In this document: piece by piece, positions 1 through 64,000 of the stretch | Layout: the number at the start of each line of letters is the position of its first letter | Numbering within the stretch: position 1 is the first letter of the stretch | NCBI RefSeq assembly: GCF_018446385.1 | Contig: NC_055986.1 | Coordinates: forward strand, 25,592,302 to 25,656,301 | DNA from: Zingiber officinale | Taxonomy: Eukaryota > Streptophyta > Magnoliopsida > Zingiberales > Zingiberaceae | DNA: 64,000 bases | Reading direction: 5' to 3' | Translations under genes and position numbers: made by a program | Notes under the pieces: generated by a model | Database searches by the model: none | Told to the model about the DNA's origin: nothing | What the model saw: the letters and a program-made list of their open reading frames with translations, nothing else

Positions 1-2239
1 TGACCTTCTTGGGTATGAGATCATCCACCACTGCCTAGATAAAGCCTTTCAAAGAAATCGGATATTTAAACTTCTCACAGTAAACTAGGTTTAACTACAG
101 AGACCTCAATAGAAACACATTATCGAAACATGAAATCGAAACAAATATCGATAACAAAAATGATAATTAAAACCGATAACCTCTTGTGTTTGGTTTTACA
201 AAAAGGATGCACTAGTTATGATGCGGAAACTTATAACTAGTTATACCTTTCGTAGCTTATAGACCTCTTGATCTTCTATTATATTCCTCTTCTTATCTCG
301 GACGTCGTGTGGACAACGATCTACCAAGACGAGAATCCACCCAATCCTTCTTCTTCCTTCCAAGTTTCGGCCACCAACTTTCTCCAAGAGATGATGAAGT
401 TTGGCCACCAACCAAACTCCAAGGGATGCTAGGAAACAATGCCTCCTTCTTCTCCTTCTTCTCCAAGCATGAACCGGACACCAATCCAACCTTCAAGTCT
501 TGATGCCGCCGGCCACAAAGATGAAGAGAAGAGGAAGAGCAAAGGGTCGGCCACCACCAAGGAAGAGAGGAGAGGAATAGAAGATGTGTTCTTGGGTGAG
601 GCACCCCCACCTTCTTTTTTATATTCTTTGGTCTTGGCAAAAAAAGGAAAGTTTTGTAACATAAATAAAACTTCCTTTTTCTCCTATGACATGGCCGGCC
701 ATATGCTTATTCTCCAAGCAAGGAAAGATTTTAAACAAAATTTAAATCTCTCTTTTAAAATCTCTTTTGTGGATAGTTATAAAAGGAATATTTTATAAAT
801 TAAAATCTCTCTCTTTTAAATCCTTTTATGGATATCTATAAAAGATAAGATTTAAAATAAAACATGGTTACAAAAGGAAAGTTTTATCAAAAATTAAAAT
901 ATTTCTTTCACATTATAGATAACTACAAATAAAGAAAAATTTCAAATATCTCTTTTATTCCTTTGTAGAAATTTATAAAAGGAAGGATTTTAAAATTTAA
1001 AACTCTTTTTTAAAACCAACATAAAAGGAAAGTTTTTAATAAAACAAAAACTCCCTTTTATTTCCTTTTATGATCGATCTAAAAAAGGAAAGTTTTATAT
1101 TAAAATCATCCTTTTAAATCCTTTTTATGGATCTCTATAAAAGGAAAGATTTTAAAAAATAAAACTTCCTTCTCTTCATGATGTGGCCGGCCACTTGCTT
1201 GGGCACCAAGCAAGGCTTGGCCAGCCCTAGCTTGGGCTCCAAGCTTAGCTTGGCCGACCCCTTGCTTGGTCTCCAAGCAAGGCTTGGCCGACCGTAACTT
1301 GGGCCTTAAGAAGCTAGGCTTTGGGTGGATATAAGGCTTTATATAAGAGGCTACAATAGGGACCGAGAGGAGGAATTAGTTTTGGTCTCCCAATGAGCTT
1401 GAGCTTCCCGTGTTACCCCAAATACCCAACTCAAGTTCATCAATAATATCTCATTCCACTAAAGAGTTATTATTACACTACCGCACCAATCCCATATTAC
1501 AATATGAGCTCCTTCTTATTATGAGTGTGTTAGTCTCCTTGTGTTTAAGATATTGAATGCCCACTAATTAAATGAGTTACTGACAACTCACTTAATTAAT
1601 ATCTAGCTCCAAGAGTAGTACCACTCAACCTTATCGTCATGTCGGACTAAGTCCACCTGCAGGGTTTACATGACAATCCTTATGAGCTCCTCAAGGGGAC
1701 ATCATCAACCTAGATTATTAGGACACATTTTTATTCTATAATCAACAACACACTATATAAATAATATATTTCCCAACTTATCGAGCGTATTGATTTAACG
1801 AGCTAAATCACACCCTTTGATAAATTAAAGAAATAAATATTAAATATACGTGCTTGTTATTATATCATGATTAAGAGTACACACTTCCATAATAACAGAG
1901 GTTTTCTTCTTTTATATAGTCAGTATACAAAGATAATACCTCAAATGGTCCTACTCAATAGACTCATAGTGTACTAGTGTAATTTATTAGTCAAGATAAA
2001 CTAATACCTAATTACACTACAACCACTCCAATGGTTTGTCCCATTCCATCTTGGTCGTGAGCAACTATTTATAATTTATAAGGAACTGATAACATGAACT
2101 TCTGTGTGTCTCCTCACACCATGTTATCTACAATATAAATTAAATGGACAACTACACTTAGCATAAATGTAGACATTTGACCAATGTGATTCTTATAAAT
2201 GTTTATACAAAATCTAGACTTTTAGTATACATCCTAATA
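1..2239 (-). repeat. 3' LTR of the minus-strand Copia element (partial)
   Basis: This aligns continuously with 20180-22410, so about 293 outer bases lie before the window start. The inner end reads TATTAGGATG on the minus strand, where the family usually has TGTTAGG, and the 5' LTR carries the same TA. It contains the family's GGCCGGCC and CTTGCTTGG/CCAAGCAAG motifs around 1190-1300. Open frames at 241-798 are not conserved as proteins and are taken as chance. Confidence 0.9.
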
Positions 2240-2252
2240 ATCTCCCACTTAT
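2240..2252 (-). other. Polypurine tract of the minus-strand Copia element
   Basis: Read on the minus strand this is AAGTGGGAGATTA, directly beside the LTR. The same motif (AAGTGGGAGAT) sits before the 3' LTR of the plus-strand relative at 12330-12340. Confidence 0.8.
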
Positions 2253-3552
2253 ACTAAAAGACTATGCTGCCATATATACTGCCATACATCTGATTCCCAT
2301 CCCCTCAACATGCCCATCAAAAGCTCTTGCCTTAAGGGCCTTAGTGAAAAGATCCAGGTTATCTGCTGATGCAATCTAGACGGTAACAACTTTTCCTTGT
2401 TATACGATATCTCGTATTATGTGGTACTTGTGATTTATGTGTTTATTTGCCTTATGGGCTCGTGGTTCCTTCGAGTTTGATACTGCACCACTTATTATCA
2501 CAATATACTGTAATAATTTTGGACAAACCAGGAATCACATCTAAGTCCATCATGAAGTTTCTAAGTTATACAACTTCTATGGCTGCCTCAGAGGTTGTCA
2601 CATACTCAGCTTCCATGGTGGAGTCTGAAAAAGCATTTATGCTTAATACTCCTCCATAGTTATGGCTTCACCTCCTAAAGTAAACACAAACCCCCAAGGT
2701 TGACTTACTATTGTCACTATCGGATTGGAAATCCAAATCCGTGTAACCCACAGGGAGCAAATCATCTGCTTGGTAAACCAACATATAATCTCTAGTCCTT
2801 TTCATGTACTTTAATATATGCTTTATGGCAGTCCAATGTCCTTGTCTTGGATTACTTTGATATCTGCTAACCATGCCCACGGTAAAACAGATATCCGATC
2901 TCGTGCATAACATAGCATACATTAGGTTTCCTACAGCTGAAGCATAAAGAACTACCTTCATTTCTTTTATCTCTTTTGATAAAGATACTCCATGCCTAAA
3001 AGGTAGAAAACCTTTCTTGGAGTCTTGCATGCTAAAACGAGCTAGGATCGTATCAATATATGAAGCTTGGGATAAGCACAACATTCTTTTCTTATGATTC
3101 CTTATTACTTTGATCCCAAGAATATGTGCACATTCTCCCAAGTCCTTCATATCGAATTGCTTGGACAACCATACCCTTACTTCCGACAACACTTTGATAT
3201 TGTTTCCAACTGACAAAATGTCATCTATGTATAGTACAAGGAATACCACCACGTTTTCATCACACTTCTTGTATACACAAGACTCATCCGGACACTGAAT
3301 AAATCCATACGACTGGATTATTTCATTAAACTGGATGCTCCAAGACCTTGAAGCTTGCTTCAGTCCATAAATAGACCGATTGAGCTTATATACTAGATGC
3401 TCTTTGCCCTTTGCAATAAACCCCTCTGGTTGCTTCATATGGATGTTTTCTTCAAGACTTCTGTTAAGGAAAGCTGTCTTGACATCCATTTGGCAAACCT
3501 CATAATCCATATGAGCGGCAATAGATAAGAGTATCCGGATAGATTTAAGCAT
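2253..3552 (-). pseudogene. Copia reverse transcriptase and RNase H (RT block still open)
   Basis: The open stretch at 2668-3552 encodes 294 residues of Copia RT. It shows VDVKTAFLN near the start, PEGF, LNRSIYGLKQA, the catalytic YIDD (a usual variant of YVDD), and LGECAHILG. It then enters RNase H (GYTDLDFQSDSDNSKST) and stops. RNase H similarity continues with stops down to about 2280, including an EAEYV-like catalytic block and VYCDN. This is the best-preserved coding part of this family in the window. The starting methionine is internal to pol and is not a true start. The block alone could not support transposition because RNase H and the upstream integrase are interrupted. Confidence 0.85.
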
Positions 3553-5134
3553 AGCTACTGACGAAAAGGTTACCTCATAATCGATTCCCTCTTTCTAAGT
3601 ATACCCCTTCACAACAAGCCTTGCTTTGAAGGTTTCCACCTTCCCGTCTGTCCCTCTTTTCCTTTTGTAGACCTATTCACACCTAATGGGTTTTACACCA
3701 TTTGGTGGTTCTACAAGCTCCCAGACTTGATTAGAATACATAGATTCTATTTCTGTATTTATTTCTCTTTGCCAAGATGTTATATCTTTATCTTAGAGTG
3801 CTTCGTCATATATCCAGGGATTAGGTTCATGTTCACCAGGGATCAAGTCCAAAGACTCTCCCAAAATATGAATCTTTCAGGTTGCCTAACAACCCTCCCA
3901 CTACGATGAGGTACTATCTATAATTGTGCATTATTTGTGACACATGTTGCAGTTTCTTGTGATATTTCATCTTGCACTGTTGGTACTAGATTAGACGTGT
4001 CCTTTATTATTTCTTTAAGAACAATTTTACTCATGGGCTTGTGGTTCATAACATAGTCCTTTTTTAAAAATCGGGCATTAATACTAACAATGACCTTCTG
4101 AATCTTAGGACTATAAACCTCCTTTCATTTTTCTAGGATAACCCACAAACAAGTGAACTCCTGTTCATAATTCCAACTTATCAGTGTCTCCTTTCAGCAC
4201 ATGTGTTGGACTACCCCAAATCCGAATATGCTTCAGACTAGGCTTATGCCCATTCCACAATTCTATGGGAGTAGAGGGTACAGACTTAGAAGGTACTATG
4301 TTCACTACCATTTCCAGAGTATATCCCCAAAACGAATTTGGTAATTCTGAATAACTCATCATTGATTTAACCATTTTCATAAGAGTCATATTCCTTCTTT
4401 ACACCATTCTGTTCGGGTGTACCAGGTGCAGACAGTTGGGATTGAATCCCGACATCTGATAAGTAACTCCTAAACTATCCTAAGAGGTACTTGCCACTAC
4501 AATCACACCGTAGTGTCTTGATACTTTTACCATGATGTTTCTCCACATCAGTCTTGTACTCTTTAAACTCATCAAATCACTCAGACTTGCAACGCATCAA
4601 GTAAATATACCCGTATCTCGAATAGTCATCTATAAAAGAGATGAAATATTCGAAATCACCGCTTGCCTGGATAGTCATAGGTATAAATAAGAATGAACCA
4701 ATTCCAACACATCTTTGGCTCTATACTCCTTAGACTTAAAAGACCTCTTGGTCATTTTTCCTTCCAAGCAAGACTCGCAGGTTGGAAAGTTTTCCACCAC
4801 CAATGAATCCAAAAGTTTATCCGCTATTAACCTTTGAATCCTACTCAAGTTAATATGACTTAGCCTAAGATGTCAAAGATATGTTTGGTTCATTTCCAAA
4901 GGTTACTTTCTCTTATTAAAATTAGAAGATATGTTATTAATTTCCATTTGTTGCATCGTGGGAGTATTGCATATCAGAACAAATAACTTCCCTATTTTAC
5001 TTAATAACAACTTTGTCATCAAAAGAGATAGAATATCCATCCTTAAATAGTTTTAGAAACTGAAATCAAGTTCTTTCTAAAACTTGGTACGAAAAGACAA
5101 TCAATATTTTATTCTTATCAAAGGATAAACATCT
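3553..5134 (-). pseudogene. Copia integrase and GAG-pre-integrase remnants
   Basis: Minus-strand translation around 4165-4389 gives 74 residues of the integrase C-terminal part (ELPNSFWGYTLEM, ELWNGHKPSLKHIRIWG). Further toward 4880 lies the pre-integrase zinc-finger region, best seen in the duplicate copy at 15202-15444 (HLRLSHIN, CESCLEGKMT). The RT linker at about 3560-4110 includes VVRQP/LGEF-like sequence. Stops and frameshifts break it throughout. At 5134 it is interrupted by the 5' LTR of the plus-strand element. Confidence 0.8.
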
Positions 5135-7714
5135 TGTTAGGATGTATACTAAAAGCCTAGCTTTTGGTATAAACATTTATCTAGAAATAAGAATCACATT
5201 GGTCAAATGTCTACATTTATGATAAATGTAGTTGTTCAATTAATTTATATTGTAGATAACATGGTGTGTGGTGTCACACACAGAGGATCATGTTATCAGT
5301 ATCTTATAAATTATAAACAGTAGCTCATGCCCAAGATGGAAAGGAACAAACCATTGGAAGGTCGTAGTGCAATTAGGTATTAGTTTATCTTAACTATATA
5401 ATTATACTAGTACACTTAGAGTGTATTGAGTAGGACCATTAGATGTCGTTTCTTTTATACTGACTTTATAAAGGAACAAAGACCTCAGTTATTATGGAAG
5501 TGTGTGCTCTTAATCCTAATATAATAATAAGCACATATATTTGATATTTATTTCTTTAATTTATCAATGGGTGAGATTTAGTTCGATAAATCAATAAGCC
5601 CGATAAGTTGGGAAATGATATCACTTATAGTGTGTGTTGTTGATTATAGAAGGAAACTGTGTCCTAGTAATCTAGGTTGAGAATGTTCCCAAGAGGAGCT
5701 CATAAGGATTGTCATGTTAAACCCTGCAGGTGGACTTAGTCCGATATGACGATAAGGTTGAGTGGTACTACTCTTGGACTAAGATATTAATTAAATGAGT
5801 TGTCAGTAACTCACTTAATTAGTAGACATTCGACATCTTAAACACAGGGAGACTAACACACTCATAATAAGAAGGAGCCCAAAAATGTAATTTGAGATTG
5901 GTGCGGTAGTTCAATAATAGTTCTCTAGTGGAATGAATTATTATTGATAAAATTAAGTTGTGTGTTCAGGGCGAACACGGGATGCTTAATTTTATCGGGA
6001 GACAAAAACCAATTCCTTCTCTCGGTCCCTATCATAGCCTCTTAATTATAGAGTACTATACCCACCTTCTTACCCATCCTATAGGGGTCGGCTAAGCTAG
6101 CTTGGAGACCAAGCTAGGGCCGGCCATGGTTTGGTTCATGGGTGAATTCATGTGGCCGACCCTAGCTTGAACTCAAGCTTAGGTGCCCGGCCCTATTAAA
6201 ATAAAAAGGAATTTAATTTTAAATTTTTTTCTTATGTGGATAACATGATTTAAAAGAGAGTTTAAAAATTTAAATCTTTTCTTTTATAAGATTCTACAAA
6301 AGATTAAGAGAAGAGATAAATCTCTTTCCTTATTTGTAGATTAAAAGGTTGATTTTAATTTTGGTAAAAACTTTCTTTTTAATCATGTTCATGATTTAAA
6401 AGAAAGTTTAAAAATTAAAAATTCTCTTTTATTAGTTTCTACAAAAGATTAAGAAAAGATTTAATATCTTTCCTTATTTGTAGATTGAAAGGAGATTTTA
6501 ATTTTTAGAGATAACTTTCCTTTTTAGAAATTATCCACATGTTTAAAAGAAAGTTTTTAATTTATAAAATTTTCTTTTTATTAACCAATCATGAAGGGAT
6601 AAAAATTATTGGATATATTTTTATAAATTTCCGGAAGAAAATAAGGAAGTTTTAATTTGTGTTTAAAATTTTATTTGCTTGGAGATATTAATGTGGCCGG
6701 CCATTGAAATTGAGAAAAGAATTTTGATTTTAATTAATTAAATTTTTTCCTTTTCATGGCAAAAGAATTAAGGAAGTTTTTATTTAAATTTCCTTATTTG
6801 CCAAGACCAAGGATTATAAAAGAGGGGGTAGAGGTGTCTTCATGGTGAACGACTCTATTATTTTCTCCTCTCTTTTTCTCCTTGGGTGTGGCCGGCCCCT
6901 CCTCTTTCTTTCTTCTCCATCTTGTGGCCGAACCTCTTCATGCTCTTGGAGTTTTAATTGGTGGTCGGATTCTAGCTTGAAGAAGAAAGAGAGAAAGCTT
7001 GCATCCCTTGGAGCTTGGTTGGTGGAAAAAGTTCATCATCCTTTGGAAGTTTTTGCTTGGCCGGAACTTGAAGGAAGAAGAAGAAGGTGCTAGGTGGTTC
7101 TCATCTCGGAAGATCATTGCCCACACAATGTCCGAGGTTAGAAGAGGAATACGGTAGAAGATCAAGAGATCTTTGTCTTCAAAAGAAAGGTATAACTAGT
7201 AATATTTTTCCGCATCATGCTAGTTTTATTTCTTTGTAAAAATACCAAATACAAGAGGCATACGATTCTAGTATTTCGAATTTGTTTTCAATGTTGTGTT
7301 CTTTTGTTTTTTCTTTTCCTTGTGATTTGATTGTTCTTTTCGGTTGACCTAAAGTTATTTAAAGAAATTAAATATTAACTTTCCTTAAAAGGCTTTGTCT
7401 AGTCGGTGGTGGTTGTTCCCATATCCAAGAAGGTCATGTGCCTCGCCACGTCAGTACTGGGAGCCAATTTTGGAAACTAATATTTAATGAAATTAATAAC
7501 CTAGGTGATTTGGATCGAACGTGTTAAGTTCCACAGGAGATCCGAGTCTAAACCTAAAAGAACAAATAAATTAAACTTAGGATCAAACGTGTTAAGTTCC
7601 GCAGGCGATCCGAGTTTAATTTAAAAGAACACATGGTAGCTAGGAAAAGGTTCAGACCTTTGTATAAAATTTTTGTACAGTGGAACCATTAGGTTTTCCG
7701 AGTAGCAACCAACA
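5135..7714 (+). repeat. 5' LTR of the plus-strand Copia element
   Basis: The LTR is 2580 bp, begins TGTTAGGATG and ends CAACCAACA. A TATAAAAG box is at 6815-6822. A polymorphic AT-rich part of U3 with runs of AAAGGA/TCCTTT lies at 6180-6800. An 83-codon open frame at 6842-7093 recurs in the 3' LTR but is not kept in the related LTR at 50240-52912. Confidence 0.92.
6815..6822 (+). promoter_or_regulatory. TATA box of 5' LTR promoter
   Basis: TATAAAAG follows the conserved TTTGCCAAGACCAAGGAT. The same block occurs in the other family LTRs at 14031-14038, 52020-52027 and, on the minus strand, 20787-20794. This conserved position marks the probable U3/R promoter. Confidence 0.6.
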
Positions 7715-7715
7715 A

Positions 7716-7732
7716 TTGGTATCAGAGCTAGG
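7716..7732 (+). other. Primer binding site, initiator tRNA-Met type
   Basis: TTGGTATCAGAGCTAGG lies one base after the LTR end. This is the usual plant Copia PBS. Confidence 0.9.
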
Positions 7733-9350
7733 GTTTTGCCTCTGTGTATTTGGCATTAGTTTAATTATGCACATGCCATACATAATTTAGGCAGGTTAAT
7801 AGTAGGATGTGCTAACTTTGTGGATGCAGGATCCAACTATTATGGCTTATAGTTATTATGTGTGTGATTGGACCCTTGGACATGTCAAGGGCATTTTATT
7901 GTGTGTGCATGATTGTATTATAAAATACAGCAGGAGTTGTATTTAGTTTTATTAGAATTTTATTTTTTGATCTAGTTACATGTACATTCCTTTTATGGAA
8001 TATAGGATCGATGGATGTAAATTTTATTTTATGTTCGATCTAGTTTACATGTACATTCATTCGAGGAATATAGGATCGAAAAATGTAAAATTCTATTTAT
8101 GTCGTGGATCGAATCTTGCAAGGCGTGGAACCTTTTGAGGATCAGTGGCACAGCGGAACAAGGAGCAAGATGGATGCGACAACTAGACCCGGTGGTGGTG
8201 GCCAAAGATGGCAGAAGCTAGGGTTGGCGACACACGGAGGGCAATAATAGATAAAAGCCATAATAGTTGAAAATTAGTTTTTCTATTTATTGCTTTTTAT
8301 GCTGTGTTGTGTGTGTTTGTTAGTATGCATGCTAAGTAGGCTAGCATAGTCAAAATTCCTCAATTTAAATAACTAAGTGGGAGAGGGATTTATTTTTAAA
8401 TAAATTTCACGGTCTCCATTACTGGTTTATAAATGATGCAACAAGCTTGCACGTTGACTCTGAGTGCCTTCCTCCATATCAGATGAGCTTGTTTGCGGAA
8501 CACTAGCTTAAACTTCCATTTTGGATGACTATAGGAAGTTAATTAAGAGCGTGTGATCTTCCCCATCGGAAGGGACACAATCTTATTAACGGACTTAGTG
8601 TCAAGTAATAGTATACACTTAGGCACGTCTAATAGTATCCTCCCCATCGGAGTCACTGCTATTATTTGTGTGACCGAAGAAAACCAACTATTAATTTATC
8701 AAATAAATAAGTTGACAAGATAATAAAATTAAAAACCCCTCTTACAAATGTTTGATTTTGTATACGTCCACACTATTGTGGCATACAAAATTCACGGTGT
8801 TTGAGATAATTTTATTTGTCATAAAGATTTATTGACAAGATAATTAATGGGTAAACCCCTCCTCTTACAAATGTTTAATTTTGTATACGTCCACACTATC
8901 GTGGCATGCAAAATTCACGGTGTTTGAGGTGTTGGTAAATTTAAATAATATTGTTTGAGGAATCAATTTTATTTTAAATTCAAAAGTTTTGACCAAATAT
9001 TTGATCAAAGAAAGATCAACTATTAATTTTATTCGTCATAAAGTAAAGTTGACGAGATAATAAAATTAATGGATAAAATCTCTTCTTTGATTTTGTATAC
9101 GTCCACACTATCGTGACATACAAAATTCATGGGGATTTTAAGGAATTGATCTTGACCAAATATTTTTGTGATTCTTAGGATTTAAAATGTTTGTCAATTC
9201 CCTAGTTGTTATACTATAGAAAAGACTTAGTAGTCCCGATTGTAATGATTGGAAATAGGACTTGGACATTAAGGTAGTCTGTCTTTTTAGAAACTAAAGA
9301 ACAATAAAGGTGTATTTAATTCATTAGTTGAAACATGTTTAGTGGTGTTA
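7733..9350 (+). other. Long leader with tandem motifs, no gag found
   Basis: About 1.6 kb separate the PBS from the protease remnant. No gag-like UBN2 segment or CCHC knuckle is visible and no forward frame of 60 codons is open. At 8700-9130 a motif with GTATACGTCCACACTAT followed by GTGGCATACAAAATTCA or a variant repeats three times. The leader of the minus-strand element holds four copies. The lack of gag is an observation from reading, and extreme decay cannot be ruled out. Confidence 0.65.
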
Positions 9351-12329
9351 TCTACCAGAACCTGGAGTGTCGATACAGATGTCATTAATCATGTCCACAA
9401 TTCATTGCAGGGTTCCAGGAAAAACTAAATGAAAATAAAAACACCGTCCACATGGGCACTGCTGTAAAAGTGGCAACTGTTGTAGTGGGAGATGTTTATC
9501 CTTTGATAAGAATAAAACATGGATTTTGAGTAATTGTCTTTACGTACCAAGTTTAGAAAGAACTAGTTTTCAGTTTCTAAACTATTCAAAGAACTTGATA
9601 TTCTGCCTCTTTTAATAACAAAGTTGTTATTAAGAAAAAGAGGGAAGTTATATGTTCTGTTACGTTGGTTGGCAATTTATAAATCCAATAACTCCCACGA
9701 TGCAACAAATGGAAATTAGTAACACATCTTCTAACTTTAAGAGAAAGCAACCTTCGGAAATGAACCAATTATATCTTTGACATCTAAGGCTAGGTTATAT
9801 TAACTTGAGTAGGATTCATTGGTAGCTGATGAACTTTTGGGTTCATTGGTAGTGGAAATCTTTCCAACCTGCGAGTTTTACTTGGAAGGAAAAATAACCA
9901 AGAAGCTTTTAAGTCTAAGGGGTATGGAGTCAAAGATATGTTGGAATTGTTTCATTCTGATTTGTGCGATCCTATGACTATCCAGATAAGAGGTAGTATC
10001 GAATATTTCATCTATTTTATAGACAACTATTCAAGATACAAATACATTTACTTAATGTGCCGCAAGACTAAGTGCTTTGATTAGTTCAAAGAGTACAAGG
10101 CTGATGCGGAGAAACGTCAAAGTAAAAGTATCAAGATACTACGGTGAGATCGTAGTGGCAAGTACCTCTTGGGAGAATTTAGGAGTCACTTATTAGAAGT
10201 AGGGATTCAATCCCAACTAACTGCACATGGTACACCCCAACAGAATGGTGTAGAAAAAGGAAGGTATAGAACTCTTATGGAAATAAGTAGATTGATGATG
10301 AGTTATTACCAAATTCATTTTAAGGATATACTCTGGAAACGGAAGTGAATATAGTACCTTCCAAAGTCAGAACTCTCTACTCATATAGAATTGCTGAATA
10401 AGCGTAAGCCTATTTTGAAGCATATTCAGATTCGGGTAGTCCAGCACATATGCTGAAGAGAGATAATGATAAGTTGGACAGGAATTCACTTGTTTGTGGG
10501 TTATCCTAGAGAAATGAAAGTAGGATTATAGTCTTAAAAATCAGAAGGTCATTGTTAGCATCAATGACCGATTTTTAGAAAAGGACTATGTAATAAATCA
10601 CATGCCCATAAGTAAATTTGTTCTTAAGGAAATAATAAAGGACATGTCTAACCTAGTACCAACTGTACAAGATGAAATATCACAAGAAACTGCAAAACGT
10701 ATCACAAATGATACACAATTGCAGAAAGTGCCTCGTCGTAGTGGGAGTGTTGTTAGGCAACCTAAAAAGATTCATGTTTTGGGAGAGTTTTTGGACTCGA
10801 TCCCTGGAGGACATGAACCTGATCTCTGGGCATATGACGAAGCACTCCAAGATAAAGATGCAGCATCTTGGCAAAGAGTAATGAATAACAGAATTAGAAT
10901 ATATGTATTCTAATAAAATCTGGAAGCTTGTAGAACCACCAAATGGTGTAAAAGCCTTTGGGTATAAAAAGGTCTATAATAGGAAAAGAGGGATAGACAG
11001 GAAGGTAGAAACTTTCAAAGCAAGGCTTGATGAAAAAGGAAACTTTTTCATTGGTAGACATGCTTAAATCTATCTGGATTCTTTTATCTATTTGGCAAGT
11101 GGATGTCAAGACAGCATTCCTTAATGGAAGTCTTGAAAAAAGCATCCATATAAAGCAACCAGAAGGGTTCATTGCAAAGGGCTAAGAGCAACTTGTGTGC
11201 AAGCTCAATCAGTCTATGGACTGAGACAAAGCTTCAAAGGTCTTGGAACATCCGGTTTATCAAAGTTATCCAGACCTATGGATTTATTTAGTAACCAGAT
11301 AAGTCTTGTGTATACAAAAGGTGTGATGGAAACGTGGTGGTATTTCTTGTACTATACGTATATTACATTTTTGATAGTTGGAAACAATATCAAGGTGTTA
11401 TCGGAAGTAAGGGTATGGTTGTCCAAGCAATTCGTTATAAAGGACTTAGGAAAATAAGCACATATTCTTGAGAACAAGGTTCGCAAGAAAAGAATGTTGT
11501 GCTTATCTCAAGCTTTATATAACAAGCTCGTTTTAGCATGCAAAACTCCAAGAAAGGTTTTCTACCTTTTAAGCATGGAGTGTCTTTATCTAAAGAGATG
11601 TCTCCGATGACATCAAAGGAGATTGAGGGCATGCAGGCAGTTCTTTATGCTTCGAAAGTTAGACAGCCTAATGTATGCTATACACGAGATCAGAAATCTG
11701 TTTTGCCAAGGGCATAGTTAACAGATATCAAAGTAACCCTAGACAAGGACATTGGACTGTAGTAAAGCATATATTAAAGTACCTTAGAGGCACTAGAGAT
11801 TATATGCTAGCTTACAAGGTAGTTAATTTGGTCCCTGTGGCTTGCACGAATTTTGACTTCCAATAATAAGTAAACCTCGGGGTTTTGTGTTTACTTTAGG
11901 AGGAAAAGTCATAACTATGGAAGAGTGATAAGCATAGGTATTTTTCTGGACTCCACCATAGAAGCTGAGTATATGGCAAGCCTCTGAGGTAGCCATAAAA
12001 GTTAAATGACTCAATAACCTCAAGATGGACTTAGATATGATTTCTGGTTTGTCCAAAGATTATTACAATTCATTGTAATAATAGTGATGCAGTAGCAAAC
12101 TCGAAGAAACCATAAGTCTATAAGGCAAGTAAACGCAATAGAGCGCAAGTACCACCCAATACAAGAAATCGTATAAACGAGAAGAAGTTGTTGCTGCCTA
12201 GATTGCATCAAGTGATAACCTAGAAGATTCTTTCACTAAAGCCCTTAAGGCAAGAGCTTTTGATGGGCATGTTGAAGGTTTGGGAATCAGATGTATGGTA
12301 GCAGTTATGGCAACTTAGTCTTTTAGTAT
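9350..12329 (+). pseudogene. Decayed Copia pol (protease, integrase, RT, RNase H)
   Basis: A protease-like stretch lies at about 9355-9480, a pre-integrase region at about 9770-9910, integrase at about 9930-10500, and the integrase-RT linker at 10602-10913 (103 open codons with SGSVVRQPK and LGEFLDS). RT is at about 11040-11690 and RNase H at about 11690-12290. Stops and shifts occur in every domain. At 11350-11385 the catalytic YIDD seen in the minus-strand copy is replaced by a YITFL-like reading, so the RT aspartates are gone. Confidence 0.85.
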
Positions 12330-12340
12330 AAGTGGGAGAT

Positions 12341-14914
12341 TGTTAGGATATATACTAAAAGCCTAGCTTTTGGTATAAACATTTATCTAGAAATAAGAAT
12401 CACATTGGTCAAATGTCTACATTTATGATAAATGTAGTTGTTCAATTAATTTATATTGTAGATAACATGGTGTATGGTGTCACACACAGAGGATCATGTT
12501 ATCAGTATCTTATAAATTATAAACAGTAGCTCACGACCAAGATGGAAAGGAACAAACCATTGGAAGGTCGTAGTGTAATTAGGTATTAGTTTATCTTAAC
12601 TATATAATTACACTAGTACACTTAGAGTGTATTGAGTAGGACCATTAGAGGTCGTTTCTTTTATACTGACTTTATAAAGGAACAAAGACCTCAGTTATTA
12701 TGGAAGTGTGTGCTCTTAATCCTAATATAATAACAAGCACATATATTTGATATTTATTTCTTTAATTTATCAATGGGTGAGATTTAGTTCGATAAATCAA
12801 TAAGCCCGATAAGTTGGGAAATGATATCACTTATAGTGTGTGTTGTTGATTATAGAAGGAAACTGTGTCCTAGTAATCTAGGTTGAGAATGTCCCCAAGA
12901 GGAGCTCATAAGGATTGTCATGTTAAACCTTGCAGGTGGACTTAGTCCGACATGATGATAAGGTTGAGTGGTACTACTCTTGGACTAAGATATTAATTAA
13001 ATGAGTTGTCAGTAACTCACTTAATTAGTGGACATTCGACATCTTAAACACAGGGAGACTAACACACTCATAATAAGAAGGAGCCCAAAAATATAATTTG
13101 GGATTGGTGCGGTAGTTCAATAATAGTTCTCTAGTGGAATGAATTATTATTGATAAAATTAAGTTGTGTGTTCAGGGCGAACACGGGATACTTAATTTTA
13201 TCGGGAGACCAAAACCAATTCCTCCTCTCGGTCCCTATCATAGCCTCTTAATTATAGAGTACTATACCCACCTATACTCACCTTCTTACCCATCCTATAG
13301 GGGCCGGCTAAGCTAACTTGGAGACCAAGCTAGGGTAGACCATGGTTTGGTTCATGGGTGAATTCATGTGGCCGACCCTAGCTTGAACTCAAGCTTAGGT
13401 GCCCGGCCCTATTAAAATAAAAAGGAATTTAATTTTAAAATTTTTTATTATGTGGATAACATGATTTAAAAGAGAGTTTAAAAATTTAAATCTTTTCTTT
13501 TATAAGATTCTACAAAAGATTAAGAGAAGAGCTAAATCTCTTTCCTTATTTGTAGATTAAAAGGTTGATTTTAATTTTGGTAAAAACTTTCTTTTTAATC
13601 ATGTTCATGATTTAAAAGAAAGTTTAAAAATTAAAAATTCTCTTTTATTAGTTTCTACAAAAGATTAAGAAAAGATTTAATATCTTTCCTTATTTGTAGA
13701 TTGAAAGGAGATTTTAATTTTTAGAGATAACTTTCCTTTTTAGAAATTATCCACATGTTTAAAAGAAAGTTTTTAATTTATAAAATTTTCTTTTTATTAA
13801 CCAATCATGAAGGGATAAAAATTATTGGATAAATTTTTATAAATTTTCGGAAGCAAATAAGGAAGTTTTAATTTGTGTTTAAAATTTTATTTGCTTGGAG
13901 ATATTAATGTGGTCGGCCATTGAAATTGAGAAAAGAATTTTGATTTTAATTAATTAAAATTTTTCCTTTTCATGGCAAAAGAATTAAGGAAGTTTTTATT
14001 TAAATTTCCTTATTTGCCAAGACCAAAGATTATAAAAGAGGGGGTAGAGGTGCCTTCATGGTGAACGACTCTATTATTTTCTCCTCTCTTTTTCTCCTTG
14101 GGTGTGGCCGGCCCCTCCTCTTTCTTTCTTCTCCATCTTGTGGCCGAACCTCTTCATGCTCTTGGAGTTTTAATTGGTGGTCGGATTCTAGCTTGAAGAA
14201 GAAGGAGAGAAAGCTTGCATCCCTTGGAGTTTGGTTGGTGGAAAAAGTTCTTCATCCTTTGGAAGTTTTTGCTTGGCTGAAACTTGAAGGAAGAAGAAGA
14301 AGAAGGTGCTAGGTGGTTCTCGTCTCGGAAGATCATTGCCCACACAATGTCTGAGGTTAGAAGAGGAATACGGTAGAAGATCAAGAGGTCTTTGTCTTCA
14401 AAAGAAAGGTATAACTAGTAATATTTTTCCGCATCATGCTAGTTTTATTTCTTTGTAAAAATACCAAATACAAGAGGCATACGATTCTAGTATTTCGAAT
14501 TTGTTTTCAATGTTGTGTTCTTTTGTTTTTTCTTTTCCTTGTGATTTGATTGTTCTTTTCGGTTGACCTAAAGTTATTTAAAGAAATTAAATATTAACTT
14601 TCCTTAAAAGGCTTTGTCTAGTCGGTGGTGGTTGTTCTCATATCCAAGAAGGTCATGTGCCTCGCCACGTCAGTACTGGGAGCCAATTTTGGAAACTAAT
14701 ATTTAATGAAATTAATAACCTAGGTGATTTGGATCGAACATGTTAAGTTCCGCAAGAGATCCGAGTCTAAACCTAAAAGAATAAATAAATTAAACTTAGG
14801 ATCAAACGTGTTAAGTTCCGCAGGCGATCCGAGTTTAATTTAAAAGAACACATGGTAGCTAGGAAAAGGTTCAGACCTTTGTACAAAATTTTTGTACAGT
14901 GGAACCATTAGGTT
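12341..14914 (+). repeat. 3' LTR of the plus-strand Copia element, last 19 bp missing
   Basis: The LTR begins TGTTAGGATA after the purine tract and follows the 5' LTR to GGAACCATTAGGTT (14914, equal to 7695). The final 19 bases, ending ACCAACA, are absent, and minus-strand integrase sequence follows at once. A TATAAAAG box is at 14031-14038. Confidence 0.92.
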
Positions 14915-15679
14915 AACCATTTTCATAAGAGTCATATTCCTTCTTTACACCATTCTGTTCGGGTGTACCAGGTGCAGACAGTTGGGATTGAATCCCGACA
15001 TCTGATAAGCAACTCCTAAACTATCCTAAGAGGTACCTGCCACTACAATCACACCGTAGTATCTTGATACTTTTACCATGATGTTTCTCCACATCAGTCT
15101 TGTACTCTTTAAACTCATCAAATCACTCAGACTTGCAGCGCATCAAGTAAATATACCCGTATCTCGAATAGTCATCTATAAAAGAGACGAAATATTCGAA
15201 ATCACCGCTTGCCTGGATAGTCATAGGTATAAATAAGAATGAACCAATTCCAACACATTTTGGCTCTATACCCCTTAGATTTAAAAGATCTCTCAGTCAT
15301 TTTTCCTTCCAAGCAAGACTCGCAGGTTGGAAAGTTTTCCACCACCAATGAATCCAAAAGTTTATCGGCTATTAACCTTTGAATCCTACTCAAGTTAATA
15401 TGACTTAGCCTAAGATGCCAAAGATATGTTTGGTTCATTTCCAAAGGTTACTTTCTCTTATTAAAATTAGAAGATATGTTATTAATTTCCATTTGTTGCA
15501 TCGTGGGAGTATTGCATATCAGAACAAATAACTTCCCTATTTTACTTAATAACAACTTTGTCATCAAAAGAGATAGAATATCCAACCTTAAATAGTTTTA
15601 GAAACTGAAATCAAGTTCTTTCTAAAACTTGGTACGAAAAGACAATCAATATTTTATTCTTATCAAAGGATAAACATCT
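14915..15679 (-). pseudogene. Duplicated Copia integrase / pre-integrase block
   Basis: This is a near-identical second copy of 4369-5134, in the same minus orientation. It contains the pre-integrase zinc-binding motif at 15202-15444 (HLRLSHIN, CESCLEGKMT) in an 80-residue open stretch. It ends in CATCT at the insertion point used by the plus-strand element and runs on without a break into the remaining minus-strand element. Confidence 0.88.
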
Positions 15680-15917
15680 CCCACTGCAATAGCTGTTACT
15701 TTTGCAGCAGTGCCTATGTAGACGATGTTTTCCCCTTCATATAGTTGTCAGGTTTCTTGGAACCCCTGCAAAGAATTACAGACATGATCGATGACTCCTG
15801 TATCTACACATCAGGGGCCAGTAGATAACACCACTAAACATGTTTCAACAACTAATGAATAAAATACACCTTTATTGTTCTCATTTCTGAGAGGACTGTC
15901 CACCTTAGTGTCCAAGT
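15680..15917 (-). pseudogene. Copia protease region remnant
   Basis: This is the continuation of the minus-strand element upstream of pre-integrase. It is the counterpart of about 9180-9500 in the plus-strand element and includes a protease-like stretch with stops. It is interrupted at 15918 by a solo LTR and resumes at 18324. Confidence 0.7.
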
Positions 15918-18323
15918 TGTTAGAGTGTATACTAAAAGCATAGCTTTTGTAAACATTTATTTTGAAATAAAAGAATCACATTGGTCAAATGTCTACATTT
16001 ATTTGTTAAGTGTAGTTGTTCAATTAATTTATATTGTAGATAACATGGTGTGTGGTGTCACACACAGAAGATCATGTTATTAGTTCTTTATAAATTATAA
16101 ACAGTTGCTCACGACTAAGATGGAAAGGAAAAAACCATTGGAATAGTCGTAGTGTAATTAGGTATTAGTTTATCTTGACTAATAAATTACACTAGGACAC
16201 TCTAAGTGTATTGAGTAGGATCATTTTAGATAAGTTCTTTTTATACTGACTTAATAAAAGAACTAGACCTTAGTTATTATAGAAGTGTGTACTCTTAATT
16301 ATAATATAATAATAATCACATATATTTAGTATTTATTTCTTTAACTTATCAAAGGGTGAGATTTAGTTCGATAAATCTAAAGGCCCGATAAGTTGAGAAA
16401 TGATACTACTTATAGTGTGTGTTGTTGATTATAAAAGGAAACTGTGTCCTAGTTATCTAGGTTGAGAATGTCCCCAAGAGGAGCTCATAAGGATTGTCAT
16501 GTTAAACCCTGCAGGTGGACTTAGTCCGACATGACAATGAGGTTGAGTGGTACTACTCTTGGACTAAGATATTAATTAAAGTGAGTTGTCAGTAACTCAA
16601 TTACATTAATGGACATTCGATATCTTAAACACAAGGAGACTAACACACTCATGATAAGAAGGAGCCCATAATGTAATTTGAGATTGGTGCGGTAGTGCAA
16701 TAATAACTCTCTAGTGGAATGAGTTATTATTGATGAACTTGAGTTGTGTGTTCGGGGCGAACATGGGATACTCGAGCTCGTCGGAAGGTAAAAACCAATT
16801 TTTCTTCTAGGTCCCTGTCGTAGCCTCAATGAAGTCTTAAATCCAGTCATGAAAAATCCATTTTGGTATCCAAGAGAGGGTCGACCAAGCTATAGGGGCC
16901 GGCCACTTACTTCTTAAAGGGGTCGGCCCTTTGCTTGGTGCCCAAGCAAAAAGGGGTCGGCCAATAAAATTCAAACTAGGAGGGGTGTTTTGAATTTTTA
17001 AAATTTTCTCTTTGTAGATATCTACAAGTTTTAAAAGAGAGATTTTAAAATATAAAACTTTCCTTATTTGAATTAGGTCACATGGTTTAAAAGAAAGTTT
17101 AAAAGTTTTAAAACTTTCCTTTTTTTAACCATCCTCATGGTTTTCGAAAAAAGGAAGGGAGTTTTAAATTTGAAACTTTCTATTTTTGTAACCATGTTAA
17201 AAAATAAAATTTTAGAAGAGAAGTTTAAATTTTAAAACTTGGTTTTAATTTTAAAACTTTCCTTTTTTAACACTCACATTAGGAAATTAAAAGAGAGCTT
17301 GTAAAATTTTATAAGAGTTTTCCTTCTTTTCTTATAAAATTTTTACAAAACTATTTTTCCTTCTTTTAAGGGCCGGCCACCCTTGCTTGGTGCCCAAGCA
17401 AGGGGTCGGCCAAATCATTCAATCAATGATTGAATCAATCAAGAGAAAAAAAGGAAAAATAAAAGGGGAAAAAGGAAAATAAGAGGAAGATTTTAATTTT
17501 TTGTAAAAATCTTTCCTTATTTGCCTTGGGCAAGTAATATAAAAGAAGAGGAGGGGAGGCCTCATGAAATATCAATTCTTATTCTCTTGTTGAAACTCCC
17601 TCTTGTGGCCGACCCTCTCCTCTTCTCTTTCCCCTTGCTCTCTTTTGCTCCGTGGTGGTGGTGGTGGTCGAATACTAGAAGGAGGAAGAGCTTTTGGGTG
17701 GTGTTTATCTTGGAGGATTGTCGCCCACACGACATCCAAGGCGAGGCGAGGAATACGGCAGAAGATCTCGAGGTTATTAGCATACAAAGAAAAGGTATAA
17801 CTAGTAATTGTTTTCCGCATCATGCTAGTTATTTTTCTTTGTATGAATTCCAAACACAAGAGGCATTAGATTCTAGTTTTTCGAATTTATAATTTGAGTT
17901 TGTGTTTTTTTTTGTTTTTCGAATTTGTGATTCGATTGTTCTTTTTGTTTAAACCTAAAGTTATATAAGGAAATTAAATATTAGCTTTCCTTAAAAGGCT
18001 TTGTCTTGGCGGTGGTGGATGATCTCATACCCAAGAAGAACTAGTGCCTCACCATACAGTCCTGGAAGCCAATTTTGGAAATTAATATTTAATTGAATTC
18101 ATAACATAGGTGGATTTGGATCAATAATGTTAAGCATCGTTTGTGATCCAAATCTAAACCATTAAGAACAGATAAGTTAAATTGGAATCAATAATGTTAA
18201 GTTCCGTTTGTGATTCCTAATTTAATTTCTAAAGAATACAATAGGTTGTTTAGGAAAGGTTCGACACTTGTACAAAATTTTTATACAGTGGAGCCGGTAC
18301 GATCTTCCTAGGACCAACCAACA
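15918..18323 (+). mobile_element. Solo Copia LTR with perfect 5-bp target duplication
   Basis: This is a 2406-bp LTR, TGTTAGAGTG...CCAACCAACA, related to but clearly diverged from the other LTRs here. The target-site duplication is CAAGT at 15913-15917 and 18324-18328. There is no internal region. A TATAAAAG box is at 17538-17545. It splits the minus-strand element cleanly. The solo state implies recombination between two LTRs of a once complete element. Confidence 0.93.
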
Positions 18324-19868
18324 CAAGTTTTGTTTCCAATCATTATAATTGGGACTAGTAAATGTATTCTCTAATATCTAGGGGATTGATAAACATTTGA
18401 AATCCTAAGAATCGCAAAAATATTTGGTTAAGACCAACACCTCAAAATCCCCGTGAATTTTGTATGCCACGTTAGTGTGGACGTATATAAATTCAAACAT
18501 TTATAAAAGGAGATTTTATCCATTAATTTTATTGTCTTGTCAACCTATCTTTATGACAAATAAAATTAATAGTTGGTTTGTCTTCGATCAAATATTTGGT
18601 CAAAACTTTAGAATTTAAAATAATATTGATTCCTCAAAACAATATCATTTAAATTCACTAACACCTCAAACACCGTGAATTTTGTATGTCACGTTAGTGT
18701 GGACGTATACAAATTCAAACATTTGTAAGAGGAGAGTCTTACCCATTAATTATCTTGTCAACCTTAAATTACCTCAAACACCATGAATTTTGTATACCAC
18801 GATAATGTGGACATAAACAAATTCAATTATTTGTAAGAGGAGGTTTTACCCATTAATTTTATTTTGTCAACCTAACTTTATGACAAATAAAATTACCTCA
18901 AACACCATGAATTTTGTATGACACAATAGTGTGGATGTATACAAATTCAAACATTTGTAAGAGGGGGTTTTACCTAGCTTTATGACAAATTAATAGTTGA
19001 TTTTTCTTCGGTCACACAAATAATATCAGTGACTCAGTTGGGGAGGATACTATTAAATGCGCCTAAGTGTATATCATTACTTGATACTTAGTCCATTAAA
19101 TAGGATTATGCCCCTTCAGTTGGAGAAGATCACATGCTCCTAAATAATTTCCTATAATCATCCATAAAGAAAATTTGATCTAGTGATCCGCAAAGAAACT
19201 CATCCGATGTGGAGGGAGGCACTCAGAGCCAATGCGCAAGTTTGTTTCATCACTTGCAAATCAGTAATGGAGACCATGGAATTTATTTATAAATCCCTCC
19301 CCCCACTTAGTTATTTAAGATGAGGATTTTATCATGCACACACACACACATCACAGCAAATAAAAACAATAAATATGGAAAAACAATTTTCCAACTATTA
19401 TGGCTTTTTTCCATCACTGTCCTCCATATGCTGCCAACCCTAGCTGCTGTCATCTTTAGCCACCGTCATAGGGTCTAGTTGTCGCATCTATCCTACTTCT
19501 TTTTCCGCTGTGCCTCTGGTCCTTAAATAGTACCACGCCTCACAAGGATACGATCCGCGACAAAAATAGAGTTTTACATTTATCGATCCTATATTCCATG
19601 AAGGAATGTACATGTAATCTAGATCGAACAAAAAGTAAAATCCTAAAACTAATACAGCTCTTGCTATATTTAATAAATACAATCATGCACGCACACATCA
19701 AATGCCCTCGACATGTCCGAGGGTCCAATCACACACAATCACAATAGGCCATAATAGTTGGAGCCTGCAACCACAGAGTTAATCTATTTGCACATTCTAC
19801 TATTATCCTGCCTAAAATATGTATGACATGTGCATAATTAACTAAAACCAAACACACAGAGGTTAAAA
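18324..19868 (-). other. Leader of the minus-strand Copia element, with tandem motifs and no gag
   Basis: This lies between the protease remnant and the PBS. Four copies of a motif with TGAATTTTGTATG, GTGTGGACGTATA and ATTTGTAAGAGG are spaced at about 18450, 18670, 18775 and 18900. As in the plus-strand relative, neither a UBN2 segment nor a CCHC knuckle is visible, and no gag-length frame is open. Confidence 0.65.
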
Positions 19869-19885
19869 CCTAGCTCTGATACCAA
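19869..19885 (-). other. Primer binding site of the minus-strand element
   Basis: Read on the minus strand this is TTGGTATCAGAGCTAGG, one base inside the 5' LTR. It is identical to the PBS at 7716-7732. Confidence 0.9.
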
Positions 19886-19886
19886 T

Positions 19887-22410
19887 TGTTGGTTGCTACT
19901 CGAAATACCATCCTAGGTCCCCTGTACAAAAATTTATACAAGCATAGAACTTTCCTAGCTACCCATGTGCTCTACTGAAGCTAAGTTTGGATTGCAAATG
20001 ATGCTTAACATTATTAATCCAAATCATCCTTCAGAAGTTAAACTTGAATTGGGAACGAAACTTAACATTCTTACTTCAAGTTTTAACTGATATAATCTTC
20101 CTAAGTTAAACCATATTACAGAAGTTGATCAAATATCTATTTCAAGGATCGACTTTCAGGTCAAACGTGGTGAGGCAGTTGGCCTTCTTGGGTATGAGAT
20201 CATCCACCACTGCCTAGATAAAGCCTTTCAAAGAAATCGGATATTTAAACTTCTCACAGTAAACTAGGTTTAACTATAGAGACCTCAATAGAAATACATT
20301 ATCGAAACATGAAATCGAAATGAATATCGATAACAAAAATGATAATTAAAACCGATAACCTCTTGTGTTTGATTTTACAAGATCTATATAAAAAGGATGC
20401 ACTAGTTATGATGTGAAAACTTATAACTAGTTATACCTTTCGTAGCTTATAGACCTCTTGATCTTCTATTGTATTTCTCTTCTTATCTCGAACGTCGTGT
20501 GGACGACGATCTACCAAGACGAGAATCTACCCAAGCCTTCTTCTTCCTTCCAAGTTTTGGCCACCAACTTTCTCAAAGAGATGATGAAGTTCGGCCACCA
20601 ACCAAGCTCCAAGGGATGCTAGGAAACAATGCCTCCTTCTTCTCCTTCTTCTCCAAGCATGAACCGGCCACCAATCCAACCTTCAAGTCTTAATGCCACC
20701 GGCCACAAAGATGAAGAGAAGAGGAAGAGCAAAGGGTCGGCCACTACCAAGGAAGATGTGTTCTTGGGTGAGGCACCCCTCCTTCTCTTTTATATTCCTT
20801 GGTCTTGGCAAAAAAAGAAAAGTTTTGTAACAAAAATAAAACTTCCTTTTTCTCCTATGACATGGCCGGCCATATGCTTATTCTCCAAGCAAGGAAAGAT
20901 TTTAAACAAAATTAAAATCTCTCTTTTAAAATCTCTTTTGTGGATAGTTATAAAAGGAATGTTTTATAAATTAACATCTCTCTCTTTTAAATCCTTTTAT
21001 GGATATCTATAAAAGATAAGATTTAAAATAAAACATGGTTATAAAAGGAAAGTTTTATCAAAAATTAAAATATTTTTTTCATATTATAGATAACTACAAA
21101 TAAAGAAAGATTTCAAATATCTCTTTTATTCCTTTGTAGAAATTTATAAAAGGAAAGATTTTAAAATTTAAAACTCTCTTTTAAAACCAACATAAAAGGA
21201 AAGTTTTTAACAAAACAAAAACTCCCTTTTATTTCCTTTTATGACCGATCTAAAAAAGAAAAGTTTTATATTAAAATCATCTTTTTAAATCATCTTTTTA
21301 AATCTATATAAAAGGAAAGATTTTACAAAATAAAACTTCCTTCTCTTCATGATGTGGTCGGCCACTTGCTTGGGCACCAAGCAAGCTTGGCTGACCCTAG
21401 CTTGGGCTCCAAGCATAGCTTGGCCGGCCCCTTGCTTGGTCTCCAAGCAAGGCTTGGCCGACCCTAACTTAGGCCTTAAGAAGCTAGGCTTTGAGTGGAT
21501 ATAAGACTTTATATAAGAGGCTACAATAGGGACCAAGAGGAGGAATTGGTTTTGATCTCCCGATGAGCTTGAGCTTCCCGTGTTCACCCCGAATACCCAA
21601 CTCAAGTTCATCAATAATATCTCATTCCACTAAAGAGTTATTATTGCACTATCGCACCAATCCCATATTACAATATGAGCTCCTTCTTATTATGAGTGTG
21701 TTAGTCTCCTTGTGTTTAAGATATTGAATGTCCACTAATTAAATGAGTTACTGACAACTCACTTAATTAATATCTAGCTCCAAGAGTAGTACCACTCAAC
21801 CTTATCGTCATGTCGGACTAAGTCCACCTGCAGGGTTTACATGACAATCCTTATGAGCTCCTCAAGGGGACATCATCAACCTAGATTACTAGGACACATT
21901 TTTATTCTATAATCAACAACACACCATATAAATAATATATTTCCCAACTTATCGAGCGTATTGATTTAACGAGCTAAATCACACCCTTTGATAAATTAAA
22001 GAAATAAATATTAAATATACGTGCTTGTTATTATATCATGATTAAGAGTACACACTTCCATAATAATAGAGGTTTTGTTCTTTTATATAGTCAGTATACA
22101 AAGATAATACCTCAAATGGTCCTACTCAATAGACTCATAGTGTACTAGTGTAATTTATTAGTCAAGATAAACTAATACATAATTACACTACAACCACTCC
22201 AATGGTTTGTCCCATTCCATCTTGGTTGTGAGCAACTGTTTATAATTTATAAGGAACTGATAACATGAACTTCTGTGTGTCTCCTCACACCATATTATCT
22301 ACAATATAAATTAAACGGACAACTATACTTAGAATAAATGTAGATATTTGACCAATGTGATTCTTATACATGTTTATACAAAATCTAGACTTTTAGTATA
22401 CATCCTAATA
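19887..22410 (-). repeat. 5' LTR of the minus-strand Copia element
   Basis: The LTR is 2524 bp. The inner end on the minus strand reads CGAGTAGCAACCAACA and the outer end TATTAGGATG, a TG-to-TA change shared with the 3' LTR. A TATAAAAG box on the minus strand lies at 20787-20794. It abuts a different LTR fragment at 22411, whose first five bases (GGAAG) should be the TSD. Confidence 0.9.
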
Positions 22411-23158
22411 GGAAGGCGCATCTATGCCTCTCTGTGTGAGCCTTCAGCTAAGCTTCCCGAGGCACCTCCAACATCCCCGGAGGCACCTTGAACACTGTTC
22501 ATCTGAGCTTATTTTGTGATTTTCATTCCCTGTAAGCCATGTTAGTCCAAAATATAAAACATACCCTGTAAGATAAAGTTAGCACAATAAAATATGATTA
22601 ATAAAGCTACTTGACAGTGTCTGGACTGTTCGGTTCTGACTTTTTGATTTTCCAAAAACCCTAGGTAGAGCCGACGCCTATTGTTCCCTCAAGGAGGAAC
22701 GCGTCCTCATCTGCTCCTCTCAGTAGAAACTACCTTTTGCCAGACCGGTCCTCCCGACTATCTAAACTTTTTCTCAACGTTCACGACTTCAAGATTTCAT
22801 GCTGAATATCCAATCCATGACTCGTCCAGTCTTCCACCTAGTGTCCATGACTCCCAGGATTTTCACTTAGAGTCCTCAACTTTAGGATTTTACCCAAAAT
22901 TCTTGACCCATCAAGACTTTACCCAATCCCCTGGACCAAAACTTCGTTGCATAACCATAGCTAGGACTTTTCGCTTATCTAACCACAGCTAGGAGTTTCC
23001 ATCTACCTAGTATCAACTAGGACTTTCTTTTGCCTATGATTACTTAAGACTTTCCTGCAAACTCAGTCAACCTTGTTAGACAACAAGAAACCTTAAATTT
23101 GAACCCTTTTCCATAATCAAAACTTAGTTTCGATCATCTGGTGCTTTTTGCACCAATA
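22411..23158 (-). repeat. LTR fragment related to the LTRs at 31637 and 36170
   Basis: This shares long stretches with 32350-32906 and 36880-37424, such as GTTCGGTTCTGACTTTTTG, AGGAACGCGTCCTCA and a TTTTTGCACCAATA end. It corresponds to the first half of that LTR on the minus strand and is cut on the left by the large Copia element. The open frame at 22681-22992 lies inside it and is not treated as a gene. Confidence 0.7.
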
Positions 23159-24123
23159 TAATCAGGATGTATGATTCCCGATTGGCGAAGTCCAGATGTG
23201 CGATTTCGGTAGAAAGACCTAGTGGGTTAGATTGGACATCGACGAGGTAACTTGACACTTGGTAAGTGAAGGTAAGTCACTGAGGAGAGTGACTCAGTGA
23301 GGATGTGTCCTAGTTGAGGGGACGGTAGACGTTTGTCCAATTTAGACCCATTTAAAAACCTAAATTGAGACCCTGACTAGATCCTGATTTAGAGGATATG
23401 ATCTAAGTCATAAATTAATCATATTATTATTATGCTAACTTTATGTTATATGTTAGATATTTTTATGTTGGATTAACAAAGTTTATAGGGTAAAATGAGC
23501 ATAAAGTGCCTCAGATGAATAGTACTCGAGGCGCCTTACAGGCGATGGAAGGCGCCTTAAGTACTGTTCATAGAATGCGCCTTCTGTCAGATAATGCAGA
23601 GATGTCATCGACGATAAGAAGCTGATTTTTAAGGGATAGAAGTTGGCATTAAAGGCGCCTTTAATACTATTGAAGGCGCCTTCCATCCCTTATAAAAGAG
23701 ACATTCAACTAAGGCTTTCAATACAACGATTCTACAAGCTTCTAGGTGTCCATTTAGCATTCTGGCTGCTCCCGCTTCTTACTGCTGCCCTGCTATGACT
23801 TTGCTATGCTCGACTACTACTGAGGAGCAGTCCAATACTGAGCTCGAGTCGACTTTCTACAAAGATTGTTGGGTAACGAAGTTAATATTTGTACTTAATT
23901 TCTGCATAAAAGGGAAGTGTAGCTTGTTACACTTTTTGATTCTTTTATTGTACTCGATCCCTTATTCCGACGGTTCCATAAGAGGTATTTAGTGGATTAC
24001 CAGTCGATAAGTCCCGAGACCTGAGTATTGGAGTAGGAGTCGCCGAAGACTCCGAACCAAGTAAAACTGAACATGTGTCTTTTTACTTACTTTTGTTTTT
24101 ATATTTTTCCACTGCGTATTTAT
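23159..24123 (+). repeat. Probable LTR fragment rich in GGCGCC palindromes
   Basis: The region holds five GCGCC-type motifs between 23530 and 23690, three of them full AAGGCGCCTT-like palindromes. A stretch at 23930-24070 (CGACGGTTCC, GGTATTTAGTGGATTACC) looks like the 3' part of a Copia LTR. No clean TG...CA ends or TSD could be fixed. No gene is seen. Confidence 0.4.
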
Positions 24124-24736
24124 TGAAGGACCAAAAAAAATTTAGATATCTCCATAATGATATGATATTATCCACTTTGGGTATAAACCCTCATGGTTTT
24201 GCTATTGGGTTCTACTCAAAAAACTTCATACCAATGAAGATATCTTTTTTCTTATAAACTCATGATCTTTCCCATGTGTTTTCAATATGGGACTATGTTT
24301 ACAACCTTGCAAATCCAATAATCACTCCCTCAAACAATGGACCACAGGGTCCCCCTCAAGCATAAAGTCATTCTTGACCTGTTCAGGGTCTCCCCTCAAG
24401 GAATAGGTCACTGACCTACTCAGGGCCTCTCTTACTTCGTTCAAGGATTCATCCACGTGGTTCGATCTTGGATCATGACTCTAGCTCATTCTTCTTCCGA
24501 TAGTTAGTCTGGTGAAGAGCGACCTCACTCTGATACCAATTGAAGGATCGAAAAAAATTTAGATATCTCCACAATGGTATGATATTGTCTACTTTGGACC
24601 TAAGCTCTTATGGTTTTGCTCTTGGACTCCACCTAAAAGGTCTTATACCAATGGAGATATCTTTTTCTTATAAACTCATGATCTTTCTCATGTGTTTTTA
24701 ATGTGGGACTATATTTGCAACCTTGCAAACCCAACA
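24124..24736 (-). mobile_element. Complete TRIM (miniature LTR retrotransposon)
   Basis: Two direct repeats of 197 and 196 bp (24124-24320 and 24541-24736, both TGAAGGA... to ...CCAAYA) flank only 220 bp. Beside the right repeat lies, on the minus strand, ATTGGTATCAGAG, the Met-tRNA primer site. Beside the left repeat is a GAGGGAGTGATT purine tract. The flanks TTTAT (24119-24123) and CTTAT (24737-24741) form a 5-bp TSD with one mismatch. There is no coding capacity, as expected of a TRIM. A solo LTR of the same family lies at 49124-49317. Confidence 0.9.
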
Positions 24737-24741
24737 CTTAT

Positions 24742-25215
24742 TTTATAAAATTGAAAAAATAGCTTTTAAAAAATTACGTGATTTACCCTCCTCTCACGTA
24801 CATTTTGATCCAACAATAAGTTATAAAGTGACACATTGATCTCCGTGATGGTTCAAAAATAGTTGTGAGATGTCGAGACCAAATAGGCAACAATGCACCA
24901 TCACCATGTCGGCAACAACACCGTCACACACCTTTGCAATTAATAAGGTAAGGTGTACTCGTGGCTCAAGGAGGATACTCCATGTTGCTCATTAATGTGA
25001 CAAAATAGTGCGCCAATCATAAGGATGATACATAATCTTGCATATCATGTTAATTAAATGTGACACCTTATCTCTCTAACAACTAGGACTTGATCAACTG
25101 TCCCATTGAAATTCCAACACCTCAGCTTAATGTTCTAGAAAGGTAAGAAGGTGACAACTCAACACAGTTTAGTCAGTCAGGTTACACCTCTTCAACTAGA
25201 TTTGAAGAGAAGACT
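24742..25215. other. Intergenic, no gene seen
   Basis: This is mixed-composition DNA with short stretches resembling Gypsy internal or LTR sequence (for example TTGAAGAGAAGACTTGTGATG near 25205, similar to 57770-57790). No open frame of note. Confidence 0.4.
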
Positions 25216-26392
25216 TGTGATGTAGTAGAATCCTACAAACCCCACATGTTGTATGTTTAAAAGTCATGCTGAGCTGTCAATTAAAGTTAAGATGAATCAA
25301 ACATTACCCAAACAGAATTAGGCCCATTCTAGATGAGAGTCAGGTCTGATCAAACCGACTTAGAACACTCATCCTAAAGATTCAAGTTTGATCGAGGACA
25401 AGTCGATTACCATGTCTCAGTCTTAGATCACAACATTACCCGAGTCTTAGTCTTAGATCACGACATCACCTAAGTCTTAGTCTAAGCCTCATATCCTGAC
25501 ATACTTCAATTTCAACCTCAGATCACAGTATCACTCGGGCTTCAGTCTCAGATCCTGACATCACCCCCTGGGCCTCAGTTTCAATCTCAGATCCTAATAT
25601 CACCCGGGCCTTAGTCTTAGATCTCGATGTCACTCGGGCATTAGTCAGTCTTAGATCCCGATATTATTTAGGTCTCGATCTCAACTGTTGACATCCTCTC
25701 TGTCTTAGTATCATAGCTTGACATCCTATATTGGCCTCAGTTGCCAATACCCTCTACACTTTAATCTTAGATCCCCACATCCTATTTCAGCCTTAATCGC
25801 TGACATCCCCCATACCTCTGTCTTGGATCCAGACATTTTCCATATTTCAGCTTTAGTTGTCAACTTTGTCTATCTTTAACGCTACTCAACCTCATTCCCT
25901 CATCCTTAGGTCAGGCTACACCCTATAATTTGGTGCACGTGAGAGCAACATAATCACCTCATTACGGACATCAATGGGGAATATTCCATAACACACGGCA
26001 CCGTGCGAATGGAGAAGGGGTTATGCAGTTATCAAATCTGGTCTTCTAGATGCCCTCCTTCCAACACATGACACTTGATAAAAGGAGGGGCAACTAACAA
26101 CTGCCAAATCTGGTCCCCATTGGCCCATACAAGGATGATACAACGTCTAATATGAAGATGCTCTTCTGACGGCTATATAAATTATAGAGACAGTACGTGC
26201 AAGGAGGAATATTTTGAATTCACACACACTGGCCCTCTCTAAGGTACCATCTACTCCTCATCTTCTTCTTTCAGTATACTATATCAAGTAAATCTTAACT
26301 TAAGTGTCTGAGTGACCTGTCGGAACTCTCCAGCATTAGTCTAACCCTCTTTTGAAATGTCTTTTCAAGTTGTCTCATTCTACTCGCCGACA
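25216..26392 (+). repeat. Probable Gypsy-type LTR with degenerate internal repeats
   Basis: The left end, GACTTGTGATG, resembles the start of the Gypsy LTR at 57786. At 25400-25870 a roughly 40-bp unit built on CTCAGTCTTAGATCCTGACATCAC repeats about ten times with much drift. A TATATAAA box near 26163 and an LTR-like leader (GTGTCTGAGTGACCTGTCGGAA) follow. No TSD was found at the guessed ends, so the limits are uncertain. Confidence 0.4.
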
Positions 26393-28525
26393 ATCTCCAA
26401 AAAAATGAATATGTTAATCTATTCGTTGACTGACAATTGACCATCCATAATATTTAACCGAAATAATTGTGTATATGCATGCTGAAATGGAGCTTCAGTT
26501 ATTAGAGAGAAAATATGCTTGTTGAGTGAAATAAGCAAATCTCGGAGAGATCAAAGCAGGGGAAAAAACTAGAATTTGTATGACCAGTGAAACAATTCTT
26601 TAAATTTTTAACCAGAACAATGATTTATTTATATAAAAACTCACTATTTTTTTGAAATTCTTGGGCATAATTAATTTGAGTAAATCATTCTTTAAAAAAA
26701 ATTATGACTGATCATTGTTGCATTAGTGATGGATATAAGATTATGAGTTGAGAATATTAAATTATATTAAAAAAAATTTAAGAGAGTAACAAGTTGATAC
26801 ATTTAAGAGTATGCAAAAAAAATTACGAGCAAAAAATTAAAAGAGTTTTTTATTATTAAAAGACTACCCATACAGATCAATATATTTTACCTTCAGTAAT
26901 TATTTTTAAGTTTGATTTTATTATAACAGTTAGCCAGTTACATAGCAGTTACAGGTTAATAATTATTATAATATGGAAATTTCAATTTTAATTAATACAA
27001 ATAAATTGTATTGTACAATATTGATACTTCTATGATGTTATAATTATGTTATGGAATTGTACAGCGGCTACACGATAATAATTGTTACAACAATAAAATA
27101 GAAAAAATAAAATATAGATGGAGTATCCTTTGAATAATAAATAAAAAAGTTTATCTCTGACTATTCCAATAAAATAATATATTTTTTATTTTTTTTTCCC
27201 AAATTTATTACCTTGGCTTATTTTTAAATGTATTGACCAATTGAATTGTCCAGATTTTTGACCTTCATAAAAAACAAACAAATAATCCCCAGTGTTAGAA
27301 ATGAAAGAGACCAGTACCACTTCTTATGCTACTCTGTCCAAGTCCAATGCATCAAAATAGAGAGAAGGCGAGTGACTTCTTTACTCTGTCCCAGTCCAAT
27401 GCATCAAATGATACAAGTTGTCTAAGTGTACTCATACTCGGAATTCCTACTGAAATTGTATTTCAAAACCGTCCAATTAAACTGCTGTCATTCTATGCGC
27501 GATCCTGCACCTCCTTTCTTAACAAACAAACAGACAGACAGACAAATAAAAAAACAAACAAACAAACAAAAACAAGATGCTTCTTTTCATTCTTGGTCGA
27601 CATTCAGAATCCTCTTAGCATGCACTGACGATGCACCCTTAACCTGCGTGATACTGATGTAACTAGCATTTATAAAAGTACAATGGAATTAAGGACGTCC
27701 TTTGTCGAGATAACCAAGAGGCGGAGCCTGGAGGTGTGTCTTAGCCTCCGGTTCACCTCTGGAGATCTCCAAAAAGTGACAATATCTACTCACTTTTGTT
27801 GTTTCTCTCTGCTGCGTCTTGTTCTGTAGTTGCGTTGGGGCTGTATGTGTCCTTGTTTTTGGTGCTTTGGTCATGTGTCATTTCGATCGTCTGTTTCGTC
27901 TTGTCTTTCTTCTTTGTTTTGTTATGTTTTTTCTGTGGGGTTGATTTACATTGTGAGATGAAAATGTGCTCCGTTTCGTTGTTAAATCATTAGCTCAACG
28001 TTATTGAACCATGACTCACTTGATAACACACAATCTATGACCTCTACTGGCATTGACTCGTTCGTGTGTAATCTTCATGACGTAATTTATTGTAAAGTTT
28101 CTGTATGTTAATGTGCAATCTTCGAAGCGAGCTCGATGACGAGAGCGACAAGAGCTGGGGGCTCCGAGTGATGGTAGAGGACGACGACATCGACGTCCAC
28201 AAGCAGCATAAGATTGTAGGGGTAATTTCAGAAAATGAAAGAGTTTCTTGTCTCCTTTATGTCAAGATTAATGACCGGGCACTGAAGGTTGGCTTTTATA
28301 TTGTTCTGACAGGGACGTGGTGGGCCGTACGTGTAAAGGAACAGGGGAAGTAGGACAAGGCAGATGGACAGGGGAGAGGAACTAAAACATCAAACCTGCG
28401 TGACAGAGACTTAAATACTAATCCGCCTTTCAATTTTCCAACTTGCTTTGGAATCCACGTTCAAAAGATGCAGCCGGTGCAATGTACCTGAACCCAGAGA
28501 TTAATTCATTGGCACGGCAGAATTC
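26393..28525. other. AT-rich intergenic DNA upstream of the ARGOS gene
   Basis: No gene is supported. There is a simple repeat of AAAC/GACA units at 27521-27572. Short frames at 27326-27662, 27796-27993 and 28105-28353 lack any recognisable family or composition. The last 400 bases should hold the ARGOS promoter and 5' leader, but no convincing TATA box could be chosen. Confidence 0.5.
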
Positions 28526-28822
28526 ATGGCAAGCTCAACGCACGAAGGAGAGCACTTGGCTCTCGGCTCAAATGCACTCCATGAGCATCAACTCGAAGCC
28601 GCTGTTGCTGCTGCTGTTTCATGTAAGTATTTCAGCATGAAATCTTTGTTGTTGCTGCTCTTGTTCGCAGTGTCTTTGTTGGTGCTCCCGCTTGTGCTGC
28701 CGCCATTGCCGCCCCCTCCCTCCGTCCTCCTGCTGCTTCCCGTAGTGCTTCTGATTTCGCTTGTGATCTTGGCTCTTGTGCCTCCCGACATGCGACATGT
28801 CGCATCGTCGGAGTGTAAATAA
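28526..28822 (+). CDS. ARGOS / ORGAN SIZE RELATED small membrane protein
   Basis: This is a single-exon frame of 98 codons. Residues 1-36 are hydrophilic and variable. Residues from about 39 on form the OSR domain: a first hydrophobic helix (KSLLLLLLFAVSLLVLPL), the proline turn LPPLPPPP, and a second helix (VLLLLPVVLLISLVILALVP), then a short polar tail. The LPLVLPPLPPPP signature is diagnostic of ARGOS, ARGOS-LIKE and OSR proteins. These plant-specific proteins sit in endoplasmic-reticulum and other membranes, promote organ growth, and in several species damp ethylene signalling. The ATG at 28526 is the first in frame, and the length fits the family (about 60-130 residues). Frames on the opposite strand are shadows of this leucine/proline-rich stretch. 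Family assignment is firm; hormone response of this copy is unknown. Confidence 0.9.
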   Translation: MASSTHEGEHLALGSNALHEHQLEAAVAAAVSCKYFSMKSLLLLLLFAVSLLVLPLVLPPLPPPPSVLLLLPVVLLISLVILALVPPDMRHVASSECK

Positions 28823-29040
28823 ATTTGAGCAAAACGTGCTTCCATATTTTGCAGAGAAAGAGTTGCCTAATATATTAAGCCTTTAGATATATGCATTTAT
28901 CCACTTACGCTGGATTTATTATCTGTTTAATTTTGCTCCTAAGCCATAATTGAGATGGTAACCATGAGATAAACTTACAGTATTAAGGGTCGAATCCAGA
29001 TAAAAATTGAGAATATATCCTTCCCCATGTGATCGAGACA

Positions 29041-29237
29041 GGATCCTCTGTCTTTAAATTTTTTTTGTCCCCGTGTCTCCTTGCTGATCGGACGGATCAA
29101 ATTACATCTTAAGACATCATGATATCCTTAAGATATGTGTAGTATCCTCGTGATGTGCAAGACATCCTTGAGATGTAATCTGGTCTGTCCGATCGACAAG
29201 GGACACGAGAACAGAGAAATTTAGAGACAGAGGATCC
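29041..29237. mobile_element. Foldback element (MITE-like inverted repeat)
   Basis: Both ends begin with GGATCCTCTGTCT when read inward, and the two arms (about 29041-29116 and 29163-29237) are complementary for about 75 bases at roughly 80 percent by eye. The short centre holds three related ATCCTNNNGATRTG units. No target duplication was found. A transcript across it would form a long hairpin. Confidence 0.7.
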
Positions 29238-29454
29238 ATAATTTCTTAATTTATTTTATTATAGATGATCTTGGAGTTGACTATGTGGGATACTTAGAGT
29301 CAGTGTATGACTTTTGTCTCATTATTTGCTTAATCCATGATATAGTTCACTATATGATAGATTTATAGAAATAAATAAAAATTGATTCATGATAAAATTT
29401 ATGGTCTATTTGATTTTTTAATTTATCTTTATACATATGATTGTTGAGTCAACT

Positions 29455-29531
29455 GTCTAAATATTTGGGATATGATAATTTCTAAATATTTGGGATATGA
29501 TAATTTTCTAAATATTTGAGATATGATAAGT
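29455..29531. repeat. Three-copy 25-bp tandem repeat
   Basis: CTAAATATTTGGGATATGAT and its variants occur three times head to tail in AT-rich DNA between the ARGOS and LARP6 genes. Confidence 0.85.
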
Positions 29532-29868
29532 TCATAAAAATTATCTATAGAGATTATGGATTAAAATAGAGTGAAATCCTATTTTTTTCCCAAGCTATTA
29601 TATGCCGTGTCCCCTTGAAAATTAGTTTTGGTAGATTATTATAATTTTTCAAAATTAATTTTAGAAAAATGAATGATTAATGCCTTAAAATAACTTAGAG
29701 CAAATAATATGGCAAGATACTGACCCTTGAGCATATGAGAGCCTCTTACTTATTCTGCATTTACTAAATGGATAAGAACTCGTACAATTCGCATATGCAT
29801 ATGATCCATAGGGCAACACATGCATAACTCTTGGATTAATATAAATCTTAACATCATGAATATTACTA

Positions 29869-30170
29869 AGGTCGTTTTCTAAGTAATATGTGTTTTAATT
29901 TAGATTTATCTAATTCACAACCCAAAAAAAGATTGTTTATGATTAGTCGGATGAAATTTGAACAATATTATAAAGGTCGTTTTCTAAAGAATATGTGTTT
30001 TAGATTTATCTAATACACAACCCAAAAAAAGATTATTTATGATTAGTCGGATGAAATTTGAACAGTATTATAAATGTCGTTTTCTAGGTAATATGTGTTT
30101 TAGATTTATCTAATACACAACCCAAAAAAAGATTGTTTATGATTAGTCGGATGAAATTTAAACACCTAAA
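29869..30170. repeat. Three-copy tandem repeat of about 100 bp
   Basis: Each unit begins AAGGTCGTTTTCTAA or a close variant, holds CACAACCCAAAAAAAGATT and ends in GATTAGTCGGATGAAATTT. Units start near 29870, 29972 and 30074. They are over 90 percent alike by eye, so the array is young. No coding potential. Confidence 0.9.
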
Positions 30171-30788
30171 TTATTAAAAAAATAATAATAATATAAACCT
30201 TAAGCCCCAAATGACATTGGTGCAATTTTAGCAATGTGCATTTAGAATGTAATTAAAAACGCCTCTTTCAACTAATTGTTTCGTACTCTAATATTATTTT
30301 TCTTTTAAAAAAAGGAACAGGCTGTTCTTATACTTTATTCATTTAAATAGATATGAAAATTTTAAATAAATTTTTTAAAGGATGCCTAGAAACGAAAAAA
30401 AAAGTTTATTGTTAAATTATTGTTTGATGGACGAAAAATACATACAAAAAAAATTATAATTATTTTAATTAGTTTAAAAAAAATCTGCTATCTTAAGTCT
30501 CAACTGCCCTAGAGCCGTTAAGGTAATTATTTTAATTAGTTAACATTATTACTTATAATAATACAAAATTACCTAATCACGTGCTAATTACCTGACAGTT
30601 TGATGTTCAAGTCCGAAGCGCCATTCGATGTAATCGGCAACTGCCACGTGGGGGTTATTTATTAGTCAGTGGCACTCTCGGAAATAAATTCAAGTCGTAG
30701 CCCGTTCATTAACGAGAAGAAGGTCCAAGCAGTGGTATAAGTATTGGACTTGTTGGAGCCCAAGTTGACTAGAGGGTTGTGCAGATCT
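30171..30788 (+). other. LARP6 upstream region
   Basis: This is AT-rich to about 30600, then more mixed, and it should contain the LARP6 promoter and 5' leader. A CCACGTGG palindrome (G-box core CACGTG) lies at 30644-30651. The reading frame is open upstream to 30744 but has no ATG there, only TTG codons. Confidence 0.45.
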
Positions 30789-33700
30789 ATGGCCGACGGT
30801 ATCCTGGAGCAAACCCTAGGGGACACCGAGGACCGCGCCCTCCTCTCCGGCTCCGGTGGCGCTGACGACCGATCTCCAACGGAGTCCGGTGATTCTTCCC
30901 TCTCACGATCCCTTTCTTCCAGCCGACTCAACGCCCAGGCAGCAGAGTTTGTCCCCCGCTCCTCGCAGCTCCCCGATTCTACCCCAGTGCCGATCCGTCA
31001 TGGACATGCTCCTGTGGCTCACCCAGTGATGCACGTATTCCACCAGGCGCCTCCAAGCTCAAATTATTTTGCTCCCGGCTCGGGTTCGTTCGAGTACTAT
31101 GGGGCTGCCCAGTCCGGCGGGTTTAGGGATCACGAGGGTGGACATACGAGTGCTGATCCTGAACGAACCCCTCTGGATAAGGACGAGCTTCCAGAAGAAG
31201 TTATCCAAAAGATCACGAAACAGGTTCGTGTGACTTTGCCTCAAGCATTTCATGAGTTCATATGCTTAATTTCCTTGTGATACTATCTATAGTGTATTAG
31301 AATTGACATTTATCGAAAGATTTATGGTGCTTCATTGGTTTTGTCAGTAAAGTTAGGAGATGAACCTTTTAAACTGCTCGAGGGTTACTATAACGTGTTT
31401 TTCTTAGATAACGCAGCATCTAGCGTCATCAAATATTAATTGGCTTGATAACACAACTCTACTAGACATATACCAATTGTTTAGCTCTCATGTGAAGTTT
31501 AGTGATTTGGATAGACTGGTTTACTTGAAGAAAATGGAGTAGTGAGACTATAGATGATAGAAAAGTAAATTTTGTTTTATTAACCAATTCATCATTGATC
31601 GGCCTTTTTTTGGACTTATGTTAGATGAATAGAAATTGTAGTATCGAAAGTGTTAGGGGATGGGGGGTTTGAATAGTGCTCGTGGCTTTTTCATATTTTT
31701 CGTAAATCAATAGTATATGCAGCGGAAAAAAGAATTCAAAAGAAGTATCAACAGAGACAAAGCTAACACATTATTTTTCACTTGGTTCGGAGCATGTGGT
31801 GACTCATACTCTAAGGTCCGCGATCGTCGATCGCTTTTGTTGGACAATCCACTAATAATTTCGAATAAGTACAAGTACAAAGTGATAATATTTAAAAAGC
31901 TATAACCGAAATTTTACCGACAACTAAAGATTCAGAGATTCGTGCTTCGGTCGTTGGAGCAGTGTTGCAGTGTCGTCGAGTTGTTTTTGGAGCAGCGCGC
32001 AAGAGAGTAAATTGTTGGAGTTGTTATGTTTGAGGTGCTGGTCAAAGTCCATTTTATAGGCTACCTCCGGGTGCCTGGACTAGTCGCAGCGCCCCCACGT
32101 GACATCCTCTCGTCGAAACTCTATCCAACAACTTTTATCCTTACCTTGGCGCTTGGACCACTCCTCGGGCTTGGACGCTGATGTGTGCTGACCAATCGGA
32201 ACGCGCCAACTCATTTGCACGCGCGGCAGAGTTCGGCCTAGTCTGAGAGCCCAGACCCAATCCGGTTTGCGTCTGGGCATCTGGACCCCGTCCGAGCACC
32301 TGGATGCCCATTTTCTGGGCAATCTTTCAGCTTTGATTTCTTGTACCATAGAGTTAGCACAACAAACAAAATATATCATTTTGAATGAATTTGACAGTCT
32401 TGGGATTGTTTGGTTCTGACTTTTGGATTTCCGTGAAACCCTAGGTCAAATCGACTTTTATTGTTCTCTCAACAGGGAACGCGTCCTCACCTACTCCTCT
32501 CAGGAGAGTTTACCTGATGTCAAACCAGTCCTTCAGACCGTTTGGACTTTTGTTCAGCATCCTGGACTTTAGGATTTTATGCTGGATGTCCCATCTTCGA
32601 CCCGTCCATTCGTCCGCCTAGTGTCTGCAACCTCTAGGACTTTTATCCACTGTCCTCGATTAGTAGGATTTTTCGTCTGATGTTCTTGACCTGTTAAGAC
32701 TTTTGTCCAGTCCATCAAACTAGAACTTCCTTGTCTAGCCGCAATTAGGGCTTTCTAACTGTCTAATATTCGCTAGGACTTTTACTTTACCTAAGTTCAC
32801 TTATGACTCTCAGTCAGACTTGTTAGAACTACAATAATCCTTAACTTTGAATCCTTTACCATTATCAAAATTTAGGTTCGATCATCTAGTGTTTTCTGCA
32901 CCAACAATCTCCCCTTTTGATTATGGCAACATAATTTAAAGTTAAGTAAAACATAACTAGTTAAGAATAACTAGAGACTTGTACAAGTAAGAATTTTCAA
33001 TTGCCTTTTTTCAAAGTTAAAATTTCTAAGTATAAAAACAGAACTTAGAAAAGGTTACAAAGTTAAAATTTCTAAGTTAAATTCCTCCCAAAAAATTTTT
33101 AACTTTAAGCCCCTCTAGAAAATAGCATTTACTTCTTTTCTTTTTGAAAAATTTTAACTTTTGAAAACTAGCAACTTAACTTTTAATCTTCCCCCCCCCC
33201 CCCAATTGACATATATCAAAAATAATTTGCAAAAGAAATGTAAAGAACTCCTCAATTAATGCTAAAAATTTTAAAGATACAAATGCTTAAATGATTGTTT
33301 TGTTTAACGGAGAAAAATTTGCAAAAATGAAAAATTAGGTAAAGTTAATAGCATGAGTATAACTCTAGAGTCCAAGCATAAATGTAATTTGGAAAATTAA
33401 TTAGGTTTTGAAAACTTAATTTGGTTTTGAAAAATTTATTTGCTTAAGAATTAATTAATTTAAGTTTTAAAAATTAATTAAAGTTTTGAAAATTAATTTA
33501 AGTTTTAAAAATTAAATTAAAGTTTTGAAAATTAATTAAGGTTTTGAAAAATTAATTTGGTTAAGAATTAATTAATTGAAGTTTTGAAAATTAATTAAAG
33601 TTTTAAAAATTAATTTAAGTTTTGAAAATTACTTTAAGTTTTAAAATTTAAGTTTTGAAAATTAATTAAAGATTAAATCTTGAAAAAATAATTAAAAAAT

Positions 33701-36700
33701 TAGATCAATTGAATTAATTAGGTTTTAGGTTAGATTCAGTAAATTGATTAATTAAATTAATTAGTTTGAGTTAGGTTAAGTAATTGACTAGTTTTAGTTA
33801 GGTTAACTAAATTAATTGATTAATTTGAGTTAGGTTAAGTAAAATAATAGATTAGTTTGAGTTAGTTTATGTAAGTCTAAATTGATTAATCTTAAGATCT
33901 CACCAATTTCTAGATTTTCATTCAGTGAGCCTAGGTTTTTGTGAGATGTTTGATATATTGATATTTTCTTCAATTTAATTTGAAATCTATGGATTGATTT
34001 ACATTTGAGTTAGGCTTAGGTTTAAAAGTTAGTCAGTTAAATATTCATTTCAAAAATCAGCTTCTAGGCTGGGTGTCAGAGCAACGATCACTTCTAGACA
34101 AAACCTTTTAAGGAAATTGAATATTTAACTTTCTTTCTGAAAATCCTTGGTGTAACTAGTTAAGTGTCGATCAAGCCTAAGTCCTTATCTAACCACCCTA
34201 ATCTAGGAAGAAATAAGGAAAATAGTAAATCAAACAATCAAGTAAATCTATCTAATAATAAAGATGGCCTTTTTATTGGTTTCTCTTGGATCATAGTCTC
34301 GATAAGGTCTATTAAGGTAATGGATTTGATCATTGGGAATCCAATATTGATTAAGTCCAACTTGATTAGTCAAGTTAGATTTAGGGACCCATACTTGGAC
34401 TAAACTTCTATTGGTTCGATTTACTAAAGATAAGTAAGATCTGAATCGATGTTTAGGCTTGTATTCGAGTCCAGATCGGTTGTATACAACCCTTTGTTTT
34501 TTAAGAATCAGATCAAGGGTCTTGGAACCCAAAGTGAATTGTTCTAACGTATCCTTGAGTTCTTTGACTTGAGTTTTCAAATTAGAATTTTCTTCCTCAA
34601 GTTGTTGGACTTGAGTTGAAATTCCAATTTGAATTGACTCGGTCAAAGGACTTGGGTTAGTCTCTTCTTTGAAGGCTTTGACATCCTTTTAGAGTAACTT
34701 GATCCGGATATTGGACTTGGCTAATTTTCTAGATAAGTAAGAAAGTAAATTATGCAATCTAACTAACGATGGACTAACAGTGGAGTTGGAATCGTCTGAA
34801 TTAGATACGGATTCGTGGCTTTGCTCGGACTTAGCTTCTGATTCATTCTCGGACTCGGTTTCGACTACTTGTGCTTGTATTGGTAATGCCAGAAAACTTG
34901 TTCGTCCTCATCTGATTCGTCAGAAGACACGGACTACGTTGCTTTCGAGTCTTCTTTTCTTTTTGTTTGGACATTCTGACTTATAGTGCTCTTTCTGGTT
35001 GCACCTATAACAGGTCACTTCTGATTTGGGCTTCTTGGTTTGAATTGGACCCGACTGCTTCATCTTCGTTTGTATCACCTTCATGATCTCTTGTTTGGTG
35101 AATCCCTCCTCCTTTTTGTACAATTTTCAAACTAGGTTCATGAGCTCGACAATGATTTCCTCGCATAATCCGATTCATGTTTGGACTCAGGTTTGGTTCG
35201 GTACTTGTTCTTTGATTCCTTCGTCTTGCTTGTACTTGCAACCAAGACAATATCTTTTTCGATCGGAAGTGCATTAGGCTGTTCATGTAATTCGAATTCA
35301 GAAAACATTTCGTCTAGTCTAATATTTGAAAGATTCTTGGATATTTTATAAGCATCTACCATCGATGTCCACAAAGCATTCCTTGGAAAAGCATTTAACG
35401 CATATGTTATAATATCGCGGTGATCCACATTTGGTCCGATCGCATGGAGACCGTTGAGCAAGTCTTGGATCCAAGTGTATAATTGGCTCGCCGATTCATC
35501 ATCCTGCATTTTAATATCATATAATTTATTTAAAATTAAGTCCCGTTTACTTACCTTTGTATCGGAAGTCTTCGTATGCAATTCGATTAGTTTTTCCCAT
35601 AAGTCCTTTGCACTTGTGAATGGACCGACTCGGTTCAGTTCGTCTTTGGTAAGATTGCATTGGAGATTCTGAGTTATCTTGGTGTCGACCTCGATCTTTT
35701 TCCTTGGCACGTCCAACTTGTCGCAGGGGATGAGTACTCCGTCTATGATGGGGAATGTGAATCCATTTTGAATAATGATCCACTTTCACCTGCGTCTTGA
35801 GGTGGTACTCTATCTAACCTTCCAGTATCCGAAATCCTCGTTGGAGAAACGAGGAAAACTTGAGGCGGTACTCCATCGGTACTATAACCTTCTTGATGGC
35901 CATTCGAAATCTTGCACACAAAGAAACGAGGAAAACTTGTTCCACTTGGTCTTGGATTAATAGTGTGGTATGAAAAGTATTGAACTCGAGTGGTGTTGCA
36001 CCAACTTTGAGAAACGTAAAACTCGATTTAAAAAAAAAAATTGATCAAAAGGGGTGATAGCATCAATTTGATCGACTCTGAAAAACTCAAAAAATATCAC
36101 GAAAAGAAAAAAAAAACTTGCTTGAACGGTGGTTGTACTGATTCAGAGCGGTCTCGCTTTGATACCAATTGTAGGATCGAAAGCGCTAGAGGGAGGGGTG
36201 AATAACGTTTGTTGCTTTTTCACCTTTTTTGTAATCAATAGTATACGCAGCGGAAAGAAAGAATTCAAAAGAAGTATCAATGGAGACAAAGCTAACACAT
36301 TTTTTACTTGGTTCGGAGTCTGTGGCGACTCCTACTCCAAAGCCTGTGATCGTTGATCGCTTTCATTGGACAATCCACTAATAATTCTGAATAAGTACAA
36401 GTACAAAGTGATAATAGTTTAAGTGCTATAAACAAAATTATACCGACAACTAAAGATTCACAGATTTGTGCTTTTGGTCGTCGGAGCAGCAATGTCATGA
36501 AGTTTGTCTTTAGATGCAAGAGAGTAAATCGTTAGAGTTGTTATGTTTGAGGTGCTAGTCGAAGTCTATTTTATAGGCCACCTCTGAGCGTCTGGACCGG
36601 TCCCGAGCACCCCCACGTGGTGTCCTCTCATTGAAACTCTATTTAGCGACTTTTATCCTTACCCAGGCGCCTAGACCACTCCCTTGCGCTTGGGCGCGAC

Positions 36701-39700
36701 GTGTGCCAACCAATCAGAACGTGTCAACTCATCTGCACGCGCAGCTGAGTTGGACCGAGTTTGAGTGCCCAGACCCAGTCTTGGCACTTGGATGTCCGAG
36801 CGTCTAGACCTAGTCTGGGTGCCTGGATGCCCATTTTTTTTTTTGGCCAATCTTCCAACTTTGATTTCCTGCACCATAGAGTTAACACCAAACAAAATAT
36901 ATCATTTTGATTGAATTTGACAGTCTCAGGATTGCCCGGTTCTAACTTTCGGATGTTTGTGAAACTCTAGGTCGAATCGACGTCTATTGTTCCATCAATG
37001 GAGAACGTGTCCTCACCTACTCTTCTCAGGTAAACTATGCCAAATCGATCACCGTTTGGATTTTTGCTCAGCATCCGAGACTTTAAGACTTTCTGCTTGA
37101 CGTTTTATTCTTGACTCGTCCAGTCTTCTGTATGGTGTCCGCGACCTTCAGGACTTTCACCTATTATCCTCGACCAGTAGGATTTTCCGCCTGATATCCT
37201 CGGCCTGCTAAGACTTCTGCCCAGTCCCTCGGACCAAGACTTCCTTGCCTAGCCGCAACTAGGGTTTTCCACCCGTCCAGTATTCATTAGGACTTTTACT
37301 TTGCCTAAACTCACTTAGGACTTTCCTACACACTCAGTCATATTTATTAGAACCGCAATAATTCTTAACTTTGAACCCTTTGTCATTATCAAAACTTGGG
37401 TTCGATGTACTTCCAGCACCAATAGAAATGAGTAAGGGAATAAGAGGTGAGAAAAATAGGAAAGGAAAACACCAATGTAGAGAGAAATGAAGCAAGAAAA
37501 TATTAATAGATTAGTGAAAACCACTTTATTTCTTGTTTCTATCAAACACAAGTGTAGAGAAGAGATGGGATCTAGAATATGTATCTTTGATCATAGTTGT
37601 GAAAAGTGCGCGCCTGGGTAGTGACCCATGCACAATACTTGAATGAGGCGCGCTTAAGCATGCACCTTTTGAGAGGTTAAGGTGTGCTTAAGGCTCGATT
37701 TTCCATACCTTATTGAAATTTTAAAAAAAATTTAAAGCCTAATGCATACCTTTAATTATCCTTTAAATTAATTAGATTGCATTAACTTGCATGCATGCGA
37801 TATATTTTTCTTGCGTAACTCTTCCTCTCCCCTAGAAAATGAACATCGACCTTCTTTGGTCCTTGCAAACTTATTTAGTTATTTTACTTTGCGCGACTCT
37901 TCCTCTCTAAAAAATCATCATCAACCCCTCCCCCCCCTATTTCATTGATTTTCTCGGTGGTACTGATTTTCAAAAATCAACTCCATTTCAATGTTATATT
38001 TTGAAAATCAACACCACAAAGAAAATTAGTGAAATAGTTTGTGAATTTGAATGTTAGTGAATTTTATATTTATATTATTGTTTAGTAGTTTATCAAATAT
38101 TTGAATTTTGTTAGTGAAATATTTCCTATATATATGTTTGAATTACAAAAGTTTATACCCAAAGCATCTTACTTCGGTAAGGTGTGCGCCTCACCTTGCA
38201 CCTAACGTCTCAGCCCCACAGTACTTATGCGCTTTTGGGTGTCTCATGTCTTAAATAACTATGTCGCGTATTGCTGTTATATCCATTATTGGTAGAATAA
38301 AGGAGAAAAGGTTGTTTTATCTGTTCTCTCTGGCTATACCCACTCTTTCCCATTTGGAATAAATGGAAACCACTCCCACACTTCTTGCTCAGCTGTTAAC
38401 TATCTAACCTACCTGGTTGTCAAAGGCACAATTTTCTCTTAATCTAATTATTTGATTTCAGATCATTATCATCTTATTTACATGTTTTGTTTCTCAGACT
38501 GGCAGTTGTTTTCTTTTCTGTCTGTGTGTTTCTGCCTTATTGCTCTCCTGAGTACTCAGCTCTTTATAAAAATATTTTATATTTGTTGTATGCATTTCAT
38601 CAATAATTTTTTGTGTATGTAATCTGTCTCTTCTTGAAACTCAATATTTTTTTGTCATGGACAGGTTGAGTATTATTTCAGTGATGCAAACCTTGCTACA
38701 ACTGAACATTTGATGAGGTTTATCAGTAAAGATCCTGATGGATTTGGTAAAAAAAAAATCTGAACATTGATTTTTGATCTTTTTTCTTGTTGGCTTTCAT
38801 TGTGATGTAATAAACTTGTCCAGCTCCTTTTTGGCAAGGAATGTATTCCTTGTAGACGTTTTTTTCCCTTAAGTATGCCTTCAAATTGTTGCATGGAGGG
38901 TTTGGGGATGGCCTTTAATTATTGGGCACAACCTGACTCAGTTGTTGTGTTGTTTAACTGAGCTTGGTACCTTTGTTGCAATGCATATTGTTGTTCCTTG
39001 ATTAATTATCATAAATAAAAGCATTACTACCCTGCACTTACAACATGCATTTTTTGATAAAGGTTTAAAATTTGATTGGTCTGGTCAAGATGGTACTTTA
39101 TTGGTAAAATTATCACTATGCATTGACAAAACAAAAATCAGCAGGTTTGACGCCTTGATCTAGCTTTTTCCAATTTCACCTCTTTAAGTTCCTACTAAAT
39201 CAATTTGTTTGCAGAAACAAAAATATCGAGTCATAGTCATTTGAATTAATATTGCAGAAAAACTAGAAGAGTTTTACTATTTCTATTTGTTATATTTTTA
39301 AGTCTTGAATCGAACCAAAATATCTCTAATTGAGTTTTTTTTAATAGAGTTGAATTCGGTTTATTTATTGCACTTCTTGTGATTCTAACACTAGTGGTAG
39401 TACAACTTTGTTCATGCTCTTTATCAATTCAACATGATTAGTAAGAATTTCCTTCGCTCAAAATCTACCAGAAGGTTATCACTAGTTCTTTTCAAGTCAG
39501 ACAAATTATTTATATATTTTTATTTTTCCTCGATATTTGTCCACTAGTTGTGTGTGTGGCCCCGCATGGCGGGAGCTTCGTGCATTGAGCTGCCTTGTCC
39601 AGTAGTTGATTGTTAAAAAAATAACATATTAGTTGATCTTCTAGGCATAAAATTAAATTCATTTTTAGATATTTTTATTTCATCTCTTTCTCAATGGACC

Positions 39701-42700
39701 TTTCTCAAAATTTAATAGTGGGCTCATCTGTTTACTTCCTTTATAATTTGAAGAACATTGCACACATAATAATATGCCTTGTATGTGTGGTTACTCATAG
39801 AAGATAAATAGGAAGTACTACTATTTGGAACTGGAAGTAATAAGTGTAACTTTTATATGATAAGATGAGAGGAAGCATGTTGTTAAGGTTGTTTGGACTT
39901 GATGAAAGGAAATCAATTTAATTTATAGTTACACCAGTTGAATTAAGGTTGTTAAATGGTGAGATCAATGAAAACTTTAGTTGACTTAATAAAGGATGTT
40001 GATTAAACTATCAGAACTAGTATGACCTTTTACTGAGCTGAAAAACATGAACCTTGTGTTCCTAATCAAATGATTAACGGTTTTAGTTTTCATTTGACTG
40101 GTTATGCAAACAGCATGGACATTCTGAATATTTTATTTTTCTAAGATCTATGCGTGAGGAATTGAGAAGTCAGGTCTGAATGTGATTGTTTCCTCTTTGC
40201 AGTGCCAATATCAGTTGTAGCAGCATTTAAGAAAATCAAATCCTTGGTTCAGAACATCTCACAGCTTGCTATGGCACTCCGAACATCATCAAAACTGGCA
40301 AGTTTTTCTAATAATATTTAATTTCAGTTGATTTTATTGAAGACATCGTATCAAATATTTCTTTAGTGGCTTTAGTCTTTATATTTTGAGTCAAATTACA
40401 GGTTGTAAGTGATGATGGGAAGAGAGTTAGGCGTCAACAGCCTTTTACAGAATCGGACTTGGAGATGTTGCAGGTGAGAATTTAATCAGGTCTCTATGGG
40501 CTTTCTCAGCTAGATCCACAGACTTAAGCTTTTCAATTTTTTCTGTTCATCTAGTCTCGCATTGTTGTGGCTGAAAACTTGCCTGAGGATCATTGTTACC
40601 AGAATCTTATGAAGCTATTCTCTTCTGTTGGCAGGTAAATCATCTTGATTTTTTTTTTAATTTTTTGATACTGTATAACTTTGCTACTTAAATAGCTTGA
40701 TCTATGTTATCTAGTGTGAAAACAATACGAACATGTTATCCACAAACTGTCAATGGAACAGCTGCTGCAAATAATAAACTGACAAGACTGGAAATGCTCT
40801 TTGGCAACAGAGTAAGTACTTTGATCCTTTTGTTGTACAATTGCTAGATTACGTTGTCAATGAGAATTTGTACATTTAAGTTGTGCTTGATTAGTAGATT
40901 ATTATGATTTGGTTATCCAACTCAGATTGTTATGTATATATATTGGAAATTTTAATATATCCCCTCTAGGTTTTTATGTTTTTTTGAATATGCCCTTAGT
41001 TTTAAAATTACCAAAATGGCCCCCAGAGTTTAAAATCATCAAAATGGCTCCATCGCCAACTACTGACACCTTAAGTGACTTAGTGGAATGATGATGTGAT
41101 AGTTTTAACTCAAGGAAATGAGGACACATGTTTGCCACGTCAAATTATTTATTGTTACTTATGGTTGTCAATAGTTGTGAGGCAAAATTATAAGAGTTTT
41201 GAAACTATAGGGTGCATTTTGACTATACAAAGAAACTTCATTATGTTTGCCATGGAGTATATTATTTAACAGTCTTCAAAATTCTCTCGTTCTTCTCTTG
41301 TTTGTTGTATATTACATGCTGATGTTTTTGTTTTTGTTGTTTCGTTGTAGTTGCATGCATTTGTGGAGTATGAGACTGTTGAAGATGCTGGAAAAGCAGT
41401 ATGCTTGATGATCCTACCTTTTCGACATTTTGTATTTTCTAATGTAGGTGACTAATTGTGTTGTGTCATGCAGGTTGCTGAACTCAATGATGAAAAGAAC
41501 TGGAGAAATGGACTCAGAGTTAAACTGTTTCCTAAATTCATGGTAATCATTGGCCATCAATCATGTTGCTTTCACTTTAACTGCAAACCTCCTTGCATTC
41601 TCCCCTTGTTTGTCTTATTTATTTATCTTTTGGTTTCACTTTTAGTATAATTCAAAACATTCTCTTGTTCTACAGTCGCCATTCCCCTCTTTTTTTAATA
41701 TCAAGGGCTAGCGTAGCAACTGCTAAGATAGTTTAGGTTATCTGTGACGATATAGTTATGGCTGGTTTTGATTATTTAGGTTTATCTTGCTTTATAGTTA
41801 TTATATTTGGGGTAATCACTAATCAGCTGTAAATATGAACTAATATTAAACGTAACATATCCATGTATCCATTCCGAAGGGTGGGTTTTAAGGAGATCAG
41901 TAGTTCTCTCAGCGAGATCAGATCCACTTACCTATTAGGTGGAAAGGTGCATGAATTGAAACGGATATAGCAGTCTTATTTACTGAGCTGCATTGTGTTA
42001 TCATTGTACACAGTACATGATCCAAACTCATGGCAGTAGCAGTTCTTCATACAAGGTTCTCTAATAGGTTACAAAAGGAAATAAACAAATTTAGTTTTTT
42101 TTCCTAATAACATTTCTTATGTATAAACTTAGCAAATCTCACTGGTATTATATTTTCTTTGTAATTAGCTGTTTGGTTATTTTATTCTTTTACAAATGTT
42201 ACTAACTTCTTCAAATGAAGATGAAACATGGACCAGTCCGGGGAAGAAGAGGACAGGAAGGTGATTTTAATGGAGAGGAGGATGTCTCGACATCAAACCA
42301 ATTAAATGAAAGGCTGGTTGATGATGCCTATCACTCATCTGAAGTGTCACATGATCTTGAGGTAAGCATGCTTGTTTCATTTGCACCATCAAGTTTCACA
42401 GTTTTTCATTGGACACTTTCTATAAATTTAGAACTTTATGAATTTTTCTTTGGGGTTTGATCAGTATTTCGTTGCACAGTTCAGCTGACCTTTGGATATA
42501 TCTTCTCTAATAAACCTGAAGCAATTTTAATAGATACCAGTCATTTTGTAGCTGTTCAAATATGATATTCTAGTCTATTTTCCTAACACTGGTTAAGTAT
42601 GGACAGAATGATGAGAATTTCAATGAAAAAGATGGATCGCTAAGACGAGGGAGAGGCCGGGGCCGTGGAGGGAGACGAGGTAGAGGCCAACATCACAACA

Positions 42701-42873
42701 ATAATCGTGGAGGAGGCCATCTGGTTGGCACTCCACCATCTAGCCATTCTATCCATTTTGATCGAGAACAGATTATTTCTAACAAACAACCTCCCGGTCC
42801 TCGGATGCCAGATGGTACCAGGGGTTTCACCTTAGGTCGAGGGAAACCAGTAACCTCTGCTACTACAGTCTAA
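30789..42873 (+). CDS. La-related protein 6 (LARP6-like), ten exons
   Basis: Exons read here: 30789-31223, 38665-38746, 40203-40297, 40402-40473, 40555-40634, 40715-40811, 41351-41398, 41474-41542, 42221-42361, 42607-42873. All phases fit and give 461 residues. Residues 46-57 carry a PAM2-like motif (RLNAQAAEFVPR) for poly(A)-binding-protein contact. The La motif begins near residue 133 (VEYYFSDANL) and runs through DPDGFVPISVVAAFKKIK. An RRM-like domain follows (SRIVVAENLPEDH, HAFVEYETVEDAGKAV). The C-terminus has an RGG/RG-rich stretch (RRGRGRGRGGRRGRG) and a SUZ-C-like end (PPGPRMPDGTRGF). LARP6 proteins bind RNA through the La module and act in mRNA control. All introns are GT-AG except intron 3, which starts GC (40298). 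Intron 1 is 7.4 kb and holds a retrotransposon. Start at 30789 is the first ATG in frame. Exon calls are by reading, without transcript data. Confidence 0.92.
31637..32906 (-). repeat. 3' LTR of the gag-only Copia element
   Basis: The LTR is 1270 bp. It reads TGTTGGTGCAG...CTACA on the minus strand and is preceded there by an AAAAGGGGAGAT purine tract. Confidence 0.9.
33180..33760. repeat. Poly-C run and degenerate AAGTTTTGAAAATTAATT array
   Basis: A run of about 16 C lies near 33190-33205. From about 33400 to 33700 a unit of about 20 bp, AAGTTTTGAAAATTAATTA and variants, repeats roughly a dozen times with small shifts. This array and its AT-rich surroundings sit where pol would be expected. 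Confidence 0.85.
34248..35780 (-). pseudogene. Copia gag remnant (UBN2 region, zinc knuckle, coiled coil)
   Basis: The block at 35138-35716 reads as a Copia gag core (FTSAKDLWEKLIELH, SRDLILNKLYDIK-type stretch, DDESASQLYTWIQ, ALNAFPRNALWTSMVDAYKI). In another frame, 34920-35123 carries a CCHC knuckle (CYRCNQKEHYKSEC) followed by a basic tail. Further on, 34248-34646 begins with a coiled coil (QQLEEENSNLKTQVKELKDTL) and ends in WVPKSNLTNQVG-like sequence. At least one frameshift separates the first two blocks and stops lie between the later ones, so no full-length Gag is made. The knuckle residues are intact. Confidence 0.85.
36170..37424 (-). repeat. 5' LTR of the gag-only Copia element
   Basis: The LTR is 1255 bp and aligns with 31637-32906 throughout. 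Its outer end is TATTGGTGC on the minus strand, a TG-to-TA change relative to the 3' LTR. Confidence 0.9.
37591..38263. mobile_element. Putative inverted-repeat element in LARP6 intron 1
   Basis: The ends CATAGTT (37591) and AACTATG (to 38263) are inverted. GCGCGCCTGGG lies near the left end and GCGCTTTTGGGTG near the right. A strong internal hairpin has 39-base arms at 37937-37975 and 37999-38037 with a 23-base loop. No clear target duplication or transposase was found, so the class is unknown. Confidence 0.4.
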
Positions 42874-43320
42874 TGGCATTCTACGAGTGTTTCTGAGATT
42901 CCGTTTTCTTATGTGCATGTTAATATATTATTATTAGCCAATCCTCGACTTTTGGTGCCAATACATCCTTCAGAACGTGTTGGACTTTATTTTGGGGTTG
43001 AGCTTGAGTTGGTAGTGCCCGCTTTGTGTTCCTACGTTTGATGGTCTTATATCCAAAGAGAAAAAGGGTAAATAGTATGTTGGTGTTTTGTGCTCAGACC
43101 AAATCAATTATATTAGAAGTGTTATGGATGATAATAGATGGTAAATAAGGCAAAAACTGTCAGATTATTTGATTTAAATTATTATTATTAATATTATTTA
43201 ATTTTGCAACCTGTGGGCTGTACTTAGATGCAGTGTCTTTGGAAATGCATATAGACAATAACTATACTGTTATTTGATTTTGTGCTACCTTTAGTATTAG
43301 GGTATTGCTGCTAGCAGCGA
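42874..43320 (+). other. LARP6 3' untranslated region and intergenic DNA
   Basis: AT-rich sequence follows the TAA at 42871-42873. No second gene is seen. The polyadenylation site cannot be fixed by eye. Confidence 0.5.
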
Positions 43321-43465
43321 TTACTGAAGGTTCTGAAACGTTGCTACCGGCGGTGATCATCAAGAACCTCTACCTCTCAGTCAACCCCCACTGTTGCTTG
43401 ATCATGTCCAGATCCGAAAGGGCACAAATCGGCTTTGCTGCCCTTGGCTTCGTATGCTCTAATCC
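43321..43465 (+). pseudogene. Fragment of alkenal/double-bond reductase exon 1
   Basis: This aligns with 59868-60010 of the intact gene. It shares CAAGAACCTCTACCTCTC and ATCATGTCCAG, and conceptual translation keeps KNLYLS and IMSR. It ends at a GTATGC that matches the GTATAC splice donor of intron 1, and intron-like sequence follows. The start of exon 1 and all later exons are missing. Because the exon-intron edge is kept, it arose from DNA duplication, not from a spliced transcript. Confidence 0.8.
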
Positions 43466-43890
43466 TTCATGTTAGCTATTTCTCTTTCCATTGGTTTAGA
43501 CCACGTAAACTCTCATTCTTCAATATTCTTCGTCGATGACAATCTTTAATTAAAGTCGTCGTATAAAGAAAAATTAGTAGACATTTAATGAAACTTCTCA
43601 AATGGGTTGATTTTTTTTTCCGAATATGTCATATCAATGTCACCACATCAAATGTATAAAAATTTACTACTCCTTGTAATAAAAAAAAAATCTCTGCAAT
43701 TTTTCTATGGTCCTAAATTATAAATTACATATCTTTATTTATTATTTCATCATTTAATATCTCTATATAATTTTTATTTAATATTTTAGTCAATTATGGT
43801 CTTTAATTTGATTTATTTATAATTTTTATTTAATATTTAATTGATTTTTAAATTTTAATTTAATTATAGACATTTATATATATTTTTTAA

Positions 43891-43933
<43 letters not shown>

Positions 43934-44229
43934 TTATATATATATATATTAAAAAAGGTACATTTTAATTATTACTAATAATTTATGAAATAAAATATTA
44001 TAATTAAATATTTCATAAAATAATTTAATTTTAAATTATTTTGAAAGGTTAAACATGTAATATTATCTTATTATTAACTATTGGTTCAATCTGATAAAAT
44101 AGTGTTGTATTATGATTTGTAACGTAGAGAATTATATGATTTGTATTGTAGGACCTACAAAAAAGTTATAGATGAGTTTTTTCATTATAAAGAGAATAAT
44201 AGATTTTTGCGTAGAGGCAATCATCAAAC
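43466..44229. repeat. AT-rich intergenic DNA with CT and AT microsatellites
   Basis: An uninterrupted CT run lies at about 43893-43931 and a short AT run at about 43936-43950. No gene is seen. Confidence 0.8.
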
Positions 44230-44690
44230 AAGCCGATGGAATCCACATGTATAGAGTGACATGTGGTAACCCCTAGTGCTAGGCATGTGGTTCAAAGGGG
44301 TTATTTATGATGACAGTTTTTGTCATTGACCAACCTAGCAAAGGAATAAGCCGACGAAACACATATCTATAGAGTAGCACGAGGGCAACTCTCGGAGCCA
44401 GATATATGGTTCAAAGGGGTCATTCAGGATAATCTTTTTAATGTCATAGATCAACTTTGCGAAGGAACAAGCTGACGAAACATAAATCTATAGAGTAGCA
44501 CGGGGATAACACTTGGTGTCAGACATATGATTTAAAGGGTTTATTCAGGATGATATTTTTTGTCATATATCAATGTTGCAGAGGAATAAATTGACGAAAC
44601 ACATATTTATAGAGTGACAAGGGATAGCTCTCAGTGTTAGACATATAGTTAAAAAGTCCATTCAAGATTTTTAAAATGGCATTAATATAA
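44230..44690. repeat. Four-copy tandem repeat of about 119 bp
   Basis: Units begin near 44230, 44348, 44469 and 44588, each with AAGCYGACGAAACA or a variant, then TATAGAGTR, CAGACATATGRTT, AAAGGG and GTCAT. Identity between units is about 75-80 percent by eye. No coding frame runs through it. Confidence 0.85.
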
Positions 44691-45195
44691 TATATTGGGA
44701 GCTAGAAAAAAAAAATCTTATTTAAAGATTTAACTATTGAAAATATTCTAGAAACCCTAAATCCTATCTATACAACTATAAAAGCTTTGTTTATTAAGAT
44801 TTTTTTAATTGTACAGACCTTTGACAAAGTAGAGACTTTTAGTGAATTTTTTTATTTCGTAGTGGGTAGACAATTACTTTGAATTATTGATTTTTGTATG
44901 TGACTTGTGGATGTATCTGGACACAGTCTGTTCGAAACTGGCTGCCTTGTCAATGACTTTCGAGTTAATTATTAATGCTGGACCTTTCCAATGTCCAGTC
45001 GCCTGTAAGCCGGAGAATAATTGCTAGCCTTGACTCTTCCAAGTCGTCCGGGTTAAAAAATTCATGTTAGATGGCATTTGATTTAGGGAATTTAGTAACG
45101 AAGGAATCAATTTATTTCTAAATTTTGGTTAATAGGAATAGAATTTAAATTTTAGAATAAAATATAAAATATTAGATATTGAAGAAATCATATCT

Positions 45196-45264
45196 CTTTT
45201 GAGTTTTGAGTTTTGAGTTTTGAGTTTTGAGTTTTGAAAATGAGAATGAAAATGAGAATGAGAG
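45196..45264. repeat. Heptamer repeat TTTTGAG and following GAATGA repeat
   Basis: The array has about six units of GTTTTGA and then AATGAGAATGAAAATGAGAA. It lies just left of the Gypsy insertion site. Confidence 0.9.
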
Positions 45265-45297
45265 TTAAGTTTTGGATGAAAATATTTGTAATATATT

Positions 45298-46147
45298 TGA
45301 TGTGGGGATAAAGAGAGGTCAACTAAGTGCGGGTCAAAGGACGTTAGATAGCAGTCGATATGAAAGTGAAAGTCAAGGAGATCAATGCAAAGATCCAATG
45401 GGCTCACCCAAGGGGGGCCGAGCAGAGCTCTCTTGCAGTGGATGATTGGGCATGAACTGTCCGACCAGTAAAGGGCCAGTCCAAATAGAACGCCCATGCA
45501 ACCAAGATCATCAGGTGCTCATTACGGAGTAGAGAAACATTGGGATGATTGGAGCGTTAGTCCGGTCGGGCGGAAACAAGTTATCGAGTCGAGTCGCCGC
45601 AGGGAAGAGTAGCCGAGTTCGACCGAGTGGAGGAGTTCCCAACTGAGCGGCTATCCCGCTCGGTCGAGTAGAGAGATCATTGATGTATCTCTTAATATCC
45701 TTCTGGAAGATAGTGTCGCTAACACAAGACATGGTTAATAGGCGGATCGTACGACGGAAGTTTCTACTGTCTTGTTAGGGATATGCATGCCCTGTTAAGG
45801 TATGATGTCAAAGGCACTTTCCTGACAGGTCCTTTTATAGGATAAATTGGAGAAAGTGCCCACGCCTCAAGGGGCGTGCACATCGCCCGTTGGGCCGCTA
45901 TATAAAGAGGGTCCAATGTATCGGTGGAGGTACGTATTATTCACTATTTATGCCTATGTTTGCTGTTGCTCTATTTTCTTCTTTCTTTCCGGTGACTCAC
46001 TTGAGTGTCGGAGGGTCAACGCCGGAGACCCCTTCTTTGTCTCGGCACTGATATTTATTGTGTTGCAGAGCGGTGCGAGGTCTACATCCGATCAACGTAG
46101 CAGCTATATCCCCAGCTAGCCATCTTTCTAATTTTCAGACAAGATCA
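45298..46147 (+). repeat. 5' LTR of the Gypsy element
   Basis: The LTR is 850 bp. A TATATAAAG box is at 45899-45907. It has about 125 bp (45418-45550) that the 3' LTR lacks. The open frame at 45847-46119 is within the LTR and is not conserved in the 3' LTR. Confidence 0.88.
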
Positions 46148-46149
46148 TA

Positions 46150-46170
46150 TTGGCGTTGTCTGTGGGAACG
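46150..46170 (+). other. Gypsy primer binding site
   Basis: TTGGCGTTGTCTGTGGGAA lies two bases after the LTR. It is a one- or two-base variant of the TGGCGCCGTCTGTGGGAA site common in plant Gypsy elements. Confidence 0.75.
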
Positions 46171-46659
46171 TAGCATGCATTCAATACGTGAAGATGGAGG
46201 ATGGAGGATGTTGGATGATTCTCTACGGTAAGTTTAACAAAGGAGGAGCTAGATATGCTGATACAAGCCCGAGTAACAAAAAATAATGGAGCAAGAACAA
46301 CAACAAGTGTTGGCCGAGCGATAGGTACATGAGCTTGCGGCATCAGTGACGGGTCATCAGGCCGGATACGGAGATTGAGCGGATCACATATCCGTTCGGG
46401 GCTAGAACAAGAAGTCAACCAGCACATATGGGGAGACGCTTAATGCACCTATCCCCTTTCATTGTGCACTGTTCCAGACTCCATTAGAGGAATAGTATCG
46501 AGCGGACAAGGAACGAGGATCCTCCTCGGACGACAATTGTGATGATAACCAACAGCGCGCTGGAAAGAGTTCTCCTTAACCCAGAAGCGCTCGAATGGCT
46601 GATCAAATGGACTACCGAGGTTAGCGAATTCGACATATAGTATCAACTGCGAACGACGA

Positions 46660-48400
46660 TCAAGGCCTAGGCCTTAGCTGATTTTGTGATCGAGGTCCAG
46701 AATACCAAGCCGGATGCCACTTGGAAGATCTACATAGATGATTCATCCACCCGGTAAGGAAGCGGGATCGACATCCTCTTGATTTCGCCTTGAGAGGACA
46801 AGATGCAGTTATCCGTGTAGCTGGATTATCGGGCTACAAATAACAAAGATGAGTATGGGGCCCTGATAGTTGGCTTACAGGTGGCTCAGCATGTAGGAGC
46901 CACGAGAGTTCTCATTTACTCGAATTCTCAGCTGGCGGCTTAGCAATTATTGGGGACGTTCGAGATAGGCAGTTCCAGACTCAAGCTATATGCAGAAGCT
47001 TTTGAGAAGTTGAAAGCAAACTTCCAAGAAGTAGTCATACAAAAGATCCCCTGTTCGGACAACCAAACTGCAGATGAGCTGGTTAAGTTAGTCAGTTCAT
47101 TATCGCCGATCGTGATAGATCAATCAATCGAATATGTCTCACTAATGGCACACATCAATAGGATGGATGAAGTAACCTTCCCTAGTGACTGGAGGACAAC
47201 ATTGATATAGTTCCTCTAATCGGGCGTCACACTAGCCGATCAGGACGAAGCTCTCTTGTTGAAAAAGAGGGTTGGGCGGTTCACCCTAATCAGGGATCGA
47301 CTATATAAAAGAGCTTTCTCAAGACCGCTATTCAAGTGCTTCGGATCGGAGGACATCAAATATATCTTGAAGGAGGTCCATCAAGGCTCCTGCGGAAGTT
47401 ACTTGGGCAACAAATTACTGGCCCGAAAGATCCTGTTGGCGGGATATTTTTGGTCCACCTTACAAGATGACGTCACTCAGATAGTAGCCACCTGTTTATC
47501 ATGTCAAAAATATCATAGCATCCCATACCAATCCACCGAGGAGATGAAAGAATCCACAGTATCTTATTTGTTCGACCAATGGGGCTTGGACATCGTCGGA
47601 CCATTTCCAATGGCAACAGGTCAGCGAAGATTTCTACTCATCACAGTAGATTATTTCTTAAAGTGGGTGGAGGTTAAGCCTCTAGCCAAGATAATCGAGC
47701 ATATGATCATCAAATTCATATGACAAAGTATTTTATGCCAGTTTAACATCCCTCGTCGGCTTGTCTCAGACAACGGACGACAGTTAGTAGGATGGAGGCT
47801 CAAGGAGTGGTGTGAAGGTTATGACATTGTGCAGGCATTCACCTCGGTGGCCTATCCCCAGAGCAACGACCAAGTGGAAATCACCAATCGGGAAATCCTC
47901 AGAGGGTTATAGGCTCGACTCGACCACGCTGGAGGCAGCTAAGTCAATGAACTCCCTAGCATCTTGTGAGCCCATCGCACCACACCAAGAGAGGTGACCG
48001 ACGTCACATCATTCCATCTGGTGTACGGAGGTGAAGCAGTGGTTCCAGTGGAAGTCAGAGTATGTACAATCGGGTGTAGCTCTATGATGATGGGAATGTC
48101 GAGCGGAGACTCATGGAGCTCGACCTAGTGGACGAAGTCTGAGATAAGGTCGTCGTTCGACTCATGGCGTATAGGCAGCATATGAAGCAGAACTATAACC
48201 AGAGGGTGATCCCAAGTTTATTTCAGGTTGGCAACCTGGTGTAGAAAAGAGTGAAGTTGGTCAGTGATGTCACCAAGTTGGAAGCCCCATGGGGAGGACC
48301 TTATAGAGTCATTCAAAAGCTCTGCTTGGGAGCCTACTACTTGTAGGACGAGGACTGGAGAAAGCTCGAACGACCTTGGAGCGAAAACCATCTCTAGCCC
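46660..48400 (+). pseudogene. Gypsy RNase H and integrase remnants
   Basis: RNase H similarity starts near 46660 (QALADFV-like, then WKIYIDDSST-like). The open part at 46950-47210 holds the domain's end. Integrase follows at 47256-47723 (155 codons), with a zinc-binding region (EVHQGSCGSYLGNKLL, CLSCQKY) and the catalytic core start (QWGLDIVGPFP, LLITVDYFLKWVE). The second zinc-ligand histidine is replaced in GSYLGN, where the family usually has NHSG. The second catalytic aspartate block (SDNGRQ) is out of frame near 47770. The C-terminal part near 48180-48390 is broken by stops. No product is expected. Confidence 0.85.
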
Positions 48401-48528
48401 TATAGGGCCGGGTGAGAGGTGCATGGTTAAATCCAGATAAATTATATCAACGTATGTCTTGTAAATGCAGGTGAGTCTTGAATAAAATTCACAAGTATCC
48501 CAGACTCTTGCGCCGATCAGGCAAGTTA

Positions 48529-48860
48529 AAAGTCGAGCAACGACTATAAACCCTTATCTACGTCAACAGTCGAGCAACGACTATAAACCTTTGTCTATGC
48601 TAACAGTTGAACGTCGGCTATAAACCCTTGTCTATGTCAATAGTCGAGCGATGACTATAAATCCTTATCTACGTCAACAGTCGAGCGAAAACTATAAATC
48701 CTTGTCGATGAGTCAACAGTCAAGCATCGACTATAAACCCGAGTTTATGCTAACAACAGTCTAGCGGTGACTATAAACCCGAGTCTACGCCAACAATAGT
48801 TGAGCGACAGCTATAAACCCAAGCCTATGACAAATAAAGCCGATTGACGGCTATGAAAGC
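48529..48860 (+). repeat. Tandem array in the Gypsy 3' region, about 38-bp unit
   Basis: About eight or nine units are present, each like GTCGAGCAACGACTATAAAC followed by CCTTATCTACGTCAACA or a variant. Arrays at this place, between integrase and the 3' LTR, are a known trait of Tat/Ogre-type elements. Confidence 0.88.
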
Positions 48861-49123
48861 CTAGAATAAAGATGATAAGAAGTCGAGTTGCGACTAGAAG
48901 TAACAGTTTTTCGCTAAAATATGGTCGTTCGGCCATGCTGAAGTGATCACTCGGACACCTCAGCGACCAGTTACATCGACGATTAGGATGGCGAGGAATT
49001 ATACTTAGAAAATTTTCACAAAATGCTAAGTGGTACACAACCCCACTTGAGCCGAACAACGATGCATTCATTAATGCTTGCAAAAGCTGACTGAAAGAAG
49101 AAGCGCCGGACAGACGTTCATTC

Positions 49124-49317
49124 TGTAGGGTTGAAAAGAATTTAGATATTTCCATAATGGTATGATATTGTCCACTTTGGGCCTGAGCCCTCATAGTTTT
49201 GCTGTTGAGCTCTCTCCAAAAGGCCTCATACCAATGGAGATATCTTTCTCTTATAAACTCATGATCTTCCCATGTGTTTTTAATGTGGGACTATGTTTAC
49301 AACCTTACAACCCAACA
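49124..49317 (-). mobile_element. Solo LTR of the TRIM family, perfect target duplication
   Basis: This 194-bp sequence aligns along its whole length with the TRIM LTRs at 24124 and 24541 (GATATTTCCATAATGGTATG, CTTATAAACTCATGATCTT, ACCCAACA end). CATTC is present on both sides (49119-49123 and 49318-49322). It lies inside the Gypsy element. Confidence 0.93.
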
Positions 49318-49397
49318 CATTCATTAATACTTAGAAAATTTTATACATAACATCTAGAGGGAGTACAAAAGGAGGCCTGCGAAATAGAGAGGGGAGG

Positions 49398-50234
49398 TCA
49401 CTCGAGATAATCCAACATGTCGTCTAGTAGCGACTCGGTCAGCTTTTCCTGATTGATGATCTTGTTAGTCACAGTGGTAGGGAGATAGCCGTCGTCCTTC
49501 AACTGACCGAGGGTCTCATCAATACTGAAGTTAAACTCGGTCTGTGAGACAATCGTGGAAGGGGTCTGAGTGAAAATTATCACGCTTGAAAAACTCAAAT
49601 CGGCTGGCCTCCTCGTCTTAATAGATTTTGAAGGTTGATCGGGATGCCTCCAACTCGGTCCTTAACGAGGCCAACTCGACATCCTTGGCGGCGAGCTGGA
49701 GCTCCGCTGAGGCTTGTTCAGCCGATTGGCTCTCCTGCTCGGTGATCAAAGCGACCTCAAACTCTTTTAGATTTTAAGCCCAGACCCGAGCCTCTTTATT
49801 CTTGATCTCCAAATATTCGATGGCTCAGAGCTTCCTAGTGTTTGCAGAGTTGATTTGGGACTCAAAGCTACTTGCCTACTTGTTGAGTCGCTCCAACTGT
49901 GAGGCCTGATAGGCACTTTTGCTCCTCTCTGCCTGTAGCAATGAGCTCTTCTGCAGATCGGCCTTTAGCTGAGCCGTCTCAGTGGTCAGTTGTTCAAATT
50001 GAGCATGGGAGGCCTCGGAGACGTCGCTCGGGGCGCGAAGCTGCTAGACTTTGTGCTCCAAAAATGCTAGCTTTTGGCACATGGCTAGACTCTTGACCCA
50101 GTACTGTGGTGGCAATAAGATTGTAAGTGCCAAGCGGGGTATAAGCAAGTAAATCTGGAAGCAATATACATACCCAGTGGTCTCTGGGTGTGGTTGTCCG
50201 CAAGCTCCCCCGGGAGATGACCGCCGCATGAGCT
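49398..50234 (-). pseudogene. Gypsy antisense ORF, distal part (coiled coil)
   Basis: Read on the minus strand, 49630-50000 gives a coiled-coil protein with two or three stops (ETAQLKADLQKSS, KEFEVALITEQESQSAEQAS, ASAELQLAAKDVELASLR). It is followed by an acidic C-terminal end at 49398-49598 (SLLDDMLDYLE). It is the downstream part of the frame at 52918-53720, which the solo LTR at 50240 separates from it. Antisense ORFs in this position are described in Tat/Grande-type Gypsy elements; their function is not settled. Confidence 0.65.
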
Positions 50235-50239
50235 CTAAC

Positions 50240-52912
50240 TGTTAGGATGTATACTAAAAGTCTAGCTTTTGGTATAAACATTTATCTAGAAATAAGAATC
50301 ACATTGGTCAAATGTCTACATTTATGATAAATGTAGTTGTTCAATTAATTTATATTGTAGATAACATGGTGTGTGGTGTCACACACAGAGGATCATGTTA
50401 TCAGTACCTTATAAATTATAAACAGTAGTTTACGACCAAGATGGAAAGGAACAAATCATTGGAAGGTCGTAGTGTAATTAGGTATTAGTTTATCTTAACT
50501 ATATAATTACACTAGTACACTTAGAGTGTATTGAGTAGGACAATTAGAGGTCGTTTCTTTTTATACTGACTTTATAAAAGAACAAAGATCTCAGTTATTA
50601 TGAAAGTGTGTGCTCTTAATCCTAATATAATAACAAGCACATATATTTGATATTTATTTCTTTAATTTATCAATGGGTGAGATTTAGTTCGATAAATCAA
50701 TAAGCCCGATAAGTTGGGAAATGATATCACTTATAGTGTGTGTTGTTGATTATAGAAGGAAAATGTGTCCTAGTAATCTAGGTTGAGAATGTCCCCAAGA
50801 GGAGCTCATAAGGATTGTCATGTTAAACCCTGCAGGTGGACTTAGTTCAACATGACGATGAAGTTGAGTGGTACTACTCTTGGAGCTAGATATTAATTAA
50901 GTGAGTTGTCAGTAACTTACTTAATTAGTGGACATTTGTTATCTTAAACACAGAGAGACTAACACACTCATAATAAGAAGGAGCCCAAAATGTAATTTGG
51001 GATTAGTGCGGTAGTTCAATAATAGTTCTTTAGTGGAATGAATTATTATTGATGAAATTAAGTTGTGTGTTCGGGGCGAACACGGGATGCTTAATTTCAT
51101 CGGGAGACCGAAACCAATTCCTCCTCTCGGTCCCTATCGTAGCCTCTTGTATATAGAGATTTATAACCACCACATACCCACCTTCTTACCCATCCAATGG
51201 GGCCGGCCAAGCTAGCTTGGAACCCAAGCTAAGGCCGGCCAAGACCAAGTGGATGAGCCAAGTTGGTGGCCGGCCAAAGCTTGGGTCCCAAGCTTAGGTG
51301 GCCGGCCACTAAAATATTAAAAAGGTTTTTTATTAAAATTATTTCTTATGTGGATATCATGGTTTTAAAAGAGAGTTTAAAAATTAAAAAATTCCTTTTA
51401 TAGCTTTCTACAAAAGATTAAGTGAAGAGATTAATCTCTTTCCTTATTTGTAGATTAAAAGGATGGTTTAATTTTTGGTAAAAACTTTCTTTATTTGTAA
51501 ATCATCTACATGTTTAAAAGAGAGTTTAAAATTTGAAATCTTTCCTTATTTGTTGATTAAAAGGTGGATTTTAAATTTTAAGAAAACTTTCCTTTTTAAC
51601 CATGTGCATGTTTTAAAAGAGAGTTTAAAAATTAAATATTATCTTTTATAAGTTTCTACAAGAGATTAAGAAAAGATTTGATATCTTTCCTTATTTGTAG
51701 ATTAAAAGATATTTTAATTTTTAGAAATAACTTTCTTCTTATCCACATGTTTAAAAGAAAGATTTTAATTTATAAAATTTCCTTTTTATTAACCAATCAT
51801 GAAGGGATGAAAATTATTGGAAAATTTTTTTATAAATTTCTGGAGATAAATTAGGAAGTTTTAATTAATTAAAACTCTCCTTGTTTGTAGCTTTAATATG
51901 GCCGGCCATTATAATTGATGAGAAGAAAATTATTTTTAATTAAATAAATTTTCTGTTTCAATGGAAAAAGAATTAAGGAAGTTTTTATTAAATTTTCCTT
52001 ATTTGCCAAGACCAAGGATTATAAAAGAGGGGTTAGAGGAGGCTTCATGGTGAACGACTCTATTCTATTTTCTCCCTCTTTTCTTCCTTGGTGTGGCCGG
52101 CCCTTCTCCTTTTCTCTCTTCCTCTTGTGTGGCTGAAGTCCTTTATCTCTTGGAGCTTGGAGGAGGTGGCCGGATCTTTGAGGAAGAAGGAGAGAAAACT
52201 TGCATCCCTTGGAGCTTGGTTGGTGAAAAAAGTTCTTCATCCTTTAGAAGATATGCTTGGCAGAAACTTGAAGGAAGGAAGAAGAAGGTGCCTTGGTGGT
52301 TCTCGTCTCGGAAGATCGTTGCCCACACAACGTCCGGGATTAGAAGAGGAATACGGTAGAAGATCAAGAGGTCATTGTCTACTAAGTAAGGTATAACTAA
52401 TATAGTTTTCCGCATCATGTTAGTTTTATCTCCATGTAAAAATACCAAATACAAGAGGCATGCGATTCTAGTATTTCGAATTAGTTTTCGATGTTGTGTT
52501 CTTTTATTTTTCTTTTCCTTGTGATTTGATTGTTCCTTTTGGTTGACCTAAAGTTATTTAAGGAAATTAAATATTAGCTTTCCTTAAAAGGCTTTGTCTA
52601 GGCGGCGGTGGTTGTTCCCATATCCAAGAAGGTCATGTGCCTCGCCATGCAGTCCTGGAAGCCAATTTTGGAAATTAATATTTAATGAAATTAATAACCT
52701 AGGTGATTTGGATCGAACGTGTTAAGTTTCGCAGGAGATCCAAGTCTAAACCTAAAAGAACAAATAAATTAAACTTAGGATCAAACGTGTTAAGTTCCGC
52801 AGGCGATCCGAGTTTAATTTAAAAGAACACATGGTAGCTAGGAAAAGGTTCAGACCTTTGTACAAAATTTTTGTACAGTGGAACCATTAGGTTTTCCGAG
52901 TAGCAACCAACA
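50240..52912 (+). mobile_element. Solo Copia LTR, same family as 5135-7714, perfect target duplication
   Basis: The LTR is 2673 bp, TGTTAGGATG...CAACCAACA. The target duplication is CTAAC at 50235-50239 and 52913-52917. A TATAAAAG box is at 52020-52027. It is close to the plus-strand element's LTRs, with extra GGCCGGCC and AAGCTTGG/CCAAGCTT copies at 51200-51310. It interrupts the Gypsy antisense ORF. Confidence 0.95.
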
Positions 52913-52917
52913 CTAAC

Positions 52918-53720
52918 ATCAACCCACACCTGTACTAGTGGCCCGTGGATCCAAATTTGGTGCATGGGGGAAAGGGCATCGGCGTAGCTCGGTTGACGCC
53001 ATTTAGCAGTGGGCAAGTGGATGATGGTTGTTATGTGCCTCTGGCCGCTCAGACTAGAGGGCTCAAAAATCGCTTTGCCCGTGGACTTGGGCATCGAAGA
53101 CGACCGGATGATGGATATTTGTGCTGCTGGCGAGGAGTATAGTGGCATGTATGCGATCGGTGGTGCAAAGATAGTCTCCGAAGGCAGCCCGAACAGCGAA
53201 GGCATCTGGTTGGATGATAGTGAAGTATGTAGCGCAACAACTCCTTGCTTGGGAAGGGTAGGCGATGACGTCTCATCCCGCTCAAAGGAAGGGTGTGAAT
53301 CGGTACGGATGGGGGTGTTCAAAGCGAAGGTAGCTGAGCGGGAGGAACTTTCCCGCGGTGCCTCTTGCATTGGATCAGAGGTTCATCGGAGGTAGCCGAC
53401 TCCGAGGGTACCGCGATCGGCAACATGGAAGGCCGTTCGGGAGGCAGGTCAGTTGTAACAGTCGTGGCCCTGCTAGCCACTATCTGACTCGCTGCACCCT
53501 TACTGGCCTGCGCACGTGTCCCTCCAGCTTCGCCAAGCGGATCATCGGAGTGGGTGACAGGCTGTAGGCCACAACTCTCCAACTCGGCCACGCCCGCAGC
53601 ATTGATTTTGTCATCCGCAAGCCTACTCTTGTGGCTAAAACGCACCCTCAATATGATTTGGGCGGTAAAAAAGAAATAAAAATCAATTAAATTCAAAGAT
53701 GAGGAGAAGAAAGAGTACAC
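52918..53720 (-). pseudogene. Gypsy antisense ORF, proximal part
   Basis: Two overlapping minus-strand frames (53319-53720 and 52918-53370) encode Ser/Pro/Thr-rich sequence, with EPLIQCKRHRGKVPPAQ near the frame change. The shift between them lies near 53340. The second frame runs on into the solo LTR only by chance. Before that insertion it would have continued into 50234 and below. Confidence 0.6.
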
Positions 53721-54303
53721 TTAGGCTGGACGACAGTCGCGTGCAGATCGAGCTCAGTCCGAACACGTATAGGACGCTCTCCAATAGTAACCGGTGGATG
53801 TGATACTTCTGATCAACCAAACTGGAGGTTGCTTGGAGATAGTCCGATTGGCTTTGATGTCTCCCGAGAGACGAAGGCTGCATCACTTCTATCTGCCAAC
53901 CGGTTGGAAAGTCTAGTCGAATGGGAAAGCGAACAAAAAAATAGTGCTCTCTGACAATTCTTTCAACACTTGTGTACTTCGTTTGTAGTTTAGCTTCTTT
54001 TTGTGTGCTTCATCGTTGTATGAGGCTTCTCCGCCTGAAGGAGTTTTTTTAGTGTGATCATCTTCCTTGGATTAACAACCTCCCTGGTTGTAACCAAGTC
54101 AATCTCGGTATGCCTCGTCTTTTCCGATTTACTTTCTGTTTAGCTAATTTATGCAAGTGTTAGTTTAAGAGTTCGAGAAGGGTTTCATTTTTTATTTTGT
54201 CAGGCTATTCAACCCTCTTCTAGCCGGCCGCCAACGGTCCAGCAAGTGGTATCAGAGCCCAGGTGTTTCAGGAGGACTAACCGCAGAACGAAGCAATGAT
54301 ATA

Positions 54304-55373
54304 ATGGTCGGACCAAGCATCTATCCGCCAAAGTTCGAAGGGGAATTCGCTAGCTGGAAAAAGCGAATGCAGGTATTCTTTAAAACTGATTTTGATTTAA
54401 TGTTAATTATGGAGTTCGTTTTACAACACCAGAAGATAAGGAGAAATACCATTGGACGAAAAAGGAGCAGGCCGACCACGTAGCAAACGGCAAAACTGAG
54501 TACCATCTACTAACCGTTCTTCCGCCACAAGAAGTCAACCGGATCGACAACTACAACTCCGCGAAAGAACTTTGGGAGAAGTTCCTTGATCTGCACGAAG
54601 GAACGTCCGGAGTAGAGCTCGCAAACCGGGACTTACTCCGCAACCAACTCACCAGTCTGCAACTTGGGGAAGACGAGACAGTTGCACATCTACACTCAAG
54701 GATAAAGGAAATCATCATCGGACTTTCGAATCTCAGAGAGACGATAAGCAACCGAGATTCACTAAGGTACGCACTAAATTCCTTTCCTAGAAATTCAAAA
54801 TGGGTGTCACTAGTAGATGCCTTTTATATTTCAAAAGACTTAGAAAAAATTTCATTAGAAGAATTCTTTTCTACATTTGAAGTGCACAAATCAAGATGTG
54901 CAGGTATGAAGGAGCCTAAGAACAACGTCACCCTCAAAGTATCGAGAGATAAACCTGAGTCGGAGTCTTCTCTCGACGACAAGGAAATGGTAATGATGGT
55001 AAGATGGCTTAAAAATCTTTGTAAATCTCAGAAATCTAACCATCCGCAAGGGAAAAAGAAAAGGACCATCCGCTGCTACCATTGCAACGAAGAAGGGTAC
55101 GTCAAGGACAATTGCCCTAAGCTAAAGAACAAGGACAAGGATAAAGGTAAGAAGCCTGCCCAAAAGTGTAAGGCCCTAAATGCGACGTGGGACGATACGT
55201 CGTCCGAATTGGAAGTCGAGGCGTTCTCCGAGCTTGCATTAATGGCAAGTCATCAAGATGACGATTGCAATTCAAGCTCTTCCGAAATGAGCATCGATGA
55301 AGGAGGAGCTACGTCAGAAGAAAGCAGCACTTCATGGGGAGACATGGACAACGAGATCGACAAGGTAAGTTAG
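54304..55373 (+). pseudogene. Copia gag with one frameshift and an altered zinc knuckle
   Basis: The frame starts MVGPSIYPPKFEGEFASWKK and shifts near 54410. It then runs open through a UBN2-type Gag core (EYHLLTVLPPQEV, NSAKELWEKFLDLHEG, ALNSFPRNSKWVSLVDAF) to a stop at 55371-55373. The knuckle near 55070-55110 reads CYHCNEEGYVKDNC, so the metal-binding histidine is tyrosine. A Lys-rich tail and an acidic Ser-rich end follow. The final 190 codons (54804-55373) are open. A Gag from this copy would lack its normal start and probably its RNA-binding knuckle. Confidence 0.88.
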
Positions 55374-56306
55374 GTAAGATCTCTTCCTCCCGATAAATTG
55401 TTTAAGTTCGTTAAACTATTAACAAAAGATTACTGCAAGTTATAAAAAGAAAATAAGAATTTAAAAATAATATTAGCTAAATCTTGCCCAATAGAAGAAT
55501 TCGACAGAATTAAGGTAGAAAATGGAAAATTAAAAGAAGAAAATGATAATTTAAAAGTACAAGTAAATAACTTGAAAAACTATGCATGCTCATCTAAAAC
55601 CAATGTTAAAAAATATAAAAATTTAAATTGGTATTTCAGATATCATAATGGACAAATTAGGAACATTTCAAAAAGATATATCCCTAAGAAATTTTTAGTT
55701 AATCCAGTAGGTTGGAACCTATATTGGGTTTCAAAGTCCTGTCTGACTTGAACTTAAACTAATTAGGTTTAGAGCTTTTAGCGAGAAAATTAGACATTAA
55801 AATTTCTTTATGAGGCTTTATTTAAGGAAGTGGTTGTTGTTCCAATAACCAAGAAGGTCTAGTGTCTCGCCACGACCTGAAAGCCAAAATATTGAAATAA
55901 AATATTTAATTAACTTTCTAATAAAGCATTAAAGTTGAAATTTAATAATGCTTTAAAATGTTTTTTAAACATTTTTTTAAAAAAATTTCTTTTAGAAGTT
56001 TTACTTAGAAATTGTTTAACTTAGAATATTTTTTAAAAATTATTGTAAATTCTCTAACTTAGAATTTATTTAACTTAGAATTTTTGTTAAGAAAGTTAGA
56101 AATTTTTTTTAAACCTTAGATTTTTCGGAACCCTATTTTTTTAATGTGATCAAAGGAGGAGAAGGAAAAATATAAGTCTAGGGGGAGGTAGACCAAAATT
56201 TAAATTTGCTATCTTTTTGCACTAAATTGTAAATTTAGTTAGTTTATTTTTTTATGTCTATTTGCCCTATCTTAACTTCGGTTGCTCACATAAAAAAGGG
56301 GGATAT
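55374..56306 (+). other. Gag 3' tail remnant and AT-rich region, no pol
   Basis: The frames near 55480-55750 encode a Lys/Asn-rich tail that ends NPVGWNLYWVSKSCLT. The gag-only element in LARP6 has a similar WVPKSNLTN and NQYWIPN. The rest to the purine tract is AT-rich and noncoding. No protease, integrase, RT or RNase H signature was found. Confidence 0.7.
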
Positions 56307-57293
56307 TGTTGGAACCCCAAGGTTATTTTTGTGTGATCAACAAGTTAAGTTAGGTCCTGTGTGTTTCTAACCTTGTGTCTAAGTGCGCATGAGCTTAGGA
56401 GCACAGGTAGTCGAGCGGAAGGACGGTACGCAGTGCGTCCGAGGGACGAGGCACTGCGGAAACGTACACCGGCGGACGAGAAGGAAGCGTGCGGTGGTTT
56501 CGAGGGACGAGAAGTCGGAGCGGAAGACTGCTCAGGGAGCAAGAGACGCAACTAGCGAGAAGGTCGACACGGGGTGCGACCGAGGGACGAAGACTGCGGA
56601 TGAGTACGCTGGCGGACGAGAAGGAAGCATGCGATGATTCCGAGGGACGAGAAGCCGGAGCGGAAGCTTGCTCAAGAAGACCGGAAGTTGGGTTCGGATG
56701 AGCCCTATTCCGGATGGCAGAGATCACCTAAGTGAGCGGAAGACTCGGACTGAGGTGAACGGAGCCGGAGCAGAAGACCTGGGCTGAAAAAAGTCAATAT
56801 GGTTGACTTCCCCAGCCGAGGCACCCCGGAACCCTTCTGGGCGCTTGGAGTTGACTTTTTGACCAGATCGCGTCAATCACGATCTGAACGTTGGGGGATA
56901 AAGTTTTATCCCCCCAGGGTACCCGGAACTCCTTCGGGGCGCTCCGACCAAGACTATAAATACAGCATTGGTCCAGAAGCTTTTAAACAATCAGAACTCA
57001 AGCAATTCTTTCAACACTTGTGTACTTCGTCTGTAGTTTAGCTTCTTTTTGTGTGCTTCATCGTTGTATGAGGCTTCTCCGCCTGAAGGAGTTTCTTTAG
57101 TGCGATTATCTTCCTTGGATTAACAACCTCCCCGGTAGTAACCAAGTCAATTCCGGTGTGCCTCGTCTTTTCTAATTTACTTTCTGTTTAGCTAATTTAT
57201 GCAAGTGTTAGTTTAAGAGTTCGAGAAGGGTTTCATTTTTTATTTTGTCAGGCTATTCAACCCCCCTTCTAGTTGGCCGCTAACGGTCCAACA
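56307..57293 (+). repeat. 3' LTR of the second gag-only Copia element
   Basis: The LTR is 987 bp. It is GC-rich in its first half with repeated GAGGGACGAG and GGCGGACGAGAAGGAAGC blocks (56430-56660), which create several overlapping open frames on both strands. TATAAATA lies near 56956. Confidence 0.88.
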
Positions 57294-57785
57294 CGCCTAT
57301 CACGTCAAACGTGCGGTGGCAGAAGGTGAGACATGTGGCAATTGGCTATCGGAAGACATTAATGGAACTTAATTAAAAGGTATTGTAGCGTGCTCGGCTA
57401 TAATAATCAAAGATTTGCATGGTCTTCTAGAAATTGAGATGACGTCAGCCACTCTCATTGAGTGCTCATCCGAGAAAGCACAGAGAAGTGGGAAAGTTTG
57501 CCAAGTGTTGTCGTTAACCATCCCGATCGGCTTTACAGAGAGAGAAAGGAATGGCTAGTCGGCGAATGAGATCTCTGAGTTAGCAATAAGACGTCGATGG
57601 TTATTATAGTCGAACGACGCTTGGGCTCAAGCTAATAAACTAAGGCCGAACAACGATTAGAAGATATGAGCCGACTGGTAGCCAGAGCACAGAGATTGTC
57701 TGAGCGATGGAAGATCACCTGAAGCACTATCGTTCAGTCAGTCATACTTACAGCCTCCTTCGACTAGACTTGAGGGGAAGACTTA

Positions 57786-58511
57786 TGATGCGGTGATAAA
57801 GGGGGGTCCACTAAGTGTGGGTCAAAGGACGGAGATAGTAGCTGACATGGAGGTCAAAGTCAAGGAGGTCAATGCCAGAGACCCAACGAGCTCACCCAAG
57901 GGGTTGAGTCGTTAGAGTGTTAGTTCGGTTGGGCGAAAACAAGCTACCGAGTCGAGTCGCTGCAGGGAAGAGTAGCCGAGTCCACTGAGCGGAGGAGTTC
58001 CCAGTTGAGCGGTTATCTTGCTCGACTGAGCAAAGAGATCATTGATGTATCTCTTAATATCCTTCTTGGAGATAGTGTCGTTGACATAAGGCATGGTCAA
58101 TATGCGGATCGTACGACGGAAGTTTCTACTGTCATGTTAGGGATATGCATGCCTTGTTAAGGTATGGTGTCAGAGGCACTTTCCTAACATGTCCTTTCAT
58201 AGGACAAATTGGAGAACGTGCCCACGTTTCAAGGAGTGTGCACGTTGTCCGTTGGGGCGCTATATAAAGGGGGAAGTCCATATATCGGTGGAGGTACACG
58301 TTATTCACTATTCATGTCTATGTTTACTGTTGCTCCGTTTTCTTCCCTCTTTCCGGTGACTGACTTGAGCATTGGAAGGTCAACTCCGGGGATCCCTTCC
58401 TTGGCTCAGCACTGACGTTTCTTGTGTTGCAAAGCGGAGCGAGGTCTACATCCAGTCAACGCAACAGCCACATCCCCAGCTAGCCATCTTCCCGATTTTC
58501 GGACAGGATCA
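57786..58511 (+). repeat. 3' LTR of the Gypsy element
   Basis: The LTR is 726 bp, TGATGCGG...GGATCA. A TATATAAAG box is at 58261. It is followed by the TSD ATATT at 58512. Confidence 0.88.
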
Positions 58512-58524
58512 ATATTTATTCAAT

Positions 58525-59240
58525 TTTTCATCCATCTCACTTTCTCTCTCCTTGTTCTCTCTCATTGTACTTTCTGTCTTCTCATTCTATCATCATACTT
58601 TCTCTCTTATCATACTCTTTCTCCTCAATCTCAACCATCATACCACTCTCTCCTCACTTTCTCTCATAATTATTTCTCTCTCTTCATTCTCTCCCATTAC
58701 ACTTTCTCTCTCATCAGACTTTCTCTCTCCTTTTTTTCTTTCATCATACTTTATTTCTCATTATACTCTCTTTCCTCATTTTTTCTGATCACATTTTCTC
58801 TTGTATCATATTTTCTCTTTCCTCAATCTCTCTTATCAGACATTGTTTCTTCTTATTTTCTCTCGTCATACTTTCTCTCTTTTCATTCTCTCCTATCATA
58901 ATTTTTCTCTCTTCATTCTCTCACATCACATTTTTTTTTCTTATCCTCTCTTATCATGTTTTCTCTTCCATCACATTCTTTTTTCTCATTTTTCCTTATT
59001 ACACTTTCTCTCTCAATACGCTTTCTCTCTTCTCAATCTCTCCAATTACACATTTTTTCTTCTTATTTTCTCTCATCACACTTTCTCTCATCATCCTCTC
59101 CCATTATATTTTTTTTCTTCTCATCCTCTCTCATTATGCTCTTTCATCATACTTCATATTTTCTCTCATCATATTTTCTCTCTTTTAATTCTTTCCCATC
59201 ACATTTTCTCTTATCATATTTTTTTCTCATATTTACTTTT
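58525..59240 (+). repeat. Pyrimidine-rich tract of about 700 bp
   Basis: The plus strand is almost all C and T, built from loose units such as CTCATCACACTTTCTCTCT. Four long frames open here only because stop codons need purines; they encode Phe/Leu/Ser runs and are not genes. It lies just right of the Gypsy insertion and about 0.5 kb upstream of the reductase gene. Confidence 0.92.
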
Positions 59241-59384
59241 TTTTTTTAAATTTATTCTAATAAAAAATATTCAACTAATTAAATATTATATTTAAGAATC
59301 ATATCCACGGCCATATTCATTCCATTGTACAATATTATTATAATTCCTATTCCTAGTCCGATTTCTAAGAAAAAAACACAACTC

Positions 59385-59669
59385 CATCATTGTCAAGGAT
59401 TCATTCAGTTGTGTACGTCTTCGCCATCCAATTTCAAAAGGACCATTCAAAGTCCAGATTGTGCAGCTTGAGCATGCGTTTTCAATATTCATGACGCACG
59501 GGACCATTGACTCTTTCAAGTCCTTCGGCCAATATCTACTCAGTTTCACTTAAAAAATTCATATTAATTATTCATCATTGTCAAAGGATTCATCCAGTTA
59601 GGCATAAGTATTCGCCATCCAATTTCAACATTGAGCATGTGTATCCATATTCATGACGCACAGGACCAT
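59385..59669 (+). promoter_or_regulatory. Duplicated upstream segment of the reductase gene
   Basis: 59385-59508 and 59573-59669 are direct repeats. Both hold CATCATTGTCAA, TTCGCCATCCAATTTCAA, TTGAGCATG and ATTCATGACGCAC followed by GGACCAT. The first copy has about 30 extra bases. The second lies right beside the TATA box, so the repeat may double a promoter module. Confidence 0.8.
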
Positions 59670-59680
59670 CCCCCAATATG

Positions 59681-59688
59681 TATATATA
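59681..59688 (+). promoter_or_regulatory. Probable TATA box of the reductase gene
   Basis: TATATATA lies about 72 bases before the ATG at 59760. It suits a short 5' leader of 40-50 bases. Confidence 0.55.
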
Positions 59689-59759
59689 TCACACACAACC
59701 CCGAAAGCAGTAAATTCAGCACCAAATTAAAATTGAATTCGAGAGAGAACCAAGGAGCA

Positions 59760-61210
<1,451 letters not shown>

Positions 61211-62391
61211 TGATCTTACGAGTCATCTACAGACTACAGCTTTTGTATGGACCTCATGGCGGGTGTGAAATAAGATTAAAGACTCGAGAATTTGTTAAAC
61301 GTCCATTAGCGTTTTTTTAAAGGATTTTGGAGGAGAAACAATTGGTACGGTGTCTCTTTTGGGTCCATTCTTGTTTTTCCTCCTCTTTTCTTGGTGGTGA
61401 TAGGGTATCCTCCGAAATGCAAACCTAATATTGATATCTGTAAATACTTACAGTGGGTGTTAACCCTAAATCCTTTTCTTCAGACTTGTTATCAGAAGAG
61501 TAATCACACAATATCAAACTGCCCTTCAAAACTTCACAAGTCAAATCCCTTATCTCAAATTTGAATGTTCTTCTGCCAAGATGATATACTCTTCTCTTCA
61601 CAAGAAGAGAGTTCTCACCCCTCACTTTCAACAACCTTCTTTACACTTGGATAAACTCCCTGTAAGGAAAGGGAGTGTAGTGGGATTTATGTGATATGAC
61701 AAGCAACTGCTTTACTCTGCAATTGTAATTGCCACATTCCTCCCCACTGCCAAATTCTCTCATTTGTCCAAATCAAATCACATAGATCATATAAGAATCT
61801 AATTATAAATTTCATATTAAAACATTCAATTCATACTTAAAAAAAAATCATGTGAAAATAAGCACACTAACTATTAATGCTAAAAAAAATTATTACATCT
61901 TACACATACACTATTATCTAAGTTGATTTAGCTCCTTTGTGTTGGTCTGAGAAGTGAGTGTATTAATCTTTTGCAACATATTTCAAATAAATTATTTACA
62001 ATCTCACATTTTAAATGTAAAAAACTATAAAATTGGACACTAAAAATATAAATCTATTTTAATTTTATATTTTAACTAAAATCAATTTATTCTAATCCGC
62101 TTACTTAATTATGCTCCATAAATTGAATTTTATATTTTTATATTTTAATTTTATTCTACCGCCAATAAAATCCATGCTAAAATAACACACTAATTAGAAT
62201 GGGCAGTAGATAGCTAAATAGATAAATAATCTTTCATTAGTATTTTTTAAAAAATAATTTTGAAGGAGCAGTTGCTAGAAGGGTTTAACTTGAACTGGAT
62301 GCTGCATTGAACCGTAGTAATGCAGAATGGATGCAAGAACAATTTTTTTTTGCTAATTCGAGCAGAAATTTTCAGTGCAATGAACCTGATT
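61211..62391. other. Intergenic between reductase and formin fragment
   Basis: The first 150-200 bases should be the reductase 3' UTR. The rest is AT-rich and shows no FH2 exon on the minus strand and no other gene. Confidence 0.55.
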
Positions 62392-63528
62392 TCAATGCTC
62401 AGGGATCGCTTGAGATTTATCTGAGTGCAACCTCTTCAACTTTGGTCCAAGATTCTCCTCGTGCACCTCCGCTGCATTCGGATTCTCTCGTGAAATCACC
62501 GTCTTCTTCAACACAGAGTCTCGTGGAGGCGCGAGAAGCGGCAGCCGGAAAGTTGGAATCTTGACGTTTTGTCCCTCGTGAGAACCAGCTGCAGGTACCG
62601 GAGCCGGCGGTGGCGGATTTTGTCCACCGACGAGTGCGCGTCTGGCAAAGTCCCCTATTTTTCTTGGCGAGCGCAAGTTTTTCCTGGGGGAGTACTGCAA
62701 GGTTCCTGCCTTCTCGTCACTCTCGGCCTCCAACGGCGAAGATGGTGGCGAATGGGCTGGTGGTCTTCGCTTCGGAGGTGATGGTGTGGGTGGCCGCAGG
62801 AGCGAGGTATGCTTTGGTGGCGGCGGTGGGGAAGTGTTGACCGAGCATATCTCCTCATCCGACGTCGACGAACGGCAGGCTTCACCGCTTAGTAGTACCT
62901 GACGGGGCAGTGGCGGGAGCGGACGGAGCTCCGGCGACCGGAGCTTCCAGTACGTCGTGAAGCCTCCGGAAGCACAGCTCTCGCTCGTGTCTCTATGCGA
63001 GCTGCCGGCAACACCCACAGACAGTAACTCCGATCCACCGAGAGAGGCAGCGGACGAAGGCGCGGCGGCCGAGATCTCCTGCTCGCCGGAAGAAGCTGCA
63101 CGGGGAGGGAAGAAGCGGATGCTATCGGACCCGACGTCGTTGTCGGCAACTCCTCCTTGACGACGGCGTAAGTGGAAGAAGAGCACGAAGGAGAGGACAA
63201 GGAAGGCGACGGCAAGGAGCGGGGTCGCGACGGCAGGGAGGAGGTTGGACGGGGAGCGGCGGGAGGGGGAGGTGGAAGAGGCGTCGGTCGTGGAAGAGAC
63301 ATTAACAGGAAAGGTAGGAAAGGCAGCGGTGGAGGACGCAGGAGGCGGATGCGGCGGGGAGGGTTCAAGAGGGAAGAAGGCGCCGAAGGTTGGGTGGGAA
63401 GATGAAGAGGAATAAGAGGACGAGGAGTATTTGGGGAAGAAAGGCTGATGAAGAGCCCTCCTGTTGTGAGTAGCAGTAGAAGTAACAGTCAGCAAGAAGA
63501 AGAACAAGAAGGAGAAGGAGGGAGCCAT
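62392..63528 (-). pseudogene. Class I formin N-terminal half, lacking FH2
   Basis: The frame has 378 codons. Residues 1-20 form a signal peptide (SFLFFFLLTVTSTATHN). The extracellular part has RRALHQPFFP, a motif seen in plant class I formins, and a Ser/Pro-rich wall-facing stretch. A membrane segment lies at about 96-120 (LLAVAFLVLSFVLFFHL), followed by RRR. The cytosolic part holds proline-rich FH1-like runs (TSPPPPPKHTSLLRPPTPSPPKR). At residues 360-378 FH2 would begin, but the conserved PKLKPLHWDK reads PKLKRLHSDK and a stop follows within 8 codons. No FH2 sequence is found between here and the reductase gene. An intact formin of this class has about 800-1000 residues and nucleates actin filaments through FH2. 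This copy could at most make a membrane protein without actin activity. Start is the only upstream ATG in frame. Confidence 0.85.
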
Positions 63529-64000
63529 GGAGATAGAAAGAGAGACTGGGAGGTTGGGGAAGAAGAGGAGAAGGAGGAAGAAGGGTTTAGGGTCTACTGT
63601 ACGCTTAATTGATTAGTCATTTCCTTGATGGCAACTAGACGGTGCCAGGGTTGAGAGAGAGTGAGTGAGATCGAGTCTTCTCTGCTTGCTCAGAAGCAAC
63701 AGTGGAGGTGTGGTTGCAAAGCGCCAGATGCCTGAGGACTGTGGTTTCTTCATGGCGTGACAGTGGCAGTCTGCCACCTCTCCGCTTTGGCGCTGAAGCC
63801 TGAAGATAACTGGACGCCTTCGCATATGGGCAAAATCTTTTATTAAATCAGTAAAAAGGTGTTCTTTTAGTTTATCAATACAAGTTCTATAAATTTATAT
63901 TGCTTAAATTGCTGAAGCAGACTGGCCTAGGACGGCAATTTACTTCAAATTTTATGAGAATTTCGAATAGGAGATTATAGGAAGGCATTATCATATTCAA
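63529..64000 (-). other. Upstream region of the formin-like frame
   Basis: GA-rich leader sequence next to the ATG (63530-63600 on the plus strand) is followed by mixed DNA. No further gene is supported; the 70-codon frame at 63613-63825 has no recognisable features. Confidence 0.45.

Follow-up and report, generated by a model that had tools for sequence, protein, structure and literature searches.

A nest of large-LTR Copia elements

The window, a 64,000-nucleotide stretch of the ginger (Zingiber officinale) genome, holds in its left 22 kb a nest of one large-LTR Copia family. The outer element lies on the minus strand and consists of a 3' LTR cut by the window edge (1-2240), a pol remnant (2241-5134), a gag scar with protease and integrase remnants (14915-15917), a stretch with the PBS, leader and gag start remnant (18324-19886), and a 5' LTR (19887-22408). 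It is interrupted twice, by a full plus-strand element (5135-14914) and by a plus-strand solo LTR of the same family (15918-18323) with the 5-bp TSD CAAGT. Another plus-strand solo LTR of the family (50240-52912) has the 5-bp TSD CTAAC; its last 280 bp are 97% identical to the LTR of the plus copy and two inner patches about 72%, making it a separate mosaic. In the minus copy, the RT frame at 2668-3594 (minus strand) is open over 308 aa and keeps YIDD, while this copy lacks gag and has a broken protease and integrase.

The plus copy begins with a 5' LTR of 2,580 bp (5135-7714, TGTTAGG...CCAACA), followed by the primer-binding site (PBS) TGGTATCAGAGC (7717-7728), which we take to be of the initiator-tRNA-Met type, and by a non-coding leader (7729-9186) with repeats of ~110-135 bp starting at 8671. 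Up to ~8650 this leader groups with that of a gag-bearing sister element described below, and further on with that of the minus copy. The leader is followed by a gag 5' remnant of 28 codons (9187-9270), in which codon 11 is TAG, and by a deletion scar after 9270, where GACATT is joined to AAGGT. Remnants of the zinc knuckle end, protease, integrase, RT and RNase H (the last assigned by position only) occupy 9271-12329 with many stops and frameshifts. The polypurine tract AAGTGGGAGAT (12330-12340) and a 3' LTR without its final 19 bp (12341-14914) complete the element, all on the plus strand. Since 28 gag codons persist at 9187-9270, the stretch 7733-9350 takes in the gag scar as well as the first part of the protease region. 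This gag remnant, the nesting of the plus copy inside the minus copy and the shortened 3' LTR had all been missed by the first-pass annotation.

The two LTRs of the plus copy are 98.2% identical over 2,557 aligned bases (K2P 0.0187). The K2P of the minus-copy LTR pair was 0.0363, and the plus and minus LTRs differ from each other by 0.30-0.33. At 1.3e-8 substitutions per site per year, the rate given in a ginger genome paper (PMC8342452), the LTR pairs correspond to ~0.7 My for the plus copy and ~1.4 My for the minus copy; both ages double at 6.5e-9, the rate given in the other ginger genome paper (PMC8342499).

Normal integration of this family leaves a 5-bp TSD, as seen at both solo LTRs. 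The left LTR end of the plus element is exact. Its right end is abnormal, being 19 bp short and overlapping by 2 bp the second copy of a 768-bp flank that is duplicated around the element (left copy 4367-5134, right copy 14913-15679; 98.2% identity). A cDNA-repaired break or a false assembly duplication would both fit this end, and the flank pair itself resembles a target duplication of 768 bp, or the product of mis-joined haplotypes. Such an end, with LTR sequence missing and the flank duplicated, raises the question of whether gene conversion between the two LTRs, and not recent movement, makes the copy look young. We consider this very improbable, since the duplicated flank, an independent clock, has a K2P of 0.0172, close to that of the LTR pair, and eight of the ten other copies tried show similar LTR divergence. 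Seven of these ten gave clean pairs over the first ~0.6-1.4 kb of the LTR (K2P 0.0149-0.0390) and an eighth differed by 3.4% over 619 bp; the remaining two were not datable. Long-range LTR alignment gave 0.43 for L012 and 0.25 for L033, and local alignment revealed that these LTRs are broken or shifted.

The first-pass annotation had described both large-LTR copies as having a leader of about 1.5 kb without gag and then pol remnants, and the plus copy as combining near-identical LTRs with a broken pol and a loss of the RT aspartates. Both descriptions were correct, and the PBS is present. In the HMM search for gag that it had proposed, no Pfam family matched the leaders of the two copies at E up to 1 (six frames, three per copy, with stops as X), and gag was rejected in the three leader frames of the gag-bearing sister as well. 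A gag hidden in the leader is ruled out by these searches. In the plus copy the pol matches were rve and RVT_2, the latter as broken pieces across three frames, and in the minus copy they were gag_pre-integrase, rve, SH3 and RVT_2 (4.9e-63). The RT motif reads YIDD in the minus copy and YVYY, with both aspartates lost, in the plus copy. The elements are assigned to Ty1/Copia by rve upstream of RVT_2 (integrase precedes RT), TG...CA LTRs, the 5-bp TSD at both solo LTRs, the PBS and the polypurine tract. A LARD is a large derivative with a non-coding internal region and no coding remnants, and this class was ruled out for the large-LTR copies by their recognisable pol remnants.

The gag scar and the gag-bearing sister

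The assembly to which the window belongs (3.09 Gb, 211 contigs) was searched for further copies. A pol query gave 40 scored places out of 6,581 first-look candidates, and a leader query 40 scored places out of 7,825; leaving the window aside, identities were 95-96% and 97%, respectively. Sixty loci were fetched, which lie on a small contig and on 19 of the 22 large ones; the window copy is counted twice among them, leaving 58 others, and three pairs on C9 and C10 look allelic. Because the fetched loci were picked by their likeness to the window copy, shared lesions are enriched among them.

All 60 loci align across 9161-9320 and pass from the leader through the gag remnant into pol, with gag absent between; this is the outcome of the alignment of genomic leaders that had been proposed along with the HMM search. 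As in a gag-less Copia element, functional gag was absent from 60/60 loci, chosen by similarity. In these copies 28-29 gag codons are followed by the jump from GACATT to AAGGT, into the zinc knuckle end. The scar motif was exact in 55 loci and carried point changes in five, and codon 11 of the gag remnant was TAG in 57 and TAA in two of the 59 loci matched. The scar junction is also found in the minus copy, as GACACT joined to AAGGT, where nothing but the later solo LTR interrupts it. The plus and minus copies further have in common a 4-bp deletion in the protease region; its motif was found in 49/60 loci, the undeleted motif in 0/60 and neither in 11/60, and a longer motif for the same deletion matched 37 loci. 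From the plus-minus divergence of 0.16-0.175 and the rate of 1.3e-8, the gag deletion is roughly estimated to be no younger than about 6 My.

Pattern counts over the genome gave 8,907 places with the scar junction, 8,527 with the gag-present sequence and 0 for the reversed-pattern controls. The scar and intact-site patterns allowed up to 2 mismatches; their counts span both haplotypes and include fragments, and the gag-present pattern might take in near families.

A sister element with gag and pol after a like leader was found, and with it the copy with gag for which the first-pass annotation had suggested a search. Using the minus-copy RT as query, 128 other places were matched at 86-88% protein identity, with an open frame of at least 1,000 aa in 15 of 129 rows. 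One gag-bearing copy was read in two pieces, L089 and L090, with ~200 bp of gag between the pieces outside the reading; of its LTRs, the last ~280 bp of one were read. Compared with the plus copy, the sister has a leader 91% identical and an LTR end 89% identical, and its PBS is the same as that of the gag-less copies, which answers the PBS comparison also suggested. Its leader measures 1,115 bp from the PBS to the gag ATG, and downstream are gag, a knuckle-like CX2CX4YX4C (frame read by eye) and a protease-region match to Pol_BBD at 3.3e-18. The Pfam matches of its gag are weak (E 0.027 and 0.073) because the part read is short and the gag of that copy has a frameshift. Since the leader is also present in this gag-bearing copy, it is not a replacement for gag. 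The long open frames suggest that the sister may be autonomous. Eight further gag loci picked up by the initial search of the genome (L001-L008) were considered as relatives and rejected, as their DNA matched neither the internal region of the plus copy nor L089.

The claim that the large-LTR family as a whole has lost gag therefore does not hold: there is a branch that carries gag together with the same PBS and a similar LTR end and leader, and gag-present places stand at 8,527 against 8,907 with the scar. Relative to the sister, the 680 bp removed start at codon 30 of gag and end within the zinc knuckle; codon phase is kept, with both breakpoints at codon boundaries in the frames of the sister. 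A short repeat, GACATT/GATATT, is present at the two ends of the deleted stretch in the sister and could have guided the deletion. Given these breakpoints at codon boundaries, pol would have stayed in phase in the founding gag-less element, in the manner of Tos17. One shared deletion took 680 bp of gag out and left the LTR, PBS, leader and pol, with the decay of pol coming later. The phase-keeping deletion suggests that the first stage was gag-minus and pol-plus, and the open RT of the minus copy fits such a stage.

Decay of pol and the mosaic 5' end

Between the plus and minus copies, the 2,771 aligned bases of pol contain 32 indels, of which 27 have a length not divisible by three, whereas 4.2 indels are expected since insertion from those of the LTR pairs. 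Six RT indels of the plus copy are common to 25/25 spanning copies, an indel being counted as shared when no indel of that size lies nearby in the comparison with the window copy; four others are shared by 3, 4, 11 and 22 of the 25. The two RT aspartates were together in none of the 26 loci with the RT site, window included, and an identical changed form, reading YVDN, was present in 20 of them. The longest open stretch in the part of pol held was 83-131 aa in 29 copies. The six indels in 25/25 copies and the failure of 26/26 to keep both aspartates indicate that the plus branch spread after pol had died.

The window copies might otherwise be ordinary copies of an autonomous family that decayed separately, with gag lost by chance in each, and a gag-bearing family with long open frames does exist in similar numbers. 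This is barely credible, since the same junction region recurs in every fetched locus and in the thousands of places counted above, the six RT indels are common to all spanning copies, and pol holds many more indels than the time since insertion predicts. The shared junction and lesions largely refute separate decay unless the loci are mostly alleles or segmental copies, and the loci are spread over 19 of the 22 large contigs. Random decay of these two copies, which the first-pass annotation had named as part of a situation contrary to its reading, is rejected. The results support the view that the copies belong to a non-autonomous lineage, which multiplied in the absence of gag and, for the plus branch, of pol as well.

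Selection on pol was examined between the plus and minus copies. The RT frame had a dN/dS of 0.42 against a neutral median of 0.81 (one-sided P 0.004, 500 simulations). Elsewhere dN/dS was 0.55 in the wider RT-RNase H frame, 0.62 in the gag_pre-integrase piece and 0.66 and 1.02 in the integrase pieces, which showed no departure from neutrality; in the wider region, controls read in the wrong frame had values of 0.77 and 0.66. Uniform neutrality of pol does not quite hold, given the RT value, which implies that pol was not always useless. RT was probably retained over a portion of the history; the minus branch, with its open 308-aa frame, is the likeliest place for this, and on the plus branch RT was lost. 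A scan of viral contigs with the minus-copy RT gave 14 pattern matches and no relative. At the fetched locus L021 (C18:49036380) the 5' LTR lies after a polypurine tract, and L021 and L025 (C18:49021718) may be gag-less elements sharing an LTR in tandem.

Informative sites (n=352) were compared among the sister, plus and minus copies from 7437 to about 9780. Before ~8660 the sister and plus copies agree at 184 sites to 34, and after ~8660 the plus and minus copies agree at 95 to 39. A pattern as extreme was found in 0/2000 shuffles, and likewise in 0/2000 from the leader onward alone (259 sites). The breakpoint is approximate, as the sites at ~8640-9000 are few and mixed. In the fetched loci the sister-like fraction was 0.70-0.81 before 8650 (59 loci) and 0.13-0.36 after it (60 loci), the window copy being counted twice. 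The plus lineage is a mosaic, in which U5 and the first ~0.95 kb of the leader go with the gag-bearing copy and the rest with the older gag-less copy. Distances in the leader and the protease region were 0.160 and 0.175 for plus-minus, 0.173 and 0.249 for sister-minus, and 0.097 and 0.269 for sister-plus; a transfer from the gag-less to the gag-bearing side would also fit these values.

Within the LTR, R-U5 (6045-7714, about 1.65 kb) is far more diverged among family members than U3, the leader or pol. The plus and minus copies differ at 520 of 1,527 sites in R-U5 and at 109 of 893 in U3, with the divergence step near the predicted U3/R border at about 6045 (set by eye) and a putative TATA-like box near column 920. 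Faster mutation of R-U5 was rejected as the cause of its high divergence, as the LTR pairs of single copies have little or no excess there (P 0.76 and 0.025).

We propose that the gag-less RNA would be packaged in particles made of the sister's Gag, as the same PBS and like leader suggest, and that the sister's RT and integrase would copy and insert it. Template switching between the two RNAs in one particle would then give the mosaic 5' end. A mosaic 5' end is the expected trace of template switching and fits the sharing of particles by both RNAs. Gene conversion between high-copy repeats is also known, and the mosaic may have arisen by conversion between integrated copies and not in shared particles, in which case the helper may be another Copia family. 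We regard this as unlikely, though worth keeping in mind: the step near the predicted U3/R border and an exchange from R-U5 to mid-leader are what reverse transcription predicts, but they are not decisive.

From the copy number, the dates and the mosaic, we infer that the gag-less elements move in trans with the sister's Gag. The elements very probably form a non-autonomous Copia subfamily, which arose by deletion from a gag-bearing family of this genome and would be mobilised by the proteins of its sister. On the sequence evidence, the proteins are most likely borrowed from this sister, which is similarly common and shares its control regions. A further proposal, which we advance tentatively and with somewhat more doubt than confidence, is that the RNA 5' end (R-U5, PBS and the first ~0.95 kb of the leader) serves as the pass of the parasite into the helper particle. 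The gag-less lineage would have lasted some 6 My by exchanging this pass through template switching while the rest decayed, reaching a ratio near 1:1 with the helper, and a gag-minus, RT-plus stage, represented by the minus copy, would have preceded the full parasitism of the plus subfamily.

Candidate helpers and comparable systems

Two other Copia elements in the window have gag and no pol, as the first-pass annotation had reported. The old one lies at 31634-37406 on the minus strand (LTR K2P 0.232), and the other at 53955-57293 on the plus strand, with a 325-aa gag frame (LTR K2P 0.058). One gave a Pfam gag match at 1.8e-12 together with zf-CCHC and the other a gag match at 5.2e-13, and no pol family was found in the 12 frames scanned. 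In each element gag is followed by a region with weak leucine-zipper-like matches (HALZ, bZIP_1). The two gags resemble each other (43% identity, 1.5e-32) and are of a different lineage from the sister's gag: with a gag-only query, nothing in the gag part of L089 matched at E up to 10, and L090 matched only over the zinc knuckle (2e-4).

Elements that kept gag and no pol might supply Gag to the gag-less family, and one of the two has a PBS identical over 12 bases to that of the large-LTR elements, the other differing by one mismatch. Such a supply is nevertheless very unlikely, as their LTRs differ, their gag fails to match the start of the sister's gag, as far as this was read, and meets it only at the zinc knuckle, and a PBS of this type is common to many Copia elements. 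The suggestion that they form a helper network for the gag-less family is not supported. The broader view of a non-autonomous lineage mobilised by others stood in its first half, the scar and the dead RT arguing for non-autonomous spread; the helper would be the sister and not the gag-only elements. TR-GAG elements are a structural type with gag and no pol. Both gag-only elements share this structure, which is also that of the semi-autonomous Sabrina/WHAM elements described in PMC9744471. They are unrelated to the gag-less family by gag or LTR.

Tos17, a Copia element of rice, has no gag motif, a 1,058-aa pol frame and two copies, and it moves, as described in PMC3977881. It resembles the gag-less family in having LTR, PBS and polypurine tract without a gag motif, and the PBS is nearly identical (TGGTATCAGAGC). 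A gag-bearing helper of Tos17 was proposed from PBS likeness (PMC3977881), and one is proposed here for the gag-less family. However, Tos17 as described there keeps pol and lacks a gag remnant, whereas the plus subfamily of ginger has a dead pol, a gag remnant and a scar that occurs thousands of times. BARE-2 of barley has a disrupted Gag and is believed to use that of a relative, according to PMC9744471; it is like the ginger family in its Gag, but it keeps its other genes whereas the ginger pol is broken. The intact pol of the Tos17 and BARE-2 type was not found in the copies studied here, RT being dead in the plus subfamily and open in the minus copy, where the other parts of pol are broken.

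The RLC_Angela family of wheat, as reported in PMC9744471, includes non-autonomous subfamilies with degenerate coding regions, whose autonomous partners are similar in size and >85% identical. Its LTR and internal trees disagree, for which template switching or conversion was proposed (PMC9744471). The ginger family is likewise a Copia family with degenerate coding regions and conflict between segments. The features of a partner subfamily of the RLC_Angela-n type, namely dead copies, recent dates and high numbers, were seen in ginger; the likeness of the partner LTR is known from the last ~280 bp of one LTR, and the partner may be autonomous, as long open frames suggest. In contrast to RLC_Angela, where the whole coding region decays in the account of PMC9744471, one deletion cuts gag in ginger and the breakpoint lies inside the leader. 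In Arabidopsis, members of the ONSEN family, old ones included, recombine during transposition bursts (PMC5668417). That recombination was observed directly, whereas the exchange between gag-less and gag-bearing ginger elements is deduced from sequence.

In the literature searched on ginger and on non-autonomous Copia elements, judged by title and abstract start, no ginger elements of this kind were found, and the term "non-autonomous" is absent from the main texts of the ginger genome papers PMC8342452 and PMC8342499. The gag-less kind of element is already known; the ginger family, its scar and its breakpoint were not found in the literature searched. The intact LTR set of PMC8342452, as described there, comprises elements with complete gag-pol only, and the gag-less branch would escape an annotation limited in this way. 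For non-autonomous plant retrotransposons, helpers are often deduced from a similar PBS or LTR, as was done for Tos17. In the ginger case, one scar marks the parasites, a sister with a like front end is similarly numerous, and the exchanged RNA segment can be read from the recombination breakpoint. This opens the packaging region of a plant Copia element to direct testing, in a clean system for measuring the coexistence of parasite and helper.

Outside these elements, a long imperfect array of CTCTCTCATCACA-like repeats with overlapping open frames was observed at 58539-59244, just before ADH-like pieces at 59568-61210.
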